From positions 2,784,254 through 2,848,253 of the forward strand of contig JAJEKV010000052.1 in assembly GCA_021234155.1 (NCBI GenBank): 64,000 bases of DNA. Reading direction: 5' to 3'. Source of the stretch: Isoetes taiwanensis. Taxonomy: Eukaryota > Streptophyta > Lycopodiopsida > Isoetales > Isoetaceae. The position numbers and the translations under genes were made by a program. This document shows positions 1-64,000 of this stretch, piece by piece. Position 1 is the stretch's first letter, and every line of letters begins with the position of its first letter. The notes under the pieces were generated by a model. It made no database searches and was not told the origin of the DNA. It worked only from the letters and a program-made list of their open reading frames with translations.

Positions 1-409
1 TCTAATACAAAAGTCGAAGATGGTACGACCGTTCCTTTAATGCCATATTTAGGTCCTGAATATAACTCAAACACTTGGCATAAATTGAGTAAGCATCAGT
101 GGCGCATGCTCATCTATGGCCTAAATTCAAATGCACGAACAATATCCAAGCCCAGTGACTACGCAAGCTTCACATATATTGATGGTCGTCCTCAGTTGCA
201 TGGAAACCTTGCTGCTTTTATTAATAGCTCTATCGAGAATCCTGAAGCTACCAATTGTGAATTTGTCGAGGCAAACAAAGACCAAGAAGAATTTTTAGGC
301 GTAAAATTGATGGAGATATATCATGGTTTATGCTATAAAAACTTTGTGTATTGGTGATGAATTGTTCATTGAATATGAATACGGTAGACCAATACCGGAG
401 GTCCTTTGA
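1..409 (+). pseudogene. SET-domain protein, 3' end, frame-broken
   Basis: Reading frame 1 is open from base 1, so the gene begins outside the window. It contains NLAAFINSS and ATNCEF, the SET-domain segment that resembles the N-H-S-C-x-P-N region. The frame runs into a stop at 355-357, but from 323 the next frame continues with AIKTLCIGDELFIEYEYG, the classic SET C-terminal G-x-E-L-x-x-x-Y, and stops at 407-409. The domain is therefore complete but split by a one-base shift near 315-325. SET domains transfer methyl groups from S-adenosylmethionine to protein lysines, usually on histones. No post-SET cysteines are seen. Retroelement sequence begins about 40 bases after the stop. This is either a decaying gene or an intact one carrying a one-base assembly error. 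The plant-like assignment is by eye. Confidence 0.7.
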
Positions 410-451
410 TGATGTACTCAAATTACTCATATAATTTTCGTCGGAATGCAC

Positions 452-503
452 CCTCCTCCTCCTCCTCCTCCTCCTCCTCCTCCTCCTCCTCCTCCTCTTC
501 TTC
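452..503. repeat. (CCT)n-(CTT)n microsatellite, tail of E1
   Basis: About 15 CCT units followed by two CTT units. On the - strand this is the AAG/AGG tail that follows hairpin module H of element E1. It is the only tract in the window dominated by CCT. Confidence 0.9.
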
Positions 504-1204
504 GATGATGTTCTCACAAAGACTATGTACAATTAAAGTTTAACAACAATTAAAAGACTTCGTTCAAAGTGAGCACATATTTCCCAATACCTACCCTGGG
601 TTTGAAACCAGGCCACATCAGGTACTCCTACTCCCATTTTAATCTTTAACGTTTTGGAAAAATCATATAAGAATATAATACAAGTAATAGATTTCATCTT
701 TAGATATCACAGTATTAAATAGATCATGTAACTTTTTCATTTAATCATAATTGTTTCATTCAAGTTTTAAACTGTAGACATAGGCTTGGTAAATCTTGTT
801 TTTTTGGAAAATACAACCTGAAATATCATTAACATATACGTATCTGGATCCTTAAAGAAGTAGTTCAGTAATATTCAATTTTTTATATAAGCTATCATCA
901 TTCATATATTTCAGAGCAGAGCTGGATCCATGAAGATCTATTCAATTTTCAGTATTTAGAATTTTTCAATTCACAAACACAACCATTTGTGAGCAAGATA
1001 CACTATTATGTAGTCTGTACCAACTTAAATAGAACCAGACCAGTCATATACTTGTCTAACTTGTCACCACTTGATTGTACTTCCATTTAAAGAGGAAAGA
1101 TCTCACCAAGTATTGGTACAAGCATTGCATCAGACCATGTTCTTCTTATGGTCCATTGATTGTAACACCAAACATCCGAAAATAACTCCAGGAGAGAGAG
1201 TAGG

Positions 1205-1318
1205 AGAGAGAGTTCTGGTTACCTGCACCCAAGCAATGACAAAGTTAGCATAAATTGGTAACTAGCCAAGGGGCGTCAGGTAAGCTATAGAACACTCTGG
1301 CTTATCGCCCTTCACCTA
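1205..1318 (-). promoter_or_regulatory. PK pseudoknot covering a 3' splice site, E1
   Basis: On the - strand, AAGGGCG pairs with CGCCCCUU, and between and beyond them AGAGNGUUCU plus UUACCUG pairs with CAGGUAA plus AGAACNCUCU. The arms alternate a-b-a'-b', a pseudoknot. The long loop carries UGCUAAC, and UGCAG|GUAACC starts inside arm b'. Confidence 0.65.
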
Positions 1319-3357
1319 TTATTTTCAGCATTGTTAAATTATATTAACCCAATAGAGTCTCATGATTTCAGTAGGTTAATACAAGCTGACAAAACTCATT
1401 AACTAGTTGGTGGCCAATACCAATAGGGTATTCTACTTAAAGCCTACTAGTGATCAGAGTTGAGGAAAAACAACATATATAAGCCCTTGCAAAGCCTCAT
1501 TACAAAGCGAACCTCTTGCCTATGGCTGGCTGTCCAACTTAACCTGTGTACTTGAGATGAAATTCATGATTGTTGTGCCTTATTCCTTTTCAACAAGGTG
1601 GCACCGGATCATCATACAACCATCATATAACCATATAGTGCTGACTTACTTTGTAGACCTTTATATAAGCGGAACTAAATCAGCGAGCAACACACTTAGA
1701 CTAAGGACATCAGGTACAATGCAAGCCCCTGCACTGCAATGTAATCTAACCTACAGCATTTAACAACCTTAGCAAACTTGAGTATTTCTAAGCACTCCAC
1801 AACATAGACCTAGCAGCAGTCATGCAAAAACATGAGTATGAAGCCACCTACAATCCCAAGCCTAAAGCAAACCGATGTGCAACACTATGAACCCAACATC
1901 ATATGCAAAAGGCAAACACCAAATAAGAAAACAACTGACACAATCATGTAGCTACACAAACAAGGTATGCTGCACACAACCACTCAACCCTAATATGCCT
2001 GCTATTTTCCAACCTGCATGCCATACAGTACCGCTATATGCATGGTCTAACACAGCACTACAACATTGAAATAAGGCAACACTATTGTTTGCTTTTGCTT
2101 TTGAACAGATAATCATACATAATAGTTACAAGAACCTGAATGTGTTCGCTCCGCTTTTCTAGCAGTAACGCCAAGCTCCATTATGAATCTGTGTATCACG
2201 TCTGCTAAACTAGAGCCAGAAATGGCTATCGGTTTTGAGCCTACCACAGATAGATTATCATGAATATTGTTAGCTCTAAATCAATATTTAGAGGAAAGGA
2301 ACAGAGCACCAATGCCTTTGTTCAAGCCAAAACTTTACCTTGTATCAGATTAAATCGGCTTGTTTCTTCCATTTATGGCAATATTTTATCTAGATGTGGA
2401 TCATCATATCAACCAGCAAAGATTCGAAATGGCTTTTAGCAAATAGTTATGGCAACCTCGCAGCCAAATCGACAGCTTACTCCCCATTTTCATAACAGAG
2501 AACCCCTTAAAAAACCATGCATCGAAAGCTATCTGATACTATAGCTCTGCAATCAGGCATTTCCGATGCTGTTCATATCATTTGGTATCTGATGCTATCA
2601 TATCATTTCCGATGCTATCTGAGCGGCCATTTTGGCGCCAGATGCAGCCATAGCAGATGCCTTAGCAAAGCCACGAATAAAATTTTGCCCCAATATATTT
2701 TTGGCACCAACGTATGCCCTAAATTCAAGACCATTTAATTTTAATGCACAATTTTCTATCTTTGAAACTTTGTTGCCTTCATATACGTGCCACTCTTAGC
2801 CACTTTGCACATTTAATGCACCTTAGAGTATCATAAGAAGCAAATGAGCGCTTCCACCAAAGTGACATGCAATTGCAATTGCATGTTGCTCCACTTGCCT
2901 CACATGCATTTAAAGCAAATGCATGCATAAGATTAAAGGAAAAATCCCATAAGCTATATCTTTAGTTTATACAAAGGGCTAGCTTATTTACCATGTAGAG
3001 GCGTTTGTAAACAATAATGCCAAAGTGCCTTGATTTCCTTGCAATTTCTATCCATTGGAATTTTTTGCCTTCTTCTATGCAACATAAGCTATTTAGAGCG
3101 ATAGACCATTGTTGACTATTTTCAAATGTCTCATTTTCAGAAGTCCTTTATCCCATATTTTAAATGTGGAACCATATATTTCTTTGGAGGGTTTGAACCC
3201 CTACTTATTTTGTGATGCCATATAGGTTTAAATACACATCATTTATTTTCTTGCAATAGATGCACCAAATACCATAATAAGTGTAAAGGTTATGTGTGCA
3301 GGTCTTTTGCATTTTAAACCAGTGCTTCCACCAACCTAGGCACCATAGCTTGCCATG

Positions 3358-3425
3358 ATGTCAAATAAATACATGTGTCGATTTCTTTTTCTCTTTCCAA
3401 TGATTTGAAGAATCAAAAGAGAATT
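3358..3425. repeat. Flank repeated at 5262-5330
   Basis: This sequence, containing TTTCCAATGATTTGAAGAAT and leading into (TTC)n, recurs almost unchanged at 5262-5330, where it again leads into (TTC)n. The block between the two copies holds E2 and three SINEs. It is either a tandem duplication of about 1.9 kb or a conserved element 5' end seen twice. A weaker version lies at 50705-50765. Confidence 0.75.
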
Positions 3426-3495
3426 TCTTCTTCTTCTTCTTCTTCTTCTTCTTCTTCTTCTTCTTCTTCTTCTTCTTCTTCTTCTTCTTCTTCTT
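3426..3495. repeat. (TTC)n microsatellite
   Basis: About 23 units. It abuts the H module of E2 and is AAG on the element strand. Confidence 0.95.
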
Positions 3496-4296
3496 TTTAC
3501 CATTTACATCCAAACTTACACTATTAAATGAACGAGTCACGTTAATAGTTCCATATAAGATGTAAACTCTACCATATATCCACCCTAGTATTTAACTAGG
3601 CCACAACATACCTTAATATATCCATTATGAAACAAATACTGCGTATCCATCATTCAAATTATCATTTTTGTAAAACAGTATTATTTTCAATCTGTACATT
3701 TCCATTTTTCATCTTACATTTTCAGTCATACTTTAGTCATATTTGAACTGTTAAATAGCTTTGTTTCCGTCTTAATCCTTTCCATTTTTCATCTTACAAT
3801 TTCTGTCATACTTTAGTCATATCTAAACTGTCAAATAGCTTCGTTTCAGTCTTAATCATTTCAATATTTTTTGATACAGTAGTTTCAGTTTTGCACAATA
3901 GTAATACACATTTAACATCTCATAATTTTCCTGGTAAAGCTTTATTTATATTGGATCACAAATTCAAGTTCAACAATTATGTTCAGCAAGTGTAGCATTT
4001 CAGCATCTATATATTATGAGCCATATAGCTGGACTCCCAATTATATTTTTCAGGATATTTTCAATAACTAAGTTTAACAGCACGGTTTACATTGTCTATT
4101 CTCATTAAGAGAAATATGGCTATATTTATCAGATTTAACGTGCTTAACAGCAATGTTTAACAAAGCCAAATAATCAGACCCATGTAAGGATCCCTTTATT
4201 AGAGTATAAGCATGGAAGGATCTCACCAAACGGGGGTTTAGGATATTCCCCCCACGTGGTAGAACCCCCCTTTGGTAAATCGAGAAATGGTCCAAA
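3496..4296 (-). mobile_element. E2, retroelement fragment with H module
   Basis: Hairpin H is at 3584-3600 (CCTAG pairs CTAGG, loop TATTTAA) and is followed by GCCACA as in other copies. The GATCTCACC box is at 4209-4217. The region where PK would be expected is replaced by the SINE cluster. Bases 3700-3860 contain two similar blocks built on TTTTCATCTTACA and CAAATAGCTT, a local duplication of about 100 bases. Confidence 0.6.
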
Positions 4297-4297
4297 T

Positions 4298-4639
4298 TTT
4301 TGTATTTTTTATTTTTGGTCCAGCTAGACTAGTCTTGTCACTAGAATATCATCTTGTACAGACTAGCTAGAAATATCCTACTGCCGGTCAAGGCAACCAA
4401 AGTGGAGGACACGTATAGGCACAAGTTCTACCACGTCGGGGATCATGGCCAGATAACCCCAAAGAACCAACTCCCAAATATAAACATACACTGGCCGGGT
4501 TTGAACCCCCGACCAAGTGCACATTTATTTTGGCATTACTAGGCCTATACCAACTCACCACACATCCGTTGGGCAAAACTTTAGCCATACATGCACACTT
4601 TGTAGGCGGGGATATCTCCGCCTTAGGAAGTCACGGAAA
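4298..4639 (-). mobile_element. tRNA-derived SINE, copy 1 of 3
   Basis: On the - strand, an A-box-like TGGTGAGTTGGTATAGG is followed after about 40 bases by a B-box-like GGTTCAAACCC (about 4498-4508), the spacing of an RNA polymerase III promoter. A body of about 200 bases follows, ending in an A-rich AAAAATAAAAAATACAAAA. The order of promoter, body and A-rich tail is that of a plant tRNA-derived SINE. Confidence 0.75.
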
Positions 4640-4981
4640 TTTTGTATTTTTTATTTTTGGTCCAGCTAGACTAGTCTTGTCACTAGAATATCATCTTGTA
4701 CAGACTAGCTAGAAATATCCTACTGCCGGTCAAGGCAACCAAAGTGGAGGACACGTATAGGCACAAGTTCTACCACGTCGGGGATCATGGCCGTATAACC
4801 CCAGTAACCAACTCCCAAATATAAACATACACTGGCCGGGTTTGAACCCCCGACCAAGTGCACATTTATTTTGGCATTACTAGGCCTATACCAACTCACC
4901 ACACATCCGTTGGGCAAAACTTTAGCCATACATGCACACTTTGTAGGCAGGATATCTCCCGCCTTAGGAAGTCACGGAAAT
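4640..4981 (-). mobile_element. tRNA-derived SINE, copy 2 of 3
   Basis: Near-identical to the previous copy and directly joined to it, head to tail, with a period of about 343 bases. Its B-box-like sequence is at about 4840-4850. Confidence 0.75.
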
Positions 4982-5262
4982 TTTTGTATTTTTTATTTTT
5001 GGTCCAGCTAGACTAGTCTTGTCACTAGAATATCATCTTGTACAGACTAGCTAGAAATATCCTACTGCCGGTCAAGGCAACCAAAGTTGAGGACACGTGA
5101 TAGGCACAAGTTCTACCACGTCTTGGGATCATGGGCAGTATAACCCCAAAGAACCAACTCCCAAATATAAACATACCTTGCCGAGTTTGAACCCCCGACC
5201 AAGTGCACATTTATTTTGGCATTACTAGGCCTATACCAACTCACCACACCATCCGTTGGGCG
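4982..5262 (-). mobile_element. tRNA-derived SINE, copy 3, 5'-truncated
   Basis: Same unit, cut at the 5' end on the element strand where it meets the repeated flank near 5258. The B-box-like sequence is about 5187-5197. Small indels relative to copies 1 and 2 lie mostly near CTG/CAG. Confidence 0.7.
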
Positions 5263-5330
5263 GAAGTCAAATAAATACATGTGTCGATTTCTTTTTCTCT
5301 TTCCAATGATTTGAAGAATCAAAAGAGAAT
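5262..5330. repeat. Flank repeat, second copy
   Basis: Second copy of 3358-3425, again running directly into a (TTC)n tract. Confidence 0.75.
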
Positions 5331-5550
5331 TTCTTCTTCTTCTTCTTCTTCTTCTTCTTCTTCTTCGAATTCTTCTTCTTCTTCTTCTTCTTCTTCTTCT
5401 TCTTCTTCTTCTTCTTCTTCTTCTTCTTCTTCTTCTTCTTCTTTCTTCTTCTTCTTCTTCTTCTTCTTCTTCTTCTTCTTCTTCTTCTTCTTCTTCTTCT
5501 TCTTCTTCTTCTTCTTCTTCTTCTTCTTCTTCTTCTTCTTCTTCTTCTTC
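5331..5550. repeat. (TTC)n microsatellite, 220 bases
   Basis: The longest CTT tract in the window, with interruptions GAAT near 5367 and CTTTC near 5441. It abuts H of E3. Confidence 0.95.
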
Positions 5551-5982
5551 GAATATGTTCTTACAAAGACTACGGTCAGATAATGTTAAAAAACATTTAA
5601 AAGCCTCGTTCAGAGTAAGGACATGTCTCCCAATATCTACCCTGGTGTTTTATGCCAGGCCACATCAGGTACTCCTACTTCCATTATCCCTTAATATAAT
5701 CAACATTTCACAATATAGCTTAAATTTAGATCTTATTGTAATATGTATAACATGTACTTAAACCTTTACTTGAAATAGTAATCATTCTTTATTTATTTAT
5801 CATGAAAAATATAATCGTTTTACAATATCAATTTGCCAATAGAAAGATCTCACCAAGTTCTTGCCATAAATCATATTCCTCTTCAATCTTTTTATAACTC
5901 TTTAACTCAGCAATTTTGATTCCAAATATTCCCATCTCTTTCGAGTTAACGACCACCCTAGAAACAAAATAGAGACAATTGG

Positions 5983-6113
5983 AGGAGAGAACCCGTACCT
6001 GCAGCCAATCAATACACAATTAGCATGATAATGGTAAATGTGCAAGGGCCAAAAGGTACATTGGGTCTCTCAGTTTATCACTGATCACCAATTGTATCCT
6101 TTTGCCCTGAGGT
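5983..6113 (-). promoter_or_regulatory. PK pseudoknot, E3 type
   Basis: The topology is that of E1, with different bases. Arm a GGGCAAAAGG pairs CCUUUUGGCCC with one bulge; arm b GAGAG-ACCC-GUACC pairs GGUAC-GGGU-CUCUC. The loop has UGCUAAU, and the splice site is UGCAG|GUACGGG. Both stems differ from the E1 type by compensatory changes. Confidence 0.65.
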
Positions 6114-6182
6114 GACCTTAACTAGAAAGGATTGGAATAGTAGCATATTTAGCATTATAATTTCTCAATTATCAATCATTCC

Positions 6183-6216
6183 CATTAGACGAGAACTAAT
6201 TTCTTAGTCCCAAATC
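6183..6216 (-). promoter_or_regulatory. GAAA-tetraloop hairpin
   Basis: On the - strand GGGACUAA-GAAA-UUAGUUCU folds as an eight-pair stem with a GNRA loop. Several pairs are G-U on this strand and would be A-C on the other, so the RNA should be the - strand transcript. It repeats in E4-E7 and twice in E14. Confidence 0.5.
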
Positions 6217-6487
6217 CAGCTGGTCATGTTGATAATTGTTCAATAGCATGATAATTTTCTTACAACTTTAAATTTTCAGATGTAAAAATCAGATTTCATA
6301 CTCTTCTTAATGTTTTAAACAAGATAATACTTAAGCGCATACATTTAAGTTATGCGATTCCATTTTTGCCTTTCAATAAACCAAGGCAGCAAAAAATCTA
6401 ATGGAAACACAGAAATATGAAATATTTAGCTAGTCTAATCCATTTAGCAAATATCTTAATCATTTTAATCATGAAACAGTGAAGAAC

Positions 6488-6601
6488 CTGATATTTGAAG
6501 TCTCCAGATAGGATACTCCAGAATAGGCATACATCATTGCCTAGAATGCCATCAAATAAATCTTTAGCGCATTTCAGCATTTTCCAGGAGCCATAATACA
6601 T
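6488..6601 (-). CDS. Candidate first exon of E3 (38 codons)
   Basis: From an ATG at 6599-6601 the frame runs 38 codons (starting MYYGSWKMLK, ending SGDFKYQ) to a CAG|GTTCTT splice donor in phase 0. The MPKGVY first exons of E9, E10, E15 and E18 end the same way: a Gln codon CAG, phase 0, GT next. The product is not recognised. The same exon is at 20862-20975 in E7. In E4-E6 it is damaged, mostly at CAG/CTG. Start choice is uncertain because the frame is also open a few codons upstream. Confidence 0.4.
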
Positions 6602-7418
6602 AGCATGCAACCATGTTTTAATCACCAGCAGATGACGTGCGTATCATCCTCCACCTTAAAATGCATCTGTATTATAAGGCAGAAACAGAAAGTATATATT
6701 TCAAGCTCATTTGCAAGCCTGTTATTTGTGTTCAAAGTTAGCATTACCACATCGATCTCAAAGTTAGCAGTAAGAACTTGGCGAAGAGGCAAAATACCCT
6801 TTGGCAGTGCCATTTTCTGCAGGAGATGACTCCATGCATGGAACTGTATTTTGCTTCACAATCTGTCTGGAAACCAAGATTTGGATCCCATAAATCTCAT
6901 ACTAATTTCGAAATCCATAAATATCAGGAATTTCAATAAGGAACTTACCAACAGAACTCTATTTTGAAGACATTGAAGCAATGAAAAACCGAAGAAGCTG
7001 CTAGTATAGAAGCTCTTACAGCGTATTAGCAAATGTGTACAGCGGGCTAGTTTGTATTATCCGGCCCCCCCCTACTGTATTATCCGGCCTAGACACCTAT
7101 AGTAGTATCCGTATTCTTTGGTACTTTTGCCCCCTTTGGAAGAATCCCAAAAGCCCCTCTTCTACATCGTCAAAATACCATTATTCTAAATTAAATCAAA
7201 TTATTAACTGTTTATTTAGAATAAAATTGGATAGTAGGTCGATTAGGTATGTTGTGGACAAAACTGCCTGTTTTGAGCGCGCCGCATCGAAAAGTCTGCG
7301 GATGCATGGAAGGGGCGGTTTCTTCTTCGCTAAACTACCAAAGGGGGGCGGATGCTACTGATGGGTCGTCGGGCCGGTTTCTTCCGGGGGGGCGGGATAA
7401 TACGACCCTCCCGCAAAA

Positions 7419-7646
7419 TTACCCGACAAGATCATAAACCATTTTTTGAGACATGGCAGCCATCAAAGTCCTGTGAAGCAGCTTCATGGCTATGACAACG
7501 ACCTTCTTTTTGGCCATAGCCTGGCAAAACGAACTTGGAAGTGCCATATAGAGCAAGCTACGACACTTTTTCATATCTGGATCGCTCCATAAAGCCGTAT
7601 TTCCAGCAACAGATCCTACAACATATTTTTCAGCTACAAATGGCAA
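7419..7646 (-). CDS. Candidate coding segment, VAEKYVVGS type
   Basis: An open frame of about 75 codons begins near a TTG and contains AEKYVVGSVAGNTALW and ALPSSFCQAMAKKK. The same frame is kept in E7 (21394-21648). A diverged, broken DNA relative lies in E14 (49500-49740), which also encodes ALPNSFCQDMAKK. I do not recognise the protein. It lies upstream of the candidate first exon on the element strand and could be an earlier exon or a captured gene piece. Confidence 0.3.
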   Translation of the reverse strand: MPFVAEKYVVGSVAGNTALWSDPDMKKCRSLLYMALPSSFCQAMAKKKVVVIAMKLLHRTLMAAMSQKMVYDLVG

Positions 7647-8664
7647 CCCTTTTCATAAGAGGTCTGCAAATCCAAACTTTTGATTCTAAATCCGGTTAGA
7701 ACCGACATACTAGGCAGCCCTTTTGCAGAATCGGCCCATGCTATTTGTGGTCTTCTTTAGCTTTTAGGCAGATGCGGCTACATTAGCCATCCAGAACAAC
7801 TCATCCATTATACAGAAGCAAACCCTAGGTTTAGGGCTATTTAGGGCATATCGAAAATCAATGGTAATTTTAGCCCCAAAATATTTGGCAGAGTATCCAT
7901 TGAAACCTTATTACAAGAAAAACCTTCATCATCTTTTCGATAAAATGCTTTATCAACCATTACAAGAAGCTTCCCCAAGCATATAAGGGCTTGTCGCCAC
8001 TTCTCCAAGCATATAACGGCTTATGCTTATTGCCGCAACTACACCAAGCATATAAAGGATTTTGCCATACTTTGCTTTTTGTAGACAATTTGGTTTTTGC
8101 CATACAAGCTATTAAAAAGCACATCCTAGATCGTAAGATGATTTTTCATGGGGTCCACATTTAACATAAGGGTTTCAAACTTTGTAATAATAAACCTTCT
8201 CTTTGATTAAATATAGTCCAAAATCATTTTTGTATCACCACTGGGATATGCACGTCACTTATAAAACCTTTATACCCCATATAATATTTCGTATCCATGC
8301 TTCTCACAAAATAGCAAGTAAAGCTCTAGTGTTTTTTGTACACAAGAACCATTGAGGTAAAATATTTTAGTTGTATCCACTTCTGAGGTAAAATGTTCTA
8401 CCCCATAACTTCATCTCAACACCATAACTTCATCTCAACTTTGCACATGCATCACCCTTCAAGTTTGCATTTCATGCCAAATCGTGTCATATAGCCACCT
8501 CGTGCCATAAGCCTCTATAAATATTCAAACAAATTGATACTTCCATAATTATTTCCAAAGCATAAGGCCTAAGCCAAGATTGTAATATGCCCTAAGGCAA
8601 TTTTGCATCTTAAACCAACTTTATTACGAAGGGCAAATTGGCCCCAACCTTTCAAAAAGAATAT

Positions 8665-8771
8665 CTTCTTCTTCTTCTTCTTCTTCTTCTTCTTCTTCTT
8701 CTTCTTCTTCTTCTTCTTCTTCTTCTTCTTCTTCTTCTTCTTCTTCTTCTTCTTCTTCTTCTTCTTCTTCT
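8665..8771. repeat. (CTT)n microsatellite, tail of E4
   Basis: About 35 units. It is the (AAG)n tail directly after the T module of E4. Confidence 0.95.
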
Positions 8772-8864
8772 CCCACATCCCTCCCTCGGGGATGTAGGAC
8801 ACCACTTTTATAAGGAAAGTAGGACACCCCATATAAAAGAGGGTCCTACTTATACCGAAGAAAG
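8772..8864 (-). promoter_or_regulatory. T module, 3'-terminal RNA hairpins of E4
   Basis: On the - strand an AGGACCC-type arm folds back on a GGGUGUCCUACU-type arm, followed by ACAUCCC...GGGAUGU. The conserved GAGGGAGGGAUGUGGG then abuts (AAG)n. Confidence 0.6.
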
Positions 8865-9651
8865 CAGATTAATCTACATGAGATATTGATATTTTGAAAT
8901 TTAGAGTATTAGGTACATTGGCCCTAATCTCTATGCCATGGCACTATGGACCAAGGTCTTTTTATAATCTTAATATGTCAAGTTAATTTCGATGGGCCAT
9001 ACATACCATGGATAGCCCGGATATATGCATTATGTCATTTCATAGGCTATGACCATTTACCATAAGATATGGTAGCAGAACCATTCAACTGTAATAGAAC
9101 ATAAGTTAGTAATGCTAGATCCAAATAAGGAATCAACATTATTTAATGGTTTCGGAAATGATGTGTTTGCTGAATACCTCCAGCAAATAGATGTCACAGT
9201 TTCTTCTTCGAATATGTTCTTACAAAGACTACAGTCAGATAAGATAATGTTAAAAAACATTTAAAAGCCTGGATTCGGGTAAGGACATGTCTCCCAATAT
9301 CTACCACAATGTTTTATGCGGGGCCACATCAGGTACTCCTACTTCCATTATCCCTTAATATAATCAACATTTCACAATATAGCTTAAATTTAGATCTTAT
9401 TGTAATATGCATAACCTGTACTTAAACCTTTACTTGAAATAGTAATCATTCTTTATTTATTTATCATGAAAAATATAATCGTTTTACAGTATCAATTTAT
9501 CAATAGAAAGATCTCACCAAGTTCTTGCCATAAATCATATTCCTTCACGTCTTCAATCTTTTTATAACTCTTTAACTCAGCAATTTTAATTGCAAATATT
9601 CCCATCTCTTTCGAGTTAACGACCACCTAGAAACAAAATAGAACAATTGGA

Positions 9652-9781
9652 GGAGAGAACCCGTACCTGCAGCCAATCAATACACAATTAGCATGATAAT
9701 GGTAAATGTGCAAGGGCCAAAAGGTACATTGGGTCTCTCAGTTTATCACTGATCACCAATTGTATCCTTTTGCCCTGAGGT
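9652..9781 (-). promoter_or_regulatory. PK pseudoknot, E4
   Basis: The same arms as in E3 are intact, including GUACC pairing GGUAC and GGGCAAAAGG pairing CCUUUUGGCCC. Confidence 0.6.
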
Positions 9782-12356
9782 GACCTTAACTAGAAAGGAT
9801 TGGAATAGTAGCATATTTAGCATTATAATTTCTCAATTATCAATCATTCCCATTAGGCGAGAACTAATTTCTTAGTCCCAAATCCAAATTGGTCATGTTG
9901 ATAATTGTTCAATAGCATGATAATTTTTCTTACAACTTTAAAATTTTCAGGATGTAAAAATCAGATTTCATACTCTTCTTAATGTTTTAAACAAGATAAT
10001 ACTTAAAGCATTACACTTAAGTTATGCGATTCCATTTTTGCCTTTCAATAAACCAAGGCAGCAAAAAATCTAATGGAAACACAGAAATATGAAATATTTA
10101 GCTAGTCTAATCCATTTAGCAAATATCTTAATCATTTTAATCATGAAACAGTGAAGAACCTGATATTTGAAGTCTCGAGATAGGATACTCCAGAATAGGC
10201 ATACATCGTTGCCTAGAATGCCATCAAATAAATCTTTAAGCGCATTTCAAATTTTCCGGGCACCCATAATACATAGCATGCAACCATGTTTTAATCACCA
10301 ACATGATGGCGTGCGTATCATCCTCCACCTTAAAATGCATCACGTATTATAAAGGCGAAAAAAAAGTATATTTCAAGCTCATTTGCAAGCACATTATTTG
10401 TGTTCAAAGTTAGCATTACCACATCGATCTCAAAGTTAGCGGAAGAACTTGGCGAAGAGGCAAAATACCCTTTGGCGGTGCCATTTTCACCGCGGAGATG
10501 ACTCCATGCATGGGCGTATTTTGCTTCACAATCAATGCGGAAACCAAGATTTGGATCCCATAAATCTCATACTAATTTCCAATCCATAAATATCGGGAAT
10601 TTCAATAAGGAACTTACCAACAGAACTCTATTTTGAAGACATTGAAGCAATGAAAACCGAAGAAGGCGCTAGTATAGAAGCTCTTACAACATTAGCAAAT
10701 GTGTATAAATGGCTGGTTGTATTATCCTGCCCCCCTCAAGTATTATCCGGCCTAGACACCTATAGTAGTATCAATTACATTCCCCTTTGGTACTTTCGAT
10801 TCCTTTGGAAGAATCCAAATTCCCTCTTCTACATCGTCAAAAATACCATTATTCTAAATTAAATCAAATTATTAAGCTTATTTATTTAGAATAAAATTGG
10901 ATAGTAGGTCGATTAGGTATGTTGTGGACAAAAGCACTTTGTTTTGGCACCGGAACCAAAAGCAGTGATGCATGGAAGGGGGCGGTTTCTTCAAAGTAAA
11001 GTAAAATTGGATCTCTAATCATAGGTCGTCGGTAGGTTTCTTCGATCGGAGGGGCGGATAACTTGTTCTACCTCCGTCTGACGTACCGGCAAGATCATAA
11101 ACCATTTTTTTGAGACTGGCGACCATCAAAGTCACGTGAAAGCGGCTTCGCATGGCTATGACGGCGACCTTCTTTTTGGCCATAGCACGGCAAAACGAAC
11201 TTGGAAGTGCCATATAGAGCAAGCTACGACACTTTTTCATATACGGATGCGGCTCCATAAAGCCGTATTTCCGACCGCCCTACAACATATTTTTCAGCAT
11301 ACAAATGGCAACCCTTTTTCATAAAAGGTGCGCAAATCCAAACTTTTGATTCATCCCATAGTTAGAACCCGATAACATACTAAACCAAACCCTTTTTGCG
11401 AGAATCGGCCCATGCTATTTGTGGTCTTCTTTAGCTTTTAAGTCTCATGATCGCGGCTACATTAGCCATCGAGAACAACTCATCCATTATCACGAAACAA
11501 ACCCTAGGTTTAGGGCTATTTAACACTATATCGAAAATCAATGGTAATTTTAGCCCCAAAATATTTGGCGAGTATCCATTGAAACCTTATTACAAGAAAA
11601 ACCTTCATCATCTTTTCGATAAAATGCTTTATCAACCATTACAAGAAGCTTCCCCAAAGATATAAATGCTTGTCGCCACTTCTCCAAACATATAACGGCT
11701 TATGCTTATTGCCGCAACTACACCAAGCATATAAAGGATTTTGCCATACTTTGCTTTTGTAGACAATTTGGTTTTTTATAGCATACAAGCTATTAAAAAG
11801 CACATCCTAGATCGTAAGATGATTTTTCATGGGGTCCACATTTAACATAAGGGTTTCAAACTTTGTAATAATAAACCTTCTCTTTGATTAAATATAGTCC
11901 AAAATCATTTTTGTATCACCACTGGGATATGCACGTCACTTATAAAACCTTTATACCCCATATAATATTTCGTATCCATGCTTCTCACAAAATAGCAAAA
12001 GTAAAGCTCTAGTGTTTTTGTACACAAGAACCATTGAGGTAAAATATTTTAGTTGTATCCACTTCTGAGGTAAAATGTTCTACCCCCATAACTTCATCTC
12101 AACACCATAACTTCATCTCAACTTTGCACATGCATCACCCTTCAAGTTTGCATTTCATGCCAAATCGTGTCATATAGCCACCTCGTGCCATAAGCCTCTA
12201 TAAATATTCAAACAAATTGATACTTCCATAATTATTTCCAAAGCATAAGGCCTAAGCCAAGATTGTAATATGCCCTAAAAGGCAATTTTGCATCTTAAAC
12301 CAACTTTATTACGAAGGGCAAATTGGCCCCAACCTTTCAAAAAGAATATCTTTTTA

Positions 12357-12405
12357 TTCTTCTTCTTCTTCTTCTTCTTCTTCTTCTTCTTCTTCTTCTT
12401 CTTCT
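12357..12405. repeat. (TTC)n microsatellite, tail of E5
   Basis: About 16 units after a T-rich lead-in. It abuts the T module of E5. Confidence 0.9.
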
Positions 12406-15400
12406 CCCACATCCCTCCCTCAGGATGTAGGACACCACTTTTATAAGGAAAGTAGGACACACCCCTTATAAAGAGGGGTCCTACTTCCTTATCACAAGAA
12501 AGCGGTTAATGCATGAGATATTGATATTTTGAAATTTAGATTATTGGGTACATTGGCCTCTAATCTCTATGCCATGGCACTATGGACCAAAGGTCTTTTA
12601 TAATCTTAATATGTAAATGCGGCCTGATTGGAGCCATACATACCATGGATAGCGGATATATGCATTATGTCATTTCATAGGCTATGGACCATTTTACCAT
12701 AAGATATGGTAGCGAAACCATTCAACTGTAATAGAACATAATATCAGTTAGTAATGCTAGATCCAAATAAGGAATCAACATTATTTAATGGTTTTGGAAA
12801 TGATGTGTTTCCTGAATACCTCCAGCAAATAGATGTCACAGTTTCTTCTTCGAATATGTTCTTACAAAGACTACGGTCAGATAATGTTAAAAAACATTTA
12901 AAAGCCTCGTTCAGAGTAAGGACATGTCTCCCAATATCTACCCCGTGTTTTATGCCGCCACATCAGTACTCCTACTTCCATTATCCCTTAATATAATCAA
13001 CATTTCACAATATAGCTTAAATTTAGATCTTATTGTAATATGTATAACATGTACTTAAACCTTTACTTGAAATAGTAATCATTCTTTATTTATTTATCAT
13101 GAAAAATATAATCGTTTTACAATATCAATTTGCCAATAGAAAGATCTCACCAAGTTCTTGCCATAAATCATATTCCTCTTCAATCTTTTTATAACTCTTT
13201 AACTTCGACAATTTTGATTCCAAATATTCCCATCTCTTTTCGAAGTTAACGACCACCCTAGAAACAAAATAGAGACAATTGGAGGAGAGAACCCGCACTG
13301 CGACCAATCAATACACAATTAGCATGATAATGGTAAATGTAAAAAAAGGGCCAAGGTACATTGGGTCTCTCAGTTTATCACCGATCACCAATTGTATCCT
13401 TTTGCCCCCCAGGTGACCTTAACTAGAAAGGATTGGAATAGTAGCATATTTAGCATTATAATTTCTCAATTATCAATCATTCCCATTAGACGAACTAATT
13501 TCTTAGTCCCAAATCCACCGGTCATGTTGATAATTGTTCAATAGCATGATAATTTTCTTACAACTTTAAATTTTAGGATGTAAAAATCGATTTCATACTC
13601 TTCTTAATGTTTTAAACAAGATAATACTTTGCGCATACATTTAAGTTATGCGATTCCATTTTTGCCTTTCAATAAACCAAGGCAGCAAAAAATCTAATGG
13701 AAACACAGAAATATGAAATATTTAGCTAGTCTAATCCATTTAGCAAATATCTTAATCATTTTAATCATGAAACAATGAAGAACCTGATATTTGAAGTCTC
13801 CAGATAGGATACTCCAGAATAGGCATACATCGTTGCCTAGAATGCCATCAAATAAATCTTTTAAGCGATTTCAAAGATTTTCCAGGAGCCATAATACATA
13901 GCATGCAACCATGTTTTAATCACCAGCAGATGACGTGCGTATCATCCTCCACCTTAAAATGCATCTGTATTATAAGGCAGAAACAGAAAGTATATATTTC
14001 AAGCTCATTTGCAAGCCTGTTATTTGTGTTCAAAGTTAGCATTACCACATCGATCTCAAAGTTAGCGAGAAGAACTTGGCGAAGAGGCAAAATACCCTTT
14101 GGCGATTGCCATTTCGCGGGGAGATGACTCCATGCATGGAACTGTATTTTGCTTCACAATCTGTCTGGAAACCAAGATTTGGATCCCATAAATCTCATAC
14201 TAATTTCGAAATCCATAAATATCAGGAATTTCAATAAGGAACTTACCAACAGAACTCTATTTTGAAGACATTGAAGCAATGAAAACCAAAGAAAGTTAGT
14301 ATAGAAGCTCTTTCCACAGACATAGCAAATAGTTTGTATTATTACACCTATAGTAGACAAGATCATAAACCATTTTTTTGAGCTACAGAGCAGATCCAAC
14401 AAAAGTGCATGGGAAGGGGGCCGGTCGTATGCAACTTTTTGGCCATAGCACGGCAAAAGGGGCTTGGGCCTGCCATATAGCGCCAGCATCCCGCATACCG
14501 CAAAGATCATAAACCATTTTTTGAGACCTGGCAGCCATCAAAGTCCTGTGAAGCAGCTTCATGGCTATGACGACAACCTTCTTTTTGGCCATAGCCTGGC
14601 AAAACGAACTTGGAAGTGCCATATAGAGCAAGCTTACTTACACCATATCCGGATCGCCCATAAAAGCCGGTTTTCAAAGAAATGGATCCTACAACATATT
14701 TTTCGGCTACAAATGGCAACCCTTTTCATAAGAGGTCTGCAAATCCAAACTTTTGATTCTAAATCCTAGGAACCGACATACTAGGCGACCTTTTGGCAAG
14801 AATCATTACCATGCTATTTGTGGTCTTCTTTAGCTTTTAGGCAGATGCGGCTACATTAGCCATCCAGAACAACTCATCCATTATACAGAAGCAAACCCTA
14901 GGTTTAGGGCTATTTAGGGCATATCGAAAATCAATGGTAATTTTAGCCCCAAAATATTTGGCAGAGTATCCATTGAAACCTTATTACAAGAAAAAACCTT
15001 CATCATCTTTTTCGATAAAATGCTTTATCAACCATTACAAGAAGCTTCCCCTAAGCATATAAGGGCTTGTCGCCACTTCTCCAAGCATATAACGGCTTAT
15101 GCTTATTGCCGCAACTACACCAAGCATATAAAGGATTTTGCCATACTTTGCTTTTTGTAGACAATTTGGTTTTTGCCATACAAGCTATTAAAAAGCACAT
15201 CCTAGATCGTAAGATGATTTTTCATGGGGTCCACATTTAACATAAGGGTTTCAAACTTTGTAATAATAAACCTTCTCTTTGATTAAATATAGTCCAAAAT
15301 CATTTTTGTATCACCACTGGGATATGCACGTCACTTATAAAACCTTTATACCCCATATAATATTTCGTATCCATGCTTCTCACAAAATAGCAAGTAAAGC

Positions 15401-15737
15401 TCTAGTGTTTTTTGTACACAAGAACCATTGAGGTAAAATATTTTAGTTGTATCCACTTCTGAGGTAAAATGTTCTACCCCATAACTTCATCTCAACACCA
15501 TAACTTCATCTCAACTTTGCACATGCATCACCCTTCAAGTTTGCATTTCATGCCAAATCGTGTCATATAGCCACCTCGTGCCATAAGCCTCTATAAATAT
15601 TCAAACAAATTGATACTTCCATAATTATTTCCAAAGCATAAGGCCTAAGCCAAGATTGTAATATGCCCTAAGGCAATTTTGCATCTTAAACCAACTTTAT
15701 TACGAAGGGCAAATGGCTAACCTTTCAAAAAGAATAT
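12406..15737 (-). mobile_element. E5, non-autonomous copy, noisy
   Basis: T is at 12406-12500, K at 12807-12828 (TTCCTG arm weakened), H at about 12940-12960 (hairpin arms damaged at CCTGG and CCAGG), the GTGAGATC box near 13141-13152, and PK at 13283-13416. It carries many one- to four-base differences from E3/E7, most of them at CAG or CTG. In 14154-14700 a segment is duplicated and scrambled relative to E3. A telomere-like motif is near 14896-14915. Confidence 0.7.
13283..13416 (-). promoter_or_regulatory. PK pseudoknot, E5 (damaged)
   Basis: The arms are recognisable, but the CTGCAG at the splice site reads CACTGCGA and the a' arm region gains extra A residues. The damage sits on the CAG/CTG positions. 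Confidence 0.5.
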
Positions 15738-15854
15738 CTTCTTCTTCTTCTTCTTCTTCTTCTTCTTCTTCTTCTTCTTCTTCTTCTTCTTCTTCTTCTT
15801 CTTCTTCTTCTTCTTCTTTCTTCTTCTTCTTCTTCTTCTTCTTCTTCTTCTTCT
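15738..15854. repeat. (CTT)n microsatellite, tail of E6
   Basis: About 39 units, with one phase slip near 15817 (CTTTC). Confidence 0.95.
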
Positions 15855-18800
15855 CATCATCCCTCCTCGGGATGTGGGACACCACTTTTTATAAGGAAAG
15901 TAGGACACCCCCTTATAAAAAGAGGGGTCCTACTTCCTTACACCAGAAGAAAGCAGATTAATCTACATGAGATATTGATATTTTGAAATTTAGAGTATTA
16001 GGTACATTGGCCCTAATCTCTATGCCATGGCACTATGGACCAAGGTCTTTTTATAATCTTAATATGTACGTACAGCACAGTGGGCCATACATACCATGGA
16101 TAGCCAGATATATGCATTATGTCATTTCATAGGCTATGGACCATTTACCATAAGATATGGTAGCGAAACCATTCAACTGTAATAGAACATAATATCAGTT
16201 AGTAATGCTAGATCCAAATAAGGAATCAACATTATTTAATGGTTTCGGAAATGATGTGTTTCCTGAATACCTCCAGCAAATAGATGTCACAGTTTCTTCT
16301 TCGAATATGTTCTTACAAAGACTACGGTCAGATAATGTTAAAAAACATTTAAAAGCCTCGTTCAGAGTAAGGACATGTCTCCCAATATCTACCCTGGTGT
16401 TTTATGCCAGGCCACATCAGGTACTCCTACTTCCATTATCCCTTAATATAATCAACATTTCACAATATAGCTTAAATTTAGATCTTATTGTAATATGTAT
16501 AACATGTACTTAAACCTTTACTTGAAATAGTAATCATTCTTTATTTATTTATCATGAAAAATATAATCGTTTTACAATATCAATTTGCCAATAGAAAGAT
16601 CTCACCAAGTTCTTGCCATAAATCATATTCCTCTTCAATCTTTTTATAACTCTTTAACTCAGCAATTTTGATTCCAAATATTCCCATCTCTTTCGAGTTA
16701 ACGACCACCCTAGAAACAAAATAGAGACAATTGGAGGAGAGAACCCGTATCATTGTTTAAAATCAATACACAATTAGCATGATAATGGTAAATGTAAGGG
16801 CCAAAAGGTACATTGGGTCTCTCAGTTTATCACTGATCACCAATTGTATCCTTTTGCCCTGAGGTGACCTTAACTAGAAAGGATTGGAATAGTAGCATAT
16901 TTAGCATTATAATTTCTCAATTATCAATCATTCCCATTAGACGAGAACTAATTTCTTAGTCCCAAATCCAAATTTGTCATGTTGATAATTGTTCAATAGC
17001 ATGATAATTTTCTTACAACTTTAAATTTTCATGTAAAAATCAGATTTCATACTCTTCTTAATGTTTTAAACAAGATAATACTTAAGCGCATACATTTAAG
17101 TTATGCGATTCCATTTTTGCCTTTCAATAAACCAAGGCAGCAAAAAATCTAATGGAAACACAGAAATATGAAATATTTAGCTAGTCTAATCCATTTAGCA
17201 AATATCTTAATCATTTTAATCATGAAACAGTGAAAGAACACGATATTTGAAGTCTCGGATAGGATACTCTTAATAGGCATACATACATTTGCCTAGAATG
17301 CCATCAAATAAATCTTTAAGCGCATTTCGACATTTTCGGCAAACCATAATACATAGCATGCAACCATGTTTTAATCACCAACGGATGACGTCGCTTATCA
17401 TCCTCCACCTTAAAATGCATCACAGATTATAAGGCGCAAAACGAAAGTATATATTTCAAGCTCATTTGCAAGCCCTGCTATTTGTGTTCAAAGTTAGCAT
17501 TACCACATCGATCTCAAAGTTAGCAAATGGAACTTGGCTTAAGAGGCAAAATACCCTTTGGCGGTGCCATTTTCTCATTAGGAGATGACTCCATGCATGG
17601 AACGTATTTTGCTTCACAATGCATGGAAACCAAGATTTGGATCCCATAAATCTCATACTAATTTCAAAATCCATAAATATCGGGAATTTCAATAAGGAAC
17701 TTACCAAAGAACTCTATTTTGAAGACATTGAAGCAATGAAAACCAAGAAGTCGCTAGTATAGAAGCTCTTACAACAGATAGCAAATGTGTACAATGGCTG
17801 GTTTGTATTATCCGAGCCCCCATCAGATATCCTGCCTAGACACCTATAGTAGTATCCGCCCCCCCTTTGGTACTTTTCCCCCTTTGGAAGAATCCGCCCC
17901 CTCTTCTACATCGTCAAAAATACCATTATTCTAAATTAAATCAAATTATTAACTGTTTATTTAGAATAAAATTGGATAGTAGGTCGATTAGGTATGTTGT
18001 GGACAAAACTGCCTGTTTTGAGCGGCAGAGCATCAAACTTTTAGTGCGGATGCATGGAAGGGGGGCCGGTTTCTTCCAAAGGGGCGAACCACCAAAGGGG
18101 CTATGCTCAAGATGGTCGTCGTGCCTATTTTCTTCGATCCGGAGGGGGGGATAATACACCCTCGCGTCTGTACTCTGATTTCATAAACCATTTTTGAGAC
18201 ACAGCGGCCATCAAAGTCCCTGTGGAAGAATTCATGGCTATAGACGACGACCTTCTTTTTTGGCCATAGCACGGCAAAACGAACTTGGAAGTGCCATATA
18301 GAGCAAGCTACGACACTTTTTCATATCCGGATCGCTCCATAAAGCCGGTATTTCCGACAAGAATTCCTACAACATATTTTTTTGCTACAAATGGCAACCC
18401 TTTTCATAAGAGAGCAACATCAAATCCAAACTTTTGATTCTAAATCCGGTTAGAACCCGACATACTAGGCGTAGCTTTGCAGAATCGGCCCATGCTATTT
18501 GTGGTCTTCTTTAGCTTTTAGGCAGATGCGGCTACATTAGCCATCCAGAACAACTCATCCATTATACAGAAGCAAACCCTAGGTTTAGGGCTATTTAGGG
18601 CATATCGAAAATCAATGGTAATTTTAGCCCCAAAATATTTGGCAGTATCCATTGAAACCTTATTACAAGAAAACCTTCATCATCTTTTCGATAAAATGCT
18701 TTATCAACCATTACAAGAAGCTTCCCCAAGCATATAAGGGCTTGTCGCCACTTCTCCAAGCATATAACGGCTTATGCTTATTGCCGCAACTACACCAAGC

Positions 18801-19426
18801 ATATAAAGGATTTTGCCATACTTTGCTTTTTGTAGACAATTTGGTTTTTGCCATACAAGCTATTAAAAAGCACATCCTAGATCGTAAGATGATTTTTCAT
18901 GGGGTCCACATTTAACATAAGGGTTTCAAACTTTGTAATAATAAACCTTCTCTTTGATTAAATATAGTCCAAAATCATTTTTGTATCACCACTGGGATAT
19001 GCACGTCACTTATAAAACCTTTATACCCCATATAATATTTCGTATCCATGCTTCTCACAAAATAGCAAGTAAAAGCTCTAGTGTTTTTTTTTTTACACAA
19101 GAACCATTGAGGTAAAATATTTTTAGTTGTATCCACTTCTGAGGTAAAATGTTCTACCCCATAACTTCATCTCAACACCATAACTTCATCTCAACTTTGC
19201 ACATGCATCACCCTTCAAGTTTGCATTTCATGCCAAATCGTGTCATATAGCCACCTCGTGCCATAAGCCTCTATAAATATTCAAACAAATTGATACTTCC
19301 ATAATTATTTCCAAAGCATAAGGCCTAAGCCAAGATTGTAATATGCCCTAAGGCAATTTTGCATCTTAAACCAACTTTATTACGAAGGGCAAATTGGCCC
19401 CAACCTTTCAAAAAGAATATCTTTTT
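15855..19426 (-). mobile_element. E6, non-autonomous copy
   Basis: T is at 15855-15937, K at 16258-16280, H at 16393-16411 (CCTGG pairs CCAGG, intact), the box at about 16597-16608, and PK at 16733-16868 with a scrambled splice site. The 3' exon acceptor is strong: TACTAAC, then ATTACAG|TTGAATGG near 16186. The exon that follows runs about 19 codons to a stop. The 17.2-18.3 kb part is noisy relative to E3, again mainly at CAG/CTG. Confidence 0.72.
16733..16868 (-). promoter_or_regulatory. PK pseudoknot, E6 (splice site scrambled)
   Basis: The CCTGCAGCC of E3 is replaced by TCATTGTTTAAAA, while bases on both sides match E3. Loss of one CTGCAG alone breaks the 3' splice site and one end of arm b'. 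Confidence 0.5.
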
Positions 19427-19474
19427 ATTCTTCTTCTTCTTCTTCTTCTTCTTCTTCTTCTTCTTCTTCTTCTT
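19427..19474. repeat. (TTC)n microsatellite, tail of E7
   Basis: About 15 units preceded by CTTTTTATTC, the same lead-in as at 12350. Confidence 0.9.
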
Positions 19475-20356
19475 CCCACATCCCTCCCTCAGGATGTAGG
19501 ACACCACTTTTTATAAGGAAAGTAGGACACCCCCTTATAAAAAGAGGGGTCCTACTTCCTTACACCAGAAGAAAGCAGATTAATCTGCATGAGATATTGA
19601 TATTTTGAAATTTAGAGTATTAGGTACATTGGCCCTAATCTCTATGCCATGGCACTATGGACCAAGGTCTTTTTATAATCTTAATATGTACGTACAGCAC
19701 AGTGGGCCATACATACCATGGATAGCCAGATATATGCATTATGTCATTTCATAGGCTATGGACCATTTACCATAAGATATGGTAGCGAAACCATTCAACT
19801 GTAATAGAACATAATATCAGTTAGTAATGCTAGATCCAAATAAGGAATCAACATTATTTAATGGTTTCGGAAATGATGTGTTTCCTGAATACCTCCAGCA
19901 AATAGATGTCACAGTTTCTTCTCCGAATATGTTCTTACAAAGACTACGGTCAGATAATGTTAAAAAACATTTAAAAGCCTCGTTCAGAGTAAGGACATGT
20001 CTCCCAATATCTACCCTGGTGTTTTATGCCAGGCCACATCAGGTACTCCTACTTCCATTATCCCTTAATATAATCAACATTTCACAATATAGCTTAAATT
20101 TAGATCTTATTGTAATATGTATAACATGTACTTAAACCTTTACTTGAAATAGTAATCATTCTTTATTTATTTATCATGAAAAATATAATCGTCTTACAAT
20201 ATCAATTTGCCAATAGAAAGATCTCACCAAGTTCTTGCCATAAATCATATTCCTCTTCAATCTTTTTATAACTCTTTAACTCAGCAATTTTGATTCCAAA
20301 TATTCCCATCTCTTTCGAGTTAACGACCACCCTAGAAACAAAATAGAGACAATTGG

Positions 20357-20490
20357 AGGAGAGAACCCGTACCTGCAGCCAATCAATACACAATTAGCAT
20401 GATAATGGTAAATGTGCAAGGGCCAAAAGGTACATTGGGTCTCTCAGTTTATCACTGATCACCAATTGTATCCTTTTGCCCTAAGGTGAC
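20357..20490 (-). promoter_or_regulatory. PK pseudoknot, E7
   Basis: Nearly identical to E3, with all arms, branch point UGCUAAU and UGCAG|GUACGG intact. One base changes next to arm a (CTGAGG to CTAAGG). Confidence 0.62.
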
Positions 20491-20861
20491 CTTAACTAGA
20501 AAGGATTGGAATAGTAGCATATTTAGCATTATAATTTCTCAATTATCAATCATTCCCATTAGACGAGAACTAATTTCTTAGTCCCAAATCCAGCTGGTCA
20601 TGTTGATAACTGTTCAATAGCATGATAATTTTCTTACAACTTTAAATTTTCAGATGTAAAAATCAGATTTCATACTCTTCTTAATGTTTTAAACAAGATA
20701 ATACTTAAGCGCATACACTTAAGTTATGCGATTCCATTTTTGCCTTTCAATAAACCAAGGCAGCAAAAAATCTAATGGAAACACAGAAATATGAAATATT
20801 TAGCTAGTCTAATCCATTTAGCAAATATCTTAATCATTTTAATCATGAAACAATGAAGAAC

Positions 20862-20975
20862 CTGATATTTGAAGTCTCCAGATAGGATACTCCAGAATAG
20901 GCATACATCGTTGCCTAGAATGCCATCAAATAAATCTTTAGCGCATTTCAGCATTTTCCAGGAGCCATAATACAT
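20862..20975 (-). CDS. Candidate first exon of E7 (38 codons)
   Basis: Same 38-codon frame as at 6488-6601, again ending SGDFKYQ at CAG|GTTCTT in phase 0. Preservation in two copies that differ elsewhere supports a real exon but does not show function. Confidence 0.4.
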
Positions 20976-21393
20976 AGCATGCAACCATGTTTTAATCACC
21001 AGCAGATGACGTGCGTATCATCCTCCACCTTAAAATGCATCATATTATAAAGGCGTAAAATGTAAAAGTATATATTTCAAGCTCATTTGCAAGCCCATTA
21101 TTTGTGTTCAAAGTTAGCATTACCACATCGATCTCAAAGTTAGCAATAAGAACTTGGCGAAGAGAGGCAAAATACCCTTTGGCGATTGCCATTTTCTCGC
21201 AGAGATGACTCCATGCATGGAATCATTTTTGCTTCACAATCTGTCTGGAAACCAAGATTTGGATCCCATAAATCTCATACTAATTTCGAAATCCATAAAT
21301 ATCAGGAATTTCAATAAGGAACTTACCAACAGAACTCTATTTTGAAGACATTGAAGCAATGAAAAACCGAAGAAGCTGCTAGTATAGAAGCTC

Positions 21394-21648
21394 TTACAGC
21401 GTATTAGCAAATGTGTACAGCGTACCAGCAAGATCATAAACCATTTTTTGAGACCTGGCAGCCATCAAAGTCCTGTGAAGCAGCTTCATGGCTATGACGA
21501 CAACCTTCTTTTTGGCCATAGCCTGGCAAAACGAACTTGGAAGTGCCATATAGAGCAAGCTACGACACTTTTTCATATCTGGATCGCTCCATAAAGCCGT
21601 ATTTCCAGCAACAGATCCTACAACATATTTTTCAGCTACAAATGGCAA
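21394..21648 (-). CDS. Candidate coding segment, VAEKYVVGS type, E7 copy
   Basis: Same frame as at 7419-7646, extended past the VYDLAG point because of the local deletion, so the last ten codons (ending FANTL) are new. A good donor, TTG|GTAAGTTCC, lies about 100 bases further along the element strand. The protein is not recognised. Confidence 0.3.
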   Translation of the reverse strand: MPFVAEKYVVGSVAGNTALWSDPDMKKCRSLLYMALPSSFCQAMAKKKVVVIAMKLLHRTLMAARSQKMVYDLAGTLYTFANTL

Positions 21649-21947
21649 CCCTTTTCATAAGAGGTCTGCAAATCCAAACTTTTGATTCTAAATCCGGTTA
21701 GAACCGACATACTAGGCAGCCCTTTTGCAGAATCGGCCCATGCTATTTGTGGTCTTCTTTAGCTTTTAGGCAGATGCGGCTACATTAGCCATCCAGAACA
21801 ACTCATCCATTATACAGAAGCAAACCCTAGGTTTAGGGCTATTTAGGGCATATCGAAAATCAATGGTAATTTTAGCCCCAAAATATTTGGCAGAGTATCC
21901 ATTGAAACCTTATTACAAGAAAAACCTTCATCATCTTTTCGATAAAC

Positions 21948-22965
21948 TTCTGCGATTTTTGTTTCGTATTTGGGAATTAGTGGTTGGGACTATGATTTTA
22001 GTGTCGTATTGTATAGAAAAGGGTATATTTTGCGTTGTTTGAGCAGCTTAATGGCGTTTAGTGGTCATGTTACTATTTTGATGTGTTTTCATGATTTCTT
22101 GCCATCTTGGAATAGAAAAAGTAATGCTGTGCGGATGAAAGGGCGTGCTGCTTTCTATTTTAGGCTCCTTATTTTGGGGAGAGTGCAGGGCAGGGGCGGG
22201 CTTAGCAAATAAGCAGGGCTTTGCAAAATGCTGGGCTCTTCATGTTCTTTGGTGAAGGGCGTGAAGATCCGTGGCTCCTTTGTTTTGGTTTTACACTTCG
22301 GTTGCATGGGCTTTTTGTTTATTTTTCGTTTTCTTTGTCTATATTTCGGTCCGGCAACAAAGCGGCATGCCCGCCTTGTTCGTGGCGCAGCTTTCGTGGT
22401 CGTGGTTGTTCCCGCTTCTGTGGGCAGCGACTATTTACTGAATCGGCTTCTTTGGCTTGTTATTTAAATGCCTTGTTTGGCTTCTTTGGCCGCTATCTAT
22501 TTCTCATTGGGAGCGTAGGCGGGCGAAAGCTTATCTTTCTTTCTTTTCCGTAGGGCATATCTGTGTCTGTGTGTTCTGCAGGTATATTTGGTTGCTGTGA
22601 AGAGGATGGATTCTGGCCCAAGAAGTAGTCGCGACCGCACTAGCAACTGCAGGGATTGACGCGCGGGATTGACACCGGCATTCATTCATGCAGTTCAAAA
22701 TCTTGGCGGCAGCGGAGGATCCATTTGGGCAGTCTAGTTTGGCACAGGTCGCCAGGAATGATGCCTGCCATTGAGTTTGGCCCTCGATTTTTCCAATGTG
22801 CACGTAGACCATTGAGCACTTTTGCACCATTGGAAGTGGGGCTAAGATTTCTGGTGGAAAAATCCCTGGTCCTTGATCTGGCACAATTTGTAGAATATTC
22901 CCCGGATCAGTGGCCCAAAACAAAAGATAGAAAAAACCCATAAACCCCATAAAAAACATTACTAA
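21948..22965. other. Foreign 1.02-kb insertion in E7
   Basis: The family sequence runs to CGATAAA at about 21947 and resumes at ACCATTACAAG at about 22966. Eleven bases of the element (ATGCTTTATCA) are missing. The insert is visibly richer in G and C than its surroundings and matches nothing else in the window. Its right end is A-rich (AAAAAACCCATAAACCCC), which could be a + strand retrocopy tail. No terminal repeats or clear target duplication are visible. It could be a small transposon, a retrocopied transcript fragment, or an assembly join. Confidence 0.6.
22531..22959 (-). CDS. Hypothetical ORF inside the insertion
   Basis: A 142-codon open frame fills the right half of the insert. The predicted protein has a hydrophobic N-terminus (GFMGFFYLLFWA) and later several cysteines. 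The frame ends near the middle of the insert. No domain is recognised. An overlapping + strand frame (22221-22553) is also open, so coding is unproven. Confidence 0.2.
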   Translation of the reverse strand: MFFMGFMGFFYLLFWATDPGNILQIVPDQGPGIFPPEILAPLPMVQKCSMVYVHIGKIEGQTQWQASFLATCAKLDCPNGSSAAAKILNCMNECRCQSRASIPAVASAVATTSWARIHPLHSNQIYLQNTQTQICPTEKKER

Positions 22966-23679
22966 TTACAACCATTACAAGAAGCTTCCCCAAGCATATA
23001 AGGGCTTGTCGCCACTTCTCCAAGCATATAACGGCTTATGCTTATTGCCGCAACTACACCAAGCATATAAAGGATTTTGCCATACTTTGCTTTTTGTAGA
23101 CAATTTGGTTTTTGCCATACAAGCTATTAAAAAGCACATCCTAGATCGTAAGATGATTTTTCATGGGGTCCACATTTAACATAAGGGTTTCAAACTTTGT
23201 AATAATAAACCTTCTCTTTGATTAAATATAGTCCAAAATCATTTTTGTATCACCACTGGGATATGCACGTCACTTATAAAACCTTTATACCCCATATAAT
23301 ATTTCGTATCCATGCTTCTCACAAAATAGCAAGTAAAGCTCTAGTGTTTTTTGTACACAAGAACCATTGAGGTAAAATATTTTAGTTGTATCCACTTCTG
23401 AGGTAAAATGTTCTACCCCATAACTTCATCTCAACACCATAACTTCATCTCAACTTTGCACATGCATCACCCTTCAAGTTTGCATTTCATGCCAAATCGT
23501 GTCATATAGCCACCTCGTGCCATAAGCCTCTATAAATATTCAAACAAATTGATACTTCCATAATTATTTCCAAAGCATAAGGCCTAAGCCAAGATTGTAA
23601 TATGCCCTAAGGCAATTTTGCATCTTAAACCAACTTTATTACGAAGGGCAAATTGGCCCCAACCTTTCAAAAAGAATAT

Positions 23680-23764
23680 CTTCTTCTTCTTCTTCTTCTT
23701 CTTCTTCTTCTTCTTCTTCTTCTTCTTCTTCTTCTTCTTCTTCTTCTTCTTCTTCTTCTTCTTC
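23680..23764. repeat. (CTT)n microsatellite
   Basis: About 28 units between the 5' end of E7 and the H module of E8. Confidence 0.95.
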
Positions 23765-23936
23765 GTACATGTTCTTACCTAGACTACAGTCACATTTAAA
23801 GTACAATTACATTAAAAGAACCTTGTTCAAGGTAAGATCATATTTCCAAATATCCACCCTGGTTTTTAGGCCAGGCCACATCAGGCACTCTCCAAACCAT
23901 TAGCCCATATAACTTCCTGGATTTGAAAAACATACA
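23765..23936 (-). mobile_element. E8, H-module fragment
   Basis: Only the 3' part next to the tract remains. The hairpin is at 23858-23875 (CCTGG, TTTTTAGG, CCAGG), followed by GCCACATCAGG. It is cut at 23936 by a SINE fragment. Confidence 0.65.
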
Positions 23937-24080
23937 TCCGTTGGGCAAAACTTTTGCCTTACATGCACACTTTGTAGGCAGGATTTAATCACGCCTTAGG
24001 AAGTCTAGGTCCTAGGGGCAACTCTAGCGGCATGGCTTTTTAGCCTCACCATCCTAGTGCCACCTACCATAGTCCCATTG
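23937..24080 (-). mobile_element. SINE fragment (5' part)
   Basis: The 5' leader of the second SINE subfamily only; the promoter boxes lie beyond the break at 23937. Confidence 0.6.
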
Positions 24081-24475
24081 TTTTTTTTATTACTTTGTTT
24101 AAGGTCCATACTAGATTAATCTTGTACAGACTAGCTAGTTTATCCCACTACCTTGCGGCAACCAAAGTGGAGGACACGTATAGGCTTTTAAGTTCTACCA
24201 CGTCGGGGATCATCATCGTATACCCCCAATAACCAACTCCCAAAGATAAACATACATTGGCAAGGTTTGAACCCATGACCAAATGCACATTTATTTTGGC
24301 ATTATTAGACATATACCAACTCACCACACATCCGTTGGGCAAAACTTTTGCCTTACATGCACACTTTGTAGGCAGGATTTAATCACGCCTTAGGAAGTCT
24401 AGGTCCTAGGGGCAACTCTAGCGGCATGGCTTTTTAGCCTCACCATCCTAGTGCCACCTACCATGGTCCCATTGT
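24081..24475 (-). mobile_element. tRNA-derived SINE, second subfamily, copy 1
   Basis: The A-box-like sequence (GGTGAGTTGGTATATG) and B-box-like GGTTCAAACC (about 24265-24275) are in tRNA order on the - strand. The body matches the 4.3-kb cluster but is longer, with a GCCATGCCGCTAGAGTTGCC leader. The period to the next copy is about 395 bases. Confidence 0.72.
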
Positions 24476-24852
24476 TTTTTTTATTACTTTGTTTAAGGTC
24501 CATACTAGACTAATCTTGTACAGACTAGCTAGTTTATCCCACTACCTTGCGGCAGCCAAAGTGGAGGACACGTATAGGCTTTTAAGTTCTACCACGTCAG
24601 GGATCATCATCGTATACCCCCAATAACCAACTCCCAAAGATAAACATACATTGGCAAGGTTTGAACCCATGACCAAATGCACATTTATTTTGGCATTATT
24701 AGGCATATACCAACTCACCACACATCCGTTGGGCAAAACTTTTGCCTTACATAGGCAGGATTTAATCACGCCTTAGGAAGTCTAGGTCCTAGGGGCAACT
24801 CTAGCGGCATGGCTTTTTAGCCTCACCATCCTAGTGCCACCTACCATAGTCC
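24476..24852 (-). mobile_element. tRNA-derived SINE, second subfamily, copy 2
   Basis: Head-to-tail neighbour of the previous copy. Its 5' end on the element strand meets the (CTT)n tract at 24853 exactly where the preceding unit would have its T-rich junction. Confidence 0.72.
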
Positions 24853-24963
24853 CTTCTTCTTCTTCTTCTTCTTCTTCTTCTTCTTCTTCTTCTTCTTCTT
24901 CTTCTTCTTCTTCTTCTTCTTCTTCTTCTTCTTCTTCTTCTTCTTCTTCTTCTTCTTCTTCTT

Positions 24964-24992
<29 letters not shown>
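24853..24992. repeat. (CTT)n microsatellite
   Basis: About 46 uninterrupted units between the SINE cluster and the H module of E9. Confidence 0.95.
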
Positions 24993-24995
<3 letters not shown>

Positions 24996-25422
24996 ATGTT
25001 CTTGCCAAGACTACAGTCACAGTTATGCAAACAATTACATTAAAAGAACCTTGTTCAAGGCAAGATCACTTATCCCAATATCCACCCTGGTTTTTTAGGC
25101 CAGGCCACATCAGGCACTCTACAAACCTTAGCCCATATAATTTACTATATTGAAAAATATCCAAAAATAAAAATCTTGAGTAAAATAATTCATATCATCA
25201 TTTCCATATTAGCATATCCAATTTGTACATAACGTTTTTGAATTTGAAAGTATAAGGTAATCAATCTTACAACTATAAGCTTAAATCTTAACTTAAATCT
25301 TACAACTATGAAGTTTTGAATTTGAAAGTATGAAGTGTAAAGTAAACTTTGAATCTTGATGTAGCATATTCCATCCTCTTCCGCGTTAACGCCAACTCTA
25401 ACAGCAAAATGGAGACAATTAG

Positions 25423-25515
25423 AGGAGAGAACCCGTACCTGCAGCCAATCAATACACAATTAGCGTGAAAACGGTAAATGTGCAAGGGCCAAAAGGTACA
25501 TTGGGTCTCTCAGTT
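25423..25515 (-). promoter_or_regulatory. PK, truncated at the RT join
   Basis: Arm b (GAGAGACCC with GUACC) and its partner are present with UGCAG|GUACGGG, but arm a is lost because the sequence switches to RT codons at 25516. This copy can form stem b but not the pseudoknot. Confidence 0.55.
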
Positions 25516-26742
25516 CATCATGGTTTCCACTCATATATCCTACTGCCATATTGATTACTTTTTTGATCACCAAGCATATCCCATCCTCCCCAATCAAGGG
25601 AATGTTCTCATAGCACTTGGAGATATCAGCAGTGTAAATATCATGTATCTTAGAAGGCAGATTGAGCATAAAATCATATATTGAATTAACAATCCAGAAA
25701 GGATTAACACATCCTGGCAACAATACATTTACTATACTAAGCCTATGCATGTATGCCCCAGGCAGAACCTCCAAAAGGCCTTTCAATCCTCTTGTAACTA
25801 TTTTTGCAGGGAGTGTAAATATGGTATTATTCGCATTTGTGATCCATCTATAGTGCGCCTTATGAGCCTTGTATGTGCCCAACAAATAGGGAATCTTATC
25901 ATTATAATTGACCAACCAAGTGGAATTTACCTTCCACTCACCGCTTAATCTTTTTATCGCAATTCTTTATCTATCTTACATTTCTCGAATCATTTCCATT
26001 AAGTCGCAGCCTAGCCATCTCTCTAATATGCCGGGGGCATATGAATGATGGCACATTTGTTGCCTTGTCGACCCCTCGCTATATACAAGTTAACGTACTA
26101 ACCAATCAATGCATGCTAGTACCTTGACATCTTCGATCACACATTTAATCTTCTTCATATTTTTAAAAACTTGACAAAGATCATGCCCAATGTTCTTAAT
26201 CGGTTCTGAATTATGCTCCTCCTTTCATAGGGTGCGAGTAATCTACCTCTGCCCTCATGGAATGTAAACAGATCCTCAAAACCTCTATTAAGATCAGTCA
26301 TAAATTCATCCATATTTAAAGGTCTATCCGGTATGAAATTTAAGCCTTTCTTTAGCATATTTCGAGTCCTTTCGATTTTACAATCTTTGAGGTCTAAAGT
26401 TCTCACATGACCCACTTTTTATCAATAAATTTTGCCATACCTGGTTTATGGCGCACACAATGCGGGGTCATCAGCAAATATCTTATATGGTTTGTATAGG
26501 TAATCGGTCAATTTATCATCATATTTCCAACCGAAACTTGAATCATCCACAATATGAGTTCCAAAATCCCCAAGCCTTAGAACAACATATTCTTTGAAGT
26601 GTTTACGAATATCCACTTTATCAATGACTTTCGATGAGAACAAGAAGTGTGCCCTTACCTTCTTTTTTAATAACCACATTGGCCTTCATCAAAGTTTTTC
26701 GCCATCATGACCTCGTCCAATACTTACGTCGTTGTCATCCAT
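25516..26742 (-). pseudogene. Reverse transcriptase, E9, 5' part only, frame-broken
   Basis: This matches the E10 RT from its ATG (26740-26742) through motif A (TADISKCYENIPL) to about NHDE, then stops at the chimeric join, so motifs B (GIPMG) and C (YIDD) are absent and the protein cannot polymerise. Several frameshifts lie between 25916 and 26680. Compared with E10 they occur at former CAG/CTG sites, for example AATCAGATTCTG becoming AATCGGTTCTG and CCAGGGG becoming CCGGGGG. Confidence 0.8.
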
Positions 26743-27539
26743 ATTCTGCATGACAAAGCATCTATGAGAACTATATAACTTAGTGAGTCATCATAATCAC
26801 TATTTCCAGAAATCGTGACATCTATATTCATAAGACTTAGGCAGCATTTTCCTGAATATTATCATTCATGAGCAGTCTTACTATGTCAAGCATTAGTAAT
26901 CTTCGGATACAAGGGTAAGTAACCCAATAAAAGCCATAATATTTTGTTACGGTTGATGATCAACTTACTATCATCTTTTATAATCTGTCACCAGATAAAT
27001 ATCAGATATGCATGAACATCTATTTATTAATCTTACATAAACACCTCATTATTTGGTCTAAAAGACCCCAAAAATTTGGCATATAGCCCCTTGTATTTAT
27101 CATATAATCCGTGATTACAATCGAGAGACATTGCAATACTATTACAAAAAGTATTTTTCTTATGTAATTATATCAAAAGCCCACAATCGTATTCGGAAGG
27201 TATAATAACAAGATATATCCGTTATTCATCACAAAACCGAGCTCCAAAATGCTACAATACATATGCCATCTTAGCCAAAGATCGTATCATAACCGATATA
27301 TCTCAACCCTTCATAAGCCTTCATTGGGTATCTCCATCATGAGCCATACTTGATCTCATATAGGGCTCCTTTTTCAAAAGTACGATCTTTTATTGTATTG
27401 ATATGATATTAGGCATCATGCCTTATATCTGCCCTGTTGAAAAGAAACAAGGGCACCAAAATTAGTAGATATTTCTACTTTTGGTCATATATAATTGACC
27501 GTCCATAATTGGATCTTTAAAGCATGTAAATATCCTTAC

Positions 27540-29030
27540 TTTTCAAAGACCAGTTGACCATGCACACCATCATAATTTCTTTGAAGATAATCTGGTCCGC
27601 TTTTATTCACAGATATGCTTCTCCGGTGTCTGACTAACAATTGTATCAGATTTTTTCAGTCAAGTCTTCAATAATATTACAAACTGTTAGATGTACTACC
27701 TCTCCTAACTTGAGGAGGGAGGTAACTTTCACTCCCATAGTTGGTCTTTTGAGTCCGAAAAGAGGAAGACTTCGCTCCACATCAGGTTTTTATTGAATTT
27801 CTTCTCCTTAAGCATTATTTCACATACTTCAACAAGTTTTGTATTGCCGAAAAAGTCTTAGCAATGTCACGGTTTTGAGTTAACAGCCAGTTTGTTTGTC
27901 ATCTTAATCATCATTATCCCGCACATGTAAATAAGCAAAAGCCGAGCCATAACCGGCTGTTTAAGGTTCATCTGATATATATAAGAAAATAGCCCATTTT
28001 TCCAGCCATGGAAAACCAGGGTAAACAAGCTCCAAGTGGTTGAATACAAACCATATTGCTTGGTCAAACCAAGTAATTGAGTCGTAGGCAACCCGATGTC
28101 GGGCAAGCAGCTACATTTGATGTATGGACTCCAACTTCTCCATATCTTGTGTAAATAAGCATACCCCTCTCAAGTATCGGGTATCCCATATGGGCTTTCA
28201 CAAACGAGTTATCCCATTATTCATAATGCATTTCTTATCAAACAAGTTCGCCCAAATGGGAAGTCCACCTCAAGATTATCAATAATCTTAACCATGTTAT
28301 CGGTATCCTTAATAATACTATCCATTTCATCTTCCTTAATGTCGACCATCGGCATCCACGCTTTAGCACCGATTGGAGCTAGAATACTTGAAATTGTTGC
28401 TCCTCCATAGGCCTCCTGAAAACTCTTCACCAAGCCATTCTATCGCCCTTTCGGAGATAATAGGGAACCTTCTACAATTGTTCGGGGTTAATCTCACCCG
28501 GTTTTTCTTTGGAACATCCCTTCAGATTTGCTTCCACTTCTTTCTTCATGAGGTCTATGTCATCCTTTGGGATGAATTTTGCAAATCCTTGGGTGGTCTC
28601 TCCTTCATCCACACTACATTCAACCTGCTTCCCTTTGTTCTCTTTAACAAATGTATTATCTTTGAGCTTATGCACCTTTTCCAAGTATGTTACCCCAATT
28701 TTGCATTCCATAGACAACATGTCATCAAGATCAGTACGATCTGCTAGTATATCTTGTGTATCACAAAACAGTTGTTGGATCATACCTTTGCATTCGTTCA
28801 ATCTCATACCTTTCTGGTCCATTAATATGAAAGTCTCCAGCCAAGCACTAAACCCCAGGTGAATAATAGGAGAGAACTGACCAGCTCCAAGGTTCTTGTT
28901 TAGGGTCAGCAACAAGTTATGAATCTCAGCGTTGGGGATCAAACATAATATAGCCTGGACAGCATTATTAGGTGGAGACCCCACCTCCCCATATCCCGCA
29001 TCCGAAAAAGTACTTTGTCCAGTTAGTTCT
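27540..29030 (-). pseudogene. ORF2, E9, frame-broken
   Basis: Homologous along its length to E10 ORF2 (34936-36423). The first 200 codons are open (28472-29074 frame), then the frame breaks repeatedly (28221-28433, 27867-28106). The exon starts at 29030 after the acceptor CATGTAG|AGAACT, as in E10. The breaks again fall mainly on CAG/CTG, so the gene may be intact in the real DNA. Confidence 0.75.
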
Positions 29031-29802
29031 CTACATGAAAAAATGCAAAAAGTAAGTAATCCAAACCACTCCAAAGATTACTCATTGATATTGAGAGGAT
29101 TATCGTGTTTGTTGGATAACTCCAACAAATGGAAATCACAATTTCTTCTTGTTAATGTTTACGTCAAAATTTTACTGTTATATGAACCAGTCATAAAAAC
29201 AGCTCCATCTAAGAAGTAAACTGTCCAAAAATATCCATCCTAGTATTAACTAGGCCACAGCATAAAGCAACCCTCAATATATTGGTCAACAACTTATATT
29301 ACTATTTACTAGCTTTTAATAACTAATTTTCAAAAATTTCCATTCACGTTATCCCATTGTCATTTTACAAATCATATTTTTTTCACTTCTCAACTTTTGC
29401 ATATCCTTTTTATTTTTGAACTTTTAATATCATTACATTATCCAACATACAATCTGATAATATGATCTCAAATAAAAATTCCTGATATATTCATTGTTCA
29501 CTTATGTTACATTATATCCGTTCAGCTTTACCCTGTTTAAATTTTCAATCATTTCAGCTTGTAGTACTTTAAAATTTCATTTGTTCCAACCATCATAAAC
29601 TGCCAAAACTGCAGTGACTACTCACTATTAGAGAAACCATACATTTAAGTAGCTTTTTTTTCCACAAAGTATTAAGCTACGCAGTGTTCTTGCATTATAG
29701 AACGATCTCACCATGTCCATAGTCAGTATGACATAGTATGTTTTGGTAATAACTCCGTATCCTCATTGTGTAACCCGAAAGCCTTAAAAAGAACTTGTAG
29801 GA

Positions 29803-29918
29803 GGAGATGTTTAGGTTACCTGCATCCAACCAATACACTAGTTAGCAATAATATGGTAAAAGTGCAAGGGACGTCCGGGTAAGCATTTAAACATCTCGGC
29901 TCTTCGCCCTTCACCTAA
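29803..29918 (-). promoter_or_regulatory. PK pseudoknot, E9 coding type
   Basis: Arm b GAGAUGUUUA pairs UAAACAUCUC perfectly, a sequence unlike any other type. Arm a AAGGGCG pairs with the GUCCCUU side. The branch point is UGCUAAC and the splice site UGCAG|GUAACC. Confidence 0.65.
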
Positions 29919-31025
29919 TTATTCAATAAGTATTACGGGTCAGAACCTCTGGACCCCATTAACTATGCAGTTAGCCCAGCAAGTACGAAATAACAAGTGG
30001 TCTTTAATTTCCAATCAGCTGTTTACCACAGTAGATCAACCATTTTTCAATATCTATCTTCCAATAGACCACACATTTAGCTGAAACATTTCCTTCTTCC
30101 CATACATGTAGTATACAGTTATCTTAACTTTTTTAATCATTATACTAGTGCCCCCTTAACTGATAACATGATTTAAAACCTCTGTAGAGACGATTCATAG
30201 CATGACCATTCCACAAATTATGCATCTAAGCATACAGTCCTACTAATAACCTGTGTATAAAGCCATAGATTAAGTCCACATACAGTCCATCCAGGCATCC
30301 TTTTATGATTGTGCAAGAAAAATATGATTCTCTAAAAGACCTTCCTAACTTGTCAATTTTCCGGCTGCCCAAAACAAGTTCATATGCATTCTTATAGTCT
30401 GCATTTTCTTGCATCTGTTAAATGCATCCAGAGCCACCCAATACATTAAGATCATGCAGGCCCTGCTTATGCATTTCTTTAAGACAAATGTAGACGACCA
30501 TAAAAAGGTAGTATGGCATTTTATCATTAATAAGGCAGCATCTATCTGCAACTATAACATTCTATTAGCATAAACAAGTAGCTTGAGATGTAATGTGAAT
30601 AAACCAATCCATCAATCTGAGGTATGTGAACAATATAGCGGATGTAAATATCTATTATGTATAAGCATGGCAGCATATCGTTCCTACCCCAAGACTCTTC
30701 CTTATGTGTAGCCAATAATAACCACAGTCATCGCATGCATATATTTAAAACAACACATAATACATTCCATATCAAGCCCACTGTTTTAAGGCCCATATCT
30801 CATCAGACAATCGCATACAAGCAATATGGACTGTACCAGACTCTCCATCTATCGTAATCTATCAGCACACACAACCCATATAGCCTTAACTTCGCCCATT
30901 GGATTACTAGGCGACATGCAAAGCAGGCTTATCTCTGTTCTAGCCGCAGCATATGTTAAAGACCATGCATTGTCTGAGAAAGCATAGGGAAAGAAGGAAA
31001 AGAAACTCTTTGAGCCAAAGGAAAC

Positions 31026-31193
31026 CTGTTTTGGTTCGCTCCTTTCACTAGCAGCAGCTCGGACGTCTCTTGCAACAATAGCCTGCCTCCCACCACCATT
31101 ATTTGGCCCACGAAATCTTCTATACGGGAAGTTACCAGCTTGCTGGGCTCTGCTCCTGTTACCTGGCTGCCTTGTGTAGACACCTTTCGGCAT
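31026..31193 (-). CDS. First exon, MPKGVY basic protein, E9
   Basis: This has 56 codons from ATG (31191-31193), beginning MPKGVYTRQPGNRSRAQQAG and ending RSEPKQ at CAG|GTTTCC in phase 0. It is rich in Arg, Gly and Asn, with a FPYRRFRGPNNGGGR stretch, so RNA or DNA binding is plausible. ORF2 also starts in phase 0, so splicing from this donor to the ORF2 acceptor gives one continuous protein with a basic N-terminal tail. The MPKGVY start resembles the beginning of NUMOD3-type DNA-binding segments, but the helix that should follow is not seen. Confidence 0.6.
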
Positions 31194-31962
31194 TTTTCTC
31201 AGAGTAACAACGAATGGCAGTATCACTAGGAGGTTTTTGAGCGGTAGAGCATATAGCGGAGAGCAAACAAGGCGCAAGTAACTTATCCTTCCCGCCGGAC
31301 TTATGATATAAGGAACTGCTTAAGTCATATAACATATACGAAAATAAAGTCCTGGTCATACCTCATAAATTCGGCCAGCACAATCACTACACAATATTTG
31401 GTATCCATCTCGATTTCGAGTTCTCCACCAAGGTCTCGAGCCGTCAACATAAAATGAGGTCTGGCTGATTACTTTGGGTCTAATCAAAAGCATACCCATT
31501 ACATTAATTTAACAAAATATCCATATATTAATAAATATGAGACCATGGTTTTTATTCTTAGATATTGGTGTACACCCTTCGAAATACAACTCCACCATAA
31601 GATTTTATACCAACAAGTATGTTCCAGGGGCCCCAACAACATAAGCCCTGAAGTTAAACGTACATACTTCATCTAGTCATAATAGTTATGTGGCATAAAA
31701 CATATGATTCTGCAAACACAACTTAATGCATAAGACAATGGTCCAACACCTTTGTTTCTAAGCATCCCAAGCTTTAAGGCATTTGAGCAGCACCTAGAAT
31801 TTCATGTACCCAAACATATAGTGAGCATCTCTATGTCCCATTTTCATAATCGTAAACCTTTATAAACACTAGTGCATGATATCCCTGACATCCAGTAATA
31901 GTGGTACCATGTGTCTTTTTAACAAAACCACTTGGTACAATCTCAAAATATCACACAGATTT

Positions 31963-31980
31963 ATTTCTTTTTCTTCTTCC
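31963..31980. repeat. Short AAG-rich tail of E10
   Basis: Only two to three CTT units within TTTCTTTTTCTTCTT, at the T-module end of E10. The same short form is at 39357-39372. Confidence 0.75.
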
Positions 31981-32075
31981 CACAGCCCACCCTCGAGCAG
32001 TAGGATCCATCACATCAATGGAAGTAGGGTATAGGACCCTCCATCCATGATGGATGGGGTCCTACTACCCTACAA
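31981..32075 (-). promoter_or_regulatory. T module, E10
   Basis: On the - strand UAGGACCC-CA-UCCAUC pairs GAUGGA-GGGUCCUA in a near-perfect hairpin, followed by a second weaker one and CGAGGGUGGGCUGUGGG before the tail. The first stem has a different sequence from E4, E12 and E16 but pairs equally well. Confidence 0.65.
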
Positions 32076-32077
32076 CC

Positions 32078-34148
32078 TTATTCAAGCAAATTCTTCATGT
32101 CTTTTATGTTAAATGCAAGACCAGGAAACTTGTTAGAGTTGAGCATCCTATGTACATTCTCCATAAGGTCATCCTTATGAAAGCCATTATGCACAAACTC
32201 TTGTATTAGCTCATTCAAATCCCATGCAGCTGCAACATGGCTACTGTGCACATATAAATAAGGCAGAATTTGAGAGATGATTACTCGGCTAGCGTTCAAA
32301 TATGGCCGGCAACCGGAAGCATGGATAAATTTTATCATCTCAAATGGAAGTTTATTCCGCTTATCATATCTTGTAGTCTTAAATAACCCAGCCACATGAT
32401 CTATCACTTCAATGGTAACATTAAGGAAGTTACCTTTATAACCCACCAATCCTGTATTATCTTCTCTCGCTCTGTATTCAGTCTCATTTTTGATATGCAA
32501 GACCTTCAGATTATATATATTGAAACTTTCACTATTGTCCTGGCCATTTAAGAAAAATTCTTCCAGGCCACCACCATTGGGAATGCATACATCATCCATG
32601 TATCTTCTTGCATCCCTAAATTTTAAAATATCTTTGAATCTTCCAGCTTTAGCAAGTCTTTCAATATGAAGCATTTCAAAGAATGACAAGTAAATATTAC
32701 ACCAATCAGGGGAACATGCGAAACCCATCGGAATTCCACATGCCTGCCTCCATACATTAGATCCTTGAATTATAAAGCAGTTGCATAAAAGCCACGTATT
32801 CAGCTCATAAAATTCATCTTTAGTCATGCAAATCCAGCCACCATCATCTTTCTTTTTACTGTCCCAGCCACCAACAATGTCATCCTTTATTATTTTGAAC
32901 CAGAATTTACATTCATCATGGTTTCCACTCATATATCCTACTGCCATATTGATTACTTTTTTGATCACCAAGCATATCCCATCCTCCCCAATCAAGGGAA
33001 TGTTCTCATAGCACTTGGAGATATCAGCAGTGTAAATATCATGTATCTTAGAAGGCAGATTGAGCATAAAATCATATATTGAATTAACAATCCAGAAAGG
33101 ATTAACACATCCTGGCAACAATACATTTACTTTACTAAGCCTATGCATGTATGCCCCAGGCAGAACCTCCAAAAAGCCTTTCAATCCTCTTGTAACTATT
33201 TTAGCAGGAGTGTAAAAATGGTTTTATTTGCATTTGTGATCCATCTGTAGTCGGCTTTGTGAGCCTTGTATGTGCCCAATAAATAGGGAATCTTATCATT
33301 ATACTTGACCAACCAAGTGGAATTTACCTTCCAGCTCACTGCTTAATCTTTTTTATCAGCAATTCTTTATCTATCTTACATTTCTCGAAATCATTTCCAT
33401 TAAGTCGCAGCCTAGCCATCTCTCTAATATGCCAGGGGCATATGAATGATGGCACATTTGTTGCCTTGTCGACCCCTGCTATATACAAGTTACGTACTAA
33501 CCAATCAATGCATGCTAGTACCTTGACATCTTCGATCACACATTTAATCTTCTTCATATTTTTAAAAAACTTGACAGCATCATGCCCAATGTTCTTAATC
33601 AGATTCTGAATTATGCTCCTCCTTTCATAGGGGTGCAGTAATCTACCTCTGCCCTCATGGAATGTAAACAGATCCTCAAAACCTCTATTAAGATCAGTCA
33701 TAAATTCATCCATATTTAAAGGTCTATCTGGTATGAAATTTAAGCCTTTCTTTAGCATATTTCTGAGTCCTTTCGATTTTACAATGCTGAGGTCTAAAGT
33801 TCTCACATGACCCACTTTTTTATCAATAAATTTTGCCATACCTGGTTTATGGCAGACACAATGCGGTACCTGGTCATCAGCAAATATCTTATATGGTTTG
33901 TATAGGTAATCGGTCAATTTATCATCATATTTCCAACCGAAACTTGAATCATCCACAATATGAGTTCCAAAATCCCCAAGCCTTAGAACAACATATTCTT
34001 TGAAGTGTTTACGAATATCCACTTTATCAATGACTTTCGATGAGAACAAGAAGTGTGCCCTTACCTTCTTTTTAATAACCACATTGGCCTTCATCAAAGT
34101 TTTTCGGCCATCATGACCTCGTCCAATACTTCTGTCGTTGTCATCCAT
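32078..34148 (-). pseudogene. Reverse transcriptase, E10, interrupted by frameshifts
   Basis: This enzyme would copy the element RNA into DNA. The N-terminal part (33336-34157 frame) carries LRNMFRKGLNFIP-like sequence. The C-terminal 368 codons carry motif A TADISKCYENIPL, motif B QACGIPMGFACSP, motif C RRYMDDVCIPN and the GNFLNVTIEV and YDKRNKLPF blocks that in Penelope-like RTs follow motif C. The frame is lost between 33185 and 33335 by several single-base differences from E11, which is open there. No GIY-YIG endonuclease domain is present. The breaks are private to this copy. Confidence 0.8.
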
Positions 34149-34935
34149 ATTCTGCATGACAAAGCATCTATGAGAACTATATAACTTAGTGAGTCATCAT
34201 AATCACTATTTCAGAAATCGTGACATCTATATTCATAAGACTTAGGCAGCATTTTCCTGAATATTATCATTCATGAGCAGTCTTACTATGTCAAGCATTA
34301 GTAATCTTCAGGATACAAGGGTAAGTAACCCAATAAAAGCCATAATATTTTGTTACAGTTGATGATCAACTTACTATCATCTTTTATAATCTGTCGGCCT
34401 GTATAAATATCAGCATATGCATGAACATCTATTTATTAATCTTACATAAACACCTCGTATTTGGTCTAAAAGACCCCAAAAATTTGGCATATAGCCCCTT
34501 GTATTTATCATATAATCCGTATTACAATCAGAGACATTGCAGTATTACAAAAAGTATTTTTCTTATGTAATTATATCAAAAGCCCACACTGTATTCAGAA
34601 GGTATAATAACAGTATATCCGTTATTCATCACAAAACCGAGCTCCAAAATGCTACAATACATATGCCATCTTAGCCAGCATCGTATCATAACTGATATAT
34701 CTCAACCCTTCATAAGCCTTCATTGGGTATCTCCATCATGAGCCATACTTGATCTCATATAGGGCTCCTTTTTCAAAAGTACGATCTTTTATTGTATTGA
34801 TATGATATTAGGCGCATCATGCCTTATATCTGCCCTGTTGAAAGAAACAAGGGCACCAAAATTAGTAGATATTTCTACTTTTGGTCATATATAATTGACC
34901 GTCCATAATTGGATCTTTAAAGCATGTAAATATCC

Positions 34936-36423
34936 TTACTTTTCAAAGACCAGTTGACCATGCACACCATCATAATTTCTTTGAAGATAATCTGGTCTGC
35001 TTTTATTCACAGATGCTTCTCCAGGTGTACAGCTAACAATTGTATCAGATTTTTCAGTCAAGTCTTCAATAATATTACAACTGTTAGATGTACTACCTCT
35101 CCTAACTTGAGGAGGGAGGTAACTTTCACTCCCATAGTTGGTCTTTTGAGTCTGAAAAGAGGAAGACTTCTGCTCCACATCAGGTTTTTTATTGAATTTC
35201 TTCTCCTTAAGCATTATTTCACATACTTCAACAAGTTTTGTATTGCCGAAAGTCTTAGCAATGTCACAGTTGGAGTTAACAGCCAGTTTGTTTGTCATCT
35301 TAATCATCGTATCCCGCACATGTAAATAAGCAAGCTGAGCCATAACTGGCTGTTTAAGGTTCTGTCTGATATAATGCAGAAAATAGCCCATTTTTCCAGC
35401 CATGGAAAACCTGGGGTAAACAAGCTCCAAGTGGTTGAATACAAACCATATTGCTTGGTCAAACCAAGTAATTGAGTCAGGGCAGCCAGTATCAGGCAAG
35501 CAGCTACATTTGATGTATGGACTCCAGCTTCTCCATATCTTGTGTAAATAAGCATACCCCCTCTCAGTATCAGGGTATCCCATATGGGCTTTCACAAACA
35601 GAGTTATCCCATTATTCATAATGCATTTCTTATCAAACAAGTTCGGCCCAAATGGGAAGTCCACCTCAAGATTATCAATAATCTTAACCATGTTATCGGT
35701 ATCCTTAATAATACTATCCATTTCATCTTCCTTAATGTCAGCCATCAGCATCCACGCTTTAGCACTGATTGGAGCTAGAATACTGAAATTGTTGCTCCTC
35801 CATAGGCCCTGCTGAAACTCTTCACCAAGCCATTCTATCGCCCTTTCAGAGATAATAGGGAACCTTCGGCAATTGTTCAGGGTTAATCTCACCAGGTTTT
35901 CTTTGGAACATCCCTTCAGATTTGCTTCCACTTCTTTCTTCATGAGGTCTATGTCATCCTTTGGGATGAATTTTGCAAATCCTTGGGTGGTCTCTCCTTC
36001 ATCCACACTACATTCAACCTGCTTCCCTTTGTTCTCTTTAACAAATGTATTATCTTTGAGCTTATGCACCTTTTCCAAGTATGTTACCCCAATTTTGCAT
36101 TCCATAGACAACATGTCATCAAGATCAGTACGATCTGCTAGTATATCTTGTGTATCACAAAACAGTTGTTGGATCATACCTTTGCATTCGTTCAATCTCA
36201 TACCTTTCTGGTCCATTAATATGAAAGTCTCCATCCAAGCACTAAACCCCAGGTGAATAATAGGAGAGAACTGACCAGCTCCAAGGTTCTTGTTTAGGGT
36301 CAGCAACAAGTTATGAATCTCAGCGTTGGGGATCAAACATAATATAGCCTGGACAGCATTATTAGGTGGAGACCCCACCTCCCCATATCCCAGATCCAGC
36401 AAGTACTTTGTCCAGTTAGTTCT
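34936..36423 (-). CDS. ORF2 protein, E10, function unknown
   Basis: An open frame of about 495 codons starts right after the acceptor TTTTTTCATGTAG|AGA in phase 0, reading RTNWTKYLLDLGYGEVG. It has no obvious ATG of its own, so it should be the second coding exon after the MPKGVY exon. It aligns over its whole length with E16 ORF2. Shared blocks are LCLIPN-EIH, ILADRTDLDDML, RFPIIS-AIEWLGEEF, GITLFVKAHM, a CxCx4C cluster (CSCLPDTGC), WLDQAIW and VRD-MIK-TNKLAV. The last 100 residues are polar and diverged. It is not recognised; a structural or RNA-binding role would fit but is a guess. It ends AAAAGTAAGGAT, where the stop overlaps a possible donor. Confidence 0.7.
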   Translation of the reverse strand, partial: RTNWTKYLLDLGYGEVGSPPNNAVQAILCLIPNAEIHNLLLTLNKNLGAGQFSPIIHLGFSAWMETFILMDQKGMRLNECKGMIQQLFCDTQDILADRTDLDDMLSMECKIGVTYLEKVHKLKDNTFVKENKGKQVECSVDEGETTQGFAKFIPKDDIDLMKKEVEANLKGCSKENLVRLTLNNCRRFPIISERAIEWLGEEFQQGLWRSNNFSILAPISAKAWMLMADIKEDEMDSIIKDTDNMVKIIDNLEVDFPFGPNLFDKKCIMNNGITLFVKAHMGYPDTERGYAYLHKIWRSWSPYIKCSCLPDTGCPDSITWFDQAIWFVFNHLELVYPRFSMAGKMGYFLHYIRQNLKQPVMAQLAYLHVRDTMIKMTNKLAVNSNCDIAKTFGNTKLVEVCEIMLKEKKFNKKPDVEQKSSSFQTQKTNYGSESYLPPQVRRGSTSNSCNIIEDLTEKSDTIVSCTPGEASVNKSRPDYLQRNYDGVHGQLVFEK

Positions 36424-37182
36424 CTACATGAAAAAATGCAAAAAGTAAGTAATCCAAACCACTCCAGCATTACTCATTGATATTGAGAGGATTATCTGTG
36501 TTTGTTGGATAACTCCAACAAATGGAAATCACAATTTCTTCTTGTTAATGTTTACGTCAAAATTTTACTGTTATATGAACCAGTCATAAAAACAGCTCCA
36601 TCTAAGAAGTAAACTGTCCAAAAATATCCATCCTAGTATTAACTAGGCCACAGCATAAAGCAACCCTCAATATATTGGTCAACAACTTATATTACTAGCT
36701 TTCCATAACTAATTTTCACAAATTTCCATTCACGTTATCCCATTGTCATTTTACAAATCATATTTTTTCACTTCTCAACTTTTGCATATCCTTTTTTTCT
36801 TTGAACTTTTAATATCATTACATTATCCAACATACAATCTGATAATATGATCTCAAATAAAAATTCCCGATATATTCATTGTTCACTTATGTTACATTAT
36901 ATCCGTTCAGCTTTACCCTGTTTAAATGCTCAATCATTTCAGCTTATAGTACTTTAAAATTTCATTTGTTCCAACCATCATAGACTGCCAAAACTGCAGT
37001 GACTACTCACTATTAGAGAAACCATACATTTAAGTAGCTTTTCCATAAAGTATTAAGCTACGCAGTGTTCTTGCATTATAGAACGATCTCACCATGTCCA
37101 TAGTCAGTATGACATGTTATGTTTTGGTAATAACTCTTCGTATCCTCATTGTGTAACCCGAAAGCCTTAAAAAGAACTTGTA

Positions 37183-37299
37183 GGAGGAGATGTTTAGGTT
37201 ACCTGCATCCAACCAATACACTAATTAGCAATAATATGGTAAAAGTGCAAGGGACGTCAGGTAAGCATTTAAACATCTCGGCTCTTCGCCCTTCACCTA
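37183..37299 (-). promoter_or_regulatory. PK pseudoknot, E10
   Basis: Same arms as the E9 coding type, without its CAG/CTG damage: arm b GAGAUGUUUA-GCUUACCUG against CAGGUAACC-UAAACAUCUC. A possible exon from 37202 down to 37093 (110 bases) lies between UGCAG| and |GTGAGATC. Confidence 0.68.
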
Positions 37300-38406
37300 A
37301 TTATTCAATAAGTATTACGGGTCAGAACCTCTGGACCCCATTAACTATGCAGTTAGCCCAGCAAGTACGAAATAACAAGTGGTCTTTAATTTCCAATCAG
37401 CTGTTTACCACAGTAGATCAACCATTTTTCAATATCTATCTTCCAATAGACCACACATTTAGCTGAAACATTTCCTTCTTCCCATACATGTAGTATACAG
37501 TTATCTTAACTTTTTTAATCATTATACTAGTGCCCCCTTAACTGATAACATGATTTAAAACCTCTGTAGAGACGATTCATAGCATGACCATTCCACAAAT
37601 TATGCATCTAAGCATACAGTCCTACTAATAACCTGTGTATAAAGCCATAGATTAAGTCCACATACAGTCCATCCAGGCATCCTTTTATGATTGTGCAAGA
37701 AAAATATGATTCTCTAAAAGACCTTCCTAACTTGTCAATTTTCCGGCTGCCCAAAACAAGTTCATATGCATTCTTATAGTCTGCATTTTCTTGCATCTGT
37801 TAAATGCATCCAGAGCCACCCAATACATTAAGATCATGCAGGCCCTGCTTATGCATTTCTTTAAGACAAATGTAGACGACCATAAAAGGTAGTATGGCAT
37901 TTTATCATTAATAAGGCAGCATCTATCTGCAACTATAACATTCTATTAGCATAAACAAGTAGCTTGAGATGTAATGTGAATAAACCAATCCATCAATCTG
38001 AGGTATGTGAACAATATAGCGGATGTAAATATCTATTATGTATAAGCATGGCAGCATATCGTTCCTACCCCAAGACTCTTCCTTATGTGTAGCCAATAAT
38101 AACCACAGTCATCGCATGCATATATTTAAAACAACACATAATACATTCCATATCAAGCCCACTGTTTTAAGGCCCATATCTCATCAGACAATCGCATACA
38201 AGCAATATGGACTGTACCAGACTCTCCATCTATCGTAATCTATCAGCACACACAACCCATATAGCCTTAACTTCGCCCATTGGATTACTAGGCGACATGC
38301 AAAGCAGGCTTATCTCTGTTCTAGCCGCAGCATATGTTAAAGACCATGCATTGTCTGAGAAAGCATAGGGAAAGAAGGAAAAGAAACTCTTTGAGCCAAA
38401 TGAAAC

Positions 38407-38574
38407 CTGTTTTGGTTCGCTCCTTTCACTAGCAGCAGCTCGGACGTCTCTTGCAACAATAGCTTGCCTCCCACCACCATTATTTGGCCCACGAAATCTT
38501 CTGTAAGGGAAGTTACCAGCTTGCTGGGCTCTGCTCCTGTTACCTGGCTGCCTTGTGTAGACACCTTTCGGCAT
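38407..38574 (-). CDS. First exon, MPKGVY basic protein, E10
   Basis: The same 56 codons as in E9, ending RSEPKQ at CAG|GTTTCC. A third-position change in the exon (GGCTTGCC for GGCTGCC-like bases near 38463) keeps the protein. It joins in phase 0 to ORF2 at 36423. Confidence 0.62.
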
Positions 38575-39356
38575 TTTTCTCAGAGTAACGACGAATAGCA
38601 GTATCACTAGGAGGTTTTTGAGCGGTAGAGCATATAGCAGAGAGCAAACAAGGTGCAAGTAACTTATCCTACCCGCCGGACTTATGATATAAGGAACTGC
38701 TTAAGTCATATCACATATACGAAAATAAAGTCCTGGTCATACCTCATAAATTCGGCCAGCGCAATCACTACACAATATTTGGTATCCATCTTGATTTCGA
38801 GTTCTTCACCAAGGTCCCGAGCCGTCAACATTAAATGAAGTCTGGCTGATTACTTTGGGTCTAATCAAAAGCATACCCATTACATTAATTTAACAAAATA
38901 TCCATATTTTAATAAATATGAGACCATGGTTTTTATTCTTAGATATTGGTGTACACCCTTCGAAATACAACTCCACCATAAGATTTTATACCAACAAGTA
39001 TGTTCCAGGGGCCCCAACAACATAGGCCCTGAAGTTAAACATACTTACTACTTCATCTAGTCATAATAGTTATGTGGCATTAAACATATGATTCTGCAAA
39101 CACAACTTAGTGCATAAGCCAATGGTCCAACACCTTTGTTTCTAAGCATCCCACGCTTTAAGACATTTGAGCAGCACCTAGAATTTCATGTACCCAAACA
39201 TATATTGAGCATCTCTATGTCCCATTTTCTTAATCATATAATGTAGTAAACCTTTATAAACACTAGTGCATGATATCCCTGACATCCAGTAATAGTGGTA
39301 CCATGTGTCTTTCTAGCAAAACCACTTGGTACAATCTCAAAATATCACACAGATTT

Positions 39357-39372
39357 ATTTCTTTTTCTTCTT
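39357..39372. repeat. Short AAG-rich tail of E11
   Basis: TTTCTTTTTCTTCTT, as at 31963, marks the head-to-tail junction of E10 and E11. Confidence 0.75.
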
Positions 39373-41621
39373 CCCACAGCCCACCCTCGAGCAGTAGGAT
39401 CCATCACATCAATGGATGTAGGGTATAGGACCCTCCATCCATGATGGATGGGGTCCTACTACCCTACAACCTTATTCAAGCAAATTCTTCATGTCTTTTA
39501 TGTTAAATGCAAGACCAGGAAACTTGTTAGTGTTGAGCATCCTATGTACATTCTCCATAAGGTCATCCTTATGAAAGCCATTATGCACAAACTCTTGTAT
39601 TAGCTCATTCAAATCCGCTGCAGCTGCAACATGGCTACTGTGCACATATAAATAAGGCAGAATTTGAGAGATGATTACTCGGCTAGCGTTCAAATATGGC
39701 CGGCAACCGGAAGCATGGATAAATTTTATCATCTCAAATGGAAGTTTATTCCGCTTATCATATCTTGTAGTCTTAAATAACCCAGCCACATGATCTATCA
39801 CTTCAATGGTAACATTAAGGAAGTTACCTTTATAACCCACCAATCCTGTATTATCTTCTCTCGCTCTGTATTCAGTCTCATTTTTGATATGCAAGACCTT
39901 CAGATTATATATATTGAAACTTTCACTATTGTCCTGGCCATTTAAGAAAAATTCTTCCAGGCCACCACCATTGGGAATGCATACATCATCCATGTATCTT
40001 CTTGCATCCCTAAATTTTAAAATATCTTTGAATCTTCCAGCTTTAGCAAGTCTTTCAATATGAAGCATTTCAAAGAATGACAAGTAAATATTACACCAAT
40101 CAGGGGAACATGCCGAAACCCATCGGAATTCCACATGCCTGCCTCCATACATTAGATCCTTGAATTATAAAGCAGTTGCATAAAAGCCACGTATTCAGCT
40201 CATAAAATTCATCTTTAGTCATGCAAATCCAGCCACCATCATCTTTCTTTTTACTGTCCCAGCCACCAACAATGTCATCCTTTATTATTTTGAACCAGAA
40301 TTTACATTCATCATGGTTTCCACTCATATATCCTACTGCCATATTGATTACTTTTTTGATCACCAAGCATATCCCATCCTCCCCAATCAAGGGAATGTTC
40401 TCATAGCACTTGGAGATATCAGCAGTGTAAATATCATGTATCTTAGAAGGCAGATTGAGCATAAAATCATATATTGAATTAACAATCCAGAAAGGATTAA
40501 CACATCCTGGCAACAATACATTTACTATACTAAGCCTATGCATGTATGCCCCAGGCAGAACCTCCAAAAGGCCTTTCAATCCTCTTGTAACTATTTTTGC
40601 AGGGAGTGTAAATATGGTATTATTCGCATTTGTGATCCATCTATAGTCTGCCTTATGAGCCTTGTATGTGCCCAACAAATAGGGAATCTTATCATTATAC
40701 TGACCAACCAAGTGGAATTTACCTTCCAGCTCACTGCTTAATCTTTTTATCAGCAATTCTTTATCTATCTTACATTTCTCGAAATCATTTCCATTAAGTC
40801 GCAGCCTAGCCATCTCTCTAATATGCCAGGGGCATATGAATGATGGCACATTTGTTGCCTTGTCGACCCCTGCTATATACAAGTTACGTACTAACCAATC
40901 AATGCATGCTAGTACCTTGACATCTTCGATCACACATTTAATCTTCTTCATATTTTTAAAAAACTTGACAGCATCATGCCCAATGTTCTTAATCAGATTC
41001 TGAATTATGCTCCTCCTTTCATAGGGGTGCAGTAATCTACCTCTGCCCTCATGGAATGTAAACAGATCCTCAAAACCTCTATTAAGATCAGTCATAAATT
41101 CATCCATATTTAAAGGTCTATCTGGTATGAAATTTAAGCCTTTCTTTAGCATATTTCTGAGTCCTTTCGATTTTACAATGCTGAGGTCTAAAGTTCTCAC
41201 ATGACCCACTTTTTTATCAATAAATTTTGCCATACCTGGTTTATGGCAGACACAATGCGGTACCTGGTCATCAGCAAATATCTTATATATCGGTCAATTT
41301 ATCATCATATTTCCAACCGAAACTTGAATCATCCACAATATGAGTTCCAAAATCCCCAAGCCTTAGAACAACATATTCTTTGAAGTGTTTACGAATATCC
41401 ACTTTATCAATGACTTTCGATGAGAACAAGAAGTGTGCCCTTACCTTCTTTTTAATAACCACATTGGCCTTCATCAAAGTTTTTCGGCCATCATGACCTC
41501 GTCCAATACTTCTGTCGTTGTCATCCATATTCTGCATGACAAAGCATCTATGAGAACTATATAACTTAGTGAGTCATCATAATCACTATTTCAGAAATCG
41601 TGACATCTATATTCATAAGAC
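39373..41621 (-). mobile_element. E11, 5'-truncated coding-family copy
   Basis: This contains T (39373-39468) and the RT, and is cut at 41621 just upstream of the RT start, where CATAAGACT joins AGTTGATC of E12. The two sides share ACT at the break. ORF2 and everything upstream are missing. Confidence 0.8.
39472..41528 (-). pseudogene. Reverse transcriptase, E11, three pieces
   Basis: Near-identical to E10 RT. It is open through 40100-41233, including the stretch where E10 is broken, but has an extra C near 40113 inside motif B (splitting QACGIPMGF from ACSPDW) and a deletion of about 14 bases near 41287. Since E9, E10 and E11 each carry different breaks, the family consensus is a complete RT. 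Confidence 0.8.
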
Positions 41622-41630
41622 TAGTTGATC

Positions 41631-41659
41631 TTTTTTTCTTCTTCTTCTTCTTTTTCTTC
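41631..41659. repeat. CTT-rich tail of E12
   Basis: Seven T residues, four to five CTT units, then TTTTTCTTC. The same impure tract occurs at 44672-44703. Confidence 0.85.
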
Positions 41660-41757
41660 GCCCACAACCCTCCCTCGGGTAGTTGAGCACTTCTTCTCAT
41701 GGAAGTTAAGGAGTAGGACCCCTCTTCCATGGGAAGAAGGGCCCTACTACCTTACTG
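41660..41757 (-). promoter_or_regulatory. T module, E12
   Basis: On the - strand GUAGGGCCC-UUCUUCC pairs GGAAGA-GGGGUCCUAC, using G-U pairs that fail on the opposite strand. The terminal hairpin CAAC-ACCC closes on GGGU-UG around GAGGGA, where E4 has ACAUCCC/GGGAUGU. Confidence 0.65.
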
Positions 41758-41979
41758 CCAAGAAAGCATTTTTTGTAATGTCATCTTAATGCATTCTTTG
41801 TATCCATATCACGTGCTCAAACCGTTATGGTATTATACTGCACTCAATCTGGTAAAATATTCATGTATATGGATGGGGCACAATGGGCCAACATCCACTT
41901 CATATAGAGTGGCTCAGTGGGCCAGAAACATCATGTTTGATATGATGTTCTTAAAGTCTTATGATAAAACCTTAGACTA

Positions 41980-42198
41980 TTAGTTCTCAGCCATATTCAA
42001 CGGCTTATGTAATATCTTCATGTAATCAGATCCGTTTTTCCAGAAAATAAGTGGCATACAATCTGACCTGGACAATCCTTTATTGAAGCATATATCAGCA
42101 AATCTCCAGAGCATATCCGATATAATACTGGAGATAACCCGAGGTCCAACAGATGCTTGAACCATCTTTTGTTTTTCTACATAGTCATAATTCAGCAA
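41980..42198 (-). CDS. Short divergent ORF2-like 3' exon, E12
   Basis: An open frame of about 72 codons begins LLNYDYVEKQKMVQ and lies just after K and an ATTACAG acceptor, the position where ORF2 starts in E10 (LLDLGYGEVG). The first residues can be aligned with ORF2 and the rest cannot. It is either a shortened ORF2 that has drifted or chance. The identical frame is in E13. Confidence 0.3.
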   Translation of the reverse strand: MLNYDYVEKQKMVQASVGPRVISSIISDMLWRFADICFNKGLSRSDCMPLIFWKNGSDYMKILHKPLNMAEN

Positions 42199-43077
42199 GT
42201 TAGCATCTGTAATACATACACCGAATTATGAATTATGAATTGACAATTTAAGGATAAGCTATGTCTTGTTGGACTTGTCCAACAAAAAGGAAGTCACAAT
42301 TTCTTCTTATTTACAGTTCACATCTAGATTTACACAATATAATGTACAATTTACAATTACAATGCTCCATTCAAGATGCAAACCAAACCCAAAATATCCT
42401 TCCTGGCTTTTACCCCAGGCCATAGCTAAGGGACTTCCTTAAATTGCCATCACCTTGAGTACATCATACGTTTTCCACTATTTTTCTTAATTCGCTATGA
42501 TATTATGGCCCATTAACAACTACAATTTCATATCTCATACCTAAAGCTTATGTATTCTCCGTGTTGCAATCCACTATACTCCTATTATGTACAATACAAA
42601 TTTCCATTCTCAACAAATATTCAGCTGTATTTCCAACTTTATTTCTTTTCTTTGTTTACATTGAAAAGTCATCTTTCCATTCATAATGCATCAAATACAC
42701 ATTCTTTCAAAACCAAAACCTTTTACATTTTTTCGTATCACTGTTTACATACTCAATTATAAAATATAGCAAGTTTATTTTCATATCAAAGATCCATCTT
42801 ATTTCTGTTTTAATGTCATAAATCAAAATTCACTATTTGTGACTTCAAACACCTTGCACATATCTGTTTTACAGCAAAACAATAGCTCAAAGATTCTATC
42901 ACTCTTATCCATTTCCACAATCGTAATAAATCCTTAGAAAGTTATTTGGAATAATCTCACCAAGCTTTGTGTAGGCAGCGCCATAGAATTTCTTCAATTG
43001 AAGTAGACATTCAGCATTCTACTTCATCTTTTTGTAGCCCAATGCGTGCTACACCTAAACCTTGACAAAAGAATAGG

Positions 43078-43190
43078 AGAAGATGTCCTGGTTACCTGCA
43101 CCCAAACAGACCAATATTAGCATGAAAATGGTAATAAGGAAAGGGGCGTCAGGTAAGCTAAAGAACATCTTGGCTTATCGCCCTTCACCT
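43078..43190 (-). promoter_or_regulatory. PK pseudoknot, E12
   Basis: Arm b AAGAUGU...UUACCUG pairs CAGGUAA...ACAUCUU; arm a AAGGGCG pairs CGCCCCUU. The branch point is UGCUAAU and the splice site UGCAG|GUAACC. Confidence 0.65.
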
Positions 43191-44671
43191 ACTTTTGGCA
43201 AAGTTTCTGGCAGATTTTAAGCCATGTATTATGTTAGCTCAAAAGAAACCATCTTATTTATAATATTTTCAAGCTGACTATGGTTGCTTACCACAACCGC
43301 TAGTAGATCAGTTCTTATCATGTATTAATCTAAAAGAATCATCATTAATCAGAAACATACACTTGGTTTTAACCGCCAAATACCGTACAGCAGCCATGCC
43401 ATGGAGATGTCTTAAACCTTTTGTAATATTCCCAGTTTTTCAGCTTTCCATATGCTCTATTACTAGCATACTTAAAAATCAGAAATTGACAAACTGGTAC
43501 ACAGATAATGACAATGGCCTTGCCACAGTACCATTAAACAACAAGCAGCCAAACTAGGCTAAGAATATACTCTATTCATCAGATTTTCTGTTCTAAGTTA
43601 AGCTTGCCTATGCATTTAAACAAAACATCCCTTGAAGAAACTAAACTTCAGCCATAGAAAGCTCTAAATCTGTTTCTTATGTTGCAAGCCAGAACTGATT
43701 CCAGTTATACTAGCAACCTCTACTTCATTTTGCATCTGGATTCATACCAACACATATTTTTTCATCCAAAAAATATCAAGAACTCTGACCTGATGGGCGC
43801 CTCCCTGAGAATCAATACTTGGTCTTCGAATATTTGATGGTGCATTCCACTATGGCGCATTCCCAACTGTGGCTTCTAGCCTTCACAAATGCGCTTTGTA
43901 TTGTATATGCATTCGCCTGACATTTCTTGGACTGCCATTTCGTGGCATAGATCAACCGATTCACCTTTATTTCATGGCTCACAAGCTGAACAGAGGATTG
44001 ATGCATGTCCTATTGTAACGGCAGCATTCCAAGCCGCTTCTATAGGAGTAAAACTAGCTGGGTATGGAGCGTCCATACATAACCACGCTGAAACCAAGCT
44101 TTCACGACCAGATTTGCGGCTAGGGGTTCCAAAATAAGACATCACAAAGCATCTTCCGTTAGGTTACCAATACTCAATATCCACGTTTAGTATACAATAC
44201 CAATATTCAATAGCCAAAACAGAATATTGAGTCGTCAAAATTAAATTAAGCCTTTAAAGTCCTCACCTCTTTTAGACCAACTATTCCAAGCTTTAAATGC
44301 ATCCTTGGTGAAAGGTCCATCATGCAATCCTTACCGTATCATTAAATATTGGGTCAACATTGAAGATGCACTTCGTCTCCATTTAATTCTTTGGGTCATA
44401 AGGTCCACGACCCACACATATTAAATTATTGTGTCAATTCTAGAGTATAACAAAACAATGTACCACCTTTAAGTCCCATCGTCCTCTCACCTCTAACTTA
44501 TAGTCCTTAAGGACAATAATTATCATGTAATAAATGCCCTTATGTCTTAAATCACCTTTCCAATCCCTTACACCATCTTAACAATTTCTTTATATCTTAG
44601 CTCATGATCATCCACCAACATTTGCAAAAATTCAACACATACCTTATTTTCCTTTTGCTCACACTAGTTGA

Positions 44672-44703
44672 TCTTTTTTTCTTCTTCTTCTTCTTTTTCT
44701 TCG
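44672..44703. repeat. CTT-rich tail of E13
   Basis: Copy of 41631-41659 at the junction of the tandem pair. Confidence 0.85.
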
Positions 44704-47700
44704 CCCACAACCCTCCCTCGGGTAGTTGAGCACTTCTTCTCATGGAAGTTAAGGAGTAGGACCCCTCTTCCATGGGAAGAAGGGCCCTACTACCTTACTG
44801 CCAAGAAAGCATTTTTTGTAATGTCATCTTAATGCATTCTTTGTATCCATATCACGTGCTCAAACCGTTATGGTATTATACTGCACTCAATCTGGTAAAA
44901 TATTCATGTATATGGATGGGGCACAATGGGCCAACATCCACTTCATATAGAGTGGCTCAGTGGGCCAGAAACATCATGTTTGATATGATGTTCTTAAAGT
45001 CTTATGATAAAACCTTAGACTATTAGTTCTCAGCCATATTCAACGGCTTATGTAATATCTTCATGTAATCAGATCCGTTTTTCCAGAAAATAAGTGGCAT
45101 ACAATCTGACCTGGACAATCCTTTATTGAAGCATATATCAGCAAATCTCCAGAGCATATCCGATATAATACTGGAGATAACCCGAGGTCCAGCAGATGCT
45201 TGAACCATCTTTTGTTTTTCTACATAGTCATAATTCAGCAAGTTAGCATCTGTAACACATACACCGAATTATGAATTATGAATTGACAATTTAAGGATAA
45301 GCTATGTCTTGTTGGACTTGTCCAACAAAAAGGAAGTCACAATTTCTTCTTATTTACAGTTCACATCTAGATTTACACAATATAATGTACAATTTACAAT
45401 TACAATGCTCCATTCAAGATGCAAACCAAACCCAAAATATCCTTCCTGGCTTTTACCCCAGGCCATAGCTAAGGGACTTCCTTAAATTGCCATCACCTTG
45501 AGTACATCATACGTTTTCCACTATTTTTCTTAATTCGCTATGATATTATGGCCCATTAACAACTACAATTTCATATCTCATACCTAAAGCTTATGTATTC
45601 TCCGTGTTGCAATCCACTATACTCCTATTATGTACAATACAAATTTCCATTCTCAACAAATATTCAGCTGTATTTCCAACTTTATTTCTTTTCTTTGTTT
45701 ACATTGAAAAGTCATCTTTCCATTCATAATGCATCAAATACACATTCTTTCAAAACCAAAACCTTTTACATTTTTTCAGATATCACTGTTTACATACTCA
45801 ATTATAAAATATAGCAAGTTTATTTTCATATCAAAGATCCATCTTATTTCTGTTTTAATGTCATAAATCAAAATTCACTATTTGTGACTTCAAACACCTT
45901 GCACATATCTGTTTTACAGCAAAACAATAGCTCAAAGATTCTATCACTCTTATCCATTTCCACAATCGTAATAAATCCTTAGAAAGTTATTTGGAATAAT
46001 CTCACCAAGCTTTGTGTAGGCAGCCATAGAATTTCTTCAATTGAAGTAGACATTCAGCATTCTACTTCATCTTTTTGTAGCCCAATGCGTGCTACACCTA
46101 AACCTTGACAAAAGAATAGGAGAAGATGTCCTGGTTACCTGCACCCAAACAGACCAATATTAGCATGAAAATGGTAATAAGGAAAGGGGCGCCAGGTAAG
46201 CTGAAGAACATCTTGGCTTATCGCCTTCACCTACTTTTGGCAAAGTTTCTGGCAGATTTTAAGCCATGTATTATGTTAGCTCAAAAGAAACCATCTTATT
46301 TATAATATTTTCAAGCTGACTATGGTTGCTTACCACAACCGCTAGTAGATCAGTTCTTATCATGTATTAATCTAAAAGAATCATCATTAATCAGAAACAT
46401 ACACTTGGTTTTAACCGCCAAATACCGTACAGCAGCCATGCCATGGAGATGTCTTAAACCTTTTGTAATATTCCCAGTTTTCAGCTTTCCATATGCTCTA
46501 TTACTAGCATACTTAAAAATCAGAAATTGACAAACTGGTACACAGATAATGACAATGGCCTTGCCACAGTACCATTAAACAACAAGCAGCCAAACTAGGC
46601 TAAGAATATACTCTATTCATCAGATTTTCTGTTCTAAGTTAAGCTTGCCTATGCATTTAAACAAAACATCCCTTGAAGAAACTAAACTTCAGCCATAGAA
46701 AGCTCTAAATCTGTTTCTTATGTTGCAAGCCAGAACTGATTCCAGTTATACTAGCAACCTCTACTTCATTTTGCATCTGGATTCATACCAACACATATTT
46801 TTCATCCAAAAAATATCAAGAACTCTGACCTGATGGGCGCCTCCCTGAGAATCAATACTTGGTCTTCGAATATTTGATGGTGCATTCCACTATGGCGCAT
46901 TCCCAACTGTGGCTTCTAGCCTTCACAAATGCGCTTTGTATTGTATATGCATTCGCCTGACATTTCTTGGACTGCCATTTCGTGGCATAGATCAACCGAT
47001 TCACCTTTATTTCATGGCTCACAAGCTGAACAGAGGATTGATGCATGTCCTATTGTAACGGCAGCATTCCAAGCCGCTTCTATAGGAGTAAAACTAGCTG
47101 GGTATGGAGCGTCCATACATAACCACGCTGAAACCAAGCTTTCACGACCAGATTTGCGGCTAGGGGTTCCAAAATAAGACATCACAAAGCATCTTCCGTT
47201 AGGTTACCAATACTCAATATCCACGTTTAATATACAATACCAATATTCAATAGCCAAAACAGAATATTGAGTCGTCAAAATTAAATTCGCCTTTAAAGTC
47301 CTCACCTCTTTAGACCAACTATTCCAAGCTTTAAATGCATCCTTGGTGAAAGGTCCATCATGCAATCCTTACCGTATCATTAAATATTGGGTCAACATTG
47401 AAGATGCACTTCGTCTCCATTTAATTCTTTGGGTCATAAGGTCCACGACCCACACATATTAAATTATTGTGTCAATTCTAGAGTATAACAAAACAATGTA
47501 CCACCTTTAAGTCCCATCGTCCTCTCACCTCTAACTTATAGTCCTTAAGGACAATAATTATCATGTAATAAATGCCCTTATGTCTTAAATCACCTTTCCA
47601 ATCCCTTACACCATCTTAACAATTTCTTTATATCTTAGCTCATGATCATCCACCAACATTTGCAAAAATTCAACACATACCTTATTTTCCTTTTGCTCAC

Positions 47701-47710
47701 ACTAGTTGAT
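44704..47710 (-). mobile_element. E13, second copy of the 3.04-kb tandem pair
   Basis: Collinear with E12 at an offset of 3040-3043 bases, with only scattered differences (for example GGGCGCCAGG for GGGCGTCAGG in PK, and a two-base difference at 46021-46024). Modules: T 44704-44801, 3' exon 45023-45241, K 45309-45328, H 45445-45462, PK 46121-46232. The right end meets a long CTT tract instead of the impure one. Confidence 0.8.
46121..46232 (-). promoter_or_regulatory. PK pseudoknot, E13
   Basis: As in E12, but arm a' changes GACG to GGCG and one C of the opposite arm is missing (TCGCCTTC), slightly weakening stem a. Confidence 0.6.
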
Positions 47711-47779
47711 CTTCTTCTTCTTCTTCTTCTTCTTCTTCTTCTTCTTCTTCTTCTTCTTCTTCTTCTTCTTCTTCTTCTT

Positions 47780-47809
<30 letters not shown>
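47711..47809. repeat. (CTT)n microsatellite, tail of E14
   Basis: About 33 units. The flank ACTAGTTGAT is that of E12/E13 on the left, and the H module of E14 is on the right. Confidence 0.95.
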
Positions 47810-47811
<2 letters not shown>

Positions 47812-48237
47812 ATGTTCTTGCCAAGACTACAGTCACAGTTATGCAAACAATTACATTAAAAGAACCTTGTTCAAGGCAAGATCACTTATCCCAATATCCA
47901 CCCTGGTTTTTTAGGCCAGGCCACATCAGGCACTCTACAAACCTTAGCCCATATAATTTACTATATTGAAAAATATCCAAAAATAAAAATCTTGAGTAAA
48001 ATAATTCATATCATCATTTCCATATTAGCATATCCAATTTGTACATAACGTTTTTGAATTTGAAAGTATAAGGTAATCAATCTTACAACTATAAGCTTAA
48101 ATCTTAACTTAAATCTTACAACTATGAAGTTTTGAATTTGAAAGTATGAAGTGTAAAGTAAACTTTGAATCTTGATGTAGCATATTCCATCCTCTTCCGC
48201 GTTAACGCCAACTCTAACGACAAAAATGGAGACAATT

Positions 48238-48373
48238 AGAGGAGAGAACCCGCACTGCAGCCAATCAATACACAATTAAGCGTGAAAGCGGTAAATGTGC
48301 AAGGGCCAAAGGTACATTGGGTCTCTCGGTTTATCAACGATCACCAATTGTATCCTTTTGCCCTCGAGGTGAC
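48238..48373 (-). promoter_or_regulatory. PK pseudoknot, E14
   Basis: E3-type arms, slightly damaged (CCGCACTGCAG for CCGTACCTGCAG), with UGCUUAAUU replacing UGCUAAUU at the branch region. Confidence 0.5.
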
Positions 48374-49072
48374 ATTAACAAGAAAAGGAAAGTGGAATAA
48401 TATCATTTTAAATTTCCCTTATGATCTCAAGCATTACCATTAGGCGAAACTAATTTCTTAGTCCCAAACCTAGGCGGCAACCTTGATAATCATCATCAAA
48501 TTTATAGTATAGCATAACAGTTTTATCATATTACACTTACAATGGAATAGTAACATTTTAAACGTCTCAAATGATCTCAAGTACTACCATTAGACGAGAA
48601 CTAATTTCTTAGTCCCAAATCTAGCTGTTTCCTTGATAATTTATTCTATTGCATAAAGTCCAACAATATCAATTCATAACATAGAGCGTAACATTCTTAT
48701 CATTTTAAGCTTCCTCAACTTGATTTTCATCTTTGCGTATAAACATTTCCAACCTACTTAGAATTTTTTCTGGAATCGTAGTCACTTCTTTAGTTCCATT
48801 CTATAATTTTTGAGAAACTGTACATACCAAGTAGATAGGTATATGCTATCTAGTACATTTGCGGAATCATGCATATCTTGTAAGCATATCTGTGGAATCT
48901 AGCATATCTTGTAAGCATATTATCCATTCAATATCTTACATGTCACATCCAAATACATTTTAAGAGTTCTTAAAGAGATAGCTTGAATCATGCATAACGT
49001 TTATAGTAGTATTTGTGAGTCCAAATATAGAATGCAAGATACAGAGTGCATATAGAATACTCAAAAGAGAGT

Positions 49073-49261
49073 TTAAATTCTAAATAGAATGAAGTTTGTT
49101 GATAAGAACCTGTAGTAGACGCTCTCCTTGCCATGAAGCAAAAAGAACACCTTGTGCGCTGTAGTAATGTTGTAGACCAGCATTATGTCTAGCACATGAA
49201 CTACTGCAGCATCATCAAATGCTCCAACCAAGTAATATTTTGGCGCAAAAACCTTTTGCAT
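49073..49261 (-). CDS. Candidate exon of E14
   Basis: From ATG at 49261 the frame is open past a CAG|GTTCTT donor near 49098 (reading KVFFLLHGKESVYY before it). The adjacent frame, which ends in a Gln codon in phase 0 like the first exons of other families (SWQGERLLQ), is also open for about 34 codons. I cannot say which is used, and the protein is not recognised. Confidence 0.25.
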   Translation of the reverse strand: MQKVFAPKYYLVGAFDDAAVVHVLDIMLVYNITTAHKVFFLLHGKESVYYRFLSTNFILFRI

Positions 49262-51079
49262 CTATTGGTAAGCTATTTTATTTAGCCTGCAAAGTGCCGA
49301 CAAAAGCATCCGAGAGCCATTAATTACCCTTTCTTTCCAAGCTAATATCAACTAGAGTGTTGTGTACAAAAGCACAATTTTCTGTTGAAAACAAAATCAG
49401 ACCTCTTTTTGTAACAAAATAGGCCAGAGTTTTATCTTAGGCACCAACATCAGTTCGACAAGGCCTTCAACGTCCATCAAAGCCCAACTTTATACAGAAA
49501 AAACCAATATTTAAGAAGTGGCTGCCATTAAAGCTCTGTTTTCTTGTGAAGCATCTTCATAGCCACAAGCCAGACCTCTTTTTGGCCATATCTTCATAGC
49601 CACAAGCCAGACCTCTTTTTGGCCATATCCTGGCAAAACGAATTTGGCAGTGCCATTTTAAGCAAGGATCATCCCAAAAAACAGTATTTCTATCAGATCC
49701 TCAACATGTTTTTTTGCTACAACATGCAGATATGGAAATATCAAATAACAAAAGCTTATCTTTGTGCAAGGAAGAACCTGTGTATGGCATCGATTTGCAT
49801 TTTCCGATCCCTGTACTATAACAAGCAGGTAATATGGACGGTTGTTTAGGCGCCAGACCTGTATGGCACATGATATATCCCCATCTCTCTGCATCCGGTT
49901 TCAGCAGAAAGAAGATCAGCACCCGGATCTGATACCTGGGCTTAAAAGGGCCATGTTTCCGGCATTCTGCTATAGAAGCCGTTTAATGCTGTTGCCAGAT
50001 CTATATCTGTCTGATCAGATACTCTATTTTAGAGCAAATGAAACAAACAACAAACTACATTTTCACTACGGCATGAGAGCCATTCTAAGAGCATATCCAT
50101 TTGTAACAAAGCCATGCAACATGATATTTGTTGGCTGCACCAAGTCATTCAGGCGGCCATTTTGGCGCCAGGCTTCTCGGCTATCTTGCCTCTTAACGAA
50201 ATAGGGCATATATGTCCTAAATCTATTTCCAACAATGTACTTAATGTTTCTCACAATTAATTTTTGTGCCACAATTGCGTCCAAGATGTAAAAGATGCCA
50301 TCGGCTCTTTTATTGTTGCTATGTCTTTGTATCTCAAGCTTTTGCCATATACGCTAACGGCCCCACAAACGATGTCAAGTGCAAAGTGCCAATTTTGAAA
50401 GGGCTTCTTTGCTTATTTCAAAGTAGTCCCGAATACTTTAAAAGAGCTTTTTGCTTTTTCATAAAAGTGAAACCATGTAACAACTACATATCTCTCCTTT
50501 TCTTTCACGTGTATCCACGTACAACCATAAACATTTCAAAGCATTTAATATCTTTGCATAAGCGTTGTGTATAGGAAAATCCTACTAAACCATATCTTGT
50601 TCTTTTTCATATGCATAATCTTTTTATAGGGAAATCCTATTAAACCATTTGTTATAAAATATTACATGCAAGCATGCCCACATTATGTTTTGGGACATGT
50701 CGAGATCTGGAATTTCTTTTCTCTTTCCAATGATTTACAGAATCAAAATAGAATATTCTCTTCTTCTTCATTATGAGGAAATTTGGCCCCCTAAGGTAAC
50801 CATAAATTCTCCCTTACACATTAGGTGGAATTCTCGTCCATTTGCAGAATATCATGCCTTCAAAATCTCTTGAAATAGATTTTAGGCAATTTCCAAAGTA
50901 AGATACCTATGTTGAGAATGGATCACAATACAAATTCACGCTTTCAAAAACCACAACATTCCCATGTATAAGGTGGTCATCAATACCATATTTTTGTGAC
51001 TATACCAACAATATGAAGTTCCAAATCTCTTAGAAAATAAATAGCTTTGGGCAGATTAAGGAATCAAGAAGAGAATATT

Positions 51080-51211
51080 CTCTTCTTCTTCTTCTTCTTC
51101 TTCTTCTTCTTCTTCTTCTTCTTCTTCTTCTTCTTCTTCTTCTTCTTCTTCTTCTTCTTCTTCTTCTTCTTCTTCTTCTTCTTCTTCTTCTTCTTCTTCT
51201 TCTTCTTCTTC
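51080..51211. repeat. (CTT)n microsatellite, tail of E15
   Basis: About 44 units between GAGAATATT and H of E15. Confidence 0.95.
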
Positions 51212-51936
51212 GTACATGTTCTTACTAAGACTACAGTCATATTAAAGAAAAATTTACATGCTTCGTTCATAGTAAGCACATATTCTCCTATATCTACCCC
51301 GGGTTTTTACATCGGGCCACAACAGGTACTCCTACTCCCAATAATAATAATCATCTCAGACTTATAAATGTATATGGTATCGGAAAGCATTTGGCATATT
51401 TTTTACTTTGAAAGCATTTGGCATATTTTTCGAAAAGGAAGACAGGATCAGTTTATGTTTCATCATTTAAATATTTGGATTTAAGTCTACAGTACTTCAA
51501 TCATATCATATGTGTAGATATCCCATGTTCAATTTAATATCTGCACTTATACATTAAATGATTTCAATCCGGTCATATGAAAAGTGAAGTCAGCAACAAG
51601 TCTTTAATTTTCATCAAGTTTATCATTTATATTATTTGCTTAACTATATCCAATTAATTCTACATTTTCAGAGTTACCATGAGTATCAGGAATGAAAGAA
51701 AAATTTTCATGCTTTGCATTTACACAAGGATTACATACTTTGAAGCAATTGAGGTTGCTGGCATCATTCATGGATGCTGGACTCTGGAATCTGAGATTAA
51801 TCTCATTCTGATCATATATAGTTCCTAGAATATTGCAATTAATCTAGAAAGCAAACATTGTGCCCAGCTAGTTAAAGAACTTGTTGTATTTAACCTTTTC
51901 TGCTAGAACATCCTTTCTTAAGAGGAATGATCTCAC

Positions 51937-52041
51937 CAAGTGCAGATATAACCATTGTATTACGACCAAGTTCTTCTCCTGGTCCACCATTTGAACTAAA
52001 CACCAACCGAAAATAAATCCAGGAGGGAGAGTTCTGGTTAC
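51937..52041 (-). other. Candidate cassette exon, E15
   Basis: Exactly 105 bases between TGCAG|GTAACC and CACTTG|GTGAGATC. Phase 0 is open throughout (starting VTRTLPPGFIFGWC) and leaves in phase 0, so inclusion would keep the frame. In E9/E10 the matching segment is 108-110 bases and its third codon is a stop. Confidence 0.35.
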
Positions 52042-52138
52042 CTGCACCCAAACAGTGACAAAGTTAGCAACATATTGGTAACTAGCCAAGGGGCGTCAGG
52101 TAAGCAGTAGAACACTCCGGCTTATCGCCCTTCACCTA
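52025..52138 (-). promoter_or_regulatory. PK pseudoknot, E15
   Basis: Close to the E1 type: arm b GAGUGUUCUAC-GCUUACCUG against CAGGUAACC-AGAACUCUC, arm a AAGGGCG against CGCCCCUU. Confidence 0.63.
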
Positions 52139-53112
52139 TTATTTTCAACCAACCAATCATAATTATAACCCACTGGAGCCACAAATATATCAGCAGGTTA
52201 ATGTAGGTTGTTTAAACTCAAATCCAAGCTAATGCCATACACTAATATGGTGCATAGTTTTAAAGGCAGCTAGATAACTGAGTTAAGTAAGAAAGCACAA
52301 TATTACATGTGAAGCTCCACCAATATCTGTAACCCAATATCAGTATAGTGCAATAAACAATTTTTATCAGGTTAATAGCACATTTAAGGGTACATAGAGG
52401 AGCAGCAACTATCACAGCCATGCAAATATCATGGGTAACATCAAAGGATAAAGGGAAGAAGATAAATATGGTTTCCCTTGTGTCCACCATCTATGTAGAT
52501 ACCAAATAATAGTAAATATACTAAGAGTTTCAGATCTGAGATTTATTCCTTATTGAGTATTTGAGAAAAGGATTCGGATCGGATGGCATGCATCCGCACA
52601 GTTACACCTCCTTGGAGGCACTTAGAGATCCGCCCATTAGATTCCACTGGCATGAGTATGAGCAGAAAAAAGCAACGGCAAAAAGAGTAAAACAGAGTAG
52701 CTCAAACCACTACATCTTATCCTAGTTGCAGCCAGCACATTATCATAACTATATGAAAAGCACTCTATGTTTAGAGCCCAATCACTTAGATCTATATTCA
52801 CCGCCTAATATAGCAGCCAGCACTAATTTACCATCTCATAGGCTGTAATCTCTTTTAAGAATGATAAAGCACGAAATTAAATAGATTGATCCCAGAAAAC
52901 AGTCCAAACTATGTGACATATGCAGCATAAATTACAACCACTATTTTTGTAAAAAGGAAGCATATATCAGACCTGGACCATTAACTATTTTTTTGGCAAA
53001 CGTCCTTATTATGGAAGGTGAGCCATAAATAGAGCAAGCAGCCTCATCGGATCAAATATTTCCACTCTTATGTTTGAGTCGACTAATTAGAAAGTTAAGG
53101 TTTTAAATATAC

Positions 53113-53271
53113 CTGATTGGGAGATCCACGCCTCCCATTGCCTTGTACAACTCCGGTATTGTTGGATTTCCGGTTAAAACTGTTCTTGTCCAGCCTTCTT
53201 GCAGGAAACCCACCAGAGCTCGATCCCTTTGCCTTTTTTCCGGGGCCACGATCATACACTCCCTTAGGCAT
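53113..53271 (-). CDS. First exon, MPKGVY basic protein, E15
   Basis: This has 53 codons from ATG (53269-53271), beginning MPKGVYDRGPGKKAKGSSSG and ending RRGSPNQ at CAG|GTATAT in phase 0. It shares only MPKGVY and a Gly/Arg/Lys-rich body with the E10 exon. An E2F-like TTTGGCGC is about 45 bases upstream on the element strand (about 53318-53326). Confidence 0.58.
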
Positions 53272-53890
53272 CTTGAAGATCGAAATATGCTTATACACAA
53301 ATCGTAGGAGGCTTTTGAGCGCCAAACAGAGCTCCAACAAGAAGTTCCGGGTAGCATTCCACAATGTCATTTCCAGAAATACTACACAAGTGAGGGTCTG
53401 GGCGCATCCTTAATTTCCACCAACCCATTAGATTCTGGCGGCACCGAAAAATTCTTTTGGGCATATGTGATATGCAATCCTTGACTGTCAGACCCATTAT
53501 ATTCTGTCACATTTAAGTATATTATACCTAATGCATTAATGAAGCCAAATCCTCTTTAGATACAATGGTCTCTATTTTCCCAAACATATAAGTGTAATAA
53601 ATTCTAACTATTACACGTAAGCAAAATATGGTAAATATATTAACAACATACCTTGGAGGTCAGCACATGTAAGATGGCTCCATATTGGGTTGTTTACCCC
53701 AACATAATATGTTGTTCTTCAGTTCAGATATTAGATCAACCTTAGTGTTAGAACTTATTGGCAAAACCAGTTTAATTACCTAATGATGGATAGAAACAAA
53801 GAAGTAGATTACAAATAGATGGATCATTGCCCACAGGCAAACCACCTGGTAGTCATTATAAACCCATCATATAATCCTCCTCCTCCTTAT

Positions 53891-54050
53891 TTCTTCTTCT
53901 TCTTCTTCTTCTTCTTCTTCTTCTTCTTCTTCTTCTTCTTCTTCTTCTTCTTCTTCTTCTTCTTCTTCTTCTTCTTCTTCTTCTTCTTCTTCTTCTTCTT
54001 CTTCTTCTTCTTCTTCTTCTTCTTCTTCTTCTTCTTCTTCTTCTTCTTCT
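53891..54050. repeat. (TTC)n microsatellite, tail of E16
   Basis: About 53 units preceded by CCTCCTCC. It directly follows the T module of E16. Confidence 0.95.
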
Positions 54051-54142
54051 CCCACATCCCTCCCTCGGGAAGTAGGGCCCTTCATTTTATAAGGGGCAGT
54101 AGGTAGGACCCCCCTATAAAAGGAGGGGTCCCACTACCCTAC
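54051..54142 (-). promoter_or_regulatory. T module, E16
   Basis: On the - strand GGGACCCC-UCC pairs GGGGGGUCC around UUUUAUA. Then CUUCCC-GAGGGA-GGGA and UGUGGG run directly into (AAG)n. It starts about 30 bases after the RT stop. Confidence 0.65.
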
Positions 54143-54174
54143 ACAGAAGACATATCTGCCAGCTAACAGAAACA

Positions 54175-56241
54175 CTAAACTTTAATTTCATTGATATTGT
54201 AGCACAAACCTGGAAATGTGTTATCAGATAACAACCTTCTTACGCAAGCCACCAGGTCGTTATGCATGAATCCATTACTTACAAACTCATGTATCAGTAT
54301 CTCCAAGTCCTCATTAGCTCTAATCGGACTTGTGTTGACATATAGAATTGGTAACACCTGTGACAGGATGACTCTACTGGCATTTAGGTATGGGCGGCAG
54401 CTAGAGGCATGAATAAATTTCATTACTGGAAACGGTAATTTGTCCCTTTTGTCATACTTATAAGTAGTAAATAATCCAGTAGAGGGCTCTATTACTTCAA
54501 TGGTAACATTTAAAAAATTACCACAGCACCCAATCTTACCCAAACCATTGTCCGTTGATGGGTATTGGGTCTCATCCTTAATCTGTAGCATATCCAGGTT
54601 ATACACATTGCAACATTCTGAGCTATTCTTACCCTCCTGGAAATATATAGAAAGGTCCCCACCATTGGGAATACAAAGGTCATCGATGTATCTTCTAGCA
54701 TCCTTAAATCTTATAATCTCTTGAAATCTGCCAAGGGTAGCAAGTCTTTCAATGTGTTTCATCTCAAAGAATGACAGATACAGATTACACCATTCAGGAG
54801 AACAGGCAAATCCCATTGGGATACCACAAGCCTGCCTCCAAACACCATCCCCTTGTACCACATAGCAGTTATTAAGGAGCCATACATTAAGCTCACAAAA
54901 TTCAGCTTTATTTAAGTAGTGCCATGAACTGCCGGACTGTTTTTTGCTATCCCAGGTATATACTATGTCATCCTCCAAAATTCTATAGCCCAGCAGTACT
55001 TCCTTTCCATGACTGGACATATAATCAATAGCAATACCGATAACTTCTGTTATAATGGCACATATCCCATCCTTTCCCTGCAGTGGAATGTTCTCATAGC
55101 ATTTGGAAATATCAGCAGTAAAAATGCTTGAAATTTTATTGGGAAGATTCAACATGAATTCATACACGGAATTAACAATCCAATAAGGATTAACCTTTCC
55201 AGGTAGTAGTACGCTGACTTTCTCTAGTCTTTTCATGTATGCCTTAGGAAGGACTTCAGTCAACCCTCTTAATCCTCTGGTGATTATTTTGGCGGGAAGC
55301 GTAAAAATGGTCTGATGGGCATTAGTGATCCAACGATATTCTCCTTTGTGAGCCTTAAACATTCCCAGAATATACGGCAACCTATCATTGTATGGGCATT
55401 CCAACTGGAATCCATTCATTAGGTCTAAGTTGATTTTTTGTAAGACCTTATCCCTGTTATCAGAACATTTATTGAAATCTTTACCATGCAATCTCTCACG
55501 CGCCATGTCCCTGATATGCCAAGGGCATATGAATGAGGGTACATTAGCCGCTTTGTCAACCGAGGAAATGTAAAGGTTACGAACCAGCCAGCTGAGACAT
55601 GCTTTTACCTTAAAATTCCCCATGGAATGGTGCCTCCTAGTGGAATTTCTAATTGCAGACATGGCTTTATTTTTGATAAATGCCAGAAGACCAATCTTGA
55701 TGCTGCTAACTTCATAAGGATGTATATTGATTCCATTTTTCTCAAAACCTTTAAACAGAACACAAATCTCTTCCTTCACGTCTTCCATAAACCTATGTAT
55801 GTTTAATGGTCTGTCCGGAATAAAATTCAGACCTTTACGGAACATGTTTCTTAATTCTCTGGATTTGATTATGGACAAATCCATTGTTCTGACATGGCCA
55901 ATTTTGGGGTCAATGAACTTATGCATCCCAGGCATGTGGCAGATACACTTTGGTATTTCTGTAGCAGCAAATACCCTATAGGGTTTGTAGACTAGATCAA
56001 TAAGTGGACTGTCATATATCCACCCAATGCATGTATTTTGCATGATATGGGTGCCAAAGTCCCCAAGTCTCATGAATAAATATTCCTTGATGGTCTCTCT
56101 TAAACTGATGTCATCAATAACTTTAGAGGAATAACGAAAATGTACTCTCACCTTTTTGGTTTCAGTACCACCTTTTTTGGACAATATTCTTCTCCCACTA
56201 GGTCCAATAATGATAATCCGTTTGCCCTCCGTTTCTTCCAT
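54175..56241 (-). CDS. Reverse transcriptase, Penelope-like, no endonuclease domain
   Basis: The protein is 688 aa from the ATG at 56239-56241. The open frame extends 30 codons further upstream, but that ATG sits directly after AATAATTCAG, a good 3' splice site. Residues here are counted from the upstream end of the open frame (718 total). LRNMFRKGLNFIP (about 161-173) is the N-terminal block typical of Penelope-like and related RTs. Motif A TADISKCYENIPL has Asp407, motif B QACGIPMGFACSP is at about 500-512, and motif C RRYIDDL has Asp550 and Asp551, so all three catalytic aspartates are present. GNFLNVTIEV and YKYDKRDKLPF follow, as expected for motifs D and E. No GIY-YIG, apurinic or restriction-type endonuclease is found. 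It should copy the element RNA, probably primed at the target. Confidence 0.85.
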   Translation of the reverse strand: MEETEGKRIIIIGPSGRRILSKKGGTETKKVRVHFRYSSKVIDDISLRETIKEYLFMRLGDFGTHIMQNTCIGWIYDSPLIDLVYKPYRVFAATEIPKCICHMPGMHKFIDPKIGHVRTMDLSIIKSRELRNMFRKGLNFIPDRPLNIHRFMEDVKEEICVLFKGFEKNGINIHPYEVSSIKIGLLAFIKNKAMSAIRNSTRRHHSMGNFKVKACLSWLVRNLYISSVDKAANVPSFICPWHIRDMARERLHGKDFNKCSDNRDKVLQKINLDLMNGFQLECPYNDRLPYILGMFKAHKGEYRWITNAHQTIFTLPAKIITRGLRGLTEVLPKAYMKRLEKVSVLLPGKVNPYWIVNSVYEFMLNLPNKISSIFTADISKCYENIPLQGKDGICAIITEVIGIAIDYMSSHGKEVLLGYRILEDDIVYTWDSKKQSGSSWHYLNKAEFCELNVWLLNNCYVVQGDGVWRQACGIPMGFACSPEWCNLYLSFFEMKHIERLATLGRFQEIIRFKDARRYIDDLCIPNGGDLSIYFQEGKNSSECCNVYNLDMLQIKDETQYPSTDNGLGKIGCCGNFLNVTIEVIEPSTGLFTTYKYDKRDKLPFPVMKFIHASSCRPYLNASRVILSQVLPILYVNTSPIRANEDLEILIHEFVSNGFMHNDLVACVRRLLSDNTFPGLCYNINEIKV

Positions 56242-56721
56242 CTGAATTATTAGTTTATAATCAGTATGCATCCATTTATGCATAACAGTTAAACTTAAAA
56301 AAGATGGAGTGTACAGGAGATATATACACACTAGAATTTTTAAATTATGTCCAGCACCTAGAATGATGCACGATCAATACCATCAATCCAACACATAATT
56401 TTGGAACATTTTCAAAATCCATGAGTCTGTGTTGAAATATGAGATATATTCCAAAATTGGCTTTACAAGCCTTAAACTTCTGCCCCATGATAATGAAGAC
56501 AGGCATTTACAGATATAATGACTGATATAGTTGGAAAATACAGCCATATTATATGGAAACTACATACGCGTATCATTAATCTATCATGAAGAGCATGATG
56601 CTCTGAAAAAAGGACTGCAACCATGGTGCCAGCCCATAACCTGCATAAGCAGATATATGCTAAATTAGTACATTGGACTAATTTAGTAACATGTGGATCA
56701 TTCAAACATACCCACCGAGTC

Positions 56722-58227
56722 TCAGTAGGTCAAACGTGCCTGCTTGACATTTTCAGTCACATACGTGTCGCTTGGTCTAGGGCCCTTACAGACCGATGCT
56801 TCATCATTGTTGTTGGTACACGCAACATTAGATTCTGAGTAGTCAGCGATATTTTCAATAACTTGGCAACTAGAGCTAGCACTCATTCTACTGACCCTGG
56901 GTGGCAGAAAGTCATCATGCCTACCACTGGAGTGCTGCGTTGGAATTGAAGCAGTATGTTCTTCAACCACAATGTTGTGTTTTTTCAGTAAGAATGCACG
57001 GTCTTTGATCATCATTTCACAAACATTAACTAACTTGGTATTGCCAAGTACAGCCTGCACATTACAATCAGGGTCAACAGCAAGTTTGTTTGTAACCCTG
57101 ATCATCATATCGCGAACTTGCAGGTAAACTAGATGTGCCATAACAGGTTTTTTGAGCTTCTGCTGAATGAAGTTCAGAAAGGCACCCATTCTTCCTGCTG
57201 GTGAGTATCTGGGATACACCATATCCAAGTGATTAAATGCAAACCATATGGCTTGATCTAGCCATGTGATTGTATCCTTGCAAGAGGAGTCAGTGCAATT
57301 GCACTTAAAATACGGACTAAATGATCTCCAGATTCGATGTAGGTAGTTGTTTTCTCTTTTTATGATTGGGTAGGCCATATGTGCCTTCACAAATAGTGTT
57401 ATTCCAGTATTGTTGTGACATTGTTTGTCAAAGAGTGCAGTACCAAATGGAAACTCCACTTCCTCCTTGTCCCCTATCTTGATCAAATTTCTAGCAGCAT
57501 CATCAATTTCCAATAACTGAGCATTATTCAAACCTGCAATCATTATCCAAGCCTGTGTGCTTATGGGAGCTAGAGTACTGAAATTTTGGCTACGCCATAG
57601 TCCATGATCAAATTCCTCCCCGAGCCATTCAATGGCCATCTCAGATATTATTGGGAATCTTAGACAATTGTGCAGGGTTAATCTGACCATATTTTCACCC
57701 ATGTTTTCATTTATCACCGGCAGTCCATCATCCCCATCAGTTTTCATGATCTCCAGGTCCTCTTGGGGAATGAACTTTGTGAAACCAGGAGTTGTTCCAT
57801 CAGAGGTACTGTTATCAGCAGAATTCATATCATCATTGAAGGTTTTGTCCTTATCTTTCACTTTGTTGACTCTTTCTAGATAAGACACCCCTGCCTTGCA
57901 CTCAATTGCAAGCATATCGTCCAGGTCAGTACGATCTGCTAGGATATTGGGCATGTCACTAAACATTTGCTGTAATATCATTTCACACTCCTTAGTCTTC
58001 ATGCCCAGTCCATCCATTTTTAGGAACAGGTCCAGCCATGCGCTGAAACCTAAATATATGACTGGAGAATAGGACTCTTGAGGTAGTTTGCTGTTTAGCT
58101 TCAGGATTACCTCATGTATTTCCGGATTGGGGATGAGGCACAGAAGATATTGCACTGCTCTGTTAGGAGCTCGTCCTACAGCCCCATAACCCAAATCAGC
58201 CAAATGCTTGATCCAGATCCCCTTATG
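56722..58227 (-). CDS. ORF2 protein, E16, function unknown
   Basis: This has 501 codons from the acceptor TTTAATACAG|CAT in phase 0, reading HKGIWIKHLADLGYGAVG. It aligns end to end with E10 ORF2, by eye about half identical, with blocks ILADRTDLDDML, AIEWLGEEFDHGLWRS, GITLFVKAHMAYP, a CNCTDSSC cluster, WLDQAIWFAFNHLD and MAHLVYLQVRDMM. The two proteins stay alignable while the linkers do not, which suggests selection. After the stop, GG|GTATGTTTG is a possible donor. Splicing it to the RT acceptor would put the RT ATG about 10 bases after the ORF2 stop. No family is recognised. Confidence 0.72.
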   Translation of the reverse strand, partial: HKGIWIKHLADLGYGAVGRAPNRAVQYLLCLIPNPEIHEVILKLNSKLPQESYSPVIYLGFSAWLDLFLKMDGLGMKTKECEMILQQMFSDMPNILADRTDLDDMLAIECKAGVSYLERVNKVKDKDKTFNDDMNSADNSTSDGTTPGFTKFIPQEDLEIMKTDGDDGLPVINENMGENMVRLTLHNCLRFPIISEMAIEWLGEEFDHGLWRSQNFSTLAPISTQAWIMIAGLNNAQLLEIDDAARNLIKIGDKEEVEFPFGTALFDKQCHNNTGITLFVKAHMAYPIIKRENNYLHRIWRSFSPYFKCNCTDSSCKDTITWLDQAIWFAFNHLDMVYPRYSPAGRMGAFLNFIQQKLKKPVMAHLVYLQVRDMMIRVTNKLAVDPDCNVQAVLGNTKLVNVCEMMIKDRAFLLKKHNIVVEEHTASIPTQHSSGRHDDFLPPRVSRMSASSSCQVIENIADYSESNVACTNNNDEASVCKGPRPSDTYVTENVKQARLTY

Positions 58228-58429
58228 CTGTATTAAACACATTTAAATGAAAAATAAGTGGTTAGAACAGCAAAATCTCAATTATCACCAGCAAGTTATA
58301 CATACTAAGTGACTATGGAAACATATCCAATCATTTAGTTATATCAGTTTCAGAAATGTTGCGTTTGCTGGATACCTCCAGCAAGTAGATGTCAAAGTTT
58401 CTTCTTCGATGATGTTCTTACTAAGACTG

Positions 58430-58517
58430 TTCTTGTCCAGCCTTCTTGCAGGAAACCCACCAGAGCTCGATCCCTTTGCCTTTTTTCCGGGGCCACGATC
58501 ATACACTCCCTTAGGCA
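58430..58517 (-). pseudogene. MPKGVY first exon, E16, truncated and fused
   Basis: The first 29 codons are the same as E15 (to RRLDKN). Then the sequence jumps from AACAGT of the exon to TCTTAGTAAGAAC, the bases that normally end module H. The fused frame runs on (SLSKNIIEEETLTSTC) through K to a stop near 58339. The shared AGT at the join allows recombination or template switching; it is not the usual CAG|GT donor of this exon. Confidence 0.6.
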
Positions 58518-59142
58518 TCTTGAAGATCGAAATATGCTTATACACAAATCGTAGGAGGCTTTTGAGCGCCAAACAGAGCTCCAACAAGAAGTTCCGGGTA
58601 GCATTCTACAATGTCATTTCCAGAAATACTACACAAGTGAGGGTCTGGGTGCATCCTTAATTTCCACCAACCCATTAGATTCTGGCGGCACCGAAAAATT
58701 CTTTTGGGCATATGTGCTATGCAATCCTTGACTGTCAGACCCATTATATTCTGTCACATTTAAGTATATTATACCTAATGCATTAATGAAGCCAAATCCT
58801 CTTTAGATACAGTGGTCTCTATTTTCCCAAACATATAAGTGTAATAAATTCTAACTATTACACGTAAGCAAAATATGGTAAATATATTAACAACATACCT
58901 TGGAGGTCAGCATATGTAAGATGGCTCCATATTGGGTTGTTTACCCCAACATAATATGTTGTTCTTCAGTTCAGATATTAGATCAACCTTAGTGTTAGAA
59001 CTTATTGGCAAAACCAGTTTAATTACCTAATGATGGATAGAAACAAAGAAGTAGATTACAAATAGATGGATCATTGTCCACAGGCAAACCACCTGGTAGT
59101 CATTATAAACCCATCATATAATCCTCCTCCTCCTTATTTTTT

Positions 59143-59277
59143 TCTTCTTCTTCTTCTTCTTCTTCTTCTTCTTCTTCTTCTTCTTCTTCTTCTTCTTCTT
59201 CTTCTTCTTCTTCTTCTTCTTCTTCTTCTTCTTCTTCTTCTTCTTCTTCTTCTTCTTCTTCTTCTTCTTCTTCTTCT
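59143..59277. repeat. (CTT)n microsatellite, tail of E17
   Basis: About 44 units. It is flanked by CCT units at 59122-59133 and again at 59278-59291. Confidence 0.95.
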
Positions 59278-59339
59278 CCTCCTCCTCCTCCAACCTCTCC
59301 ATAGCCTATATCAGATAAGTGATTCATCCACGTATTTTT
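59278..59339 (-). pseudogene. ORF2 N-terminus, E17, cut by microsatellite
   Basis: After acceptor GCCTTATAG| the phase-0 frame reads KNTWMNHLSDIGYGEVG, a clear relative of E16 and E10 ORF2, then runs into GGA repeats and (AAG)n. Everything downstream is lost. Confidence 0.65.
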
Positions 59340-60047
59340 CTATAAGGCAACCATCAGCAAGATTAGTATACCTGGTAAAATGCAACCAATATATTAAGGA
59401 ATGACTGTGTTTGTTAGATAGCTCCAACAAAAGGAAGTCCCAATTTCTTCTTATTCATATTTACATCAAAACTTCACATTATTTTGTTTAATAACAGAAA
59501 TATTGTTCCATATATGATGTAAACGTTTCATTAATATCCTTCCTAGTTATGCACTAGGCCACAGTCTATGGTACAATGTACCACCTTAATATATTAGGAA
59601 ATTTATTTTTTCAGCTTTAAATAGAGTCTTATTCATGTATTCAGTTTAAAGACAAAAAGAGAAGTAAGATTTAATCATAAAAAACAGACCATTATATGTG
59701 ATTTCATCATAAAGAGTACAAAGGTTGATTATCTCAAGAAAGACTATAATTATTTTATGAATGTCAAGTCATCATTTCTGAAATATAACAGATAAGGAGC
59801 ATATAACAGCAAAATTCTCAAGCTTTTATGTAAAAAATCAGACCATTACATATGAATACCAAATCCTTGTTTTATGCTGATTGAGTCTATGTAGATAATT
59901 TCCTTAAACTTTCAAATCTGAAGGATCTCACCATAGTGTCTCATAAGGTTCTAAACTTCTCATAGCACCATTTAATGCCTGTTCTTCGTACACGGCCCAA
60001 AATGCCATAGCATAATGACCTTTGACAATACAAAAGAGAACTCCAAG

Positions 60048-60164
60048 GAGAAGATATCTGGGTTACCTGCATCCAACCAATATACTAGTTAGCAATAATC
60101 TTGGTAATAGTATAAGGGATGACAGGTAAGCAGTTAGATATCTTGGCTCTTCGCCCTTCACCTA
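60048..60164 (-). promoter_or_regulatory. PK pseudoknot, E17
   Basis: Arm b AAGAUAUCU pairs AGAUAUCUU perfectly, with UUACCUG against CAGGUAA. Arm a is weaker (GAAGGGCG against AUCCCUU). The branch point is UGCUAAC and the splice site UGCAG|GUAACC. Confidence 0.63.
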
Positions 60165-61479
60165 GAGATTCCCAAAGTATTATGGGTCAATATAATAGTG
60201 AAGTATGCAAAAAGACAATAGGTATTTCAAAAAAAATGAAAAGCATATAGTATTGGCTGTTTACTACAGCCTTCTGAATCTGGATTCCCATCAATAATAT
60301 GTGACAGCCAGAAGTATAGAACATGTAGTCTAATAATCAAATAGTTCATTAATCTTGATTTTGGTAGCAACAAACATTATTTTCCAAATAAAAAGCAAAC
60401 ATAAGCTTAAGAACCATCAATATTGTATTTTGTGGAAGATATCTTAGTTATGAACAAATATTCTTCATGTTATTGAAGCAAGACAATACTAACGGTAACC
60501 TCAAACCTGTTATAAAGCTCAACACATCATAAGCTGACCTGAATAGTTTCGCTCCAGATTAAGACTTCATGTTGTATTTGTTTCGTTCATACTTTTATGG
60601 TGAAGCATCTCCATGCATTGGTCCAGCTTCAGACAACAAAGGCATCATTTGTATCAACGCCATCCTTTGGCTTCTTGTCTGCACTGTATCAAATAGGCTT
60701 CTTTGATGGAAGATCTCAAAACCCTCAAAGAATCAAACCCATCATGTATTTTCATGTGTATCACAGCAGGATAGAATCGTCCAAGTACTATCGGCCATGA
60801 TTCATACAGCATGTTGCATCAAGCAGATTTTTCAGGCGGCAACTTGGGCGCCAAACTACAGGCGGCAACTTGGGCGCCAAACTACAGAGTCTCCACAATA
60901 ACTTGGCTTTTAGGTTATCCGTTTCAAACCCTTAACCTATTTCTTGGTATCTTACCTTATATTCGCAACCGCTTCCTTATCCCATGCCATAATGGTGACA
61001 TAATTACCATCGGCCATATGAAACAAAGAAAAGGCATTTGCCTATGTAAAGTCTCAATCAATTAATTTATTCATATCTACGGCTTCAAAGGACCGAATCA
61101 TAAGCATATAAGGTACTAGACCCAATAGAAACTTTATAGGTTGACACAATTTATTATTACCACAACTTTCAAAAACCTAAGTGCTTTTGCACATAGCATA
61201 TCATTAAATTCTATGTGTAGCAATAAATGCTAGATCATGAGATAAAATAACGTACCTTTAGTGAAAAAGATTTTGTCACATCTCCATTTGGTAGATATTC
61301 ATTTGGCTTTGGCCCATCAAATACATTGTAAAAGATAGCTTGAATATTTTCCTTCATTTTCTTTCCCATAACTCATATTTATCCATATTAGTCCATATAA
61401 ACTTCCATAAATCCTTCATCATTAGAAATTTAACATATGATAAATTCACAACTAAAGCATTTTTCAAACATACCAGATT

Positions 61480-61609
61480 ATTCTTCTTCTTCTTCTTCTT
61501 CTTCTTCTTCTTCTTCTTCTTCTTCTTCTTCTTCTTCTTCTTCTTCTTCTTCTTCTTCTTCTTCTTCTTCTTCTTCTTCTTCTTCTTCTTCTTCTTCTTC
61601 TTCTTCTTC
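61480..61609. repeat. (TTC)n microsatellite, tail of E18
   Basis: About 43 units between E17's 5' end and H of E18. Confidence 0.95.
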
Positions 61610-62322
61610 ACATTTACATCTAGATTTACACTACAATTGCATAAATACAAACTTATAGCTCCATTCAAGATGTAAATTATCCCATTCATATCCATCAAGG
61701 GTAAAACCCAAGCCACAGCTGAAAGGTAACCTTTACATGGTTGGAGATATGAATATGTCTAGCAGAGTAATATAATTAGTATAGCTTTTGCCTTTAAACA
61801 TGATGCATAAAATCAGACCATCATTTTAGAACACAGAATTCAGAATTTCAGAAAATACGAGTTTTAAAGTTAAACATGAGGTCACATAATTTCCAAATAA
61901 GTGCATCTTATATCTTTATCTCATGTAAGTTTCAGAATTTCAAAACATAGTATTCAGAATTCCAATATCGAGTAATTTCATTCTTATCAAATCAAGTATT
62001 ATATTGTAAATCATATCCAAGTTCAAGATGTAAACATATCTATAACAGCTCAAAATGTAGATGTAAACGCATATTATATGACCATAGTAGACCTTCAGAA
62101 TCAATCAAAACAGCATATACTTGTCCTATAATAACGTTAGCTATTTTCCAAGCTCTATACTTGCATTACATGTTTTTCTCTGACTATGTTCTTGTACATA
62201 TCAGAAACTAGGTAGATCTCACCACATTTTGCCGGAAATCGAAATTAGTTGAGCCCGATTTCCATGTAATATCTTCAATTTTAGTTGCCTTCATGTTTTT
62301 GCAACCTTGTAACTTTGAAAAG

Positions 62323-62440
62323 ACAGAGATATAGAGTCTCTTACACCGCACCCAAACGTACCAATATTAGCATAAACATGGTAATAAGGAAAGGGCGTCG
62401 TAAGCAATGAGACACTATGGCTCTTCGCCCTTCACCTATC
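62323..62440 (-). promoter_or_regulatory. PK pseudoknot, E18 (damaged)
   Basis: The outer part of arm b survives (UAGUGUCUC against GAGACUCUA). TTACCTG and GCAGGTAA have lost their CTG/CAG cores (TTACGACG and GCGGTGTAAG), like the noisy copies of E5 and E9. Confidence 0.5.
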
Positions 62441-63207
62441 CTTATACAAAGTAGAAAGGTGTAATTTAAGCAAATGGAGCTCATATATTCAGTATAAATA
62501 GGAAAATGTATTCAAATGCAATGAATATTAGCATATGGCTGCTTACCACAGTCATACTTAATACAAATCGGCAAGCAATAAAAGAAGATACATTATTTTA
62601 AGTACAACGTATCCTTTTAAGTCTGCTTAGAATGAATCAGCACCAAAAATTGTGAGCAACGATGTCTACTCCAAATCATGCAACAAACTACTCCTTTTGG
62701 TAATCAGCATCCATAGTATAAGCATCAAGCATTTCTAAATGCACATATTGTCCACGCATAAATCATATGATGTCCTATCTACAATTCCTAATATATCAAG
62801 TCTCTGTCATATTTCTATCAGAGAGGTTTATGAGGAATCGTATCAGAATATAGAGCATTAAGGCCAATATATTATGATTAATCTCAGACTGGTTTCATAC
62901 AACAGTAAATCCTCTACATATTCCTTTCAAGGATATATCAATATAAGATCCCAGAAATATCCATGCCACTAATTTATCGGAGCCTATACATGCAACGGTG
63001 ATCATAAAATAATGGAGAACCTACATAAAAAGCATCGAGCATGCATAGCATGCTAATATATTCCTGTTAAGCATGGAATGTATTCTAGAGCCAGTATCAG
63101 AGCGAATCGGCATATTACCATAAGAATAGCATCAATACTATTCTTAGCCCTGCTTTTGTGAGAATAGATACTCTGGAAATAGATCAAAAATCTAAAGATA
63201 AGAAAAC

Positions 63208-63357
63208 CTGGATTTTGTCGCTCCCAGACTTGGATTCCTGCAACATATTCGAATGCTTCCCTTCATCATTATTCCTTTCACGGTTCCATGGCGAAGAGTT
63301 CCCAGCATCAGCATCATGCAACCACCGGTTACCATGGATATAGACTCCTTTAGGCAT
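63208..63357 (-). CDS. First exon, MPKGVY basic protein, E18
   Basis: This has 50 codons from ATG (63355-63357), beginning MPKGVYIHGNRWLHDADAGN and ending SGSDKIQ at CAG|GTTTTC in phase 0. Only MPKGVY and the exon end resemble the other families. An ATGGCGCAG, possibly a weak relative of the E2F-like site, is about 30 bases upstream. Confidence 0.55.
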
Positions 63358-64000
63358 TTCGTTCCTCCAAGCACAGTTCGACAAAAATGGCGCAGAGTAG
63401 TCGTTAAGGAGGAAATAAAGGAGGAAATATTTGGCTATGCTTAACTTGCCTCATCCATATTTCTTATGCCATACTTCAACATTTTAACCAAGCATTTAAT
63501 GCAATCGGCATCCCTATAAAGGGCCTTAGCATCACCGCCATATCTGCCATACTACTCACATGCTCTAGATATGTGCATAATAACTTTCCTTAGGCTAAAA
63601 TATATATTGCATACCTAGTTCACATTTAATAACTAGCCACTCAAATCTAATTCCTTATGAATTTTGTAAGTACAGTCCTTTTTATGGCAATATAAAACTT
63701 GCCTAGTCTCATTATAATTATATAGGCCTTTGCCCATAGCCCTTGCAGTGGTCAATTCATCACTACATCTTCATAAGCTTTTGAAAATGTACGATCAAGT
63801 ATCCCCCAAGGTCATTTTCAAAGGACCCATCACATATTTTAGTGCATAGCCAAGTGTGGCAATACCAAAGGTCCCTTAAACATATTATATTTTTATCTTC
63901 CAAGGACCCAACACATATTTATATATGTATAACCCTTTAAGCCATAACTTAATGATCTACACAAAGGCAATATACCATTTTCAAGTTTAATTACCATGTC

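Follow-up and report, generated by a model that had tools for sequence, protein, structure and literature searches.

Retroelements that keep introns in their genomic copies raise the question of which RNA serves as the template for reverse transcription. For intron-keeping Penelope-like elements, the choice between an antisense and an unspliced sense template was left open in the available part of a 2013 rotifer paper (PMC3846280). A locus of Isoetes taiwanensis bears on this question, as the original prediction placed there a covarying pseudoknot of order a-b-a′-b′ that would bury a 3′ splice site and thereby keep genomic RNA unspliced. The sequence was found where predicted, on the minus strand of the window (the whole stretch of 64,000 nucleotides that was analysed), and the coordinates of its parts and of the surrounding element are collected in Table 1.

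The window, from an assembly of 1.66 Gb, is rich in tandem retroelement arrays in a single orientation, with unit lengths of 7.4, 3.5-3.7 and 3.0 kb; all nine ORFs of at least 150 aa and all 15 hairpins lie on the minus strand. The sense order in the 7.4 kb unit is exon 1, intron, exon 2, reverse transcriptase (RT) gene and 3′ region, and the exon 1 donor and exon 2 acceptor of intron 1 are both in phase 0. The RT motifs, as we take it, resemble those of Penelope-like elements, and the assignment of the element as a Penelope-like retrotransposon rests partly on these motifs. The 718-aa RT gave a weak RVT_1 match (E 0.00097, under the curated cut-off) and four relatives were found; an RT-based search of viral and prokaryotic collections returned zero relatives. 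Neither this RT nor ORF1 matched the GIY-YIG domain at E up to 1, and the confidence of the predicted structures was too low for structural searches (pLDDT 39.7 for RT, 32.5 for ORF1). The ORF1 exon 2 product of ~500 aa (56722-58242) had no NCBIfam match and none above the Pfam cut-off; in the E10 type, the part encoded by exon 1 is rich in Arg and Gly. No RT or ORF1 match was detected in the E1, E3 and E12 units, apart from a short exon 2 start in E12, seen by eye.

Table 1. Coordinates of the hairpin, its host element and the further hairpin copies in the window
Feature	Position	Strand	Remark
Structured RNA, three-way junction hairpin	37181..37299	minus	fold, covariation, model hit 126.8 bits
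Outer stem o, 5′ side TAGGTG	37294..37299	minus	3′ side (CTCCTA) 37181-37186
Mini-hairpin e, GGC-GAAGA-GCC	37280..37290	minus	overlapped by arm a of the original prediction
Arm b, 5′ side	37270..37279	minus	3′ side 37187-37196, within cryptic exon
Helix c, 5′ side TTACCTG	37258..37264	minus	3′ side CAGGTAA 37199-37205, over splice site
Helix f, 5′ side CGTCC (a′ of the original prediction)	37252..37256	minus	3′ side GGATG 37206-37210
Branch-point-like TGCTAAT in apical helix	37224..37230	minus	
Buried 3′ splice site TGCAG|GTAACC, acceptor next to donor-like GTAA	37203..37207	minus	
Candidate cryptic exon 1b (110 nt); third codon past exon 1 is a stop	37093..37202	minus	
Conserved donor box TG|GTGAGATC	37085..37094	minus	best conserved 10-mer
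Tandem repeats of the 7.4 kb retroelement unit holding the hairpin	25514-41622	minus	
ORF1 exon 1 (MPKGVYTRQPG..., Arg-rich), end CAG|GTTTCA, phase 0	38407..38574	minus	
Intron 1 of ORF1, contains hairpin and cryptic exon	36424..38406	minus	predicted from sequence
ORF1 exon 2 (RTNWTKYLLDLGYGEVG...)	34936..36423	minus	
RT gene, frame broken, in 7.4 kb unit with main hairpin	32078..34157	minus	
718-aa open relative of RT gene	56331-54175	minus	
Hairpin copy, adjacent tandem unit	29799..29917	minus	
Hairpin copy, type E17	60046..60164	minus	
Hairpin copy, type E52	52021..52138	minus	near E1 of the original prediction
Hairpin copy, type E12	43075..43191	minus	second copy 46118-46233
Hairpin copy, type E1	1202..1318	minus	
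Hairpin copy, type E3	20354..20465	minus	
Further E3-type copies	5980-6091, 9648-9759, 13280-13391	minus	
Further E3-type copies	16732-16843, 25420-25533, 48237-48347	minus	
Hairpin copy, type E62	62325..62438	minus	acceptor AG lost

The RNA of ~118 nt folds into a nested structure composed of an outer stem o, a 3-bp mini-hairpin e and one long arm. The E10 hairpin reaches −40 kcal/mol (z −4.1), and the corresponding z values are −3.3 for E17, −2.6 for E52, −3.3 for E12, −2.8 for E1, −2.1 for E3 and −0.2 for E62, the last being a decayed copy that folds no better than its shuffles. Folded alone, five of the seven types (E10, E17, E52, E12 and E1) adopt the common nested shape, and E3 and E62 reach different minima. 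Arm b reads GAGATGTTTA/TAAACATCTC, and the mini-hairpin has the general form GGC-GAWRA-GCC, replaced by AGT-GATAA-ACT in type E3. The tip helix carries TTACCA and TGCTAA; the UGCUAA box, predicted as a branch point (UGCUAAC), lies base-paired in the arm tip. By eye, TTACCA and the donor letters TGGTGA could form six pairs, and both hardly vary. Between five lineages the hairpin is 66-92% identical, compared with 23-50% for the 300-nt flanks. G-U cells exceed A-C cells by 22 to 1 in helices o, e, b, c and f of 12 window copies and by 50 to 7 in 35 distinct copies, and the folded strand is therefore the sense RNA.

Further copies were collected in two ways. A hairpin query of the genome gave 718 candidates, the best 40 of which all had E ≤2.9e-28; 39 of these 40 form the genome set, the 40th being the window's own 60 kb copy, and two members of the set (L011 and L013) are window copies too. 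Genome and window together yielded 54 model hits, 35 of them distinct. The second set was found via exon 2, independently of the hairpin, with 9/27 loci overlapping the first set by place; a hairpin was present in 26/27 of these loci, the weakest hit scoring 29.7 bits. In viral contigs, 10 pattern matches consisted of the 18-mer alone, with the rest of the hairpin absent by eye, and two longer hairpin patterns, one of which matches six window copies, gave 0 and 0 matches in the viral and prokaryotic collections.

Pairing was evaluated in a hand alignment of 12 window copies, built along the structure; it excluded the 6.0 and 9.7 kb copies, both similar to that at 20.4 kb, as well as the copy at 16.7 kb, where the c′ and f′ letters are lost. 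Paired cells amounted to 49/50 for o, 32/33 for e, 112/115 for b, 74/77 for c and 60/60 for f. As predicted, arm b changes on both sides between types, namely in 9/10 pairs in the hand alignment, in 9/10 among the 35 distinct genome and window copies and in 8/10 among 25 distinct exon-2-found copies. Elsewhere, one pair of stem o is A-U in seven and U-A in three of the hand-aligned copies, two of the three pairs of e change on both sides (E3 types), one pair of helix c goes from U-A to G-C in the E3 types, and one pair of helix f takes three Watson-Crick types, UA, CG or GC, in the hand alignment and in the 35 distinct copies, and is UA or CG in the exon-2-found set.

These changes were compared with a purpose-written tree null, in which the inferred changes were re-placed at random columns on the tree in 1000 runs, by counting the null alignments as high as the observed one in both-sided changes and then in pairing level. 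The counts for the hand alignment were 0 and 0 for b, 321 and 0 for f, 482 and 3 for c, 351 and 8 for o, and 17 and 108 for e. In the larger alignment of 35 distinct copies arm b again gave 0 and 0, next to 162 and 6 for f, 326 and 1 for c, 73 and 1 for o, and 60 and 4 for e. Taken pair by pair in the hand alignment, six of the ten b pairs, and no pairs of other helices, scored at a level where fewer than one chance hit would be expected over all column pairs. Because the hand alignment follows the structure, a MAFFT alignment of 14/15 window copies was also used; it was 89.3% paired with both-sided change in 14/33 pairs (1/500 shuffles as high), and further pair types were not above shuffles (487/500). 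The 35 distinct copies, in an alignment fitted to the model, were 96.5% paired with both-sided change in 18/33 pairs (0/500 shuffles as high; further pair types 173/500), and the exon-2-found set was 97.8% paired with 13/33 such pairs (0/500; further types 351/500). Arm b is proven by covariation, and o, c, e and f are supported by kept pairing with few changes; the original arm a is supported by neither.

The pseudoknot a-b-a′-b′ was consequently not retained: b passes the covariation test but a:a′ fails it. The a:a′ cells are paired in 47/55 cases in the hand alignment, and compensation is limited to one both-sided change in five pairs, namely the U-G of the 48.3 kb copy; as many were reached by 265 of 1000 null alignments (379 for pairing level; 397 and 20 with the 35 distinct copies). 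The letters of a′ pair better with GGATG, GGGTG or GGCTG just before CAG, forming helix f, while the 5′ letters of arm a form mini-hairpin e; a′ changes with f′, and a with e′. The E3 arm given as 'GGGCAAAA' lies upstream of the outer stem and is not homologous to arm a in the hand alignment. Even as a transient fold, for which the nearly invariant GGG and CCC, able to pair, and the 88% pairing in the 35-copy set would speak, the pseudoknot appears barely plausible to us.

The placement of UGCAG|GUAACC at the inner end of arm b′ was confirmed, its AG ending 22 nt past the branch-like A. Beyond the original prediction, the analysis revealed the outer stem, helix c over CAG|GTAA, and a conserved donor TG|GTGAGATCnTTC situated 94-149 nt downstream of the buried acceptor. 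GTGAGAT follows TGG downstream in 11/12 window copies, the exception being the 25.4 kb copy. A scan of 10-mers between −1200 and +900 relative to the hairpin, run over seven lineages with E10 as reference, ranked TGGTGAGATC first in conservation, with one mismatch in total over the six other lineages, compared with best totals of 6, 7 and 5 mismatches in three shuffled sets. The window contains 15 sense-strand occurrences of TGGTGAGAT and zero on the opposite strand; of the former, 13 come after a hairpin, a further one falls in ORF1 and the last, at 4228, is fossil-like. Among 50 examined copies (39 loci plus 11 copies from the window; those at 25.4 and 48.3 kb, both without donor, were excluded), the acceptor pattern was absent in six, and all 44 acceptor-bearing copies had the donor box TGGTGAGA[TC] at exon distance; adding the 25.4 kb copy, which has the acceptor and lacks the donor, gives 44/45. 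In the exon-2-found set the acceptor pattern was present in 18/26, with the AG lost in one of these, and the donor in 23/26 with up to two mismatches.

The interval between the two sites, the candidate exon 1b, starts with GTA in all 33 distinct exons (search pattern TGCAGGTA, one mismatch allowed), and the 48.3 kb copy has TGCAG|TGC at the exon start. Exon-body 6-mers are less than 30% common to 17 representatives, in which both exon ends reach 2.0 bits of conservation, as against 0.0-0.5 bits at donor −20 to −6; for letters covered by the search patterns the value depends on the search itself, which is not so for the outer CnTTC. A near-invariant acceptor and donor around a drifting body suggest that the splicing machinery, or something obeying a similar rule, sees a small exon. 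Inclusion of exon 1b would break ORF1 in 30/33 distinct exons, 3/33 being in frame and open; since shuffled exons would contain a stop 93% of the time, such "poison" content alone means little. A coding role of exon 1b was rejected, as its frames and stops are not conserved.

Burial of the 3′ splice site is supported by the downstream donor and by the closed state of the acceptor octamer, which in 5/7 lineages ranks first, or in the top 1%, for closure among 700-nt windows. Its unpaired probability is 0.00-0.01 in 5/7 lineages and 0.24 and 0.25 in E3 and E62, respectively; the exon 2 acceptor of E10 is also fairly closed (0.15). The two competing donors, GTAA and the exon's own, pair with the U1 5′ end at −8.0 and −8.1 kcal/mol, and another site in intron 1 pairs better, at −8.9 kcal/mol. 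Conservation of GTAA is no proof of its use as a donor, because it is also needed for helix c.

Intron 1 was unspliced in 27/27 exon-2-found copies, with the hairpin kept in 26, and no copy with a spliced intron 1 was present among these 27 loci. The sole hairpin-less copy, L071, was rejected as a spliced copy since it carries a 456-bp deletion relative to L072 whose ends are not splice sites. Exon 1 relatives lie upstream of the hairpin in 30/39 genome loci; the exon ends in CAG|GT in all 17 loci whose match reaches its end, always with a pyrimidine next, which makes a weak donor, and at the 53 kb exon 1 of the window GTATAT stands in place of the usual donor. Exon 2 is preceded by AG in 26/27 loci (by eye). 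The originally proposed effect, that folding may keep genomic RNA unspliced, agrees with the 27/27 unspliced copies; intron retention would also be explained by an antisense template.

On this basis we give about an even chance to a structure-gated cryptic exon that helps to decide between unspliced template RNA and ORF1 mRNA. In the folded hairpin the exon 1b acceptor would be hidden and intron 1 would tend to stay, leaving an unspliced RNA fit for reverse transcription. Conversely, once the hairpin is opened, or before it has folded, the cryptic exon could be defined and exon 1 joined to its acceptor; removal of the intron would then be completed from the donor re-created where they join (CAG|GTAACC) or from the one downstream, giving either ORF1 mRNA or a stop-containing transcript. 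The overall scheme would be that of a recursive-splicing exon, or a poison exon, under the control of an RNA fold; we infer the use of the sites, the direction of the effect and the participation of any protein. A narrower proposal, in which the retrotransposon family would possess its own recursive-splicing exon, locked in a three-way junction whose fold state sets the shares of mRNA and template, is offered as tentative. Several observations argue against the gated exon: two window copies (25.4 and 48.3 kb) are without the donor and some copies without the acceptor, the buried acceptor has no pyrimidine tract (TTGGTTGGATGCAG), E3 and E62 bury it less, and by U1 pairing the ratchet donor scores about level with the exon's own and is not the best GT of intron 1. 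If true, the narrower proposal would provide a sense-strand answer to how Penelope-like elements keep introns, and a covarying sense RNA that masks an exon acceptor inside an intron offers a concrete, testable handle on the template question.

The hairpin could instead be a recognition element for the element's RT or Arg-rich ORF1 protein, with its intronic placement selecting unspliced RNA and its splice-like letters forming part of a putative binding surface. This alternative stays serious because arrays in which most or all detectable ORFs are gone still carry the hairpin. It is also in line with the Arg-rich exon 1 and with the GANRA-type loop in the 11 window copies having the mini-hairpin (a mini-hairpin with such a loop is absent in genome loci L040, L062 and L065), and, according to the part of the report available, an Anolis Penelope-like element needs pLTR-ORF junction RNA in vitro (PMC11167929). 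A donor at exon distance across an unconserved interval is not predicted by a recognition element, and we consider this reading less likely than the gated exon. That the splice letters delimit a short structured intron of ~94 nt, from a donor TAG|GTGAAG at the hairpin 5′ edge through the branch point to TGCAG| and followed by an ordinary noncoding exon, seems unlikely: TAGGTGAAGG is indeed joint second among the conserved 10-mers, with TTG|GTGATC at this place in E3, but no conserved upstream exon adjoins it (upstream flanks are 23-47% identical) and the donor letters also form the outer stem, including its A-U to U-A change.

Exon 1b might also be a 5′ leader exon that gives a start codon ATG| to a shorter ORF1 protein, in frame with exon 2, given that its last letters are ATG in 17/33 distinct exons, including the window's two ORF-bearing types. 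The presence of TTG in 14/33 and GTG in 2/33, and of earlier ATGs within the window's E10 and E17 exons, makes this improbable in our view. A self-cleaving ribozyme, like the hammerheads of other Penelope-like elements, would fit the conserved junction at a comparable place in the element. However, no Rfam match reached the gathering score, the seven weak matches included none that is a ribozyme or lies within a hairpin copy, and no standard hammerhead core (CUGANGA ... GAAA) was found by a pattern outside which permuted forms fall; the available part of PMC10085705, on permuted hammerheads, held nothing fitting this hairpin. As the strongly conserved segments are accounted for by pairing or splice signals, a ribozyme is hardly credible here.

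Other conserved blocks and junctions were observed in the same arrays. A second structured block follows directly after the RT gene or its place (39468-39359, 54142-54018, 44798-44672 and 19577-19441, minus strand), made up of two hairpins, one long (in one type GTAGGACCCC...GGGGTCCTAC) and the other GGGATG-type, and followed by (GAA)n in several copies; it is probably the 3′ end of the element. A third, noncoding block (36653-36488, 59564-59397, 45477-45291, 636-454 and 20060-19916, minus strand) lies ~400-800 nt past the hairpin and has GGCCTGG-type hairpins, GTTGGA-type in several types, and an internal GAAGAAG, where some copies have long (GAA)n with no ORFs after. Two 98% identical copies of (GAA)n, leader and exon 1 (59300-58422 and 54052-53175) stand on either side of the ORF1 and RT genes in the 54-59 kb unit, in the manner of pseudo-LTRs; in the former copy, exon 1 breaks off into block 2 without a hairpin, at a junction unlike a splice junction. 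The tandem repeats at 4294-5261 and 23934-24853 have units of 342 and 394 bp that are 83-87% alike. At 25514, a 3′-truncated RT gene runs directly into the interior of a hairpin of type E3, close to a short stretch that the two share (GATGAA/GATAAA); like its relative at 48.3 kb, this copy has no downstream donor. Small indels and changes cluster at one height of the hairpin (TTACCTGACG, ATGCAGG or both), in arms c and f, in the copies at 62325-62438, 29799-29917, 48237-48347 and 16732-16843 and in loci L056, L058, L060, L062 and L063, as if reverse transcription or repair slips there.

Structured splice sites are known, and retroviral packaging signals include cases of a splice donor sequestered by the fold of the leader. 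The present fold would similarly hide a splice site in the template form of the RNA, but it is mainly an acceptor that would be hidden, in an ORF1 intron of another element class, and packaging is not implied. Recursive sites are known mostly from introns much longer than ~2 kb, and the recursive donors that have been reported outrank that of the exon itself in strength. Both recursive exons and intron-keeping Penelope-like elements have already been described; a thin literature search, mostly of non-subscription papers, turned up no mobile element in which a conserved fold is said to gate an exon of recursive type. In the accessible part of PMC8605326, recursive exons are described as combining ultraconserved acceptor|donor motifs with bodies that are poorly conserved and, in general, out of frame. 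Like the recursive-splicing exons of Drosophila and vertebrates as described there, exon 1b is short, unconserved, out of frame and intronic, with a CAG|GTAA acceptor-donor and a second donor downstream (PMC8605326). Unlike them, it sits in a retrotransposon, in an intron of ~2 kb, has no pyrimidine tract and is enclosed by a covarying hairpin, and its splicing role is predicted from sequence. The element differs from the Penelope-like elements described in the available parts of PMC3846280 and PMC11167929 in its two ORFs with an uncharacterised ORF1, its GAA-type microsatellite tracts, the lack of a detected GIY-YIG domain (which some Penelope-like elements also lack) and of a detected hammerhead, and it shares with them the tandem or partial tandem copies and the introns kept in genomic copies.
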